The position numbers and the translations under genes were made by a program. A stretch of 64,000 nt of DNA from Polytrichum commune (lineage: Eukaryota > Streptophyta > Polytrichopsida > Polytrichales > Polytrichaceae), in contig OX485809.1 in assembly GCA_950295325.1 (NCBI GenBank), positions 6,882,001 through 6,946,000 of the forward strand, read 5' to 3'. The notes under the pieces were generated by a model. That model had not been told where the DNA came from, did no database searches, and saw only the letters and a program-made list of their open reading frames with translations. How positions within the stretch are numbered: the first letter of the stretch is position 1; every line of letters begins with the position of its first letter. This document shows positions 1-64,000 of this stretch, in pieces.

Positions 1-280
1 CAGGGGCAACAAGCAAGTGGGAGCGGTCAGCCTGATTTTCTTGACGTACAATGAGCTTAGGGATGGGCGACCGCCTATCAAGGCGAACAACACGTTCAAG
101 AAAATCTACAGCATCCCGCATCCCCCTCCCAAGGATCTGCTGCAAGAGACCCTCTACACCATTTTCCCCGCCATGGAACTCAGGATGGAGTTCTACGTCT
201 CTATATTGCAGAGTCTGGTTATAAGTGGAGAGACGGTATACAACGTATGTGGAGGCTCCAAATTCATGTATGCGGCCATG
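1..280 (+). CDS. C-terminal exon of a methyltransferase-like protein (5' part lies outside the window)
   Basis: The frame is open from the window edge to a donor at 281 (ATG|GTAAGC, phase 0). The peptide contains LIFLTYNELRDG and, near the end, VYNVCGGSKFMYAAM, which could be a glycine-rich SAM-binding-type loop. The decayed gene at 27.8-33.4 kb on the other strand encodes matching segments in the same order (MVISFNKNEILIKKG, then FIESLTKFGGVVIDVTAST). This is therefore probably the last part of a multi-exon gene of the same family. The methyltransferase assignment rests on general resemblance to N4/N6-type methylase folds. No catalytic motif lies inside the window, so the function is tentative. 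Splicing to the exon at 504 keeps the frame. Confidence 0.45.
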
Positions 281-503
281 GTAAGCTGTCCAGACTCCAT
301 TTACGAACGCTCGTTCGTAAAGTTAACCAACTTCTCAACGCATTGTTTCAAAGTCGCTGCACGTGACGCATTGATGTTTACGAACGCTCGTTCGTAAACA
401 TAACCCCCTTCGTAATGTAATGCTTGAAACTCGTTGCACGCCACGCTTTGATGTTTACGAACGTGCGTTCGTATTTTCTGACCTTATTGCTCTCTTCTCA
501 CAG
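281..503 (+). other. Intron carrying three palindromes
   Basis: The donor is GTAAGC at 281 and the acceptor TTCTCACAG ends at 503. The intron is 223 nt and phase 0 on both sides. Most of its recognisable content is three copies of the ACGAACGNNCGTTCGT palindrome, separated by short spacers that resemble each other (TGCACG...GATGTTTACGAACG). Confidence 0.55.
301..473. repeat. Palindrome cluster, copies 1-3 (intronic)
   Basis: Copies lie at 301-320, 375-400 and 456-473. Each has the core ACGAACG, two central bases and CGTTCGT. The second copy extends to 12-bp arms (TGTTTACGAACG). The central dinucleotide is CT, CT and TG, so the arms are conserved rather than the centre. Confidence 0.9.
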
Positions 504-1136
504 ATGATGGGTCTCGTAGTCAACACCTTCGTTGACGCTATCGACGAAGAAGACTTCAAGATCCACCGTGCGAAGGCGTCGACGATGGACCTCAAGGACA
601 TCTCTGTCCCAAGGATGGACTTCAGTATGCCCGCCGACGAGGGCATACCACTCCACGATTCAGAGGACGACGAGCCCGCCCCCTCCGCCAACGTGGACGC
701 CATTCTGTAGTCCTTCGACGTACCCCCGCTTCGGATCTTGCCGCCAACGACAGATCTTCCCGACCCTCAAGGGACTCCGGGTGGTTATACAGGGTCGTCC
801 GCGGGGACAACCCTGGACCTCCTCCCCGCGCGAACGTCTCTTGCGGAGCCTTTCGGAACGCCAGGCGGATGCTCGACGTCACAGTCTCCAAGGCCCGCCG
901 TGGTTCCGAAGATGGAAACCCTGGACATCCTCGACCAACGCTCGCGTCCATCTTTGGACCTCTTCCGCAACACGAGGAGGAGGATGAAGAAGACTCCCTA
1001 CGTGGAGTTGCCGCCGGGAGCAATCATCGAGGTCTCCGACGAGGACGAGGGGGACATGGACATCATGGCCGAGCTTGGGGTGGACTACGACAAGAACAAG
1101 CGGGTGAAGGAGGAGGCGCTTACCGTCTCTGAGCTC
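504..1136 (+). pseudogene. Charged/proline-rich exon, first half, cut by Copia-1
   Basis: The acceptor at 503 opens a frame in phase with the preceding exon. It runs MMGLVVNTFVDAIDEEDFKI and then an acidic, proline-rich linker. An in-frame TAG at 708-710 interrupts it, but coding character continues in the same frame to the Copia insertion at 1136, including an acidic run (VSDEDEGDMDIMAEL). The LTR supplies a TGA immediately after the junction. The frame resumes exactly at 7744 once the 5-bp target duplication is counted once. The family is not recognised. The TAG means the locus may have been damaged before the insertion, or that translation normally ends there. Confidence 0.45.
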
Positions 1137-1574
1137 TGATATACAAATGGATAATCAGACAATAGAGAAATGGACAGAGTTTTTGTGTAAATTCCATATC
1201 ATCCCTGGTCTTAGGAGATAGGATATATACAAATGATATATTAATAAAATATTAACTCTGATACGTGTCCATGTCTGATAGGTTTTGTATACTGGCCGTA
1301 TCTGACAGGTTGATACTTCTGCTGATACCCTCGGGATATCCTGATTAACCCTTAAGGGTCCTAGATACCCTCGGGATACCCTGGGGCTTAATCCTAATGC
1401 TGTTTAACTCTAAGTCTTTACTACCTGGGTTGGTGTCCAGGTAAGGTAATTAATTCAATACCCTGGACCCGGGTATTTACCCTAAGCTCATCTGGTTCTC
1501 CCCCTAAGCCTCATATGGCTATTTGGCTATATCATCAGATTGTCTTACTAGAAGCTAATTCTAGTTCTACAACA
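1137..1574 (-). repeat. Copia-1 3' LTR
   Basis: 438 bp, identical by eye to 7301-7738. It contains repeated GATACCCTCGGGATA-type segments, also as TGATACTTCTGCTGATACC. On the plus strand it starts TGATATACAA and ends CTACAACA. Confidence 0.95.
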
Positions 1575-1587
1575 CTCCTCCTCAAGC
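1575..1587 (-). other. Copia-1 polypurine tract
   Basis: The sense strand reads GCTTGAGGAGGAG directly before the 3' LTR, the usual position and composition of a plus-strand primer. Copia-2 has a closely similar tract at 50861-50873. Confidence 0.75.
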
Positions 1588-1665
1588 TGATGGATTTAGC
1601 CTCGTTAAAAACTCTGTCAGGTAAAACCCAATGTGGGATAAAAACCCTGACTAGAGAAAAGAGTG

Positions 1666-4600
1666 CTAAACTTCAACTGAGGTTAATTCTTGGAGTGTTC
1701 TAAGCCCAGCTGCATACATAAGTTTCTTATGCTTATATGCTGGCAATGCCTTGGTTAACATGTCCGCAACATTATTCTCTGATTCTATCTTAACAATAGC
1801 TAATTGTCTTTGCTCTATCAAATCTTGTGTAAATCCAAAAATATGTGGGCTAACATGCTTGGTTCTATCAGCCTTGATGAAGCCTGTAGCCATTTGTCGT
1901 ACGCACGCGGAGTTGTCCTCGTAGATGATAGTTGGCTGGTCCAAGATCTTGAGATTACACTGCTGGTCCAGAATCTTCTCCATTGTTCGCAACCATACGA
2001 CTTCACGTGCAGCCTCATGGAACGCCAGCAGCTCCGCATGGTTCGTCGATGTAGCTGTAACTGTTTGCTTGGCGGTGCGCCACATTTCATGAAAATATAC
2101 CCAGTTTGTGATTTCCCTACATTCACATCAGTCCTAAACCCAGAGTCTGCAAAACCTTGGATATTAGGCTGGTCAGTTTTGTGGTAATATAGTCCAAGAT
2201 CTGATGTTCCCCTTAAATATCTTAGCAAATGTTTAACGCCATTCCAATGTCTCAAGGTGGGGTTTTGACTATGTCTTGCTAATATACTTGTGGCAAATGC
2301 AATATCAGGCCTAGTATGAGTTGTAAGGTAAGTGAGTGCACCAACTGCAGTGAGGTATCTAGGCTTGTCCACTACCTCCTCCTCCTCCTCACGAGGTTGG
2401 TAGGGGTCATCATTGGTCTTACTTCTCCCGATCATTGGGGCTGCCAAGGGATTGGCCTGATCCATGTTGAAGAGTTTAAGGATTTTCTGCACATAAGCTT
2501 GTTGATGTAGTAAGATGCCACCATTAGTCACATAATGAATCTGTAACCCTAGGCAGTATGAGGTTTGACCAAGATATTTCATGTCAAAGTGTTTTGTGAG
2601 TATTTCTTGGGCATATGTACAAAGTTCTGGTGTGCCTAAGATATTTAGGTCATCAACGTATACAGCTAGAATCACAAAACCATATGATGAGGTGTAGGTA
2701 AATATACAGGGTAAGGTTGTATTGTGAGTAAATCCTTGGGAAATTAGAAAATGGCATAAATGGTGGTACCATGCTCTCCCGGACTGTTTCAGGCCATACA
2801 ATGCCTTACAGATTCGGAGACCGGTAAATTTACCTGGTTTTGGATTCGGGATAGATTTCAGAAATCCAGGGGGTGGGGTTAAGTGAAGCTTTGTATCCAA
2901 ATTACCATGCAGATATGCAGTAACTACATCTAGAAGATAGATTTTGAGCTGAAATTGAAGAGATAAAGCTAAGAGGTAGCAAAAGGAAACTGTATCCATT
3001 ACAGGTGAGTAGGTCTGATCATAATCAATACCGGGTCGCTGTGTGAACCCCTGAGCCACTAATCTGACCTTATAGCGTAAGACTCTACCTTGGGAGTCTA
3101 ATTTACGGGTAAAAATTAACTTATGCCCTATAGGCTGTTTATCAAGGTCTGTGGCTACTTCCGCGAATACGCCGTGTTTTCGTAAAGACGAGTATTCTGT
3201 CTCAATGGCAGCCTTCCAGTGAGGCCAGTCTGCCCGCTGCATTGCTTGGTCTAGGTTAATTGGATCAGTTTCAGGGATCGAGTCAATAGACTCGGTTGTG
3301 TAATGGATTCGGGGAATTTTAGGTATTGAAACTGTTGGGGAAGTTGGTCCTGGTCTCTTTCGGGGTAAATTATTGCCTGTACCAGGAATAGGATTTCGAA
3401 TGATTCGAGGCTGGGTAGAGAAACCGTCAGGTGTGTTCTCAGCAAGGTTTCTGAGATGGAGTAGTTTAGTAACCTCGGTATTAGGTAATGAGGTAGGTGG
3501 ATCAGGGTTCATTGTCAAAGTCTCTGGTGCACCAAAGTTCAAAGGTATAGGGTGAGGTTTGATGGATAAGGCTGGGAAGATGGTTTCAAGAAATCGGCAG
3601 TTGGCGAAGCGTGCCTTATAGAGGTTCCCTGTGGAAGGATCAAGGTATCTGATAATTGAAGGGGAATCAAATCCAACATAAATGCCAGATTGACGGTGGG
3701 CTCCAATTGTGTGCCTGTGGGGGTCTGGGATAGGAACCCATACCTGGCAGCCGAATACTCGGATGTGTGAAACATCCGGTGTTCTGCCAGAGGATAACTC
3801 TTGTGGGGTTTGGGTATTCAAAAGTGTAGGTCTCAGTTTGAGTAGAGAGGCTGCATGCAACACTGCATGTCCCCACAGGTTAGATGGAAGGTTAGCATGG
3901 AGGAGTAGAGGTCTAGCTATGAGTTGTATCTTTTTAATGAATGCCTCAGCTAGGCCATTCTGTGAGTGCTCATAGGGTACTGAATAGGTAAGAGTAATGC
4001 CTGTAGCTGTGCAGTAATCCTCGAATACATGAGATCGAAATTCCCGAGCATTATCCATGCGAAGGTACTTAATTGGATAATCAGGGAAATGATTTCTGTA
4101 GCGGAGGAGGATTGCTAGTAATCTGGGGAAAACCATGTTGCGGGTGGGTAGTAGTGCAACCTCAAAATGGGAGCCCGATGCATCAACTATAACAAAATAG
4201 TACCGAAAAGCTCCTGATGGTGGGTTAATAGGTCCGCAAACATCCCCATGGAGTCTATACAGGGGAGGGGGTAGCTCTGTTGGTAAAGTCCAGCGAGATG
4301 GTTTCTTCGCGTATTTACCTTGAATACAGGCTACACAATCATGAGTCTTCCCTACGTCAGCTGTAACGAGGTTATGACCAGTTAATAAGGGAAGCATCCG
4401 CCGAAAAACAGTAGTGCCCGGATGTCCTAACCTCTCATGCCATAGATCAGGCTTGGCTTTAGTGTCTATAGACACTCCCTGCGCCAGGTTGCGGCGTTTT
4501 GCTTCAGGGTCTCCCGCCCAAGCAGCCATGCACACCTCTTCCTCATCTATCAGTGAGATGGGGCTCATATTGTCAAGGGGGTTTATGACAATCTTGTATA

Positions 4601-5291
4601 GGCCATCGTCTCCCGCTCTCGCGGTGGCAAGGATCGTCGGCCCTTGCCTGAGTTCCAGGACCTCTTCATCATTTTCTACCGCAGTAGAAACGTGGATATT
4701 CCTCGCTCTCAGATCCCTGTAGCTGATCAGGCTACGAGGCGCATCTGGAGCGTACATTGCCTTTTCGCAATTGAGGGGGGATCCTCCGGGCAATATCACG
4801 GTTGCCCGGCCCTCTCGAAACCTAATGTTTCGACTTCCAGCCATTGTAATAATGGTACAGTTTTGCCAAGGTCCCTCATTGTCATGAAATTGGAAAAATT
4901 GAGGGTTTGTGAGTATTGTGTGAGTGGATGCACTGTCTAGGAGGGCCTCATTGGGATTTGATGAGGTGCCCTCGTAGAGAGTCATATAGTTCTCGATGTC
5001 TTCAGTATAGGGAGAGGGATTGGGAGCTGGGTTCGGATTTTCGAAGTTATAGGCTTGCCTGGTTTGAGTTCTAAGTTGCTGGAGCTCCTTATACATGCTG
5101 ACTATGTAAGAAGGAGCTCGGCAGTCTTTGGCATAGTGGCCCTTTCGGCCACACTTGTGGCAGTTGCCTTGAAAACTGCGGGACTGTTGGGTCCTAGGTT
5201 TGAACTGAGGGGGTTTGGGTCTAGGAGAGTCTCTTCTGGTTGATTGATGATACTGACCCCTAGGCACATCGTTTTTCCCATAGACTCGCAT
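1666..5291 (-). pseudogene. Copia-1 Pol: CCHC, protease, integrase, RT, frameshifted RNase H
   Basis: The open frame runs 5291 to about 2075 and continues in another frame to the stop at 1666. In order: zinc knuckle CHKCGRKGHYAKDC at residues 44-57; protease motif LLDSAS at about 118-122; integrase HHCC domain (WHERLGHPG...CVACIQGK), catalytic GDVCGP, MDNAREF and the NGLAEAF helix; RT motifs LLDVVTAYLHG and YVDD; then RNase H with GFADSGFRTD. After GCGAP the frame breaks. The remaining RNase H (HAELLAFHEA, YEDNSA, ADMLTKALP) is intact in the next frame. The sequence lacks 16 nt compared with Copia-2. Integrase and RT active sites look complete, so the protein may be partly functional up to the break. 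The start at 5291 is only the first methionine after the upstream TGA; the frame is continuous with Gag. Confidence 0.9.
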
Positions 5292-5333
5292 CTCTCTTGC
5301 GGGGTGAGAAGGGTAAGATTTTCGAAAAGAACC

Positions 5334-6077
5334 TCATGGGGGTCTTCTGGAGGCTTCGGCAGCATGCGCCTCAACTTTGATGTCAGCTGCAGGTTGTGTA
5401 GTAGTTGTGTGGACTTCCCTCGCAGGTCGGGATTCAGCGTTTCGGAGCAGGAGTTGTTGATGCTTCTCCGCGAGTAGAAGATGAGACATGAGCATCGAAT
5501 GCTTCTTGAATTTCATGTTTCTGTATTGCTGTGATAGGATAGCAGTCGCGGGTGGAAACGTTGAGAGAGTCTTCTCAATCAGCTCCGCATCAGTGACGTC
5601 TTGGCCGCAAAGTCGAAGTTGTGCGACAATTCGATGAAGCTCTGAGTTGAAGCTTACGAAATCAGGAAAGTCGAGGACGCGCAGGTTAATCCAATCGGTA
5701 CGCGCCTGGGGAAGGAACAGGGTTTGTTGGTGATGAAATCTCGCGTGCAGTTGCGCCCACAGCTCGGCTGGATCGTCAATCTCCAAGTACTGCAGTCGGA
5801 GGGATTGGTCGAGGTGGCGCCGGAGGAGCAAAAGTGCTTGCCACTTGCATACAGCAGGTATGTTGGTGGCAGGATCCGGAGCGTCAGAGGTCGATGCAAC
5901 AGGGGTGATTAAAGTCTTGGCCAGGTCCTCGGCACTCAACACAGTTTTTGCATCGTTAATCCATTCTAGAAAATTGTTGCCATCTGAGCTCAAGGGTGTG
6001 AACATTAGTGCTTGGAGCCTAGATTCTACTACTGCAGGTCCTAAAGTGGCATGAGACTCTCTAGTAAACCTATACAT
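5334..6077 (-). CDS. Copia-1 Gag N-terminal part
   Basis: This 247-aa frame encodes the capsid-like part of a Copia Gag. It has a conserved block (DGNNFLEWINDAKTVLSAED), then a UBN2/gag-pol-polyprotein-like helical region (LWAQLHARFHHQQTLFLPQ, NLRVLDFPDFVSFNSELHRI). The homologous frame of Copia-2 matches it closely over this stretch. It ends at TGA 5334-5336, after HAAEASRRPP. The same frame continues through GSFRKSY into the zinc knuckle of Pol, so this stop separates capsid from nucleocapsid plus Pol. The predicted product is a particle protein without its nucleic-acid-binding domain, unless the TGA is read through. Confidence 0.88.
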   Translation of the reverse strand: MYRFTRESHATLGPAVVESRLQALMFTPLSSDGNNFLEWINDAKTVLSAEDLAKTLITPVASTSDAPDPATNIPAVCKWQALLLLRRHLDQSLRLQYLEIDDPAELWAQLHARFHHQQTLFLPQARTDWINLRVLDFPDFVSFNSELHRIVAQLRLCGQDVTDAELIEKTLSTFPPATAILSQQYRNMKFKKHSMLMSHLLLAEKHQQLLLRNAESRPAREVHTTTTQPAADIKVEAHAAEASRRPP

Positions 6078-7300
6078 TGTTCTGGTTTAATAATAATTTG
6101 GACAGCAGTTCGGGACTGTAAATTGTTCTTACAGTAGCATTTACAATGACAAGGTAGGGTGATAACTGTTGAAATACAAATATAAAGTTCGCCAATATAA
6201 AAGTTTATATACTATTTGAACGTACAAAAGGGGGGGGGGACTTTGTATAAACCAAAGATAGTATTAGTGAGACAGTATATACTGTTGTCAGTATATACTG
6301 GTTAATAACAGGGTATATACAAAAACAGAGGATTCGGTTAGTAAGTATACAAAAGCCAAATAGCAAATATATAGAAATCACAGAGATAAAGGTAATCATA
6401 AAGTAAAAAAAATAGAGGGTAAGGGTTAGTGGAGATCTTACAAAATTTCGGCAGCAATTCGGTACGAAAACCGAATTTTCAAGAAGACAAACAGAAAACA
6501 ATATAGTAGATGACAGAAATACAAATAGGATGTGTGTATATAGATATATATTTGTAAAGAAAGGAAATGTTAGTGCTGGAATAACGGATTAATCCAGGAA
6601 AGAGAAGTTATATAGATATATATAGATATATATATATTATGGAATATATATATATATATAATAAGGGTTAGTGTATAAACAGAAGGGAAAGAGAATGTAG
6701 GTTAGTCGAGATTTATACACAAACAGTATGTAAGAATGTATATATATGTTAGTATATATCAGTGTATATATATATAGAATATATATATACGCGGAAGACA
6801 AAATGTATAAGTTAGAATTACGGCAGATGAAGAAGGTATATATATATATAGGTTTGTATATATATACAGTATAGACAGAGTATGTTAGTAATAACAGGGG
6901 ACAAGTACAGAATATAATTGAACAAATAGAAGAAGAAAAAAAAAAATTGAAGATGTTAGTTAGATAACATAACCTTGCAAGTGAAGAATGAACGACATGA
7001 AAGTGTGAAGAAATTTCGACACCAGGGAAAGTCGGCAAAGTAACACAAAATTGGAAGAATGCCGACAGACAGAAAAGTGTAAGTGAATATGAACAATGAA
7101 CAGTGAGAAGTGCAACAGATTGTGATGTGTGTATGTGTAAACAGAGGTGTTCTAAAGATCTCTCTTGGGTTTCGTTCGAGCTCCTCACCAGGATTGTGCT
7201 ATCTATGTACTAAATAAGTGGCATAGTGTAGATGAAGTGTGAAGGCGTTTGAGAAGTATAAAATTGTGAACAGAATAGACCAGGAGCAGTGCTGATAACG
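6078..7300 (-). repeat. Copia-1 untranslated leader with TA tracts and GTTAGT repeats
   Basis: This is 1.2 kb of AT-rich DNA between Gag and the 5' LTR. It contains several (TA)n tracts (for example about 6625-6660 and 6836-6850) and about nine dispersed GTTAGT/GTTAGTA words (6337, 6425, 6569, 6667, 6701, 6748, 6884, 6955, with GTTAGA at 6811). On the sense strand these read ACTAAC/TACTAAC. No convincing ORF is present. Copia-2 has the same leader design. Confidence 0.7.
7289..7300 (-). other. Copia-1 primer-binding-site candidate
   Basis: The sense sequence CGTTATCAGCAC directly follows the 5' LTR, and the identical 12-mer follows the Copia-2 5' LTR at 56566-56577. Position and conservation support a tRNA primer site. 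It is not the usual complement of the initiator-tRNA 3' end (TGGTATCAGAGC), so the priming tRNA, or an internal tRNA segment, is unresolved. Confidence 0.55.
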
Positions 7301-7738
7301 TGATATACAAATGGATAATCAGACAATAGAGAAATGGACAGAGTTTTTGTGTAAATTCCATATCATCCCTGGTCTTAGGAGATAGGATATATACAAATGA
7401 TATATTAATAAAATATTAACTCTGATACGTGTCCATGTCTGATAGGTTTTGTATACTGGCCGTATCTGACAGGTTGATACTTCTGCTGATACCCTCGGGA
7501 TATCCTGATTAACCCTTAAGGGTCCTAGATACCCTCGGGATACCCTGGGGCTTAATCCTAATGCTGTTTAACTCTAAGTCTTTACTACCTGGGTTGGTGT
7601 CCAGGTAAGGTAATTAATTCAATACCCTGGACCCGGGTATTTACCCTAAGCTCATCTGGTTCTCCCCCTAAGCCTCATATGGCTATTTGGCTATATCATC
7701 AGATTGTCTTACTAGAAGCTAATTCTAGTTCTACAACA
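7301..7738 (-). repeat. Copia-1 5' LTR
   Basis: 438 bp, identical by eye to 1137-1574; followed on the plus strand by the second AGCTC target copy. Confidence 0.95.
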
Positions 7739-7743
7739 AGCTC

Positions 7744-8514
7744 AACGCCAAGCTGGAGGCGAAGATGAAGGAGGAGATGGCTGCAGCCCAGGAGGAGAGC
7801 GCCAAGCATCTGGCCAGGCTGCAAGAGCAGCTGAGGGAATCAGCGGCCAAAACTGACGCCATCTTCGAGATGCTCAGAAACATGCAGAGCTTCTCTGCGC
7901 CGGTCCAGCAACCTTACCCCTTCCCCCCTGGAGGATACCCCTCACAGCCCCCACCTCCAGTCATGTACCAAGGAGGGCCTTCCCACCAAACAACGCCACA
8001 CCCAACGCCGGCGGGAAGTCCATTGCCCCCGGAGGTGACGGCGACCGCCTCAACCTCCCACGATGCAATCACGGCGGCGCTAAGGGAGGATGAAGATTTA
8101 CGAACGCGCGTTCGTGAATCTTCAGGTCCGGCAGTCCTCACCCCTCCCCCTTCAAGGGTAGGACTGCCCACAGACACGGACACGACCTCTTTCACCGTTG
8201 TCCCAAGGGTTGTAGATAGGAGGGGCGATGACACTGCGCAACACACTGACATGGTCATTGTGGAGGAAACGCAGGGGAGCCCCAATGACTCGGCAGGTCC
8301 GCGTGGGATGGTCGTGGAGAGCCCTGAACAGGAACGACATCCATCCGCGCACATGGAGGATGTCCGCATGGAGAGACTCGACCTGGGCGGGGACGACGAC
8401 GTGGAGCTCATCCAACAGACCCAGTCGTCTCAGGCGGAGCGTCCGGCGGAGGTCATGGATCCAGAGGCTGTTGCCCCAATGGATATTACGAACGCGCGTT
8501 CGTTAACCAAAGAG
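7744..8514 (+). pseudogene. Coiled-coil/proline-rich exon, second half, after Copia-1
   Basis: This continues the frame of 504-1136 exactly across the transposon. It begins with a charged heptad-like helix (AKLEAKMKEEMAAAQEESAK, RLQEQLRESAAKTDAIFEML), probably a coiled coil. A proline-rich low-complexity stretch and an acidic/Gln-rich tail follow. Two palindrome copies lie within the coding sequence (8092-8123 and about 8488-8503, the latter encoding TNARS). A donor GAG|GTAACT at 8515 ends the exon in phase 0. If it is not spliced, the frame ends at TGA 8527-8529. There is no recognisable enzymatic domain; the region probably served as a linker or scaffold. Confidence 0.5.
8092..8123. repeat. 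Palindrome copy 4 (exonic, 32 bp)
   Basis: This copy is the longest. Its 16-bp arms pair with a single mismatched position around the core ACGAACGCGCGTTCGT. It lies inside an open frame and keeps that frame. Confidence 0.92.
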
Positions 8515-8563
8515 GTAACTCATCTCTGAGAATGCCAAATGTTTTACGAACGCGCGTTCGTAA
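8486..8563. repeat. Palindrome copies 5 and 6
   Basis: Perfect 16-bp cores ACGAACGCGCGTTCGT lie at 8488-8503 (exonic, just before the donor) and within 8544-8563 (intronic, extended to TTACGAACG...CGTTCGTAA, a perfect 20-bp palindrome). Confidence 0.92.
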
Positions 8564-9137
8564 CATCACTAACCCCCGCGTTGTGTTCTTGGCGCTTCAA
8601 CTCCATCGACATCACGTTGCCCGCGCGAGCCTTTTTCTACGTGATCCCTTGGGCCGATCAATTTTGTAGGACACTGAATTTTTTCCTTAGGAAATTTTGA
8701 TAGATTATCACGCGAGACAATTGTACATATTCACCGAATTAATATATGAGCAGACGATCTCTGCTCGCATCACCACAACTTATTGCATATTCTCGCGTCT
8801 TGTGTTGTCTATGCTCTTGCGCGTCTTTGCATTCTTTGCATACACACCTCACTCACGAACGCTCGTTCGTAAAACTGTGCGACCCCCTCTCGACTTCCTT
8901 CGCGAACGAGCGTTCGTATATGTATGCATCCGCGCTCACGAACGAGCGTTCGTAAATGATGCGCACCGCCCCCGCAGCCTTCATTCACGAACGCTCGTTC
9001 GCAATTGTGCCCTTGTGCATATTTCCTTGAACCCTCCTTACTTCCTCCTCTTTTCCCATAATGCATCGTCTTTATTTTGAACGCAAAAATTTCATTATTG
9101 GATCATAGAATTAAACTAGTCGCGTTGTTCATCACAG
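8515..9137 (+). other. Intron carrying five palindromes
   Basis: The donor GTAACT is at 8515; the acceptor TTCATCACAG ends at 9137. Splicing joins GAG to GAC in phase 0, directly into the HAD frame. The 623-nt intron is AT-richer than the exons and holds palindrome copies 6-10. Confidence 0.5.
8855..9002. repeat. Palindrome cluster, copies 7-10
   Basis: Cores lie at 8855-8870 (centre CT), 8902-8917 (GCGAACGAGCGTTCGT, one arm base changed), 8938-8953 (centre AG) and 8987-9002 (last base C). Four copies in 148 bp; both orientations of the central dinucleotide occur. Confidence 0.9.
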
Positions 9138-9905
9138 GACCCCCCGGAGATAGGTCGCAACCCCTCGACCAGTGGACCTCGAACCCGGAACAAGCCTTTC
9201 ATAGTTTTTGACCTCAACGGGGTCTTGTGTCACACCCAACACATCCCCAGGGTTCCCACGCGTCCCTTCCGTCACCCCGACGAAAGGGACTATGACGGCG
9301 AGCTCGACACCCTCATAAACCGCAAGGCTGTCCGCGCCCGTCCCGGCCTGCGCGACTTTCTTCGCGAGGTGGTCGAGTTCGCCCACGTCGTTGTGTGGAG
9401 CTCCATGGTCATGGAGAACACGGAGCCCATCGTCGACTTCTTGTTCCATGATCTCCCGCGCCCTTGCCTCGTCCTCGGCCAAGAGGAATGCGACGAGCTG
9501 CTCGACGAGAAGGGCCAACCGGTGCCCAAGTTTGGCGGTCGAGGCGGAGGACAACAGTTCCTCAAGGTCCTCCGCTCAAGACTCTGGCAAGGCGTCCCCC
9601 GTCTGCAGGGGACGCCCCACGGGTGGTGGCCGACTCCTGAGAACACCCTCCTCATCGACGACAGTCCCACCAAGAGCGTGTTGAACCCCCCGGGCAACGT
9701 CAGCTTCCCGGACACTTGGACCGGCGATAGGCAAGACACCTTTTTGGTCGATAGGCTAGCCCCCTACCTTAGAAGGCTCGTGCTCCACGCCGGTAGCATC
9801 CCATTTTTTGTTAGGTCCAACCCCTTCGGCAATGCGGCGCTAAGCCCCCGCGATAATGTATATAAGAGCATCATGAGGCTCGCCAAACTCAATAAATTGA
9901 TTTGA
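9138..9905 (+). CDS. FCP1/NIF-like HAD phosphatase domain, terminal exon
   Basis: The frame from the acceptor at 9137 to TGA at 9903-9905 encodes about 255 residues. After a short basic linker come HAD motif I as FIVFDLNGVLC, motif II as VVVWSSM, and a late LIDDSPTK motif for Mg binding. These features place it in the FCP1/SCP-like branch of the HAD superfamily (phosphoprotein phosphatases, classically acting on RNA polymerase II CTD). The second Asp of the usual DxDx(T/V) is Asn here (D-L-N), a change often seen in plant proteins of this branch that may lower or abolish phosphatase activity. There is no ATG near the start of the homology, and the phase-0 acceptor supports an upstream exon. 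It could be the C-terminal domain of the gene to its left, or a separate gene whose first exon was missed. Confidence 0.75.
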   Translation, partial: DPPEIGRNPSTSGPRTRNKPFIVFDLNGVLCHTQHIPRVPTRPFRHPDERDYDGELDTLINRKAVRARPGLRDFLREVVEFAHVVVWSSMVMENTEPIVDFLFHDLPRPCLVLGQEECDELLDEKGQPVPKFGGRGGGQQFLKVLRSRLWQGVPRLQGTPHGWWPTPENTLLIDDSPTKSVLNPPGNVSFPDTWTGDRQDTFLVDRLAPYLRRLVLHAGSIPFFVRSNPFGNAALSPRDNVYKSIMRLAKLNKLI

Positions 9906-10040
9906 AATGCCTCCATGTCTTTGCTTGTTATCATGTGGTTCACATATTTAATGCTTGCCCCGTTTTTGGATGTCTTTTGTTGTTGTGATTGTTGTTGTTC
10001 TTGTTCTTGCCCATAGTCTGGCCCCATATGCGACGCCCCT

Positions 10041-10680
10041 GTGGTCGACGGCTCTTCCCGTCCCCTCTCGCTCCCCGCATCCCCTTCCCGCGACGTCACG
10101 GACTTCCAAATGCCATCCCTCTACCACTTCTCAGCGGTCGACGCGGCCTCGGCCGTGGATTACTCCCGCGACGTCGGCATCGACGACGGCGTCGTCAACA
10201 GCCCGCCCCCAGCACTTGTCCCCCGCGCGTACGCCCCGTCGCCCTCCCCCCTCTCCAAGGAGAAACGGACGCTCGTTCGTTTGGGACACCTCTCGCCCTC
10301 GAGGGACGACGCCGTCACTCGTCGCGGGCCGAGCCGCCGTCTCCGCATGGAAGGCCCCCGTTGCCACACCTCCCCCGCCGACTCCGTTCCTCCCCCCGCA
10401 ACGTCCTCCGCGATCGTGGGCCCTCCACGCCTCGACTCCCCCCCACCATCCAACATTGCAATAGTTCCATCGGCTCCGGATGCTCCCGTCGACGCCCCCC
10501 TTGTTCCCACCGTTCCCCGCATGGACGTCCCCAAATCCAAGGTGCCCTCCTCAACCCTAAACCCCTTTCCCGCTTTTGCTTTCCTTGTCTTCCGTTTGCG
10601 TGCCGTTCTCTTTACGAGCGCCCATCCCAAACCGCCCTCATTATTTTCCCCACTCCATTCCTATTCTTATCTTCCTATGA
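10041..10680 (+). CDS. Proline-rich open frame of unknown function
   Basis: A plausible acceptor (CTTGCCCATAG, ending near 10018) precedes a GC-rich open frame encoding a Pro/Ser/Arg-rich low-complexity protein, including VDAASAVDYSRDVGIDDGVV. The frame stays open to about 10940, but coding character fades after about 10560. A second acceptor-like TTTCGCAG lies near 10691. No domain is recognised. Base composition resembles the exons to the left, and the stretch carries palindrome copy 11, so it may belong to the same locus. It could equally be chance-open GC-rich DNA. Confidence 0.25.
10264..10283. repeat. Palindrome copy 11
   Basis: AAACGGACGCTCGTTCGTTT: the same core with one arm mismatch (GGACG for GAACG). 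It is the rightmost copy noticed in the window. Confidence 0.8.
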
Positions 10681-10940
10681 CGTTGTTTCGCAGGTGGCTA
10701 CCCGCTCGCTTGGTGCCTGGCCCTCCTCCACGTCCTCCTTGGATAGGCACCGGAGAAGCGCAAGACGTTCCCTTTCGCAAACGCCCTCGTATTCTACTTA
10801 TAATACCACCTCGTACAATTCGGGAGCGCGTCCTGAAACATGCAAGAACGACACATATTCCTGTCCAGGCAACACACAAGGATACAGTCGTGGGCCTGAG
10901 ATTTTTAGAGCCATGGAGGCCGCCAAAAAAAAGGACTTAG

Positions 10941-11324
10941 CCGCAAAAAAAAAATAGTGGGTCGGACTAGTGTGACTAGAAGCGTACTAGTGGGACGGAC
11001 TCCCTAAATGGGCTTAGGTGTAGAACATATTTAAGTGCTTACTTTCTATGCTATTCCAAGTTACTCAAGACATTGATGGTATTTCCATTATAATTGTATT
11101 TCTATCCCAATTAATTCATTCAACTTCCATTCATTCTTCGCATCTTCCCTTCCATTCATAACGAGTTGTCATTTCATACGCAACTATTTTCATGTATGCC
11201 TCACATTTTTGTTCACTTCCATGCCTTTATGTATAATAATAGTAGCATACCATTATACATATGGGATTTTTAGTCGTCATTACTGGTCCATTTTTGAAAT
11301 GTGCATCCTTATATAGTCTCATAA
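10941..11324. other. Intergenic / LINE 3' flank
   Basis: AT-rich, with no ORF or RNA gene seen. The LINE 3' untranslated end must lie here, but I see no poly(A) tail (plus-strand poly-T) or target duplication, so its 3' boundary is undefined. Confidence 0.5.
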
Positions 11325-14300
11325 TCAACAAAAAGTCTCCAAATACCGAATATAGTGTTTTATGAGTGGTTGATATTTTGTGACTTTTTGATTTATGGTT
11401 TCAGTGGAGAATCTGTCATTACAGTATGTGAATTCTATAAATTGAACTGTAATTTCTGGTGTGGGTGCTTCTGGTGGTGGGGAATCGTAAGGGTGCCCTA
11501 TAATGCATAGAATGTCGGGTTTGAGTCTAGCATTACAATGACATCTTTGGGTACCACATGTGCAGGGTAGTAACCATGTTGGTACTGTGTTGTCTTGGGG
11601 TAGTTCATTATATGTACCTGCGTTCATGAGTATGTAGTGTCTTGTTATTTTATTTGAGACAAGAAGTTTGCGTATTTCCCATACCGCTTTGTTATGTCTT
11701 TTTGTAATTAGTGCGTGGATGTGTTGTTGTTTGCATTTAAGGAGTATATGTAGCCATGTATCCGCTTCTAATGAGTTGCAAATGTTACATGTATGGGATG
11801 GGTATGCAATTCTACCAAAAAAGAGTTGTTTTCTAGCTTGTCCCATGTATTGTCCAGTTCGGAATTTTACTAAGCACGTTTTTTGCTTGTCTGAGATAGC
11901 CGGGTTGGTCCAAAAGTCATTTGATAATGTCTTGTCGATATCTTTGTTATCAAGCCATTTATGTAATTGATGTGTTTGGGTTGCTAGAATGGCTAGGTTG
12001 TGTTTTTTATCGTGTTTGATGATGTATTTGCCAAGGTGGCGGATGGGGCCTTTGTCTGGTGTTTCTTGCATTGAATGCCACCAATCTTTTTGGAGGTAGT
12101 ATGGCGTGGGGTGCGCATGCTCATGTGTTGCTGTAGCGTCTCTATGTTCTAATTCACAACCCAATTTTGCTAATTTATCGGCTTGTTCGTTACCTTGAAT
12201 GTTTGTGTGGGCTTTGACTTTGTGTAGTGTGGTGGTTTGTGTGCGGGATTGCAGCATCTTAACTATGGATTCTAGTATCTTTTTATCCGGGTGGCTATTG
12301 TGTAGTGTTGGGTGTTTAGTTTGCGTGTTCAGGAGGTATAAGACATTGAGACAATCTGTAAAGATATGTGCCGGTTCATTCCGGTATGTGGTAGTGAGGA
12401 GGTGGAGGGTGTGGTGTATAGCCATAAGTTCTGCCCTAAGTATATTTTGGAGCCCGGGTAGTCTTTCTGTGATTTTGAGGTTTTTGAAAGGGTTGTATAT
12501 ACCATACCCTGTTTTTTCTCTTCTCCAATGCCCTCGGGTTATTTCTTTGGGTGGCATGAATGATCCATCCGTGTAATAGCAAAATTGTGGGTGATATTTG
12601 ACGGGTAGGCATATGTCGTGATTCGTGTATATGGGAGTGTTAGAAGTTTGGTTTGTAAGTGGATGGGGGGGCGGGTATATAAGTTGGGACCATTTCTTGC
12701 TTCTATTTACTAAGGTGTTTATAGGTGTAGGCGGTGCCGGTGTGTGAAATGATGTGGGTATTTGGAGGGTAGTGCTAATAGTGTCCATACGATTCGCATA
12801 TTCACATGATCCAGGGGACGTGTGTTTGTGGTGTATACATAATGTGTGGATGTCATGATTTTCTGTTCGTGGGTTAGTTCGTAATTCCGGGGGTATTGTG
12901 GGTTCATCATATGCAAGGGTGTCTGCTTTGAAATGTGAGATAACGTGAGAATCTGGGAAAGGGCCTTCATGGGGGTTGAGGTTGTGGTACCAATTTGGGT
13001 CAGTTGTTATGAGTATTGTGATTGTGTCTGGGTTATGTTTGGCGGCAAGTCTAGCCCAATGTAGGGCTTGCTGAGTGTCTTTTTCTGTGTGCGGGTGGGC
13101 ATATCCCACCCCTGCCCATTTATGTTGGAATGTTGTGCCTATTGACCCGAATACCTTGTCCCTAGAAAATGGGGAGGAGAATTGTTTCAATGTAGTAGGA
13201 CATGTGATTGGTGATGAGAAGTAGGAATGGGTGATGTGGAAGGAGTCGATGATGTTTTCTATGATGGCATTTGGGAGGGTGTATTGTGAGAGTTTGAGGG
13301 GGTCGTTTTTGGGCATTCTATATTTGTACCTTTGATACAACCATGCCACTTCTTTTTCAAAGGATTGTGTGGGGGGTTCTAAGTTGTGTGGTTTGTTTAA
13401 TGCATTTTGGTATTGTTCCCATAACCATTGTAGTCTTAGTTCGGGAATGGTAATTAGGTGGCGTCCATCATTATCATAGATGTGTGATGCGCCATATTGG
13501 CTTTGAATGGTGTGTTGTGTGCATTCAATGTCATTATCTGGGTTACATTCATTGGTATAAATGTGGCATAGGGGTATGTTTTGTGGTGGGTGGACATATC
13601 TTGTATCTCTCATTTGTGCTTCACTAAAGTTTATTTGGAGAATGTTGGTGAAGTGTTGGTGTTGTTTTTGGGTGTAGTATTGTGTTAAGAGTAGTATGTT
13701 ATGATTTATAGTGTTGTGGTTGTTCCATGGGAACAAGTCTCTTTGTGGGAGCCATTTATGGTATTTGGTTTCATTAGGAAGTATCCATTGGCAAAGGTAG
13801 GATGTGTAGTGTTTTGTGATTTTGTATTTGTCTTTGTATGTGTGCGGGTGGTCATTTATTATAGATTGTATTGGGAATTGTATGTGGTTTTGTTGGATGT
13901 GTAAGGGGGTTTTTGGATATTCCGGTAGTGGGGGTGGCATGGGGTGTATGTTATGTCTACTTAGGCTTGTGTTTATATGATGATTTTGTATTTTGTAAGC
14001 GTCCTTGAGAGTATTGGGTGTCGTATGTGTTAGGCAAGTATTTGGGCATTGGTTGTGACAAGGGGGTTTACAAAATATCTTACGCGCGTGTTCTAGGGCG
14101 GTTTTAACTATTTTAGTAGGTGGGGCATAATAGTACTTGAATTCATCATTTGTCATGAGGTGTGTGCCATTAGGGTGCGTTATGTGTTTTAGTTCGGTTA
14201 TGTTATGTAAAATTAATTTATGTAAGTATTTGAGGGAAGTGGTGGGAGTTAGTGTGGGTATATGATGTGCTTGACTCATCCATTGTGTCTCTAATGTTGT

Positions 14301-15239
14301 AGGGTGTAGGGGGAATTTTGCAAGTGTACTTCTAAGGTGAGTATCATTAGTTTTTTTGAGTAGGTATAATGTTCTAGTAATTGGTGATCTCATGCAATCA
14401 TGTGGGGATATTCGGGGTAAGTGGAGTGATCCGCCATGTTTGGCAAGGATATGTTTGGTTAGTCCATTATATATTCTTCCAAGTCTTCCTTGGTCGTTGA
14501 GGGCATTTATGAGTTGTTCGCCGATACATGTTATATAGGCGTTTTTTAGTGAGAAAGCTTCGGTGCCGAACATATTTTGTGGAAGTTGTGTAACGACGTT
14601 TGATAGGCATTTCGGGAGGCCACATATATTTTTGTGTAGGGCAATTATTCTTTTATCTAGTTTTTTAATAGCGGGAAGTGAGTATGGGACGGCATAAAAG
14701 CTATAGGCTATGCCGGCTCTTATGACTGTGTCAACCATTTGTATTTTTTGCTTCATGGTGGTTGGGCATGTGGTTAGGAGTTTACATTGTTTGATTAGTT
14801 TGGTTGTTGTGATGTGCGTTTGTGTTTTTCATTGTAGTGATGGAACTAAATTGATTCCGAGGTAAACATATGGTTCGTGTTGACTTAGTATCGGTATTGG
14901 TTGGTTTCAGAAGTTAATATTGATGGCCGTTAAATGTGTTTTAAAGGCTTGTGCATTTAGTTTGGATTTATTTGGGCATCTCGTGATTGCGCATTTCGGT
15001 ATGCCTAGGTCCATTCCGGCCCATTCGCAATATCTATCTAGCTTGTTCAATTGTTGTTGGATGGATGTCGTATTGTTGGATATTACCGCTAGGTCGTCCG
15101 CATAGGCCGCGGAGCTTAATTTTGTATTAAAGGTTTTAAAGGTGTATCCGTGGGGTCCGCGTTGTAACCATCTAAGTAATGGTTTGAGAAAGATGATGAA
15201 GAGGTAAGGGCTTAGCGTATCTCCTTGTATGGTTCCCCT
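11325..15239 (-). pseudogene. LINE ORF2, second part: RT palm, thumb, RNase H, zinc finger
   Basis: The frame is the same as the upstream ORF2 part. It begins right after TAA 15240-15242 with RGTIQGDTLSP; the catalytic AAYADDLAV is at 15093-15104. Two TGA codons at 14907-14909 (INF*NQP) and 14829-14831 (SLQ*KTQ) sit where tryptophan is expected. From 14756 the frame is open for 1,143 residues. RNase H is complete (YYTDGSF near 12570, LRAELMAI, FTDCLN, and AHTNIQGNEQADKLAKLG). Near the end is CNICNSLEADTWLHILLKC (11740-11800), then a second Cys cluster (CTCGTQRCHC). The roughly 700 residues between RT and RNase H are not assigned. The catalytic residues survive; the three nonsense codons disable the copy. 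Confidence 0.85.
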
Positions 15240-18128
15240 TTATATGGGTAGTGTTTTATTGAAGTGTTCCCCGATAAATGTGGTAGTTGATTGTGAATAG
15301 ATATTTCCTACTAGTGCTACGGCATCTTGCGGATAACCGAGGTCTTTCATAATGGCGAGGAGTCTAGCATGGTCGATAGACCCAAAGGCATTTTTGAAGT
15401 CTATGTATAGGATGTAGATGTCTTGGCTAGTGAGTCGTGCATCTTCTAATGCGGCAATGAGGGTTTGAAGTTGTCGGGCGGTGCATCTTTCCGCTCTAAA
15501 ACCCTCTTGGCTATCATGTAGAATTTGGTGTTTTTCCCCGTACGAGGAGAGTATACTAGTGAGCGTGCTAGTAAATAGTTTGTAAATAGTGTTGGCAAGT
15601 GCAATAGGCCGATGGTTGGTGAGGTGATGGGGGTTGCCTTTTTTGTATAAGAGTATCGTAAGGCTTGTTTTCCAAGCTTCAGGTATTTGTTTTTGTTTAT
15701 AACAGTGGGTAAAAAATAATAGTAGAAGCCTGTGGAATCTTGGCGGCATATTTTTTAGTATGGTGTTAGGAATTCGATGGGGTCCCGGCATTTTCCCGTT
15801 GGTAAGGTTTTTAAGACATATATCATATGTTTCGTGGTCTAGGTATGTGTGTAAGGGAGTTAAAGCTTCACCTCTCTTTTCTATAGTAAATCCGTTGAGG
15901 TCGTGCCACGGGTATTGTCTAACTCCACATAGGCATTGTTGTGGGTGATCGGGTTGATAATGGCATGTTGGGACGGTTGGTCTATTGCTTATGGATTGTT
16001 GCACATGTATTTCTTGTGCGATGTCTGTGGGGCTTGTAAGGATATTATTAAATCGATCTATTAGGCAATTTAGAGGGGGGATGTCAATATTCTTGAAGAC
16101 TTTTCTATTAATTTTCTTGGGACTTTTGTCATATAATTGTTGGTATTTGCATATGGCTTTTTTGATTTGTTGGGTTGTGTAGTTTGTTGTTATTTTGCGG
16201 GCTTTGTTTTTAGCTTCTTTGGCGATGTTGGCTAACCATGTTTCGTATGGGTGGGAAGGATGTGGAGGTGGGGGTATAGTAACAGAGGTATGGTTGTTAA
16301 TTTCTTGTGTGATGATAGGGTGAATTCGCCAATTTGGGTTGTTTTTTATTATATATATTGTTTTTCTAATAAGATGGTAGGTAGATAGATATATTTTCCA
16401 TTCTTTTTGGAGTTTCTTTGGAAGGTAGCCTCCTTGCTTAGCAATTTTGTTTGATAGCGTGGGGATGGGTGGGGCACTACATGTTTCTAGGACGGTGGTG
16501 GTAATGTTGTCGGTGAGGGAACTTAGTGATTGACATGTTATTTGCCATTGTTCATTTGTCAAGTGGTTATTTTCTAATAATTGTATGAGCTCGTCGATTT
16601 GGTTTGAGTTGTCCTCGAAGAATTTGGTGTGGAAGGTTTCTAGGTTTTCCTTAGGTATAGGGTTGAGTATCCTAGGTGGTGGGTCGGGGGTTGTGATTGG
16701 TTCTCTTGCTATAAGTGTGTTTGGGGGTATTCGGAGTTGTATAGGTAGATGATCGGAGTTTAGGTGTGTTGTTTGATTTGTAGTTGAGGTGAATTGGTGG
16801 TTATGTGGGGTTTTGATGTAAAATCCATCTATTAGGCTATTTTGTGTGTAATTATGTCCTTCTTGCCTTGAAAATGTTGTGTTTGTCGTGATATATGTTA
16901 GTTCTAGGTTGGTTGTAAAGGTTCGCCAAAGGTAATCTTCCGGTTGTGGCGGTGTAGTTTGTTGGTCATTTTGTCTTCCAATCAAAGCAACGTCTCTATT
17001 GAAATCTCCACATAGGATGTATGCGTGATTAGGGTGTGTATTTATTTGATGAGTGATGTTAGTTTGTATGATGGGGATGAGAGGTAGGTCCTCCTCATGT
17101 GAAGGCATATATAAATTAATTAAGAGCCATGGTTGTAAAGGTTGGTTTGCTATGCGCGTTACTTGGAGGAATGGAGATATGTTTGCGGGGGTGGGAATTT
17201 TGGAAAGATTTCCTGGGAATGCATGTTTGTTGTGTATTAGTAGTAGTAGTCCTCCTCTATATCCTCTATATGTCATTCGTTGGCGTGTGATTCTTGTGAT
17301 GTTGTGTGTGTTGTTAAAGAAAAATTTGTATTGAGGGAATAGGTGTTGTATATATTTTGTGGATTTAGTGGCGGAAAGCTTGGTTTCTTGAATGGTGATG
17401 ATTGATGGGGGTTGTTGGGGGTCCGTGATTAGTTCTTGTAGACATGACATGGTAGTGTTTAGTGAGGAGGCATTCCAGGTTATGGCGTATGATTCTTGAC
17501 TAGTTAGCGGGACCGGGTTGGGCGAGGGTGATGAATGATAAGTAATGGGGGGGTTGGGACGTGTGTATTCATTTATAGGTTCGTTATATCTTAGTGCCTT
17601 CATTAGTAGTTGTCGTGGTAGGTATGGGAATTTTTCTTGTAATTTTTCTATATTAACGGAGTTATGGTTTAGATGTATATAATCATATAATTGTTTGTGT
17701 ATTGTATTAGGAGGGGTGATAGTGTCTTTATATATATGACAAAATTGTGTATATGGGTGTGGGGTATCTATGTGTCTTTCTGGTGGGTTTTGCAACCTTG
17801 ACATTCTTTCTAGTAGTTGAGATGTCCATTCTTGTATTGGTTGGTGGTGTAGGAGTGTGTTACATGTAAGAGTGGAGGGACTAATGGTTACGACTATTGC
17901 ATAGATGACCCTTGGGGGAGGATGGTGATTATATTGTTGTATGTGATTATACAAGTATGGGAGGGAGCGTATTATTTGTGTATGTAGCAGATGTGTGTTT
18001 TGGAAAAGGGGTTTGAATGTTTCGGCCAAATGTTGGTATTCTGGGTGGAATTTGATCGTACTTGGTAGGAAGTATGTTGTTTGTCTTTTCTTGTGGGCAG
18101 GGGGGTGTGTTTTTAGTAGGTCAGGCAT

Positions 18129-18155
18129 AGGTCCTGGATTAGGGTGAATGTCTCC
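18129..18155 (-). other. 2A-like motif 3 (GDIHPNPGP)
   Basis: This matches the 2A core except His for the conserved Glu; the preceding LHLLILQC is hydrophobic, as in animal LINE 2A sequences. It lies about 210 residues before the endonuclease domain. Confidence 0.7.
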
Positions 18156-18434
18156 GCATTGTAAAATGAGTAAATGTAGTTGAGTATGGTGTTGTATTGT
18201 TATGCTTAATTGTGATTTTTGGTTGGGTTTTTTCGTGATTGGTTTATATTGGTTCGTGTGAAGGGGGGTGGAATTTGGTGGTGTGTATGAGTTTGAAATG
18301 TGGGGATTTGGGTAAGGTTTAAGTTTTTCTTTTAGGAGTTTATAGAGTATTTTAAACATAATTGTGTTAGTCATGAGGGATTGTTTTTGTCTTTGTATGT
18401 GTGCATGTGGGAGAGTGTTTAGAGTGTGGGAAGG

Positions 18435-18461
18435 TGGGCCCGGGTTTGTGTGTATGGCTCC
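18435..18461 (-). other. 2A-like motif 2 (GAIHTNPGP)
   Basis: NPGP is kept, but Asp and Glu of D(V/I)ExNPGP are replaced by Ala and His. It sits in the second copy of a duplicated YYTWNNSxFI...NPGP module, 53 codons downstream of motif 1. It is probably weak or inactive. Confidence 0.6.
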
Positions 18462-18593
18462 TCCTAGTAATATGAATATGGAGTTGTTCCATGTATAGTA
18501 GTGTTGAGGTTTGAGTGTTAGGGTTTTTGGTATAAAGTATTGTTTTTGTCGTTGTGTGTATTCTTTGGGGAGGTTTTTGAGGGTGGTTGAGAG

Positions 18594-18620
18594 CGGCCCC
18601 GGGTTTAGTTCAATGTCTCC
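18594..18620 (-). other. 2A-like motif 1 (GDIELNPGP)
   Basis: An exact match to the ribosome-skipping consensus D(V/I)ExNPGP, preceded by NNSTFIILH. It is expected to separate the nascent chain between the final Gly and Pro, at about ORF2 residue 247/248. Confidence 0.85.
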
Positions 18621-19329
18621 GTGTAAGATTATAAATGTAGAGTTATTCCACGTGTAATATGCTATGGTTTTCAGTTTTGGTTTTTTGTGGTGAATGTGTG
18701 TTATGTTGTAGATATTGCCTATATATATTGATATATTGATGGGGATGATTATGTGGGTTGTGTTGTTGTGGTTTTTGTGTGGGTTTTTGTTTATGTGGTA
18801 GTGGCGTTTGTATGTGTGTGAGGTACTCTTTCTATAGTTACATTGGTGGGTGTTGTCTATGTGTGGTGTGTATGTTGTGATATTATGTGGTCTATGGGAG
18901 TAATGGGGATTATAGATGTATGCGGTAGGTATCTTATGGTTGTTTGGGAGATGCGTTAATGTGTGTATTTGTAGTGTGTGGGTAGTGATAGGTTTGGAGG
19001 TCTTCGTGTGTGATGTGTGTTGTAGCCTAGGTGGGATTATGGGTGGTGTTGTTTTTTGGGTGTGATTGTGAGGGTTGTACATGACGTGTCTTAGGGGAAA
19101 TTTGTGGGTATGGTGCGTTGGATTATGTGTGATTTTGGTGTGTGTGTGTTTTGTTAGGAGGAAGAGGGTAGCAATTAGTGGACATATATATTGGAAGGTG
19201 AGTCTAGCTTTGTGGGAGGTTATGTATGGAGAAAATATACCCTTCAAAAATGAGGGCATTTTATTATATGAAGAGAAAACAATACAACATATAGAGGAGA
19301 GGGACCATTTATGGTGTCCTTGGAGGCGA

Positions 19330-20064
19330 CTATCCATTAAACGCGCTAGGTCCTTGGTGAGACATTGTTGGGTTGTTATGGAAGCCCGGTGGTGCTTGTA
19401 GAGGTAGCGGGGAGGCGGTCGTGTTGTAGCTTTGTGGTAGTGGGGGTGGGGCGGTTCGTTGTAGAATTTCCGGTGCGGCGGCGGCGAGTCCGTTTACTAG
19501 GCCTTGCATGCGGAGGTTCGATTGTTGGAACTTGTGAGCAATTGTACCAAAGAGTGCTTGAAGGTTGTTGGTGTGGTGTGTGATGGTCGCCGTGGTTGTT
19601 TCGAGGCGTCGATCCGTATGCGTATTGATTGTGGTGGTGAGCGTGCAAATTTTTTCATCCAATTTGTCTTCGAATTCCTTCATGGTTTTGGTGAGGTAGT
19701 TTTCGGTGAGGAGTGGGTTGGCGTTGGTGGCGTTGCCCATGGCTTGGATTTTCTCCGCAATGGCTTCTCGCACGGGAGCTTGGGCTAGTCTTATCGCCGT
19801 CTTGTTGGGGTCCGTACCGTTTATACTTCCTCGGTGTGGGATGAAGTTGATGCGGCGTCCAAGGATGAATGTGGATTTGTGAAGCCATTCCGTGTACACC
19901 GCGGTGTTGAGACATTGGATGTGGCACCATCCGGCTTGTTTGTCGGTGTGGGGTAGGTTGTTGTTGCCGAAGCTAATGCCAACGATGTTGTCCGTCCCGA
20001 ATGCATGCTTGATGGCCCTTGTAATTGTTGTTTGTGTCTCCCGTTGTGGTAAGTTGTTAGCCAC
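19330..20064 (-). CDS. LINE ORF1, C-terminal part (RRM-like plus coiled coil)
   Basis: The frame is open back to about 20096 and ends in TAG overlapping the ORF2 start. It begins with a beta-strand like an RRM (SELRISTTLVANNLPQRE), then a compact alpha/beta region (IVGISFGNNNLPH, WCHIQCLNT). A predicted coiled coil follows (MKEFEDKLDEKICTLTTTIN, HHTNNLQALFGTIAHKFQQS), then a proline-rich tail. This fits a nucleic-acid chaperone that forms LINE RNPs. The missing link to the upstream part is a one-base frame change at about 20085-20096. The listed start is only the first start-like codon. Confidence 0.7.
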   Translation of the reverse strand: MANNLPQRETQTTITRAIKHAFGTDNIVGISFGNNNLPHTDKQAGWCHIQCLNTAVYTEWLHKSTFILGRRINFIPHRGSINGTDPNKTAIRLAQAPVREAIAEKIQAMGNATNANPLLTENYLTKTMKEFEDKLDEKICTLTTTINTHTDRRLETTTATITHHTNNLQALFGTIAHKFQQSNLRMQGLVNGLAAAAPEILQRTAPPPLPQSYNTTASPLPLQAPPGFHNNPTMSHQGPSAFNG

Positions 20065-20074
20065 TAGTGTTGTA

Positions 20075-21682
20075 CTAATTCGGAGCTCCGAAGGGTTTGC
20101 CGGTTCCTCGGTCTCGGGTGATGCTTACTTGAAGCCTCTCATGGTTGAATGTGAGCCCCTCCTTAAGTATGTGGTCGCGTGCTTCTTCGGTGGTGAGTGT
20201 GAGAAACGCAAAATTTTTGTCGAGTTCCGGCTTGGTGAGGCCCATGAATTCGTGTTGTTGTCCGTTGTAGTAGCTCTCCCGAACAATGGTTTCGAAAATG
20301 TTGAATGCATGCTCATATCGAAGTGTTTCTCCCTTGAGGTGCAATCTAAGGTTGCGGGCTTTAGTGGCAAGCTCGTACTCCTTCTCCACCTTACCAATGA
20401 CCAACTCTTTGTCCTCCATTTCCATGACAAATGCTCGGTTTCCTTGAAATAGTGCATGCCCGTCGCGTTGTGGGTGTTGGAGATGGACCTTGATGAAGCC
20501 CGCCCAATTTTTGGTGACGGCGTTGATCCCTACATCAAGAGGGTTCGAATATGCCGTGCCAAGTGGAATGTCCATTTGCTTAAGTCTCTCAAGGCAAGCC
20601 CCTCTAGCTTCTTGCCTACTAATACTTTTAAAGCCAAAGTCAAAACGAATGGTTACATGGAACCCTTCGGATAGGCCGGTTGAGGGGTCTACCTTTTCTT
20701 GTCTTGGGATTTGTGTAAAGTGGAGGTGGTTGCCGGGGACCGCGTCCGGGCGTTCGCTTGGATAGAAAAGTTGTGGGACTCTTGGAAATGCTCTCCGAAG
20801 GGTTTTGAAGTGGATGATTTCTTTCGGGGGTGTCCCAATCCGAGCAAAATCTTCGTTGGTGCGGAGCTCTCGTATGACGTCTACATCCTTTTGCACCGCA
20901 ACGGCTTCATGGATGGGGAAGCCCAACCACATTTGGGACACTATGTCAATGCTTGGAATTGCTTCCTTGGACCTCGTGTTGTGTGATTTGTGTGAGTCGG
21001 GATTGGCCTCTATTCCTCCCGATTCGCTTCGTCTTCTCTTCGCACTTTGGTTGTCCGATGTGGCTACATTCATTGAGCTCTTGTGTGTTGTGGTGGTGGG
21101 TGTCTTTTCGGCCAAGTTGATGGTGTCAAGTCGAAGTATGGCGGCTTGGTTCGGGGCGGCCATGAATTCATCATTTGAGAGGGAAAGTTGAAGTGAACTC
21201 CCCCCATGCTCGGGGGAGACGTTTTCTAATTGCATGTCGATGTCGATGTCTTGGAAGGTGAGGGCCTTCCCCTTCATAAGCGATGGTGGCATTGTGTGGA
21301 GGTCGTCTTTCGCAGCTTCGTTTTCATCGCTGTAATCTTCGATTAGTGCCCTCCTTCTGCTGCCATTACTGGTGCGGATCCCGGTTCCTTTGTGGGCTGG
21401 GTCCTTGTTGCCTGCCGCTCCGTTGTTGCAGAGTGGTGGCGCCGCTATGCTCCTCCCTTGGTCTTCCGCTTCGCGGGCGCCTTCCTCGCTCTCTCCTTCC
21501 TTTGCTCGGCGGCGGTTGCTGAGGCAATCCTTGCCTGCGCTGGCTCTCTGTTTGCTGATCTCGCTCCCTGCTTTTAGTCGGAGGCTGCCCTTGCTCGTGG
21601 TGCCGGAATTCCGAGTCTGCCTGGCTCTGCTCCGTGGTTCTACATCTGTGTGCATCGCGGTGTCTTCATGGGGGGTAGCCAT
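20075..21682 (-). CDS. LINE ORF1, N-terminal part
   Basis: The frame is open further upstream to 22639, but that part is A/C-rich low complexity. The first convincing ATG is at 21682 (MATPHEDTAMHTDVE), giving 535 residues. The N-terminal half is basic and Ser/Thr-rich. The C-terminal half is globular (VSQMWLGFPIHEAVAVQKD, TLRRAFPRVPQLFYPSERP, FHVTIRFDFGFKSISRQEA, FIKVHLQHPQRDG) and ends in an RRM-like beta strand (KNFAFLTLTTEEARDHILKE). It stops at TAG right after RDRGTGKPF. The next frame carries on without a gap in sense, so ORF1 is one protein with a frameshift or a recoding site. It most likely binds the LINE RNA. Confidence 0.7.
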   Translation of the reverse strand: MATPHEDTAMHTDVEPRSRARQTRNSGTTSKGSLRLKAGSEISKQRASAGKDCLSNRRRAKEGESEEGAREAEDQGRSIAAPPLCNNGAAGNKDPAHKGTGIRTSNGSRRRALIEDYSDENEAAKDDLHTMPPSLMKGKALTFQDIDIDMQLENVSPEHGGSSLQLSLSNDEFMAAPNQAAILRLDTINLAEKTPTTTTHKSSMNVATSDNQSAKRRRSESGGIEANPDSHKSHNTRSKEAIPSIDIVSQMWLGFPIHEAVAVQKDVDVIRELRTNEDFARIGTPPKEIIHFKTLRRAFPRVPQLFYPSERPDAVPGNHLHFTQIPRQEKVDPSTGLSEGFHVTIRFDFGFKSISRQEARGACLERLKQMDIPLGTAYSNPLDVGINAVTKNWAGFIKVHLQHPQRDGHALFQGNRAFVMEMEDKELVIGKVEKEYELATKARNLRLHLKGETLRYEHAFNIFETIVRESYYNGQQHEFMGLTKPELDKNFAFLTLTTEEARDHILKEGLTFNHERLQVSITRDRGTGKPFGAPN

Positions 21683-22643
21683 GGTGGTGCTACTGTGTGA
21701 GCTGTGGAGTGGGATGAGAGATTGGGAGCAATGTTGGGGTATTTGAAGGGATCGGTGGGAGAGGTTGGATGGTTTTTTCTGGTTTGAGTGTGGGCTTGGC
21801 GGGTGGGCGCCGATCTGCTGCGGGGTGGCGAAGTGTCGCATAACTGGTTTTAGCTGAATGCTTGCTGAAGTGTGATTTGGTGAGGTCAGAGGTGTGCTGT
21901 GTGTAGATCTACAGCGCTGCTTGGGAGTATTCGTGTTGTGGGTGGATGTCGGAGTAGTCTTGGCTGGGTTTAGGGGGTGTAGGGTACTGGGTTTCGGCCA
22001 GATTTGGGGTTCTTGAAGGTAGGGTGTGTGTCTTTTGTGTGAGGCCTTAGTGTTTGTTTGTTTTGGACCTGCTTTTGGGTGGGCATCGTGGTAAACTTGG
22101 GTGCCTGGTGGTGTTCTTGATTTGGTTTGCTGGGCTGTCATAGTGGGGCTTTCTGATCTACTCTGGTTCGGCGCGGTTCTGGGCTTGGCGTGAGGATTCG
22201 TGAATGTGCGAGGGGGCGCTGGCCAGCGGGGATCAAATTTTGGAGGTAAGCCTTTGATTAGTTTTGTGGTGCTTTTGTGTTTTTTTATGAAGATAGTTTG
22301 ATGATGGTAGGGGCAACCAGATTTGCTTACCCTTGTGTGCTTGTGGGGGTGTGTTATGGGCGGCCATGGCGATGTGCGTGGAACTGGTGGTGGCTTGCGG
22401 GGAGAGCGCGGATCTGGTGGTCTTTTTGGAGGGCGCCCTTGGTGTTCTATGAGTTTGGATGGAGAGTTTCTTGCTGGTGTTCTTGGTGGATCTCGGTGTG
22501 GGGGCAGAAAGCTTAGAGGGTTGAGTGTGAGCGTTGCTAGTGTGAGATGGCAGTGTGGAGGGTAGTTGGTAGGGGTGTGCATTTGTGGAGTAGTGTAGGG
22601 ATGTGTGTAGGCACACATGAGAACGGTGCTTAGGAGCACCCAT
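21683..22643 (-). other. LINE 5' leader candidate
   Basis: Strong sense-strand A/C richness and open but low-complexity Pro/Thr/His-rich frames continue to about 22640, then composition changes. I take this as the LINE leader or an N-terminal extension. No internal promoter motif was recognised. Confidence 0.4.
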
Positions 22644-23074
22644 TGTGTAAGGAAGGGTGAAACCCTAGTTTTTTTGAAATAAGTTGACGGCGATCCACTT
22701 CCTGTTCCTTCGCTTGAGTCTGGATCTAAGCGGCTCCTCCTTTTCTTGCTGATTCGGTGCTTCTTCTCTGTGTTGTTATGCTGCGGCCATTGTCTGTTGG
22801 CTTATGTGGTCTTCTCTCCTGGTGTTTTCGCTGTGCTTGAGATCTGGGTTGTCGGGTTGCAATCTTGTTTTGTTTTCGGAGATTGAGTGTGCCGGTTGGT
22901 TGAGTTTGGCGTCGGCGGTGATGCTATCTTCTTCTGTGCTGAGTGCCTGTCTGTTCGGTGGTGCTCCGCCCGAGCCATCCCTCCCCGCATGTCTCAATCC
23001 TCCTACGAACAAACACTTTCCGTTTGGTGTGAGCCGAAAGTTTCCGAAGATCCACCTAAAATACAAGTAAATAT
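22644..23074. other. Region upstream of the LINE
   Basis: Mixed composition with several short overlapping frames and no recognisable protein. It may still be LINE 5' sequence; the boundary cannot be set because no target duplication was seen. It ends at a TA/GA microsatellite near 23070-23090. Confidence 0.3.
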
Positions 23075-23900
23075 ATATATAGAGAGAGAGAGCTGGGCAT
23101 TTGCTTGAACAAATTCTATGCTTACTTTCCAGCATAGTTCCTTCTTAGCACATCCTCTTGTTTAGAGGCCATATCATTCTATTACATATCTATAAACCTT
23201 CCAAAACCCGGGAGGGTGGGTGGGACCATCCCTCTTGATCATAACATTGCAAGATTACTTCTAAGTATTCACAAAATGTCTCTACTTGGTATGTGTCTAA
23301 AGCATAACTAAAACCTTTGAGTATTCCCATCACTAAGGTTGTAAGTTATTCCACCCTTAAGTGGAATAATACATAACATATCCGATACATATTAAGTCAC
23401 TAACAAATGAGTAAGTGTCTCTTATCCAAAAAATACTTCAAGTCTCATTCACAAGTAAGAGAGGCTTTGTAATAAGCCTTGCACACATAACATATTTGCA
23501 TGAAGATGAAATACAAAACCTAAGATGGCCGTCCAAATTGTGAAGGGTCTGCCTCACTAGTGCCCATGCCACCAACCAAATCCAGAGAGAGGGTCAGTAA
23601 TGTACACGAGGTGAATAACAATAGAACCCAATTGTTATCTATGTCACACAAATGAATATGGTAAAATCATATGGTTTGTATCTAAGAATACTTAACAATA
23701 TTAAGTACTCTACCTGTTCTTTGGCCATTTGAGCTTACTAGTGTGTAACAATACTGAGGCCGGTAGTGTACACCTTCCACAAGTCCTCACAAACTTACAC
23801 TAATCCGAGTAGTTACTTAGGGTAAAACAACCTAAGCAGTTTTAACCTTTGAAAGGAGGGCTCAATGCTTTCCCCACCCTTCATATAAGATTAGGTAAAA
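23075..23900. repeat. Diverged direct repeat, copy 1
   Basis: It begins (GA)nGCTG, then TTTAGAGGCC, a GGGTGGGTGGGA block, and GTGAAGGGTCTGCCTCACTAG with a following GTACACGAGGTGAATAACA. The same blocks occur in the same order at 26040-26890. Noncoding. Confidence 0.5.
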
Positions 23901-26039
23901 GCTCTCATCCGTAGATCCTTAGTGTGAGATCTATGGTTGAAAATAGTTAGGTAAACCTCACTTAGCCCTAGAACACTAAGTTCATTAGGGATATGCTTTT
24001 TACCAAATTTGTTCATCTATGGCACACTATAAACAAAGTAGAGAGAGAGAGCTGACTAATCTTGTTTGGTTTAGACTCTTGTTAGAATAGGATATGTTAT
24101 CCCTCTTGTAGAGGTATGTTATGTAGTGTTATTGACAACATACATCCCTATCAGAGTAGGGTCTTGATAATCAAATGATATTTTATTATATATTCCTCAT
24201 AGTAATGGTTCTTATTTTCCATATACCCCAGTAGAATTACCTTCTGTCCCCATTGGATATCACGAGTGAATTCTCCTTATACACAGGATACATCTTAGTA
24301 TATGCTAATTAATCAGTATACATTAGCTATCCACCTTTCTGTAGAGGTATTTATAAGAACAGCTTTAGTTCTTACATCTTGCCCTTTCCTCATACTTACT
24401 GTACATGACTTGCATGTAAAATTTCCAAGTGGTTAACGACATCCCTTGACTCATGGATTTAACCCATAAAAGAACAGTTCAAGAACTCACAGGGTCATTA
24501 GTAGCCCCTAGTCTTAGATGGTCATTTGTACGTGCATTATTGGCACCACCATTTGACACTGGTTAAGTGTTTATACTACTTGTATATAGTACAGAGTAAG
24601 GATCTGTTCTGAGTCAATATTCCATGTAATTTCTGCTCTCAACAAGTCATAAGAGAGAGATCAGAGATTTTTCTATCATTCTCACATGGTTTTTTTCGAA
24701 CATCAGTCTTATTTAATTTCTCACCCTGCCCAGTGTCCAAGATACCCTTTTCCCTCATATGGTCACTTTCAGAATATGTAAAATGTGGTTCTAAATACGT
24801 ACTCGTTTCTGAGTCTTGTAATTCAGTAAGATCTTTATTCTCTCAATTATTCAACTAGTCATCAGACCAATTTCAAGTGTAAGTAGCTTCACAAATTTAC
24901 TTCAATGGTACTTTCTGATGCTCATCTCTCAAATGGTTACTATGGAAGCGCTTAAGGGTGCAGTCCATAGAACATTTTTCCTTTCTTCTCATACGGAATA
25001 GTTCCAGTACTCAAATGGTATTACAGTGTTTGTGGTTTGTCGAAATTACAAGTGACAGTCAGCGTTGATTGATAGCTACTTATAAGCAGGGAAAGGGTTC
25101 AAAATATCTTTGCCTTGTATCAGAGTTCAAACAAGTACTTATAGCCCGTCTTATCAGAACAGGTATATGTATCAATCAATATGTAGATATAGTATATATT
25201 GTTTTTCTTCAAGAAAGATGTACTCATAGTCAGTGTTCCAAATTTCAAAGAGAAATTTCTTGGGAGTTTGCTATGAGTGGACAATTCTTTGGAATGTGCA
25301 CAACACTTGTAGAAGAGGCCCTCACCTGTGCCCATGCTCCCCAAGAATACCATACAGTAAGTTAGTAGAGCGTACATCAAGTGTTAGCAGACCTCTTACT
25401 TGTTATCGATGTCAACAAGGCTATACATCTTCCATGGAATTTCTGGAAATACAATATCATCTACATTTGCATATATTTAAAAGAATCTTAAAGCAAGAAT
25501 TGGGTGACTACACATATATAACTGAATCGCCCATGTATTCCTACTCTTTTTCAAGTGCAGTCTGTGTAGTAATACTACTCATTATATCAGCACCTTGAAG
25601 TCGTTGTTGGATGAACTCATCTTGCTCATCTTGATGCAACTACTCTTCTTGAGAGCAGTGTGAAATTCTGTCGTTGAATTTCGACTATATTGCTAAGAAG
25701 TAGCTCAATCAGGTATCTCACAGACTGTGTAGAGTAGTGTAGGCAGATGCTTCTGTGGCAGACTCAGATGGTTCTAAAGCAGACTGTCTTCAGAAACTTT
25801 AGTACTTCTTGGCACATCTCAAAGCCTAAAAACCATCTCGTTGTTCTCTCAATGCTGCTAATAGCTGCTTGTTTCTACCACATTCCCTTGAGCTATGTTT
25901 CTCAAGTTCTACCTCACTCTGCCCCAAGTGACTCTGCTGTGACAGATTTCACCCGTGTGCCGGTTTATATAATACTGTACTTTTTTCTTTTTTCTTTTTA
26001 CGGGCAGCCCATGAGGAATATTTGGTGGCCCATTCTTGC
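23901..26039. other. Noncoding DNA between the two diverged repeats
   Basis: AT-rich, with another GAGAGAGAGCTGACT tract near 24040. Short frames only (for example around 25233-25598), without recognisable domains. If the flanking repeats were LTRs, this would be the internal part of a non-autonomous element, but no primer site or polypurine tract is visible. Confidence 0.35.
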
Positions 26040-26040
26040 A

Positions 26041-26080
<40 letters not shown>

Positions 26081-26890
26081 GACTTCTCAAAACTTGTACA
26101 AAGTTTGAACTTCCTCTTTTTAGAGGCCAAATCCTTCAATTTCTTCCTCTTTGCACTACAAGGGTGGGTGGGTGGGAACCTCCACAAGACACTCTCTATA
26201 TATGTTTCTTGCCTTTTCCTATTTGATAGTATAGTACCACATTACATAACAGAGTCATTTGCCTAATGTCTCATAGTATGTGTTGTACTACACATATACA
26301 CTTTGCATACCTAGTTTGCCTTGCAAGAATACATACCTTATTTGGATTTTTTTCTATCATATGGTATTCATATCCCCATGTATGATTTTAACTATCCCAT
26401 GCTTTGGAAGCTAATTGCCAACCTTCTTGCCTCCTTATCAAGTACATCTAACTATAACACCACATGTATGTTGTACTTACTAAGGAGAAGTACCTAGTAA
26501 CCTCAACCACTATCTGTGCATAAAATGTCATAATCATAATACATCACTGCATGGACTGTGTGAAGGGCCTGCCTCACTTGTGCCCATGCAACCAACCAAC
26601 AAACAATTGAGGATTAGTTACATACACGAGGTAAATAACAGCATGACCCAGTTATTATCCATGTCATACACACTTAGTTCATTTCAAATGCACCAAATTA
26701 TTTCAACCTCCAACACTCATTGTAAAACAACATATGGGTGTTCAAACCTGTTTTTTTGCCATGATTGGGTTACTTCAAGTAGAAAACTCCTCTTGGTGAT
26801 GAACCCTAGTTACTCTTACTTCAAGCACGTATCTATTACCCTAATGTATATACCCAGAGCTCGCCACACCTCTCACTTGCGTGAATGGTA
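26040..26890. repeat. Diverged direct repeat, copy 2
   Basis: (GA)17 at 26046-26078, then GCTGACTTC, TTTAGAGGCC, GGGTGGGTGGGTGGGA and GTGAAGGGCCTGCCTCACTTG with TACACGAGGTAAATAACA, parallel to copy 1 about 2.97 kb to the left. Confidence 0.5.
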
Positions 26891-27144
26891 AAAAGAGGTA
26901 TTTTTTAGGGTTAAGGGCTTATATTGTAGTACTTACGTATGGTAACTCTTTGTAACCCTATTTTACTTCATTCATCTATATCTCTATTACATCCATTTCA
27001 TGGTCAGTATGACTTCTTTCCATGTGTGTAGATATAGTATTATCAGAGTTTATATCATTTGTTTTACATGGGAGACCTCTGCGAGGTCTATTAATGTAAG
27101 AGTTTAAAGTTGAACTTTTATGTAACATGGCATTAGTCAAGAAC

Positions 27145-27145
<1 letters not shown>

Positions 27146-27192
<47 letters not shown>
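27146..27192. repeat. (AG)n microsatellite
   Basis: An uninterrupted AG dinucleotide run of about 47 bp; the longest of several GA tracts between 23.0 and 27.2 kb. Confidence 0.95.
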
Positions 27193-27196
<4 letters not shown>

Positions 27197-27789
27197 TAAA
27201 TAATCATTAACATAAGGGAAATTGTTAAATTGACCACGTAGTTTGTTAAACGACCACAAAGACACATTGCATGGGCACATGACCTATCAAAATTCGATTT
27301 TTCATCACATATGGAGAGGGGGAGTGCTATTATGTGAGCGGTGAGCGGTGAGCAATGAGCAGTGAGCGGTGAGGAGGGAAAGGATGTTGGTTTTACACAC
27401 ACTTGTATCCTATAATGAAGTATATGAACACTATCCATGAAAATATAAAGGAGGATGAAAAAAATTGTCTTTATTTTATAAATCTAAATTAGTTTGATTA
27501 TGTCCAAATGCTTAGGTTGCTTCTTAAATTCAAAGGTCAATAGAAGTGGCCAACACGTTGTTAAATAAATGCTATGCCAATAGAGGCACCTTAATGGATA
27601 AATTATCTCACTTACAAAAAACTTGAAATCCATGAAAACCAAGTTAGTTTAGAAATTTGAAACAAAACCCATTTATCGCAATCATCTAGCAATCTCCACA
27701 TTGCGTCCAACAAAACTGGTAATTTTTTCAAAATTCTCAAAATCAAACCAATTGTCAAATCAAATAAAAAACAACACCAAAACAAATAT
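27193..27789. other. Noncoding stretch with a 7-bp minisatellite
   Basis: AT-rich and without genes. At 27334-27375 six tandem 7-mers of the GTGAGCG type (with GTGAGCA, ATGAGCA, GTGAGGA variants) form a small minisatellite. Confidence 0.7.
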
Positions 27790-28059
27790 ATTCATATACT
27801 ACGGTCTTTTGTTGCCTCTAGGAGGAAAAAATTCTTCACTTGTGATGAAGACCTCCTTCTCGTACGAGGTATGGGTGTGGACATGGTTGCATGTGCAATA
27901 GCAATAGTCTCTGCATATACATGAAGCGCCATTACTTTTGGAGGGGAATCCAATGACTCCATTAACTTTGCACTGCAAACACCAATTATCATATGAGTGA
28001 CAAATGATAAAAAAATGTCAATGAAAAAATGAAAACATTAAAAGAAAATCCAAGGATAA

Positions 28060-29101
28060 ACTGACGTACTCAAACGAGTTTTCCTAGCCACTTTTCTGAC
28101 AGGTTCTTCATCATCCTCCATGACCATAGATTGTGTTGATGTTTGCACTTTAGAACATTTAGCGGACAATGCACGAAGTGGAGCGAGAATGGTATTAAAG
28201 ATTCGGGAGTCCGCTTCATATGCAACAAGGTGACGACCACTATTCAAACACGCATAAACAGAAGCACCTGCAAACACCATTGAAATAGATTTCAATATGT
28301 TAGACTCAAAAATTAATTTGAACAAATGCACATAATTTTGTTATAATTAAGAGAATGAACATGTTGATGCGGTGACATCTATAACTACTCCGCCAAACTT
28401 AGTTAATGATTCGATAAACATTTGATGTATGTCTCGACGTTTTTCTCGAGCACCCCGCCACGACATTGGACCATCCATCTATTGGTCCTTCTCTTATGTG
28501 TAGTTGAAGATAATATCATCATCCTTGACGCTAACACCTTTTTTGATGAGGATTTCATTCTTGTTAAATGAAATGACCATGTTACATTTTTTGGCTCGGC
28601 GGTACAAAAAGATGCGAAATCTCTTTGACTACAAAACCAACAACATTATGGATATTAGTATACGAGTGTTTCTCACGCCAACATTGATGCTTTCATGTAA
28701 AAAATTTAAAATAATTATCAGCTATACATATATTTGCATATACATCCACACCCGAGCATAGATGCATGGAGTTGATGCCCCACCACATCTTTAATGACAT
28801 TAAATTTGTAAATTACTGCAAATGTTCGAACATTAAGTCGAATATTTTTGAATTCTGACACGAATAAGAGAATGTGTGTATCATCGTGAAGAAAATGAAA
28901 TGTAAATTTAAAAATTGTTTTTATCTCATCACTATAGTGTTTATTCCATTTTGAAATAGCAGATGGTAAGACAAGAGGCATGGGAAGCCCTCCAAGGAAA
29001 TCTGCGATTAACAAGTTGAATCCTTTGTGTGGACATGTATCGTTTGAAATTTGTGTTGTACGCATATCATCAAATTGCACTCGTAAAAAAAAATACAACA
29101 T
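28060..29101 (-). pseudogene. Methyltransferase-like exons of the decayed gene
   Basis: 29101-28718 includes CPHKGFNLLIADFLGGLPMP. The usual N4/N6 methylase signature (D/N)PPW would be expected where ADFLGG stands, so the catalytic motif appears lost. Next come MVISFNKNEILIKKG (about 28.55 kb), FIESLTKFGGVVIDVTAST (about 28.4 kb) and FAGASVYACLNSGRHLVAYE (28.27-28.2 kb). This last one looks like methylase motif I with the following acidic strand. The order matches the left-edge gene. Classification is by eye only. Confidence 0.45.
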
Positions 29102-31389
29102 TAAGAAAAATGATAAAAAAAATTTGTTAGGATAACAAACTAACAGTTAAATATAATTATTGAATCATCAAAGAAAATATGTAGATGCTCGTTTTTTTTA
29201 CAAAATCGTAAATCTTCAATAATAAAGGATGTAAGGGAGTTGATATCAATTCTATGATAGAAGCGTTTTCCAACAACACTTTAACCAACGATGAAGAAGG
29301 CCCTACAAGTTGTTAGACTACAATCGGGACTTGTTACGAGAAGGAGAAATATTTATTCACGTCGATAGGAATAGATATACATGTTGCATCATTAGTGGTT
29401 ACGTTTGGAAGTATAGGTAAAATATTCACCTTCATAGTTTTTTTACGTTTTCTAGTTTGCATGACCACACCTTCTTGCATGGGTTGGAAATCAACATTAT
29501 TGGTTTTAATTGTATCTTGTGATTTATCGAGGCGCGTACTTCCGATCACAACCTTACGTTTAGCATTTTTTTCTGTTGGGTGGAATGCAGCAGAACAATC
29601 TTGGAAACCAATAACATTCTTCGAAAACATGAAAATCCTAAAGTTTCAATTGTGCATGAGTGTAAATGAAATTTTTGTGGGTTTGTCTACCTAAGCATTT
29701 AAGAAAATAGGCAAAAAGAGAAATTATATGGTTTTCTTTGCGATCAACTCCTTTCGCAGGTACTTGTATTAAACAATCACACATACTTAGTCTTTGCACT
29801 GATACTAGAAAATTTATAATGAAGATATTTAATAATTTAAATGCAATATTAAAGTTCAAATTTTATGTATAAAAATCTCTTCATAGCTATCTGTCCGAAA
29901 AGAAAGTCTAAAAGTTTGGTGCCCTTAGAAAATGGAGGTACTGCATGTATTAAAGTGAAGAATGTTTTATCCCAAAACCTAATACGTCATTTCTCGACAT
30001 AATCAGAGGCCTTGAGTATATTATTCTTCTAGTTGACTTTATCCAACTTTTTCTTAATATTCTCAAATTCTTTTACGACCTCATCCTCCAACTACACAAT
30101 GAAAAAAATATAAACATACATAAAATCAATATATGAAAATGAAAAACGCATTAAGTAATTAAGCATCTACATATGACATGAAATTGAAATATTATAAAAT
30201 ACTTACGCCCACAGAGATACTCGAGCAAGAATTGAATCCAAATTTTTTTCTTTTGCTAGAGAAGGTGGGAAATGATTAGCTGCATGCAATATTGGGCTAG
30301 AATTCCACCACCTCAACCACCGCATCTTATATGTGTTATGAACTTTTGATGTAGCAATTTTTTGCAATTTTTCCAATGTCATCTCCGGTTCTGGATTGGA
30401 GCTCTAATGGCTATTGACTTGGAAAAATACTCAATTGATGAATATATATAAAATTTACAAGATTAATGTACGTAATAATGAAAGTATGAAAAAATCAAAT
30501 ATTTAATTATGCAAAAACTTAAATACAAATGAATTCAAGTATCTAATAATCAAAGATGTAAGTATACAAAAAGTGAAGCACATGAGAAAATAAAGTATAC
30601 AAAAATTTAAGTATGTATGAAATCAAGTATGCAAAGTTCAAGTATGCAAGATCTAAATATGCAAACATTAAGTATGTTACAATCTAAAATTATAACAACC
30701 AATGTTCAAGTTTGCAAACATTTAAGTATGTAATATTCAAACATGCAAGAAATCAAGTATGCAAATATTATAATAAATAATTCATAATGAAAGACAATAT
30801 AAATTAAAATTAAAATTTACTTCTTCCAAAAATTTCATTCCGTTTCCTGAACTGCGAGCAATTTTTCAAATTTTCTGGTTTTGATATTTTTGATGATTTT
30901 TGTATGTGTCTTTGATATTACCTCCCCCAATTCCTTATTCTGACCTTTCCACGGAAGGCGTAGTCTCATTATAAATTCTACATGCCTCGTCAATAGCCAC
31001 AACAATTTCACGTTGCATGCACAAATACATAATGAGTCCTTAACTTTCAAAATAAATATGAAAACCAACATACAAAAATGAAATGGGAGTTCGAATTTGG
31101 ACCTTACATAAAAATCCCACAAAGGCATCAATTGTTAAAGTGTACCAAGTTGAATTAGCCTTCTTTTTCTCATTCTTTCTGTAATCAATAGTTGAAATCA
31201 ATGATTTGAAATCCTCAAGAGGTAGAAGACCAAAATAACGAATGCAATGAAGTTTGTGCACAAGATTGGTCTTCACATGGTCACTTTCAGTGGACCTAGG
31301 ACCAAAAAAAAAAAATTGTTAGTCAAAATGAAAAAAACTCAAGACCAAAACAACTTGCAAAAAATGAATATGAATTTTATACATATTCA

Positions 31390-31975
31390 CATCATGCATC
31401 GCCTCAAGAAGACCTCCAACATTGCCAAATGCATTCAAGCATATGCAATCAACTGCATAGTGCCATTATGGATCCTCTGCATGAAAACGCTCTATATGTC
31501 GTTGCCATGCAGTCACATGATGATTTCCTTCCCAAACAAAAAACGTTTTGTTTCGCAAACTAACATAGTCATCATCAGCATTAAGTTTTTCATCAAATAA
31601 GGCATTAGCTGCGCGCCAATGAACATTCCAAGTTGCTTCCATTTCAACATTCAATTCAAATTGATTGCCTTTTTTATCATAAACTGATACATAGAGAACC
31701 CTATCGCCTTCTCTATAGCCATTAATGAATTCACTCTCTAATAATTGCACGTCAACCTCAAGCACAGGTCGAACAACAACCAATGAAACCAAACGACATA
31801 TAAGAATGGAAATCCTAGACTTCCATGATGGTTTAATGCGCAAGTTGCTAATCACATAATTGAAGTCAGTATTCTATGGTTTTTGCATCTCATTGACAAT
31901 CTTTTCAACATCCTCCAACGATTCAACATTTATATCATCATCATCGTGATCACTCGCACTACAATCCTGAATCCA
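31390..31975 (-). pseudogene. ParB-like (GNHR-type) exon of the decayed gene
   Basis: One frame runs from DCSASDHDDDDINVESLEDV through NYVISNLRIKPSW, RPVLEVDVQLLESEFINGYR and FFVWEGNHHVTAWQRHIERF to WHYAVDC...LLEAMHDVN. WEGNHHVTAW resembles the GNHR motif of ParB/sulfiredoxin-fold proteins, with His for Arg. Two stops interrupt it, at 31874-31876 (QKP*NTD) and 31466-31468 (EDP*WHYAVD). Clear coding sense on both sides of each stop shows recent decay. Confidence 0.55.
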
Positions 31976-32039
31976 AAAACAATTGCAAATTATTAATAAC
32001 ATATGCATTCTCATTTATAAACTCATACATTCTCATTCC

Positions 32040-32850
32040 ATATATACACTCTCACACATAGACACTCACATACACACATACATATTATCACTCACATTCA
32101 CATAAACACTATCACACATACACACAAACCACACACATATACACATGTTATCATTCACACTCACATACACACTTAACTAAACATGCACATACATACATAT
32201 TACACACACACTATCACTCACATTCACATATACTCTCTCATACATATGCAACCTCATACCTACACACAAATCACACACACACACATACATTTTATCACTC
32301 ACATTCACATACACACTTATCTAAACATGCACATACATACATATCACACCCATATTATTATTCATATTTACATACACTCTCCTACATACACACAAACCAC
32401 ACACACATATTATTACTCACACTCACATTCACAGTCTTACACACTTACACTCTCATACTTTCACATATATAAATATGCACACACATTTTCATTCACACTC
32501 TCTCATACTCACATACCATACATTCTCATTCACACTTTTACACACACACACACACACACACACATTCTTATTCATATTTTTTCTTATACACACTCATACA
32601 CATACATTTTCATTCATACATACATACGCATACCTTTGTCATTGGATTTGGTGAAGACATTAGGTGGTACACTTTCAAGTTCCTAACTTTTAGCTTATCT
32701 CTCATATCTAAATTAACTAACTTTTTCTTCCACTTACACATATTTTTATGCATACACATTACCACTTATACTCATACACACATTTGCATTCACACTCTCA
32801 CACACTTACACATACACACACATACAAAAACATTTTAATTTACACTATCT
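32040..32850. repeat. Cryptically simple CA/CATA-rich DNA
   Basis: About 0.8 kb made almost wholly of CACA, CATACA, CTCACA and TATATACA words, including (CA)n near 32545-32563. The long open frame here encodes only His/Thr/Ile/Tyr repeats and is not a gene. It probably lies in an intron remnant of the decayed gene. Confidence 0.85.
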
Positions 32851-33074
32851 GGATCATTTGGAGCAAGGTATTAGCTAGTGTTAGAACTTGGATGATAAGT
32901 TAGAGCCTAGTTGACACCTTACATATTGATTGTGATCATTTTAACTTGCGTGTGGTCGATTCAACCATCCCTCATATAAGTATACAAATGTACTTTTGAA
33001 TAATAATCAACCCCTATCATATGTATGATGCAAAACCCTAACATTCGTCAATAAAGTTGTTGAAGACCTTTTCA

Positions 33075-33370
33075 TCCCCCAATGACAGTCATAAGCATCC
33101 AAGTCTGCAATATATGTCATAGAAGCTAATGCAATTATTATTTCTAACTCTACCATCAAATGATAAGTAGGATTATATGTCCACTTGTTGACAGTTCCTT
33201 TTTCATACCAACGGAAGCCAATCTACATATTTGATGCGTTGTCCATCGAGTCGATTGAATCCTTACATTCCACCCAATAATTACGAAGTTTTCTAGACAT
33301 TCCATAAAGCATCCCAACAAACTTCAGGGCGATCACACCCCCTTACATTTCATAACCATGTGCGATAAAA
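33075..33370 (-). pseudogene. Upstream exon of the decayed gene
   Basis: One minus-strand frame reads KFVGMLYGMSRKLRNYWVEC, then IGFRWYEKGTVNKWTYNPTY, then ALASMTYIADLDAYD. One TAG at 33223-33225 falls within it. The amino-acid pattern is protein-like rather than random for such AT-rich DNA. The link to the exons below is inferred from strand, order and style. Confidence 0.4.
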
Positions 33371-34622
33371 GTTTGCTACCCTATATTATATGCCATAGAT
33401 AATTTTTTAAATTATGATATTTTTCCTACATATACATAGCCATTGATAATATCTTTTGTATATATTTTTGAAATTTCAAGTTATCTTCATTTTTGTAGTA
33501 ATTATTTTAGTTCAATTTTGCATCATTCTAGTTAGAAACGGTATTTTTTATTAGAAAAAAAAATCATCAAATTTGGCTATCATTTCTTACCATGTAATAG
33601 ATACCATGTATATCTACTCATGAAAAAAGATTGATGAAATTTTGATCCATTTTCGTGATGCTTTATGTAAAAAGTAGATTTTCTTTTTATCGCACGTGGT
33701 GTTCAACTTGACAATGGAGTGCACCCCCCCCCCCCCCCCGGCAACAAACCAAACCTTATTTGGAGATGATTTTATTGTTCTAACTCATTCTTTTATAATT
33801 TTATCTTCAGATGTGTTTAAAAAAACACTATAATTACAACCAAGACTTAATATAGTATCATTATTTGTGGCGTTAATGAGTTTAGGTTTCATATATAAAT
33901 TGCCAGCCACAGGGAGGCCAATATCAAATTTTTATTAAACTACAACAACTATTTAACTAAAATCATGCAATTAAGGAGTCTAAATTTACAATTATATTTT
34001 ATACATGATTTACAATTAAAATTTATCAATGACAACTAATAAAAAGTTAATTCGGAAGTTATTGATAGAAGCCCCAAAACATTCTGGTAAACAAGAATGA
34101 GATTGGGGGCACTCCTGGTGTCCAAATTATTCTTGGCTTCAAGTAAAAGAACAAGTGTTTATAATTAAAGATAATAGTAAAAGTATACTATAATTTCATT
34201 ATTATAACAAGTTTAATCTACAAGAGCATCGGGAGGTCTCCCCATCTATAACATAAGAATAAATTACAATCAACAAATTATATAAAATGAAGCACATGTG
34301 GAGAGTAAAAATGGGATTTGGAAAATACAACCTTATTCATCAAATCTCAAACACAAGTTGTGCATTGAAATGAATTGAAATGAAGTGAAATTGATTTTAA
34401 AGTTCAAGAAAGTTGAAAGGCTAATGGGGTTGAAAGAACATCAAGATGGTTTCAGACCAACTAATTTTCTAGATCAATGGAGTGTAGTAACCTCTGTGAG
34501 ATAGAGGCTAATGTCAATTTGTTGGTTTAATTGAAAGAAAGATTTGAGACTCCCTGGAACTACGTCCTCAAATAGTGACATATACTTATCATTGATAGGG
34601 TTGTATAGGGGAAATTATAAGC
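33371..34622. other. AT-rich intergenic DNA
   Basis: No gene seen. It holds a C16 homopolymer at 33724-33739 and otherwise unremarkable AT-rich sequence. Confidence 0.6.
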
Positions 34623-34624
34623 TA

Positions 34625-34995
34625 AACTAATATGATATTTAGTGTCAAATGGTATTTAATATAACCATGGTAACTTTTTGGGTGAAACTTCTTATGAATA
34701 AGTCAACAAATATTGTCATGGATGATGAGTGAGTTCATCCATCGGCCAAAACCCTACCTTCTCTTGTTAGCAATTCTAATGAAATATTGTCATGGATGAT
34801 GGAAATTTAGATGAAAAATCAGTTGGTAAGTGACCGTAATTGCAACACAATAATCTGTAATCCTCCAAGAAAAATAAATAAGGAATGACAAATAACATTG
34901 GGTTAACATTTAGTGTTGGTGACACTATACCACAGTTTCCAATTAGTATTGAGCAAGACAATTAGAATTGGTAACACTAAATATCATATTTAGTG
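34625..34995. mobile_element. MITE, family 1 copy A (TA target)
   Basis: 371 bp between TA dinucleotides (34623-34624 and 34996-34997). The ends pair imperfectly: AACTAATATGATATTTAGTG against the reverse complement of CACTAAATATCATATTTAGTG. The internal sequence resembles copy B at 44598-44914 (AAAAATAAATAA, ATTAGTATTGAGCAAGA / ATTAGTGATGAGCAAGG). TA targets and size fit a Stowaway/mariner-type MITE. Confidence 0.6.
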
Positions 34996-34997
34996 TA

Positions 34998-37761
34998 GTT
35001 GTTTCTTCTTGTAAACGATCTCTTATTTTTGTATATTTGAATTTTCATTGGGTATGATATCATGATATCTCCCGATATGGCTCTAAAGATGATATTAGTG
35101 AATTCTCCAATATTGACCTTTGGAGCCACATTGGGAGATCTCCTTATGATGCCATGAAATATGCTCAGCTCAAACCCTTCAAAATGTATTTTAAGTGTGA
35201 ATTAGGATGTATCCCAATTTTGTTAATTAGGACATTCATAATAATATGTACTGACATGGGGAGATCTCTTAGTCCACAAGACACGGGGAAATCTCCACAT
35301 TTTATACGGGCTTTGTCTCCATATTATGTTATACAATTATTGTTGATTCTCTTTGCTAATTAAATATAATGGTGAATTAAGGGTACTTATTTACTGTTTT
35401 AAGCCTTAAATTTTAATAATATGTTGTTAATTTAGTTCAATTTTAATTTAAACGTCTATTTTAAGTTAGATAATTGTTCCACATGAGGAAAAATATAGGG
35501 CATTTTAAGTTCAAAAGGAAAACAATTACACAAATTTTGGAAATACTTTAGTTTGGATGAAATGATCCATAAAATATTATATCTAAAATAGAGCAGGTGA
35601 TAAAAAAAAATGTAGTATTTCATTTTTATTGATGAAATTAGGGTTTTTATATTTGGAGGAACAAAGAAGTTATGTGAGGTTCAATGAATGTCTTTGGATT
35701 GGATGACAAGTTGCCTCAAATGACTAAAAGTCATTGAATTTAAATATTGGCAAGCTTGGGGTGGTCATTGAGAGTTTCAAGATAGTGTTGCAACCATGTA
35801 TCATCTAATTTTACTTGCATGTGCCATTAATGTATTGTAGTCGTTTTGTTTTGGATTAACATCAATTTATGTCAAAATTTCCATATTTTAAAAAATGGTA
35901 TAGTTTACAAACAAAACAAAAGTCTATAAAATAAGATCATGGTGTAAATTATATTTACCTTTAAGGTCTTGAAAAATACCTCAAAGTACCAGTTTATCTA
36001 CTAATAGGATGCTAATTATTCAACAAACCTAGGTAAATAACCCGTCTTCAACTAACTCCCAACCACACATAGTTTACAAAAGCATATGTAGCTTGTGATC
36101 CCCAGGTTACCAACCTTGATCCAAGTTAATCAATCTTTATATAAAGTTGGATTGCCATTCAATTGACTAACAACAGTACTTTTGAAAATTTCTAGGATCC
36201 CTCTACATAAGCATAATGAACATCACCTTAAAAGAACTAATATGCTTTAAAGTCTAGTGGTGGAACCATATAAGTACAAATGTTGTACATGTTTTAAAGA
36301 TCTTCCATACATGTACATAACTACGAGTTATAATTTGTGTAGGATATGCATACATAATACAACAAAGTTCAAATTAATACCCCTTTTGTGCGCTCACTTA
36401 TACTCGTACATGTTTAGGCATAGTGTACCCTCTAGGACAAAGGCACTCTTCAAATGACAATCTCACATAGCAAATGCGGTTTCATGTTTTTCAAAAGTTG
36501 ACATTCACTACTTTGCTATGTGCAATTTGGTTGCCGTCCCCAATAGGTTGCATATGTACGCATATAAGTTACCTTGTGTAAAAAAATAGATCACAAAAAC
36601 TTGTAACTTTGTCTATCAATCCGTATGGCAACCACATTAACAATTTAAAATTTAAATCCTATTTTTGGTAGTGTGGTAATGAATATTCAAAATAATGTGA
36701 GATGTCAATAAAATAGCGCAAGGCGATCTAATTGCACATATCAATGTATATTGGATAATGTAGTTTACATTCATACGGTTAAAATTTGGACCAAAAAAAT
36801 TTCATGTTGTTACAAGTCATATGTTTCTAAAAGTGGTATTGTAACTACCCAAAAGTGGTATGTGAACACTTGAGCATTTAGGTGTTAAGAAAATTACTTT
36901 GATAACCTTTATTAGTCTAACAAACTTATATAGATCTTGCATGTTCATAAATAGATAATGTTAGGTGGTCACCCGGATTTTGCAGCAAGAGAACACAAAC
37001 AAAGTAGAGGCACCTATAAACCGATCACTTAATAGATTTTGTGCAAGATTTGGAGAAGTATGAGGCGGTGCAAATTTTTCCACTGTAAGATAAAAATAAG
37101 GAGGATTGCAAATTTACGATAACTTTATTCCTTAAATTGGAATTACTATGAATTTCTGAAGCCAAAAGTTGGCCCAAACACATTACCAATGTGTAGAGTT
37201 TGTCAACACTGCTCATTTTAACCGCCCATTTGTCCTCACTTTTATCACTCAAAACCTTAACATGTATCATGGCACTATTAGTTCCAGCTTAATCAAAATT
37301 CAATCCCAACCATATCGAAATCCAATCGAAACTTGATCGAAATTTCAGTGCCCTATAGATTGCCAATAGGGTCTTGATTGGGAATAGACACCTCTACTAT
37401 AAGTTGTCTCAACACAAAAAAAGTGTGGCCATGTCAAAGATACTATCCATTTTCAGGCACTTATATATTATAAAATTATGTCTAGTGAAGCTTATTTTCT
37501 AGTCTTTTGAAATAACATTAAGAACACTATGTTTAGGTCTAAATCCGCTTTACACTATGACGTGTGACCATGACTTCTAAAATGAGACAGGGATTTCACT
37601 TGGCCATGGTCTTGAGACCACTGACCATGACCACTAGTAATCATAAAGTATTTTTCTCACTGTCACTCGTTCTTTTTGTAAGACGGCCCTAACTGCAAGC
37701 TGTCCAGTTATAAGCCTCATGAATATGGCCTAGTACTCACCATGAATGCGACAACACCACC
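34998..37761. other. AT-rich intergenic DNA
   Basis: No supported gene. Short frames only. Several GGGAGATCTCC-like words occur (34226, 35063, 35128, 35255, 35283) without clear meaning. Confidence 0.6.
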
Positions 37762-37763
37762 TA

Positions 37764-38483
37764 AGGTAGAGGGTGCTTAAACCAACACTTTAAGCTATTG
37801 CACATACATATGGTTATGTGGTTGATATATAAAATATATATTCATATTAGCCTTTGGGCTAAACATAGGTATCAAGAAAGAAAAAATATTTTTAGTCTCA
37901 ATGGAATATTTGATGAATATTCAAAGTCAAAACTACTAGCTTCCTTATACCAATTTATAGGCCCCGTGTATGGCAACCTCGCATATGATGAGGACCCCCA
38001 CCTTCATTGCCTAGAACCAACACAACATAGCTGGGTACTAGACCCAAACTACATCAAAGCCCAAGTAGTAATGGTATGCAAAGCCACACGGCTACCTCCA
38101 TGATCCCTCCCGGTTCGCTTGCAAAACCATCACCTTGCATCCCGGGAACTGACCCCCTTTGCATCCCGGGAAATGACCCTTTTGTGCTTTGTGGGCCTAC
38201 CTCCTTGGCGTTGTGAATAGAATGACTAGAATAGGCATTGACAAGCCACCCTAATCCCACCTTGAACCAACCTGAGATAGAGTGGAGCCCATTACATACC
38301 CTACATGGAGGTCATGGAGGCCGCTACGAGGTGGCACCACTAATGGCACCTAAAACCGTTACTTCGTGGGCCCAGACACTCCTACACCGCTGGGTATGGT
38401 TCAAGGTTGTAGAGTGTTGGCAATTGGGAGGCGTTTATAGGTGTTGGTTTTGGATGGGGTGTTGGATTTAGCACCCTCTACCT
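37764..38483. mobile_element. 720-bp TIR element (TA target)
   Basis: Ends AGGTAGAGGGTGCTTAAACC and the reverse complement of GGATTTAGCACCCTCTACCT pair over about 26 bp with few mismatches. TA flanks both sides (37762-37763, 38484-38485). The interior is GC-richer than its surroundings and holds no transposase. This fits a non-autonomous Tc1/mariner-like element; a different superfamily is possible if the true target duplication is longer. Confidence 0.55.
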
Positions 38484-38485
38484 TA

Positions 38486-39228
38486 GTTCTAGGTGGAGAG
38501 AAGAAGTTACTTTCGAAGCTCCGAATCATGAAACCATCCCAATTTCTATCTACCAAAGAAAATAAGTTCGTTTAACATCTTATTCCTTTTAGAAAACAGT
38601 GCCTTTGTGGATGGACACATACACTCAAATAAACGACACAACAGACATAAACGAGGAAGTAAGCTCATCGAAAACTTAGTCTAGGACGTCCGGGGAGGTA
38701 TTGCTCACACAATTACAGAAAAGTTCAGCAATATCTGAGGCTTGAAGAAATTATAACAGATGACAATATGATGTCACCCGGAGTTTGATGGGAGTTTGAG
38801 CCAGAGACCTCAGATCCTTGAGTGAAACGGAAAGCAATGCAATATTAGAGAGTTACATTAATGCATAAAAACTGGAAGCAAGGCAGACTTGCTGTTGAAT
38901 CAAATCGGCAACCAACCGTGTGTATAACTGAGGAGACCCACAAGAAAAATCAAGACAAAAGTCTTCGCAAATCTACAGAAATAGCTTCTCCCTTGTATCA
39001 GACATACTTGCATCGTCGCCAATTTGGAAAAGGATTGTTTCATGACACAAACTTTAAGTTGTATCAGAGAACCTAATGATATACACTAGTCAGGTTGTTC
39101 AGTACGACGTGACTGCAAAATATTGTTTGTCATGACACATAATTCAAGCTGAAAATAAAAGTCAGCGATAACTGAGTCAATTCTTGGATGAACCATGCCG
39201 AAGGTGCTTCGTTTGAAAACTATGTACA
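38486..39228. other. Intergenic DNA downstream of the oxygenase-fold gene
   Basis: No gene seen; probably includes the 3' flank of the gene to the right. Confidence 0.5.
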
Positions 39229-39600
39229 GTCTTGCTTATGTTCATCTGCAGCTCCAATATCGCTCCAATCCATATTCCTCGTATCTAGGGCCATGACTGT
39301 GTCCATAACACACACTTGAGTTTCACTGAGGTGTACCAATACATTATATTGCACAGGATGCACCAGCACAAATAGGGCACTAGGGCCGGTGCATTACCCT
39401 GCACGTTTTATGATCGCTTGTTCAAAATTCACCCTTTTTGGAGCGCTCTGCGTTGCTCAAATCCATATTGCTCGAGTCCAGCGTCATGACGACGTTCATA
39501 TATAATGCACACTTGTGTTTCACTGAGGTGTGCCAATGCACTCTATTGCACGTTTATGTTCGCTTCTGCTCTCATCCTTTTTGGTGCTCTCTGTATGGGT
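39229..39600. repeat. Imperfect tandem duplication spanning the oxygenase gene 3' end
   Basis: A unit of about 145 bp recurs. TGCACGTTTTATGATCGC (39401) matches TGCACGTTTATGTTCGC (39545). CCTTTTTGGAGCGCTCTGCG matches CCTTTTTGGTGCTCTCTG. An earlier unit carries CCATATTCCTCG...TTTCACTGAGGTGT (about 39271-39338), matched at 39461-39527. The last unit contains the stop codon and last codons of the gene. Confidence 0.65.
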
Positions 39601-42189
39601 CGGTCACGCCATTCTTGAAAAAATTTACGCCGTAGACCCTCAGCCTCTTTACGTGCCTTCTCCCATTTTCGTACGATGTGGGGGAAGGCCTCAGGACATT
39701 TCTCGATCACACAATACGCTCCCGCGCCCCGGCCACCTTCGGTGCCAATGGCACAATATCCATCTGCGTAGAAGCCGTCGAACCAGCTCGCAAGTTTCCG
39801 TGCGTCTGGTAGGCTGCACAAGTTGTGGTACGTGAGTTTTGGTTGCGGGCCGCGGAGAAAGGCTTCTATAGATGGGTGGTCAGGGAACTGTGCTAATGGC
39901 TGACACCAACTGAGCACGGGCTTCTCCGAGCGAGCATCGATCCATGCGAGACGGCCTTCGATAAGGGCTCGCAAAGCATCTCGGCCATGGGGTCCCACGA
40001 TCCACGCGTTCCACAAGTGGTTTGACTGGAGCACCTTCTTCAGCAAGTGTTGCTGATTGTACACGCCGGCTTGCTGTAGTAGAGATTTGGCAAGACCTGC
40101 AAGGCAGTCCCAGGAGGAGGCCACCAACATGTTCACCACCGCGTTAATAATCGCTGCCGGGAACTTCCCAGGCCGAGTAACCGTGGCATAGATAAGTTTG
40201 AACGTCTTCTCGGCAACTATGAGAGCGGCTTCCCGACATTGCACCCGCTGAAGCTCCACAACAAGCTGGAGACAGTATTCTCCCTCAATCGGGCGCTCGG
40301 GGGCTTTGTGGGGATTAAACTGCATCACTTCAACAAGACAACTTTTCGGCAGCAATTGCAGCACAAGATCTCCACAGGCTGCCCAACCATAGGTGTGAAC
40401 CGCGGCGGCAATCGACTTGGTTACAAACCCGGTTCGCATCCCAATTATCATCGTTTCTGTTTGCGGAGGCTCACAACGAAACTGCACCGTATAGCGTTCG
40501 CCATAACATTTGAGCACCCGGAGCACGTCTGCCAACCCTCCAACTGCCAAACACACATCCAGCAACCGAGAACTCACATCATACGCCCCGGACGTGCTTT
40601 GGGCCGAACTCTTGTTCCGACTATGATTCGAGAACTTGACCAACCGTCGTCGAATGTCGGCTCTCAGTTGCCAAATCCTAACACGGTTGCGCTCACAATG
40701 CGCGAGTACTTGATCCAAAAGCAAACGAACATGAGGATCCCTTTCTTCGTGCATCGCTTCCACCATGTTCAACAAGCTCAACAATCCGGCCTCCTCGTGG
40801 TGTGAAACTCCATATCCGTGAAAGGACTCGTAAGATGAGTGTGCAGGATGGGCAAGGGTCTCCACAATCTTCGACTTCGGCCAGACAACAAGCATCGCCC
40901 TGTGGTGGAAAAAATCCAAGTTGGGGCCTTCGTTTCCGAAATAGCCCCTGTACCGGAATTGATCTGGATCTGCAAACAACCCTGGTTGATCATTTCCCAG
41001 CACGACCTCGGTGTCCAGAGCAAGCTCAGGATACACGGGCATTCTGTGGTCACCGATCGAAACCCACGTGTAAGTCTCCACCGTCTCGTCCATCACATAC
41101 TCCATGATGAAGCGTGGGTCTTGTTCACCAGCCCATGCCTTCCGAAACAGCCGGCAGGGAGGAGGCTCCATCGCATTTGGCAACCCATACTCAGTCTTCG
41201 AACCGAAGCATAAGTGAAGCGCAAGGCGTCGATCGAAGCAACACCGCAGGACCTTGGCCAGGACCATATCCTCCCCTTTCAATCCCGCGAACCCCAGACT
41301 CGTTGCCGTGTACTCATGCTGTAAAGGGATTGCAAATTTGGTAGGAAAGAATGTGGAGCTTTGATTTGATGCTTCCTCCAATGCCTCCGTGGCCTCTAAC
41401 CACGGCTGCAACACATCCTCCACCTTCCTCACCCGAGGACAGTCTGGGAGAATTTGATGGGCCCCAATTTGCTTGGTCGTGCGTCGGACCAAATTGAAGC
41501 TCAGGCAAAGACGAGCCCCGGCCGTGATGGGTTGCAGCGTGTATTGGCAATCTGCGAGGAACGAGGTGTAAAAGAATCCCGTGGCGCTCTGCTTGGAGTA
41601 GTCGAACGTCATGGCGCCCGGCCCATGCTCCACCACGAGCGCGCCTCCTTTAAAACCTCTTTCAGTGGGCAACTGCACAAGTAAAGTGGCAAACAACCCA
41701 ACCTCCTTCGTGACACAGTGAGGCTTGAAATGGCCGCCCGTCTCGTACAGCAGGAGCTTGTAGAGGCGGGCCTCAACTTCGGGGTTGTCAAATGAGACAG
41801 GACAGTCGACCCCCAACGCGCGCACTGCCGTGCCCGCAACCTCTTGCAAGGTCTTGGTGAGGAACTCAGGCTTGGTCGGGAAGCTCACCTTGGCCGCGTC
41901 CACCTGCCAAGCTCGTCGAATCGCGGTGTTGAGAACCGTGTTCCCGCCATGCCCGTGCAGCGCCTGCTCACAAACGTTCCGCAGCTTCGCCACATCGGCG
42001 GCGGAGAGTGGGAGACGCAGAGCACCCACGCCTTGGACTCACATTGATCAGCCCACTCGTGGCGAACGTGCCGCTCGCAGCAGTGGAAGATTGCTGCTCA
42101 TGGGTCGCGGCGAGGAGGTCGCTGAAAAACCGCCGGCGCTTCTCCTTCGCTTCTGCTTCGGCCGCGTGGGGATCCATGGCTGACCCCAT
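39543..42189 (-). CDS. 2OG-Fe(II) oxygenase-fold protein, probably catalytically inactive
   Basis: The long frame (42029 to stop 39543, 828 codons) has an N-terminal prolyl-4-hydroxylase-like Fe(II)/2-oxoglutarate domain. Residues 95-180 contain YETGGHFKPHCVTKE, LLVQLPTERGFKGGALVVEH and DCQYTLQPITAGARLCLSFN. In this family the metal site is H-x-D...H. Here the Asp position is Val (H104-C-V106) and the distal His position is Tyr163, while Arg173 is kept. The roughly 640-residue C-terminal part has no domain I recognise. The long frame has no ATG. An upstream frame (ATG at 42189 or 42177; MGSAMDPHAAEAEAKEKRR to ATSGLIN) fits the family's N-terminus but sits one frame off near 42033-42042. GC-rich coding sequence in AT-rich surroundings marks it as a host gene. 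Confidence 0.75.
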
Positions 42190-43690
42190 TCTTTCTTCCA
42201 CGTTCTCTGTCTACAATGCCCGCAAATTATAGAATCAGCAAAAGAGTGGAACCGTGAACCTTAAACCCTAAACACTCCCATCTGATACATTAGCATCACC
42301 ATATTCGCAATCAGTGAAAAGTAGCTGCTGAACAATCCAATACAGGACTCACGCATGAAGGTGATCACAGGTTCGTTGATGTGCGTTTTTCCTTGTTTCA
42401 GGCCGATGATGACCATTTCAATTTGGTCAGCATCGAATGAGCTTCTTCGAGTTTTGAGGTGATTAACTTGAGATGTTCACCCCCAAGAAGAGCTAAATCA
42501 ATAATCACCTAGTGATCACATCATTTCGTGTTGGCAAGCCCTCCTGTATGAGTCCTATATGCCTAGTCCACGAATGCTTCTAGGTCAGTGTAATGTATGA
42601 CCATCTAAGGTGTTAAAAAACTCATGCGAATGCTTGACGGCTGCCTTTCTAAACCCTGGAAAACTAATGAAGCCATAACACTCAAACGTTTCAGAATGAG
42701 TAGCCACATACAAGGTGATGAGTTCATGTAAGCTTACAATGCAGATCAACATCCAAAATCTCAAGAACTTGAACCGCAAGCTTTCAATGGTTCTCCAAAG
42801 TCTCCGTACATCACTATGTATCCAATTCCCGTAACAACGTTTCAGTTCGCATCCGAATCCCAACTATTTCTCCTGAAGGCTGCCTATTCCCAAATCTTAG
42901 CAGAAGCTGATGCATAGCCAGATCGGTTTCGTAGAGAGATTGCTTGCAACACGATACCCTCAACCATCACAACAACAACACTGAAAATGGCGCTCTCAAC
43001 AACCCAGATTTTGCAATATAGAAGTTCACGTTGATTAGGTGCCTTCGTTCACAAGTAATTGTAGCAGGAAGCCGACCACCGAATTGCCCCAAACTTGCAG
43101 TGATGAATGGAATTCTTTTGTGTCCCTCATGTTTTGGAAAACCAGGCTGCAATTCTTCTTCCCTCCAACAAACTTATAAAAACAGTTAGGTATCTTCTTT
43201 CACTTAGTCCAATCGGGAACATTGTTTCCACACTTCCAAGCGCCGAATGTTAAGATCATTCAACCATCTCTTTATTGGGAGGACGGCTACTACGGCAGCC
43301 CACCCATGAGCCGCCACCTCAAATAACAACAAACAATATTTGAATCCATGACTTCTCAATCTGCTGCCTCACCAAAACTTCTCAATGGCACGTCCTCAAA
43401 CACATTATCCTATCCTATACCTTTTTGTCTAATTACCATTCGGAGTTTCGTGGTGCTCTAACTTTCTACCCACATTATGGGTTTTCACAAACCAAGTTAT
43501 ATCATATTCTTCGGTGTGCATGCTAACTACACCGATTATGGTATCTAGTGCCACGTACACTATTTGTGGAGGGCCTCAACTAGATGCCTAGAGGTCTCAA
43601 AGTGTCCCCCGTTAATTGTCAATATGATTCCATTCGTCAATGAAGTAACTTCTTCAAGTGAAAAAATGTTTACATTATGACATTTAGAGT
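42190..43690. other. Upstream region of the oxygenase-fold gene
   Basis: Divergent intergenic DNA with no supported gene; the promoter should lie in the first few hundred bases, but no element is recognised. Confidence 0.5.
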
Positions 43691-43711
43691 AACACATTGG
43701 GATACCTTAGA

Positions 43712-43851
43712 TGACAACCTTGCATTTTAATATGCAAGGGGAAGAACTTTTTCAGCGTACTAATGGCAAGTGTCATGTGTTTACATTTTAGTATGCAAGA
43801 GGAAGATATTCTTGAGCATACTAATGGCAAGTGTCATTTATGTACACTTTA
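43712..43851. repeat. Two-copy tandem repeat, about 71 bp
   Basis: Both copies share TACTAATGGCAAGTGTCAT and a following TTTA(C/G)-type stretch with ATGCAAG(G/A)GGAAGA; copy 1 is near 43730, copy 2 near 43800. It ends at the TTA target of the adjacent MITE. Confidence 0.7.
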
Positions 43852-45327
43852 GGGCCGGTTTACACTTGGACCAGGAAGTCGGACCAGGGCGTTGTAAGAG
43901 CATTGATTAATTGTTGAACTTGTCCCAAGACCACTTCGGTTTACACTAAGGAAAAAGTGGCAGAGGGACCATGGAGATTGAGGTCCCCAAAATACAATTT
44001 TCAAGGCCTCATAAATGCACTGACATGGTCCAACGAGTTTTACGGTGAGAGAGGCAAGAGAGGTGGTCTGGTAGGAAAAGGCAAGGTCCCATGTCAAAGA
44101 AATGCCATTATAATACTTTATAATAAAATTTCTTTTGGGGGCTTTATATACAACTCTTCCCACTTTGTGAGGCTACAAGCACATATTTTAGCATCTATAT
44201 TATGTAATGAATCTTGAGAAGCAAGTTTTCCCTGTATGTGCTTAGATCTTATCATAGCCCATAAGACATACTATTTCATCCATGCCCTACCCCTTAAACT
44301 TGCTCCCACATGTTTCATCAAACAATGTGGGACATCTAGAACTCAAGAATTTGAGTGCATATTTGTTTTTTTGATCTACCAACTAAAATGCTTGAAATTT
44401 TGGGGCTTGTAATATACCGTTGGAAAGGTCTTGAAAATACCTTTCTGACAGTATATTACACGCCCCAAAACTTTTAAATTTACAGTTGCAAAATGAAAAG
44501 AAAAAAATTGTAGTCATTTAGCAACTATAGATTGGGGTGGACAAAAGAACCGCAATGGGAAAACGATTGCAGTTCTTTTGCGCATAGTTTTCTCCTACAC
44601 TAAATAGGATATGTAGTGTTTGATGCACTAAATACGAATGCATACACTAAATAACAATAACCCTATGAAAGTAAGGAACATTAAATGTAATTTCAAACAC
44701 AAAATTTCAACTATGGTAATATGTGGAAGTTACATGTTTTAATTTAGTGTTAGTAAGGATATGAAAAATAAATAACAATGATAAAAGGAGAATTCCAACA
44801 TATCTTCTAGCAAATCTTCTAACACTAATTATCAAAGAGTTGAAAATTAGTGATGAGCAAGGTACGGTGGTAACAACATTAAATATAATCAAACACTAAA
44901 TATCCTATTTAGTGTAGTGCCAACACAAGGTACATGTCACATGTAAATTACATTGAACATGTACAAATTAAATCGCTCATTTTTTTTGTAAAAATTGTTG
45001 TGAGAAGATTTGCAAGCCACATCTTCGACACATTTGACAAGAAGTGAAGAGAAGTGAAGCCCAAGAGAAGACAAGAGAATGGTCAAATTTGAATTATATT
45101 CAAAACTGCCCCTTTTGGGCATGTATTAAAAAAAATCCGCGCATTCACTTTTTGGCGCATGGTCATTCTTCTTGGTCCACATTCGGTTTAAACCTGATGA
45201 GGGGCCCAAGGCTTTCAAAACTGATTTTTTAAGAAGTCGGACCATGGAAGTTGGAGCATGAATTCGGACCATTGGAAAAAGCCCTCTTTCATGGTCCGAC
45301 TTCATGGTCCATAGTGTAAACCGGCCC
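43852..45327. mobile_element. PIF/Harbinger (Tourist-like) MITE
   Basis: 1,476 bp flanked by TTA on both sides (43849-43851, 45328-45330). The termini start GGGCCGGTTTACACT. Inverted repeats extend imperfectly to about 36 bp and include GAAGTCGGACCA on both sides. TTA targets with GGGCC ends are the signature of PIF/Harbinger elements. No transposase frame is present, so it is non-autonomous; part of its length is a nested MITE (44598-44914). Confidence 0.8.
44598..44914. mobile_element. MITE, family 1 copy B, nested in the Harbinger MITE
   Basis: 317 bp with TA on both sides. The ends CACTAAATAGGATAT and ATATCCTATTTAGTG are a perfect 15-bp inverted repeat. Its interior resembles copy A at 34625-34995. 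Confidence 0.7.
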
Positions 45328-45330
45328 TTA

Positions 45331-46639
45331 GTCAAATTGTAGACCATTGTGTAACATAGGCATGCACCTCATAACGTTATTGAACATGCTCATGCCAAGA
45401 TATTTGTAAGCGCATGCACTTGAACACCAAGTGTCTTAAGGTGACAATTATGGTGAAATTATTAATCATCAATGTAACTTAGCACACGCCTCAAAATAGG
45501 GTACTAAGTGACACAATTGCGCATGTGACACTGAATACCATAAACGATGTAGTTGGTCGCCAATTGTCGTCAAAGGACACTTATGGTGAAGTTGTTAATT
45601 ATCAATGTAACCTAGCATGCGCCTCAAATTAGGGTGAATCTCTTATGCATGTGATTAGTCTATGTCATAAACAGTGTACTTATGTTATTTGGATTAAATG
45701 TGATACCCTTGTAGTAAGGTAACATTCTAGACCCTTGCGAGTTCCATCCCCTATGAAACCATGAAACTATAAGGATGTACCTATCAAGTATTCACCATTT
45801 ATAGGTATATCCCTATTTAGTATAGAGTTGAGAGTACACTGTTTGGTCTAAGTAGTGTGGGCCACACTAATTCCCAATTACTTACACTATTTTTATTTTT
45901 AGTATAGTAGTTTGAAGTGGCCCAATTTGATTTTCAGTGTGAAAAATTAGTGTGGGTTTTTTTCGTTTACATATTTGGATGAAAATTCAAGGCGAGGCAA
46001 GTACTATAAAATCACTAATGTAAACAAAGGCAAGTATTGCAAAAATTAATGTGGAGCCCATTGAATTCCAACCCACATGAATTTCCCACCCACATTAATT
46101 GGACAAAACATTGTAGTCTTACAGAGAGAAAAGAACATTTGTGCTCCGCACCAACGTGAAAGGGTCCATTGGCCCCTAGTCACAAGTGCGTGCTTGTGGG
46201 TTGAGGGAGAGTAAACTGCCTACTTTTCAATATGTGGTTATGGTGGGAAAGTTATGGGTTGGTTTTTCTCAACCTTGGGTTTATTGAGAACAAAATAGGA
46301 GAGGTTTTTGATAGCAATTTGGTGTGAGGTGGTCATGAAGGCTTCAATATTGGAGCTGGGGAGTTGAAGATGTGCTAGAAGTTGGATGGATGGCTTGCAA
46401 ATGGCATGCTTAGGTGGATGGTCGGTTGGATCATCGCAAAGGGGAGCTTGTCTTTGAAATGAGGTTTGTTGGGAGGTGCAGGTTGCGTGTGAGAGGGAGT
46501 GTGGATTTGTGACAAGGTTGTCATCATTATCTAATATACGGTTGAGTTCTATGGGGTCTTAGGATTGGAATGTGCGTTTACGGATGTATTCAGGTTTGTG
46601 GTTTAGTAAGCATCGATACTTGTGTATTTATTTTTAGTA
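45331..46639. other. Intergenic DNA with a diverged duplication
   Basis: No gene seen. Segments near 45441-45500 and 45580-45640 are related (TATGGTGAA.TTATTAAT.ATCAATGTAAC, then CGCCTCAAA), an old tandem duplication of about 140 bp. Confidence 0.55.
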
Positions 46640-48290
46640 AGTTTTAGTTGTTGTTGGGTAACAATTTTGTGAGCTTGGAGGTGGGCGGAGATTGTGATAT
46701 GTGATATTTCAGTGACCTAGGTGAGATGTCTTGGTGGGTGATGGGGGGCAGGGGGATTGGTGTGGTGAAACTGGTTAAGTATAGAACTAGGATATGTGGG
46801 TGTTGGTGCCATGTATTTGTGGGGGTAGAGTGAATTGATAGTCTCGTTGATAGTATGGCATGTTTGATAGTGTGGTATTGGTTTAGTATTTTCTATCATT
46901 TCTTTTGTATAGTACGGGGGAGGAAGCCACCTTGGTGGGATGCTTTGGAGGGTTGGTATGGTGGGGGTAATCTTGCACGTTTCTAGTGAATATGTGAAGA
47001 TTGAGTGTATAATGTTTTGGATTTGGGTTTGGATGTCAATCCATTCTTGTATGAGGGGAGGAGATTGGTGCTTAAGGTGCATAGAAGGCCTAAAAGATGT
47101 TGGTGATTATGTTCCATACATCGAGTGGTGAATTGTTGGAATTTGGTAGCATGCATGGGATAGGGAATGTGTGGTTTGGTGTGTATGCTCGATTTAAGGG
47201 GCCATGTGATGAGGATGTTGGTAGAATGGTAAGGAATACTTGGAAAATGATTTAAGTTTATATCGAGCGTGGTTTCGGTGTGGGAGATATATGGGGTTGA
47301 GTGGAGGGCAGTGGATATTTAAAAGCTATCAAATAAAACTAGTGGATGTAAAGTTGGGACCCCCTTGGCAGGACAAAAGAGGTGGACTTGGGCTGATTGT
47401 GAAAATGAGTTGTGAGATAAATTGACGCCGAATGATGTCTTTGCTTGTGTGTGTGTGTGGGGGGGGGGGGGGGGGGATAATTGGTTGTTAAAGGTGCAAC
47501 CTTGGAGGTGAATGTCTGTTAAAAATCTACTGCGAGGATGGGAATAGTGTTGGGTTGGTTAGAGGTGGTGCTAGTGATGTAAGAACCGATATTGGGCAAA
47601 AGAGAGATATTTGTTATATGGGAGGGATATTTAGATGAATGAAAAAAATTGGAGTAAGTGGGGAGTTGGAGATGAGGATTGTTTCGATGTAAGGCGAGAA
47701 TGCAAGTAGGGTAGGTAGTTTTTTAATATTACCCAAAAAAATGTATAGATTTGTATAGATCATAGCTAGGACCCCCCAAGTGTTGATGTGAATGGAACTT
47801 GAGGTTGGCGGAAACAAGAGAGATTTTCTAGAGTGTTGTTATATATAGTGGGAATTATTTGTCTATAATATATAGTAGATTTGTTTTTTGGAAGCTAGGT
47901 TTCTTGAAGCTAAAATGATAGAGGGTGGGTTATTGGTGTTTTTGAATGAGAGTATGCAAGTCAGGGAAGCTAGAGTTGAGGTCGTTAGTGTTTCATGTAA
48001 TGTTAGATATATGGGTGGTTTGGGGGGGGGGAGGTTAGTATGTGTTGTGGGAGGGATAAGGGGGAGAACCCTAAGATAAGATTGGTGGGGATGGTGGGGA
48101 ACATATGAAGGAGGCTTGGGTGGTGGGAACAATATTGTTTAGGATTAAGAAGTTGATGTGGGTCTATAGTGAGGAATGATGTTGTCCATAGTGTATGGAG
48201 GGCAAAGAGAAGTGTGTAGAGGAGGAAGGGGTTTGTGATGGATGAGGTTGTGAGGGAGGTTTTGGAGGCAACATATTATTGCTAGACTTT
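46640..48290 (-). mobile_element. LINE remnant A (endonuclease and linker)
   Basis: Minus-strand fragments match the large LINE in order. NNPPSIILASRNLASKKQIY near 47.9 kb matches its PQQPPSIITIQETKLSATKS block. FLGNIKKLPTLLAFSPYIET (47.7 kb) matches FPGNLSKIPTPANISPFLQV. ETCKITPTIPTLQSIPPRWLP (46.9-47.0 kb) matches ETCSAPPIPTLSN. Frames are broken. The T/G-rich plus strand and a G18 run (47459-47476) are typical here. Confidence 0.7.
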
Positions 48291-48361
48291 GGGGGGGGGG
48301 AGATATGTATGTTGTAAGGCTTGATCAGATAGATAGAAACTCCAGTCCCTTTTTAGTAAGG
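48291..48361 (-). mobile_element. Probable 3' piece of the interrupted SINE
   Basis: If the 1.7-kb inverted-repeat element and one GGCCG target copy are removed, this piece (GGGACTGGAGTTTCTATC on the minus strand) directly continues the SINE at 50084. It ends in a C10 run on the minus strand (plus-strand G10 near 48290). The SINE's true 3' end is uncertain. Confidence 0.4.
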
Positions 48362-48366
48362 GGCCG

Positions 48367-50078
48367 TGTGAGCCCAAAATTGATGCCCACATTGGTTGTT
48401 AACACTTGTAAAACATTACAAGTGGTGTTTTGGTGATTTATGATTATTCACAAAAATATAAAAATAGTGAAGCTTGAAGAAAATTTAGTTTGAATCATTA
48501 GGCTTTTGTGGAGTGGATTTAAGTAGGAGAAGGACAAACCTTGGTAAAGTGTGGTAGGTAGAAAGCCAAGGTTAGTTAAATGTTTGAATTAGGATCCTTG
48601 TTGATCATTTGAGGGAGGAAGGCTTAGGAGATAGGATAAGAGCCTACAAAGTAGGAGGAAATCTCGAGGGCTTATCGTGAGCCTTGAGGGTGCTCACCCC
48701 CTCAAACTCACTATATAATCCCTCATTCTTCCCTCACTCATCCTCTCTTTCCTTCGTGCTCCTTGGCACTCCACGTGTTATAAGTGTGGGTGCGTGGGAA
48801 GCAAGATAGGAGCACGTGTGTGTGCATGGATGTAAGGTTAGGAGCCAAGGCTAATTGGCCTTGAAGAGGACTTGACCTCTTGTTAGTAATAGTTGGGCGT
48901 GAATAATATGAAGTTCAATTTATGGTTTTGTTTGAATACTTGGATTTACTTTGATTAGCCTTATACTTATGCGGATGTGCAAAGTCTCTTATTGGAGCAT
49001 TTAGTTTTGTTGGACTTCATATGAATTTTTGAGAGCCAAAAAACCGAGACTATGTCCAAACTTCCAAAAACTAGTGAAAAATTGTAGATTCAAAGGGAAC
49101 AGCGTAGAATTGCGACCATATACTTTGTGGCAGTAAAAATATTATTGCATATTCATGTAGAGGACTTCATTACCTATCCATGGATACCAAGAACTCATTT
49201 TTTGGACTTCATATGAATTTTTGAGAGCCAAAAAACTGAGACTATGTCCAAACTTCCAAAAACTAGTGAAAAAGTGTAGATTCAAAGGGAACAGCGTAGA
49301 ATTGCGACCATATACTTTGTGGCAGTAAAAATATTATTGCATATTCATGTAGAGGACTTCATTACCTATCCATGGATACCAAGAACTCATTTTTTGGACT
49401 TCATATGAATTTTTGAGAGCCAAAAAACTGAGACTATGTCCAAACTTCCAAAAACTAGTGAAAAAGTGTAGATTCAAAGGGAACAGCGTAGAATTGCGAC
49501 CATATACTTTGTGGCAGTAGAAATATTATTGCATATTCATGTAGAGGACTTCATTACCTATCCATGGGTACCAAGAACTCATTTTTTGGACTTCATATGA
49601 ATTTTTGAGAGCCAAAAAACCGAGACTATGTCCAAACTTCCAAAAACTAGTGAAAAAGTGTAGGTTCAAAGGGAACAGCGTAGAATTGCGAAGGAAAGAG
49701 AGGATGAGTGAGGGAAGAATGAGGGATTATATAGTGAGTTTGAGGGGGTGAGCACCCTCAAGGCTCACGATAAGCCCTCGAGATTTCCTCCTACTTTGTA
49801 GGCTCTTATCCTATCTCCTAAGCCTTCCTCCCTCAAATGATCAACAAGGATCCTAATTCAAACATTTAACTAACCTTGGCTTTCTACCTACCACACTTTA
49901 CCAAGGTTTGTCCTTCTCCTACTTAAATCCACTCCACAAAAGCCTAATGATTCAAACTAAATTTTCTTCAAGCTTCACTATTTTTATATTTTTGTGAATA
50001 ATCATAAATCACCAAAACACCACTTGTAATGTTTTACAAGTGTTAACAACCAATGTGGGCATCAATTTTGGGCTCACA
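48367..50078. mobile_element. 1.7-kb element with 390-bp inverted repeats
   Basis: Termini TGTGAGCCCAAAATTG... pair over 390 bp (48367-48756 with 49689-50078), identical by eye. A 5-bp target duplication GGCCG flanks it (48362-48366, 50079-50083). The interior has 250 bp of unique sequence and a 192-bp tandem array (49010-49688). No transposase. TG...CA ends starting TGTGA and a 5-bp duplication do not match Harbinger, hAT or mariner. Ginger/TDD-type (TGTNR ends) or foldback elements are candidates. The identical repeats imply recent activity or conversion. Confidence 0.85.
49010..49693. repeat. 192-bp tandem repeat array, about 3.5 copies
   Basis: Units start TTGGACTTCATATGAATTTT at 49010, 49202, 49394 and 49586, an exact 192-bp spacing with only a few substitutions. 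The last unit is cut at GTAGAATTGCG, where the right inverted repeat begins. Confidence 0.95.
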
Positions 50079-50083
50079 GGCCG

Positions 50084-50425
50084 GCGTGAATAAAGTGTCC
50101 GTTCGTAACGTCAATGACCCGATGCCCACCGGACAAGGGGACATTGGGACAATACTACTCTCCCCTTTCGAGGATGGACACTATAGTGACACATAATACT
50201 AGTTCCTAGCTAGCCACAAGTGCCTTGAAGATATCGGACATGGTATCCCCCACAAAGGGCTTTGAGGTACCCATACAACAAGGTCCAAGGACCCCCCACC
50301 ATAGTTGGGTGGACTAAGGTGGTGAGCACCACGCCGGCATGGGGAATAGAACCCACAACCTCCTCATTGGGGGCCATGAGCCCTAACCACCAAGCCAAGG
50401 CCCGTGGTGCCTTGGGCTTGATCAC
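50084..50425 (-). mobile_element. tRNA-derived SINE (5' part)
   Basis: The minus strand shows an RNA polymerase III A box TGGCTTGGTGG (50387-50397) and B box GGTTCTATTCC (50343-50353), 33 bp apart as in tRNA genes. It is preceded by GCACCACGGGCC and followed by an unrelated body. The head is tRNA-like but not a functional tRNA: no CCA-proximal stem pairs cleanly. The body is interrupted by the inverted-repeat element. Confidence 0.75.
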
Positions 50426-50430
50426 ATAAT

Positions 50431-50503
50431 AGAGGGGATGGGTTAATGGTGGTGATGAGTTTGAGGAGAATATGGTCGGTGGGGTAAGAGTTGAGTAGGA
50501 GAC
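50431..50503 (-). mobile_element. LINE remnant B, part left of Copia-2
   Basis: The minus-strand frame reads NSYPTDHILLKLITTINPS, like the end of the LINE endonuclease domain (NSDHLPIQL). Its upstream part is at 56940-57420, beyond Copia-2. Confidence 0.45.
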
Positions 50504-50860
50504 TGTTAGAAGTATGTGTAGACTACAAGTGAGACAGAGTTTTGGTGCATGAATACTTCAATAGAATTGAATGCCCTTAATGGTAAATCTGGGGTATATA
50601 TACAGTATTGTGTGGCCAGGGGGTATGAAGGCCAGGTGTCAGTAGTCTACTGCACCGTATACTATCAGCACATCTACTTCATACTATCCAGGTTGATACC
50701 CGGCTATGGCCGGCTGATGTCCATGTTAGCCCACTAACAGCATTGATTAAGTCTAAGTGTATAAGCGGGTATCCAGGCTAGTACCTTGGAACCCTACACT
50801 ACTGTCTTAAGCTAAGGCCTAGTTAACACCTGGTTGTACTAGCTAACAGCTATCTTAACA
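50504..50860 (-). repeat. Copia-2 3' LTR
   Basis: 357 bp, TGTTAGAAGT...ATCTTAACA on the plus strand. Followed by the polypurine tract (plus strand CTCCTCCTCAACC, 50861-50873). Confidence 0.95.
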
Positions 50861-50944
50861 CTCCTCCTCAACCTGGTGTTAACCTCGTTAAAAACTCTTC
50901 CAAGGAAAACCCAGTGGGACAAAACCTTGGATGAGAAAAGAGTA

Positions 50945-53428
50945 TTAACATCCAGGAGAGGTTAGTGAATGGAGTGTTCTCATTCCAGCTTCTGCTACTA
51001 GCTTCTTATGTTTATAGGCTGGCAAGGCCTTGGTCAACATATCAGCCAGATTATGTTCTGATTCTACTTTTCTAATTTCTAGCTGGCCTTTCTCTATTAA
51101 GTCTTGACTAAATGTAAAGATGTGAGGGCTGATGTGCTTAGTACGATCAGCCTTAATAAATCCAGATGACATCTGTTGTATGCATGCAGCGTTGTCTTCG
51201 TAAATGACTGTTGGCTGATCTTTGTTCTTGATTCTGCACTGCTCCATCAGAATGTTTTCCATGGTCCGAAGCCAAACACATTCTCTTGCAGCTTCATGAA
51301 ACGCTAGAAGTTCTGCATGATTAGTAGAGGTGGCAGTAATTGTTTGCTTCGTGGACTTCCAGGAAATGGGAGCACCATTCTTCAGAAATAAATACCCAGT
51401 CTGTGATTTGCCTGCAGCCATGTCAGTCCTGAAACCAGAGTCTGCAAAACCTGAAATTTCAGGATTGTTAGTCTTTCTGTAGAATAGGCCTAAATCAAAA
51501 GTCCCACGAAGATACCTCATTAGATGCTTAACCCCATTCCAATGTCTGATTGTGCGGTTCTGGCTGTTTCTTGCTAGAATACTGGTTGCAAAGGCTATAT
51601 CAGGCCTAGTATGAGTCGTTAAGTATGTAAATATCCCAACTGCTGTGAGGTACTTAGGTTTATCTATAACTTCCTCCTCCTCCTCACGAGGTTGGTATGG
51701 ATCCTGATTAGTTTTGCTACGCCCGATCATGGGTGCTGCTAGGGGGTTAGATTTATCCATTTGAAATTCCTTAAGTACTTTGTTTACATATGTCTCCTGG
51801 TGTAACAATATACCCTCATTTGGTACGTAATGAACCTGAAGTCCTAAACAAAATGAAGTAGGTCCTAGGAACTTCATATCAAATTTCTGAGTCAAAATGT
51901 TTTGGGCATACTTACAGAGATCTGATGTACCAATTATATTTAAATCATCAACATAAACTGCCAAAATAACAAAGTCAGAATCTTTAGTGAAAGTAAATAT
52001 GCATGGTAGGGTAGGGTTATATATAAAACCTTGTGCAATTAGAAAATTGCATAAGTGATGGTACCAGGTACGACCAGACTGTTTTAGACCATATAAAGCC
52101 TTATATATTCTGAGTCCTGCAAATTTTCCTGGTCTGGGGTTAGAACTGCTTTTCAGAAATCCAGGGGGAGGTGATAAGTACAGAACAGAATCTAGTTCAC
52201 CATGAAGATTTGCTGTAACGACATTTAATAAGTAGATATGCAAATTCATGTGAACCTTCAAAGCTAGTAAGTATTTGAAAGATGTTGTATCCATTATTGG
52301 GCTGTAGGTTTGGTCATAGTCAATGCCAGGTCGCTGTGTGAATCCTTGTACCACTAATCTGACCTTATATCTGATTATCTCTCCCTCAGCATTGAATTTT
52401 CTGGTGAATATTAACTTATGACCTACAGGTGGTTTGTCTAAGTCTAATGAGAGATCACCAAAGACTTTGTGTTTTCGAAGGGAGTTATATTCAGTTTCAA
52501 TGGCCTGCTGCCATTGTGGCCAGTCTGGTCTGCTCATGGCATGTCTAAGGGTGGCTGGATTAGAATCCAGGGTAAAATCTGGTTGAAGGGTGGATGAATC
52601 AGATGGTTCAGATGTTTCCCCAAAATAAATATTCCTGTCCCTGTCTTCATTCTTCAAGTCTTGGACATCTTCGGCTGTGTAATGAGATTTAGTTCGTTTA
52701 GGTGGTCTATGGGTAGAGGTTGGGTTTTCAGGGTATCGTTTAGGTAGGTTTGTCCCGGTACCAGGAAGGGGGTTTCTAATAATTATGGGTTGAGATGAAA
52801 AACCATCTGGTGTATGGTCTGCTAGGTGTTTGAGGTTCAGAAGCTTAAGGACTTCTGTGTTGGACAGTGCTGTAGGTGGATCAGGATTTAAGGTCAAGGT
52901 TTCAGGGGCTATAAAGTTTAGATCTTGAGCTTTGGATTGGGATATGGTCTTTAATGTTGGAAATACAGATTCTAAGAATCTGCAGTTGACAAATCTAGCT
53001 CGAAGTAGAGCTCCTGTTGTGGGATCCAAGTATCTGATTATGGATTTTGAGTCAAAACCAACATATATACCCTCCTGTCTATGAGGCCCAATAGTGTGTC
53101 TCTTAGGCTCACTCACAGGTACCCATACCTGACAACCAAAGATTCTGATGTGTGCTACATCTGGTGGCCTACCTGAAACCAACTCATATGGGGTGTGACT
53201 GTTTAATAAGGTTGGTCTTAACCTTAGTAATGCTGCAGAGTGTAGTACTGCATGGCCCCAGAGTTCTGATGGTAGGTTAGCATGTCGTAATAGGGGTATG
53301 GTTATTAGCTGGATCTTTTTGATAAAGGCTTCTGCTAGGCCATTTTGGCTGTGTTCATAGGGTACAGAGTATGTGAGTGTTATTCCCATGGCTGTACAGT
53401 AGTCTTGGAAGGCATGTGATCGAAATTC
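50945..53428 (-). pseudogene. Copia-2 integrase C-terminus, RT and RNase H
   Basis: Same frame as the upstream part, after TAG 53429-53431. It begins EFRSHAF, then the integrase NGLAEAF helix. RT motif A is LLNVVTANLHG (codon 52223-52225 is AAT, Asn); Copia-1 and the family have LLDV. YVDD is intact. RNase H is complete (ADSGFRTD, HAELLAFHEA, YEDNAAC, ADMLTKALP), which defines the segment missing from Copia-1. The product would be RT-dead even if the nonsense codon were bypassed. Confidence 0.9.
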
Positions 53429-55603
53429 CTAGGCATTATCCATCCTTAGGAATTTGATTGGGTTTTCTGGAAAATGGTTTCTGTACTTAAGTAGGGTAGC
53501 CAACAGCTTTGGGAACACCATATTTCTGGTTGGGAGAAGAGAGACTTCTAAATGGCTACCTGAGGCATCCACGAGCACAAAGTAATATCTAAATGTGCCT
53601 GAGGGTGGATTAATTGGCCCGCAAATATCCCCTTGCAGTCTGAAAAGGGGAGGAGGTAATTCTTTAGGTAGGTGCCATTCAGAGGGTCTTTTGATAAATT
53701 TTCCTTGGATACATGTCACGCAGTCAATGGTTTTCGCAGCCTCAGCTGTAACCAAATTATGCCCCGTTATCAAAGGAAGCATCCGGCGGAATAACGTGGT
53801 TCCCGGATGTCCTAACCTCATATGCCATAAATCAGGCTTGGCTATAGTATCTAAAGATACTCCCTGTGCCAGGTTGTGGCGTTTTGCTTCAGGGTCTCCA
53901 GCCCAAGCAGCCATACAAACCTCTTCCTCATCTATCAGAGAGATGGGGCTACATGTCAAGGGCTTTATGACAATCATATACAAGCCGTCGACTCCCGCTT
54001 TTGTGGTGGCAAGGATCTCCTGCCCTTGCCTAAGCTCCAGAACCTCTTCATCATTTTCCATCGCAGTGGAAACGTGGATCTTCCTCGCTCTCAGATCCCT
54101 GTAGCTGATCAGGCTACGAGGCGCATCTGGAGCGTACATTGCATTCGTGCAAGTGAGGGGGAAGCCCCTGGGCAAGACTACCGTTGCCCGGCCCTCCCGA
54201 AATCTCATATTTCGGCTTCCGGCCATTGTGATTAGCTTACAATGCTGCCATGACTTCTCATTTTCAGTGAAATGGAAGAATTCAGGGCTAGTTAATATTG
54301 TATGAGTCGATGCACTATCTAGGAGAGCAACAGTCGGGTCTGCTGTTTGCTTCTCATAGATAGTCATGAAGCTCTCAACATCATGGGTAGAGGATGAAGG
54401 GTGTTCTGTTTGAAAATTATAATTTTGACGGGGTTGGATTCGTAACTGCTGAAGTTCTTTATACATATTGACCAGGTAGGGAGGGGCTCTACATTCCTTC
54501 GCAAAATGACCTTTCCTTCCACACTTGTGGCAATTACCCTTGACTGGTTTGCTTATGAGGGGTCTGGGTGGGAATCTGGGCCTATTGTGCATTCCTCTTG
54601 GCATTCCTCTCTGCATCCCTCTTTGCTGTGTAGGTTGGGGTCTGTAGAAAGAACCTCTCAGGGGTCGTTTAGATGCTTCTGTAGCATATGCTGTTGTATG
54701 TTGGTCAGCTGGATCAGCAAGTTCTTTGCAGCTAGCAGTTGCAGCAGGTCCCCTCCAACCAGCAGCAGCAAGACCCCTCAAAGTGGTTGTTCCAGCAGGT
54801 CCTCTCCAACCAACATCAGCAGCGGCAGCAGCCTCATGTCCCCTCATCCCACTAGGTGGTACAGGTCCAGTAATTGAGTAGGAGCGTGAGTAGTCGGCAG
54901 GAACTGCTGTAGTGTTATGAACTTCCCTAACTGGTCGGGAATCAACATTACGGAGAAGTAGTTGATGATGCTTCTCTGCCAAAAGCAATTGTGACATTAG
55001 ATTAGTATGTTTCTTAAACTTCATGTTTCTATACTGTTGAGATAGGATTGCAGTTGCAGGGGGAAAGGTTGATAGAGTCTTCTCTATCATTTCTGCTTCA
55101 GATATTGTTTCCCCGCAGAGTCGAAGTTGGGCAGTGATTCGGTGTAGTTCGGAGTTGAATGTGGCAAAATCAGGAAAGTCTAAGACCCTTAAGTTAATCC
55201 AATCTGATCTAGCCTGTGGTAAGAATAAAGTCTGTTGATGATTGAATCGAGCATGCAGGAGTGACCACAGTTCAGCTGGATCTTTGATCTGTAAGTATTG
55301 CAGACGTAGTGAGTGATCAAGGTGTCTTCTGATCTGTAGTAAAGCTTGCCATCTAGCAGCAGGAGGAATCGGTTGTACTGGTTCAGCTGATGTAGAGGGT
55401 TGAACTGTAAGCGTCCTAGCTAAATCGTCTGCACTTAGGACTGTCTTAGTATCAGTAATCCACTCTAAAAAGTTTGAACCATCAGCATTGAGAGGAGCAA
55501 ACATTAATGATTGCATTCTGCTCTCAATAAATGTGGGCTGTGTTGAAAGTGCCTTGATTTCAGGTGGTCTACGTGCCATATGTTTATAAACAGTACGTGC
55601 CAT
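53429..55603 (-). pseudogene. Copia-2 Gag, protease and integrase N-terminal half
   Basis: The 724-codon frame starts at 55603 (MARTVYKHMARRPPEIKAL). It has the Gag core (DGSNFLEWITDTKTVLSADD), an extra repeat region with two GWRGPA-type units absent from Copia-1, and an RGMQRGMPRGMH segment. The CCHC knuckle CHKCGRKGHFAKEC, protease LLDSASTHTIL, integrase HHCC zinc domain and catalytic GDICGP follow. It ends right after LRMDNA, at the second catalytic Asp of integrase, where TAG replaces the next codon (CGG in Copia-1). Confidence 0.9.
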
Positions 55604-56577
55604 ACATTTATAGGCAAAGTTTAGTTAATAATGTATGTGCAATATATACGAATATTCAGGAATATATATATATATATATATATAGTTAGAGAAGTATAGA
55701 CAAATATTGAAACTATGCAGAGGTTAGTATACACAAGTATTCAGGAACATATATTTAGAGAAGTATAGACAGATATTGAAACTATTTATCTTCTGTTAGT
55801 TATAAAGCATATCATATATGTTTATTTAGACATATACGAATGTATGTTAGTAAAGCAGTTATGTATATATATAAGTGTATATATATATAAGTTAGTCTAA
55901 CACCTCAGTAAATAGGAACAGACAAATATAACAGTTCAGATGGATCAACAGAAAAATAAGATGTTAGTAAAACATTATATATATATATATATATATAAGT
56001 TAGTAATATGTCAGAACTATCACAAAAGACTATGTCAGGACTTATGTATATATATATATAAAACAGGGTTACATACGTATATTAGTATATATATATATAT
56101 ATTTAAAGGTTAGTAATATTTCTGTTAGTAAGAAATAAGCTGTAAATAAAACAGAATATATACACAAATAGATATAACAGTTTTGTTAGAACATATTGGG
56201 ATAGTTCAAAAACATCAGGATAAGAGGAATCACAACAGTGTGTTAGTATATGAAACGGATATATAATAGTATGTATCAACAGCAAAGATAGACATTGGAC
56301 AACATAACGTTATGTTGTTAGGTAGAAGCAAAATCAGTTGTGCAGCATATCAACATGTGAAATAGAAAAATGATTATGCAGCAGTGTAGTGTTTGACAGA
56401 ATCTGTGTGTGTGTGGTAGAAGGTCTATGTGCCAGACTATCTATAGAACTTGCTCATGTGATCATTCGTTTTGCCTCACCAAAATGTAGTATATAAACTA
56501 TATAGTATCTACAGGATATGATCAAGCATGTAGAAAGTATGAAGAAAAATTGTGCCGACAGGAGCGTGCTGATAACG
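55604..56577 (-). repeat. Copia-2 untranslated leader with TA tracts and GTTAGT repeats
   Basis: About 1 kb, rich in (TA)n (for example 55660-55683, 55976-55997, 56048-56061, 56085-56103) and in GTTAGT/GTTAGTA words, about ten copies. CGTTATCAGCAC at 56566-56577 is the candidate primer site. No ORF. Confidence 0.7.
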
Positions 56578-56934
56578 TGTTAGAAGTATGTGTAGACTAC
56601 AAGTGAGACAGAGTTTTGGTGCATGAATACTTCAATAGAATTGAATGCCCTTAATGGTAAATCTGGGGTATATATACAGTATTGTGTGGCCAGGGGGTAT
56701 GAAGGCCAGGTGTCAGTAGTCTACTGCACTGTATACTATTAGCACATCTACTTCATACTATCCAGGTTGATACCCGGCTATGGCCGGCTGATGTCCATGT
56801 TAGCCCACTAACAACATTGATTAAGTCTAAGTGTATAAGCGGGTATCCAGGCTAGTACCCTGGAACCCTACACTACTGTCTTAAGCTAAGGCCTAGTTAA
56901 CACCTGGTTGTACTAGCTAACAACTATCTTAACA
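56578..56934 (-). repeat. Copia-2 5' LTR
   Basis: 357 bp; five transitions relative to 50504-50860. Confidence 0.95.
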
Positions 56935-56939
56935 GAGAC

Positions 56940-57420
56940 TATGGTGCCCATGGCGTGTGAGATGAGGGAGTTGTGGGATTGAAGGTTGAGAGGGATTGGA
57001 TGTGTGTGAGTAGTGTGGTTGTTATGAGAGGGAATTGGGGAGAAAATATTTAAGTTGACTTTGTTTGAATGCGGGGGGAAAGTTGGTCATGATGGAGCGC
57101 AATGGGCTAGGGTTAGATTCGATATCACCAAGGAGGAGGAGGAGGAGGAGGGGGGTAGTGTTCCAAACATATAATGCTTTCCAAATGATGTGGGGGTGTC
57201 GATGTTGAGGGGATGAGGGGCAATGGAATTTGAGGTATATGATTAGTATTGAATTTGGGGAAATGAAGGTACCATGTAGGTGGGGTGGGATTTTGATTGT
57301 TGGAATGGTGGTTGGGGAGGTGGGTAGGGTGTAAGTAATTTAAGGGGTAGGTTATGTTGCGTTGTGTATTTAGGAGTGTCATGTATGGAAATGGGTATGA
57401 TACTCTTTTGGTAAGATGAC
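56940..57420 (-). mobile_element. LINE remnant B, part right of Copia-2
   Basis: T/G-rich plus strand. The minus-strand frame includes PPTWYLHFPKFNTNH and IPLPLIPSTSTPP, resembling the LINE endonuclease stretch LQPWLLINLYMPS...LPLIPIIQT. Copia-2 inserted into this remnant. Confidence 0.4.
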
Positions 57421-59084
57421 TTTACAGAAGAGCAAAGTCAATTTCATGAAGGTTCAAAGCTATTTCATGAACTGTCCAATCCATGTTACTAGTGTGTTTT
57501 ACCAATTTTCATGAAGCTTCTAAATGAGTTCATGATTTTTCTAAACCAATTCGACATGTGCCACACCTCAATTTCATGATATTGAACCTTTACCTTTAGC
57601 AACCTCATGAAACTTCCAAACCACTTGGTTTTTGTATTCTCAACTCTTCAACTTCTTGCCTCCTTGCCTTCTCATTTCACAACATTTGGTTGTTGGTGAG
57701 AGCCTCCAAAACATTGTCATGTACTAGACCTCACAATAGAATTGATCTAGAAGTGACTTTGTATGCCCATACACAACTCTCTAGTTCTCTAACAGTGATA
57801 CAATTCTCTAGTTCTCTAGCATGATGGGGCTCCTCTTACAAGGTTTGGTAATGGTTCCCTGCCTCAAAGCCTCTTCTACACAACTTAACAAAAGTGATAG
57901 TTTGTTTGTGTTCTTACTGCTACACCTTATAGTATATGGAACTGCATCAAATTCTTTGCAAGTTTTGACTCTCATTTGTATTCATTTATGTTTATGCTAT
58001 TGTTGAAAACCATACTGCCCTTGTCGTTGCATTATTTTTTGAAGCATACTCGTATTGCCTAGACTTGCTCTCTTTCATATTGCCTCATACAATATTTCAA
58101 TTGAAGGGTATGTGCCATGTTGGTTAGGGTTTTGGTTGTGAGTGATTCATTGTTCTACTATTTTTGTTTTCCTAATTGGAAGCAGGTGGAAATAGTTCGC
58201 TTTGTGTTGCTTTGTGTTGATTCGGGTTAGAGCTGGTGTTGTTTATGTGTTACAATTAAGTTTTTCTTTGGTCAGGGTTATAATTTCTTGTTCTAAATTG
58301 CTTCAATTCAGTAGCTATGCCCAGTCGGGTGTGTAAATATAACCGCATAGATGATGCACTTTGCTCACAAATCATATGTAGTGTTTAAATTGAGCATTTA
58401 TCGTATACTAACACAAATGAACATTACGAATATCCTCACGAAACAATTAGGAGCATAGCCAAAGCTTTGGGGAAAAATGGTCAATTAGTGCCTAAACATA
58501 AAGGCAGTGTTTGCTATCCACTTTGACAGGGTGAGCACATTCACTGATTAGTAGAGAGGTTTGATGCAGATCCAAACATCACTGTAGAATCACTCCATTA
58601 TCAGTTGAATGAAGCTTTTCAATTTCCACACCTTGTATCTATCAATTGACAATGTTTCAAAAGCCATTCCAAAGTGAAGCTTTTGTTCGGTGAAGGTCTT
58701 ATATTCTTGGTTATAAAAATGGGGGAGATGTATTTTGAGTTGAAGTTGTTTGGGGGGGGGGGATAATTTTGGAGGGGGGAGAGTTATGCAAAAATAGATC
58801 TTACCCAACTACCAATTCACCAAGCTACACATCCTGCCAACCATCTAGCTCCCATTTTCAGATTCAACATCGTTACAAACGGAGCTACCCAACTCTCGGA
58901 TCTGAAGCTGAGTCACTCATCCAACAACACCTCCAGACAATGCACATTGAGGAGGTAAATCCATTACCGCATTTGTTAGTTTAGGCCCCAATGGGAAGCA
59001 CTACTAGTCCGGCTTTGCAAAAATAGATCTTAAGAACTCATGAATGGAAGTTGAAGGAGCATCGTGGGTGGTGGCTGGATGAGG
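57421..59084. other. Intergenic DNA
   Basis: No supported gene. Several TTCATGA-rich lines at 57445-57610 and a G10 run at 58751-58760. Confidence 0.5.
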
Positions 59085-59086
59085 TA

Positions 59087-59588
59087 GAGTAATCTCCCGC
59101 TTAAGTACGCACCCATTTAAGTACACATCCAAGTTAAGTGTGCGATTTTTTTGACAAAAATAAGGGTTCATACTTTATTGTTTGAACATGTCATGCATAA
59201 TCGTTGTCGCAAATGCATGCAATTTTTTCGCATGACATTCAATGCCAGTTTGTTGATGTTTCACTTAAATGTCTCAAACGATCGTCACAGTTCATCATAC
59301 ATCTGTCTAGTTTCCATTTGAACATCATAGCAAAGCAATTGGTCGTTGATGTGGAGGGCAACGTTGTGTAGAGCTTCAAAGCTTTTGAAGTCGGTAGCAC
59401 TTTCAAATTCAGCCAACGTCTTGATAGGTTGGATTTCGATCAAGAGGGTTGCCTCAAGTTTATCCGTTTCCTGTTGCGATTCATCGAATCACAGGGTTTA
59501 AAAGCGGTATGAGTAAAGTACGCACCTACCAACTAAGTGCGCACCAACGGCTTTGGTTCAAAGTGCGTACTTAAGCGGGAGATTACTG
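59087..59588 (-). mobile_element. 502-bp TIR element with a transposase-like remnant
   Basis: The ends GAGTAATCTCCCGCTTAAGT and the reverse complement of ACTTAAGCGGGAGATTACTG pair over about 27 bp including GTACGCAC. TA flanks both sides (59085-59086, 59589-59590). The minus strand around 59270-59460 keeps an open, protein-like stretch (LAEFESATDFKSFEALHNVA, INDQLLCYDVQMETRQMYDE). TA targets, a CAGT-type end and leftover coding suggest a deleted pogo/Tigger-like Tc1/mariner element. The superfamily is tentative. Confidence 0.65.
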
Positions 59589-59589
59589 T

Positions 59590-60330
59590 ACTAGTAGCGC
59601 ATTGAATGTGAGTTGGGGTGTGCAGAGCATTGTGGTTGTTTTTGTTTTGGGTGTTGCGGTGTTGTTGGGGGAGTGTGTGGATAATTCCGGTGAAGAGTGG
59701 AGGATTGGGGAGTTTTAGTAGGCAGTTGTGTTGTGAGTTGGGGATAAGACAATACATGAATGCAGAAAGTGTGGTTCTAGGTATCTGAATGCGGAAAGAG
59801 CTTGGTGGGGGTAGAGAACAACATTATAATGGTGTGTTGGTGTGGCTCTCACATGTATGGTGGGGGACTCTGTGTGTTGGTGCGGTTGATTTGGTGCAAT
59901 TGGTTTGCAACAGCATGGAGTTGTATGGTGGTACAACCATTGTGTGGAGTATGAATATCCACTGAATGTTTCTGATATTTGTGTAGTAGGAGGAGAATGT
60001 TGTGTTTTGGTAGAGGCTTTTGTGTGCATGTTGTGCGGCGAATGTAGTCGTACGGGTGCAATCGGAAGCTTGTGTGTTGCACCGAAGATCACCGTGGTCG
60101 AGCTTCGATGGGTTGTGCAAGTTGTTGCCTGCGTAGTCAGAGCTCTCATCGTGCACCCTTGGTCAATCCAAAGAATCCCCTTCAAGATGAAGGAAGGAAT
60201 GCAACTATGGATTGTTTGCTTTTTTTTCAATTGGTTTAAGAATTGGAACTTATCTCTTTTCTTCATGAGGAACGTATTGATTGATGCAGGGGCAACCCTT
60301 CGATTAAAAATGAAAAGGAAAAATCTTGTT
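59590..60330 (-). mobile_element. LINE remnant C (ORF2 N-terminal style)
   Basis: The T/G-rich plus strand and minus-strand frames full of His/Thr/Pro match the style of the LINE ORF2 start. IPSFILKGILWI near 60.18 kb resembles MPSFLKGIFSPY. Decayed and short. Confidence 0.4.
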
Positions 60331-61190
60331 GGAAGTTGATTTCCTAGGTTGTAGAAAGTCTAACTTGTTATATACCACACATTCTATGCACATGTAGTGA
60401 TGTGCACATGAGTTGATGTTTAATTGTATATGAAGTCAATGTATAGCCATTACTATAGGTGGATAACTCATGTAATTACCATGCCGAGTCAACCATGCTA
60501 ATTCCGCCACACCATTGATAATTAGTGTGGTTTTAAATATTAAACTTAAAAATACACTAATTAAATATATATTGTTTCCTTTTCTCTAACATTGGCATTT
60601 TGTTGACTGGTCCTTAAAAAATTTATTGATCCAAAAGAAGATGTCATCACATTCCCACCACAACCAAAAGCATGTGTTAGACTAATTTAAAGTAATTTTT
60701 AGTTCGCAAATTACGAATGCGTATGAACCCAAGTTGCAGAGAGAAACATAAGATGCAAGATAAGCCAACATTAATTACAGTCCCCAAATGGTACCCGCAA
60801 GAGCTTACCAACCTTGTAATCAATAATCCATATGCAAGCCTTGCTCTAAAGTGCATGATGGTATGAGCATAAAATGAACATTTTTTGCAGTTAGCCCGTT
60901 TCTCCTAGGACAATTAAAGGTGCAATCAATACCAAATGATAATTGAGTCCAAGTTGTCATTTTTCTTCATAATCTTTGAAGCTCATACGAAAATCTTATT
61001 CATCACCAAATTTTGCAATATCTTAAAATCCAATGTGACATTTCCCTTGGTCTTGGTCTTATATCAAGTCTTGAGCTCATCTTGAGCTACTTGTTGATCT
61101 CAACTGTGAGGATATTCGGGTGAATTGGATATTTTTAACAACCCAATTGGGAATGTAGGGACTTGCCATTGGGGGAGATAAGTACCGGCC
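60331..61190. other. Intergenic DNA
   Basis: AT-rich; nothing recognisable. Confidence 0.6.
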
Positions 61191-61193
61191 AGC

Positions 61194-61800
61194 TTGTCTA
61201 TGTCCATCCATTCAAGGTCACCTTCAAAAGGAGGCAAGAGTCGTCAGGGGCTCTCTAATTCTCATAATGCACGTTTCAAGATTACATCATTAGACTTGAA
61301 CCAACTTGAAATTGAGCAACTTTGGGAAGAGTATTTGGCGGATTGTATCCAGTGGTGGGACAACAGACTTAACAAGGTATCACCAGGACTATTCAGTTTT
61401 AGTTGATGCTAGAAGTTCAATGTGCGACTTCAATCAACCATTGATTAAAGATGAAATGTGTTCTTAAGAAAGTTTTGGAGTGACTGAAGGATGATTCGTA
61501 GTAGTGTTTACATACTACTTAATTGATAATTATTATTGTTGAATGCAGGTTAAAGTATGAGTCCAGTATCTGAGATCTCATCGTGGGTTGTGGTTCCCGC
61601 AGAGGAATCCCAGATCACCTGACTACAAACATAAGGTGGCAAGAAAAGCACTTTGTGACCTGGGTACATACAAGCCGGTCAAGTCCAGCATGGGTGAAGG
61701 AAAGGCTTCAATCGGTGACTCGAGACAATCTGCAATCCCATGTTGTTTATCGCATCAAAGATTCTCAAGACACTGCACAACCAAAGAGGTAATGCCTTAA
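61194..61800 (+). pseudogene. Broken two-exon gene of unknown family
   Basis: Exon 1 encodes FKITSLDLNQLEIEQLWEEY then LADCIQWWDNRLNK and ends at a donor AAG|GTATCA (61375). After an intron with acceptor GAATGCAG (61548), exon 2 continues in phase 0 as VKV*VQYLRSHRGLWFPQRNP and YKHKVARKALCDLG. A TGA (61558-61560) interrupts the junction. The Trp/Arg-rich sequence reads as real protein, but I do not recognise the family. The upstream start is unclear. Confidence 0.45.
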
Positions 61801-62185
61801 GCATGTAATGAAGAAATGGCCATAACTTTACTAGGGCTGTGGCTATCCATGTGTTATGTTGAATCCATCCTCAACAATTGACACCGTTGCAGATGATCAA
61901 TCCCTGGAGTAACATGATTTTTTTGGAGGAGTTTGTAGGCCATACCTGCACCTGTGCTGGCTTCATTCCTGGGGCCTTTAATTGCCTGGCCAACTGTGTC
62001 ACGTCAAAAACCACCTCTCTGCATACTTCCTTCTCAAAAACCCACCCTACCTGCCTGCTTATTGAAGAATTGATTTTAAGCATAGGATCCTCACCAAAAT
62101 ACCCATAATGATGCAATAGAGTGAGTTGAGAATGGTTGGTCGTGTTTATTGACATCGGCCTAGTTTACCACAGCCTCATGTCTGT
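61801..62185. other. Intergenic DNA
   Basis: No gene seen. Confidence 0.5.
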
Positions 62186-63110
62186 GCTTCTCAATCAGAC
62201 GAGTAATTCTAAATCTGATACTTGCGCAAAACTTTCAAACTCTGAACTATACAAACCGATAAAGCTCGAGATAGGTATCAAGCTTCTTTCACATTTCGGT
62301 TTCACAGAAGCCTTCCAAGGGATTTCTAATATTCCCATGGGTATCTTTTAAGAAAACAGTGCATGACACTTTCTCACCCTATGGCGCCCGTCTGTAAGCT
62401 GGTCAAATTATCCTTCATGTGACCTCAATTTCAACGACGAAACCAGCAGAGGTAAGATCATCAAACTAGCTCATGTGTTTGCACACATTTTCGTAAATCC
62501 TCATTCCAAATATACATTCCCAGGCAATAGCAGGTTTTCTCAATCAAACGAGTAATTCTGAATCTGATATTTACGCAACTTTCCCAACTCTGTCAACCAA
62601 AGTTTTGTGGGTTCTACGAGCTGAGAAAGCTCGACATAGGTATCAAGCTTCATCAAGCATCTTCCACATTTCCGTTTCCACATTCTGCCTTGCTTGCGAC
62701 ACAAGGAAACCCGGAGAGATGAGACTAAACCCTGAAAAGTAAGTTGAGAATACCTGGTCATGTTACTGGAATAAGCTATTAATGATAAACCCATGACCAT
62801 CAACACAAGCATGATAAACCCTCGTTCCAAACATTTGATGATAACTGGAAACTCTGACTTTGATATTTACGCAAGATTCTCAACTCCGTCAACCAAAATT
62901 TTGCGGCCTCTACGAACCGTGGAAGAATCAAGCCTTCTCCCACGTTTCCGTTTGCACATTCTGCCTTGCCTTCCGAGGAAGGATATCTAACATTCCCGTG
63001 TACACGCATCTACCTGTCTATCACATACGAATGCGTCCCAGGAAACATCAACAGGGCAAGTTAGGCATCATTCTTCTTCTTCATCTTCTTCTCCTCTTAC
63101 CAATCTAAAA
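62186..63110. repeat. Diverged three-copy repeat downstream of the peroxiredoxin gene
   Basis: Three related segments start near 62190, 62537 and 62845. They share (A/C)TCTGA(A/C)T(C/T)TGATA(T/C)TT(A/G)CGCAA, AACTC(T/C)GTCAACCAAA, and a downstream CCACATTTCCGTTT...CATTCTGCCTTGC. At 62370-62410 CTTTCTCACCCTATGGCGCC and CTGTAAGCTGGTC mirror the start of the peroxiredoxin 3' end (CACTACGGCGCCCTTCTGCA), so part of the gene end was copied too. Noncoding. Confidence 0.65.
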
Positions 63111-63138
63111 GACCCTTTCTCAAATTCTCCCAACCTCT

Positions 63139-63864
63139 CTACACTACGGCGCCCTTCTGCAAGCTGCTGAGGATCTCCTCAGCGCTGCTGGTGGTGAACG
63201 CACCGCCCTCCTCAAGGTTCAGAGTTTTCACCACCCCATCCTCCGCGAGCAAGGAGTACCTCCGTGAGCGCACCCCAAGGCCCACGGGCTTATCGCTCAA
63301 ATCCACGGTAGCCCCGAGCGCTTTTGTGAACTTCCCCAACCCGTCCGACAACATAAGCACCTTGTCCCCCACACCAATGGACTCCCCCCACGCGCGCATC
63401 ACGAACGCATCGTTCACGGACACGCACGCCAGCGTGTCAACCCCCGCTTGACGGAGCTCATCCGCCTTCGCTACAAACCCTGGCAAGTGCTGCGACGAGC
63501 ACGTCGGTGTGAACGCCCCAGGTACCGCGAAGATCACCACTTTCTTCCCTTTCGTGAGTTCGCTCACTTTCACCGTTTGCACGTCGCCTTCCTTGTCGAA
63601 GTACGACAGCTCTGCCTCGGGTAGGGTTTCCCCCACGCTAATGGCCGCCCTCGCTGCCAAACCCGAAGGGCAGGAGGAGGAAGAAGAAAATCCCCTCCTC
63701 GTCGTCGTCGTCGTCCTCGCATTATTCATGAATCCTTTCGGGGACACCACCCGGGCGCCGAAAAAGGCTGCCTTCATGGCCTTGGAGCTCACCACACCAC
63801 ACGCCGGTGCTGCCCGAGCTGCGCAGCTCATCTGCATCCCTGCCATTGCCGCTGTTGCCGCCAT
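63139..63864 (-). CDS. PRXIIE: Type II peroxiredoxin, plastid-targeted type
   Basis: 241 residues from ATG 63864 to TAG 63139-63141, single exon. Residues 1 to about 72 are Ala/Ser/Arg-rich with few acidic residues, typical of a chloroplast transit peptide. The mature thioredoxin-fold domain reduces H2O2 and alkyl hydroperoxides, using thioredoxin/glutaredoxin-type donors. The peroxidatic Cys122 is in [16 protein letters not shown]; the second Cys147 ([13 protein letters not shown]), 25 residues later, is the intramolecular resolving Cys of the PrxII class. The active-site Arg lies in [12 protein letters not shown] (about 199-202). All key residues are present, so it should be active. Length and motifs fit plant PrxII E. 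The coding sequence is GC-rich, unlike its surroundings. Confidence 0.93.
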
Positions 63865-63889
63865 CTCCCCTGTCTCTATTTGTGTGTAT

Positions 63890-63933
63890 ACGTGAGAGAG
63901 AGACAGAGAGACAGAGAGACAGAGAGAGAGAGA
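63890..63933. repeat. GA/GAGACA-rich microsatellite in the peroxiredoxin 5' region
   Basis: Runs of GAGAGAGACAGAGAGACAGA just upstream of the start codon; on the mRNA strand this is a CT-rich leader or promoter-proximal tract. Confidence 0.8.
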
Positions 63934-64000
63934 TCTTTGAAGGGGCGAGAACAGTTGATGAATTCCGGGGAGAGGGGGAGGGAGTTTGTTGTAGATTCTG

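Follow-up and report, generated by a model that had tools for sequence, protein, structure and literature searches.

Candidate 2A (StopGo) sites and apparent leader exchange in Dualen-like LINEs of a green-lineage genome

According to the passages of PMC12846837 consulted here, StopGo recoding by 2A sequences is frequent among RNA viruses but seldom occurs in cellular genes, and there is no evidence that plant viruses employ it. Among non-LTR retrotransposons, 2A has been attributed to L1Tc of trypanosomes (Heras 2006) and to elements of APE type in multicellular organisms (Odon 2013), both as cited in passages of PMC4981915 and PMC11512398, and picornaviruses carry several 2A NPGP sites whose number varies among close relatives (a section of PMC11512398); on these partial accounts, 2A in LINEs and multiple 2As in picornaviruses are already known. 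The Dualen/RandI elements, with families in Chlamydomonas (passages of PMC3636483, PMC4640811 and PMC3747384), are reported to possess RNase H and two kinds of endonuclease, APE and PD-(D/E)XK-type (passages of PMC3636483 and PMC4640811). FMDV 2A has been used in Chlamydomonas (an excerpt of PMC3427385), so green-lineage ribosomes can probably skip. Our literature search, which covered few subscription papers, turned up no paper describing 2A in retrotransposons of the green lineage.

The window analyzed here, a stretch of 64,000 nucleotides, contains a LINE whose ORF2 runs in one frame from 19337 to 11325 on the minus strand, with three in-frame stops (codons 1366, 1477, and 1503). A first-pass annotation had placed three NPGP motifs in this frame, and translation from the ATG at 19337 bore this out; the duplicated YYTWNNS...NPGP...QRQKQ module that it described is likewise present in the ORF2 of the window. 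The element is made up as follows:

20075..22639, minus strand: main part of ORF1, ended by a frame change near 20,070 (the ORF1 of L051/L052 is continuous in one frame there)
19330..20064, minus strand: C-terminal part of ORF1 (91-97% identical to clade A at the nucleotide level, in bins of 90 bases)
19330..19337, minus strand: ATGGATAG, ORF2 AUG overlapping the ORF1 UAG stop (same overlap in 20/20 loci)
18621..19337, minus strand: ORF2 leader (residues 1-239) ahead of the first 2A core; basic, rich in His and Thr, and of clade-A type by sequence comparison
18594..18620, minus strand: 2A motif 1, GDIELNPGP, canonical (residues 240-248 of the ORF2 translation)
18501..18530, minus strand: junction of clade-A-like and clade-B-like sequence, within the YYTWNNS codons (local alignments)
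18435..18461, minus strand: 2A motif 2, GAIHTNPGP, D to A (residues 293-301; A12 only in the three copies of the window subfamily)
18129..18155, minus strand: 2A motif 3, GDIHPNPGP (residues 395-403; constant terminal site of clade B)
16950..17483, minus strand: AP-type endonuclease domain (Exo_endo_phos; Pfam, E 2.4e-5), the match beginning 216 residues past motif 3
15297..15638, minus strand: reverse transcriptase, matched part (RVT_1; Pfam), followed by in-frame stops at 15242, 14909, and 14831
13050..13397, minus strand: PCIF1_WW-like domain, of the cap m6Am methyltransferase family (Pfam, E 2e-9)
12156..12584, minus strand: RNase H domain (Pfam, E 2.4e-14)
11373..11789, minus strand: C-terminal CCHC, RHN, PD...E and K..KY set, restriction-like-endonuclease-like at motif level

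This copy is dead, with ORF1 broken by comparison with L051/L052 and a 3' end that diverges at 11359 from 6/6 copies compared. The family, and not the window copy, must therefore decide function.

The description of the element as an APE-type LINE with RNase H was correct but incomplete, since the PCIF1-like domain and the C-terminal CCHC/RHN/PD set, which resembles that of the R2-type endonuclease, are also present. An APE upstream of the RT and an RNase H in ORF2, two features of Dualen/RandI, were both found by Pfam. In nine aligned copies of the C-terminal set the CCHC, RHN, D of PD, E and K..KY positions are invariant and the P of PD is kept in eight; PDB sequence and profile searches with this domain gave no restriction-like-endonuclease match, and its fold model had a pLDDT of 36.7. 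The RT of L051 matched R2 chains (E 8e-25) ahead of L1 (E 6e-13) in a PDB search, and no close relatives of the RT were confirmed in viral and prokaryote contigs. Because APE, RT, and RNase H occur together with the C-terminal set, the element appears Dualen-like, being likened to Dualen/RandI by published descriptions.

The PCIF1_WW-like domain stands, in these LINEs, after the RT and before the RNase H and has at least 150 matches in the element's own genome; in L051 and L052 the match falls under the Pfam cut-off. By eye, AHPH (window) and AFPT (L051) stand in place of NPPF, which we take to be the catalytic motif of PCIF1. Between RT and PCIF1-like domain, residues 1738-1787 of the L052 ORF2 gave a weak chromodomain-like match (E 0.12). 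Our literature search found no report of PCIF1-like domains in retrotransposons. Elsewhere in the window are two Copia-type LTR elements (1818-6077 and 50945-55603, both minus strand), recognized from RVT_2 and other Pfam matches for ORF 1818-5291 and for the remainder by eye from similar ORF sequences. A peroxiredoxin at 63139-63864, minus strand (Redoxin Pfam match; closest PDB entries peroxiredoxins), has an N-terminal extension resembling a plastid transit peptide, and an 828-aa ORF at 39543-42029, minus strand, had no Pfam match at E 0.05.

Chance does not account for the triple NPGP in ORF2. The number expected from its composition is 0.021, and among 20,000 shuffles NPGP was absent in 19,581, occurred once in 415 and twice in four, and never three times; in a control with 11 permuted tetrapeptides, PNPG alone was found, once, inside motif 3. 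Measured against the core (D/G/C/N)(V/I)ExNPGP, motif 1 is exact, motif 3 departs at H14, and motif 2 departs at A12 and H14. The assignment of motif 1 as 2A-like held up, in that it fits both the core and the L-rich upstream class.

We searched the element's own genome (408 Mb, 64 contigs), whose green-lineage origin, already proposed, agrees with an rbcL on contig C8 that is best matched by presumed land-plant Rubisco chains (696 bits against chains that we take to be pea, 661 against one presumably from Chlamydomonas). A protein search with ORF2 residues 220-420 gave at least 168 matches, and the DNA pattern for GD(I/V)xxNPGP gave 425 sites on both strands while the reversed pattern gave none. 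The feature is thus carried by hundreds of genomic sites and is not confined to one unusual element, as had been supposed; the genome-wide protein matches and exact sites rule out a single odd element. On contig C1, 94 exact sites fall in 80 clusters (68 single, 10 double, and two triple), and 34/34 of the C1 loci extracted match the LINE endonuclease or the stretch preceding it. RT, endonuclease and dispersed copies were all found, as expected of a LINE. A relaxed scan of loci L001-L066, of which L001-L030 had been chosen by likeness to the window (L001 being the window copy), found one to four motifs per locus, part of them decayed. One kind of single-site family has the sequence ...LLxCGDIE(P/S/T)NPGPMPNILxTHPxxHKxR..YF, and array families show a repeated YYTWNNS.(L/I)ILL.GDI(E/Q/H)xNPGP. 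Absence of NPGP at these positions from related copies, which would have refuted the first-pass reading, was not what we observed.

Conservation was assessed in two ways. Within 82 distinct contexts, which were picked by motif score and so are biased towards conserved cores, N16 was kept in 82, P19 in 80, D12 in 80, and G18 in 78, and third codon bases vary; these contexts exclude L030 and L025 (the same places as L006 and L010, respectively) and L067-L073 and L080-L087 (other regions). Positions D12, I13, and N16-P17-G18-P19 are fixed, position 15 is free, and E, H, or Q predominate at position 14. GDIETNPGP alone has 13 DNA spellings among 18 sites on contig C1. Upstream, I or L stands at -4 in 81/82 contexts, L or I at -3 in 79/82, and G before D in 79/82. 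The residue ahead of that G is C, G, H, or S; motif 1 itself has H-G, compared with A/S/C-G in the L-rich class. By eye, the L-rich run that precedes D12 and ends in C/G/H/S-G looks similar to the L-rich classes in the portion of PMC12846837 consulted.

The second assessment was anchored downstream, elements of clades B and C being taken by the protein sequence just after the last motif. Of 142 rows starting at query residue 1, three apparent duplicates on the small contigs C24, C36, and C50 were removed to give 139, and eight rows starting elsewhere were left out; the motif was taken from loci already extracted or genome-wide site lists in 60/139, and one row was counted as not exact because it was missing from the C1 site list. 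Exact GD(I/V)xxNPGP was present in 108/139 elements. It was associated with longer open frames, both over all 139 rows (Mann-Whitney p 0.0004) and for frames of at least 600 aa against shorter ones (58/66 versus 50/73, p 0.008), and these p values are optimistic as the copies are related. With the cut at 1000 aa (22/24 versus 86/115) the difference was not significant (p 0.10). We rejected a smaller anchored sample (n = 40; exact 20, NPGP 22) which omitted known motif rows and was therefore biased against the motif, and with it the contrast of 22/24 versus 19/35 (p 0.003), which carried the same bias against exact motifs.

The variants at positions 12, 14, and 16 bear on which sites might function. 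The residue at position 14 of the 108 exact anchored rows is E in 68, H in 29, K in nine, and Q in one, with a stop in one. The last motif has His-14 in 20/20 clade-B loci read, two of which have lost another NPGP residue, and L037, the nearest single-site relative, has E. Work on viral sequences (Li et al. 2026) found H at position 14 and H at position 16 to be rare yet more than 95% active, the value for H14 being measured in reticulocyte lysate; earlier work gave 26-56% for E14Q, D12A abolishes F2A activity, and Lys-14 is absent from the variants called active, all according to the passages of PMC12846837 consulted. Since H14 is active in viral 2A, motif 3 is a plausible active site by analogy, and its first-pass reading as decayed is contradicted both by those published tests and by its constancy in clade B. 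The reading of motif 2 as decayed survives in part. In the window subfamily it is probably dead, given that D12A abolishes F2A; A12 is common to the window, L002, and L003 only, and D is present in three sister copies (L005, L006, and L009).

Lys-14 occurs in 6/22 exact rows whose frames reach 1000 aa or more; among these are near-identical copies, with frames as long as 2,924 aa. Near-identical Lys-14 contexts with long frames lie at C4:34919652, C1:51775600, C6:27637463, C5:46487799, and C3:41258051, and two Lys-14 copies read over 2 kb were without a further exact motif. This family looks young, and skipping in its elements may be weak or dispensable. His at position 16 was found in 6/139 rows, five of them sisters and all with frames under 430 aa; these copies may simply be dead. 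The sister copies, of NHPGP type, lie at C1:38518004, C1:54958044, C2:38391848, C4:5246021, and C5:27324339. On contig C1, position 14 is E in 53/68 lone exact sites versus 1/26 clustered ones, a contrast between related copies that is only suggestive. A rule that arrays always lack Glu was ruled out, as arrays with E exist (window, L010, and L017) and so do lone Q, H, and K sites.

In 20/20 loci with a recognized ORF1 end, the ORF1 UAG overlaps an AUG as ATGNNTAG, and this overlap is kept although the ORF1 C-termini differ. This AUG shares its frame with the first motif in 16/20 loci, with no intervening stop in 13; it is out of frame in 4/20, and a stop intervenes in three more. The conservation of the overlap suggests stop-start coupling between ORF1 and ORF2.

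Comparison with related copies in 90-base bins shows the window element to be a mosaic, in which ORF1, the leader and motif 1 belong to one clade, motifs 2-3 and the enzymes to another. Identity to clade A (L011, L012, and L015) is 80-98% from 20160 to about 18541 and then mostly 44-72%, and identity to clade-B copies is 91-99% from about 18450 down (L005/L006), 88-100% from 18270 down (L009), and 93-99% from 18180 down (L028). Synonymous divergence differs between the two parts (against L012, leader dS 0.22 and endonuclease dS saturated; against L028, leader dS 1.8 and endonuclease dS 0.12), which shows that leader and enzyme differ in descent. L005 and L006 have about 250 extra bases between the modules flanking the junction, and loss of sequence by deletion between tandem modules may have played a part in it. 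The leader seems to be translated, with dN/dS of 0.42-0.44 at dS 0.22-0.25 (window versus L011, L012, and L015); among three near-identical copies the leader dN/dS is above 1 (eight and 13 changes). Clade-B copies with endonucleases 94-97% identical have at least six leader/2A layouts, given by the letter at position 14 as E-H(A12)-H, Q-E-H/Y-H, E-H-H, H-H, K-H, and Q-E-H, and a further layout, Q-H in L078, is based on 47 residues of endonuclease. A tree of the endonuclease from 62 rows, which leaves out L030, L025, L001, L033, L024, L049 and any locus with under 110 residues of the domain, requires five changes between single and multiple sites, all forced by starred branches (quick method, SH-aLRT only).

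We consider it likely that, in this LINE clade, 2A (StopGo) recoding serves to separate an exchangeable leader at the N-terminus from the enzyme polyprotein. Ribosomes would restart at the AUG overlapping the ORF1 stop once ORF1 ends, and the bond before the last Pro would be skipped at each active GDIxxNPG/P, freeing leader peptides, with a Pro-initiated endonuclease-RT-RNase H protein coming next. In the window subfamily motif 1 and motif 3, the His variant, are probably active and motif 2 probably is not, and the predicted products are residues 1-247, 248-402, and 403 onward; the release of a 247-residue leader from the enzyme at motif 1, put forward at first pass, is supported as a prediction from sequence. 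At the level of sequence, the copies compared show that clade B keeps the last 2A site and everything downstream constant, with the upstream part swapped in from other lineages, and that arrays are tandem or recipient-derived 2A units retained ahead of the constant one. In-frame gain of a leader would be tolerated because the skip site separates leader from enzyme.

Alternatively, the terminal 2A alone may work, the upstream array motifs being decaying passengers of leader recombination, a serious prospect that we nevertheless hold to be the lesser one. The alanine of motif 2 in the window subfamily fits this account, as do middle sites reading NLGP and NPDP in L004, EDIQ in L076 and RDIE in L005, and one site suffices in many lineages (40/62 tree rows). 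It fits poorly with the array loci read, which retain at least one exact upstream motif in L001-L006, L008-L010, L017, L019, L022, L023, L027-L029, L052, L053, L065, and L074-L079, L007 being the sole one without. Module 1 also shows dN/dS of 0.10-0.50 in 17 comparisons and 0.72 in one (some of these pair non-orthologous modules), and arrays require the five changes, all forced, on the quick endonuclease tree.

Skipping might not occur at all if GDIxxNPGP were conserved at the N-terminus of ORF2 for a structural or binding role. The frequency of Lys-14 among long-frame elements strengthens this explanation and weakens the skipping one; we still regard it as unlikely, because the fixed and free positions coincide with those of StopGo, an L-rich run ending in G stands ahead of the core, and the part upstream of the last motif is exchanged while the part downstream stays 94-97% identical. 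A single unusual element with one functional canonical motif and two decayed ones, which the D12A change in motif 2 would suit, is very improbable in view of the constant His of motif 3 in clade B and the 425 exact sites.

Returning to leader detachment by 2A, we speculate, with more doubt than confidence, that 2A sites act as in-frame acceptor ports, at which 5' cassettes (ORF1, leader, and 2A) are plugged by recombination or template switch onto a constant 2A-enzyme module, and that lineages set leader-to-enzyme ratios through site number and through which residue (E, Q, H, or K) stands at position 14. If true, 2A would be a device for modular evolution besides protein processing. Here two LINE families meet within the 2A region, which makes it possible to test whether skip sites let selfish elements freely swap their N-terminal parts. 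In this streptophyte-like genome, hundreds of LINE 2A sites, with arrays of up to four and natural H, Q, and K variants, amount to a large natural experiment on functional 2A sequences.

The elements are like Dualen/RandI, as described, in their APE and RNase H, apparently in their C-terminal CCHC/RHN/PD motifs, and in an RT nearer to R2 than to L1 in a PDB search; 2A is unmentioned in the passages of PMC3636483, PMC4640811, and PMC3747384 that describe Dualen/RandI. Sea urchin NLR proteins, as presented in the part of PMC4981915 consulted, also have an N-terminal 2A-like element able to split off a leader, but these are host immune genes and the 2A-like element is also a signal sequence. The multiple 2As of picornaviruses share with the arrays a variable site number, a spacing of 50-150 residues and location in a highly plastic region (a section of PMC11512398), whereas here the host element is a retrotransposon, the constant site is a His variant and the mosaic partners are identified. 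As in the 2A-bearing LINEs of trypanosomes and multicellular organisms, a 2A-like core lies in the protein of an APE-type LINE. Judged through passages of the papers citing those elements, the present ones appear to differ in their green-lineage host, in an ORF that also holds PCIF1-like and RLE-like parts, in arrays of two to four copies, in a conserved His or Gln at position 14 and, foremost as a novel point, in the exchange of leaders at the 2A boundary.
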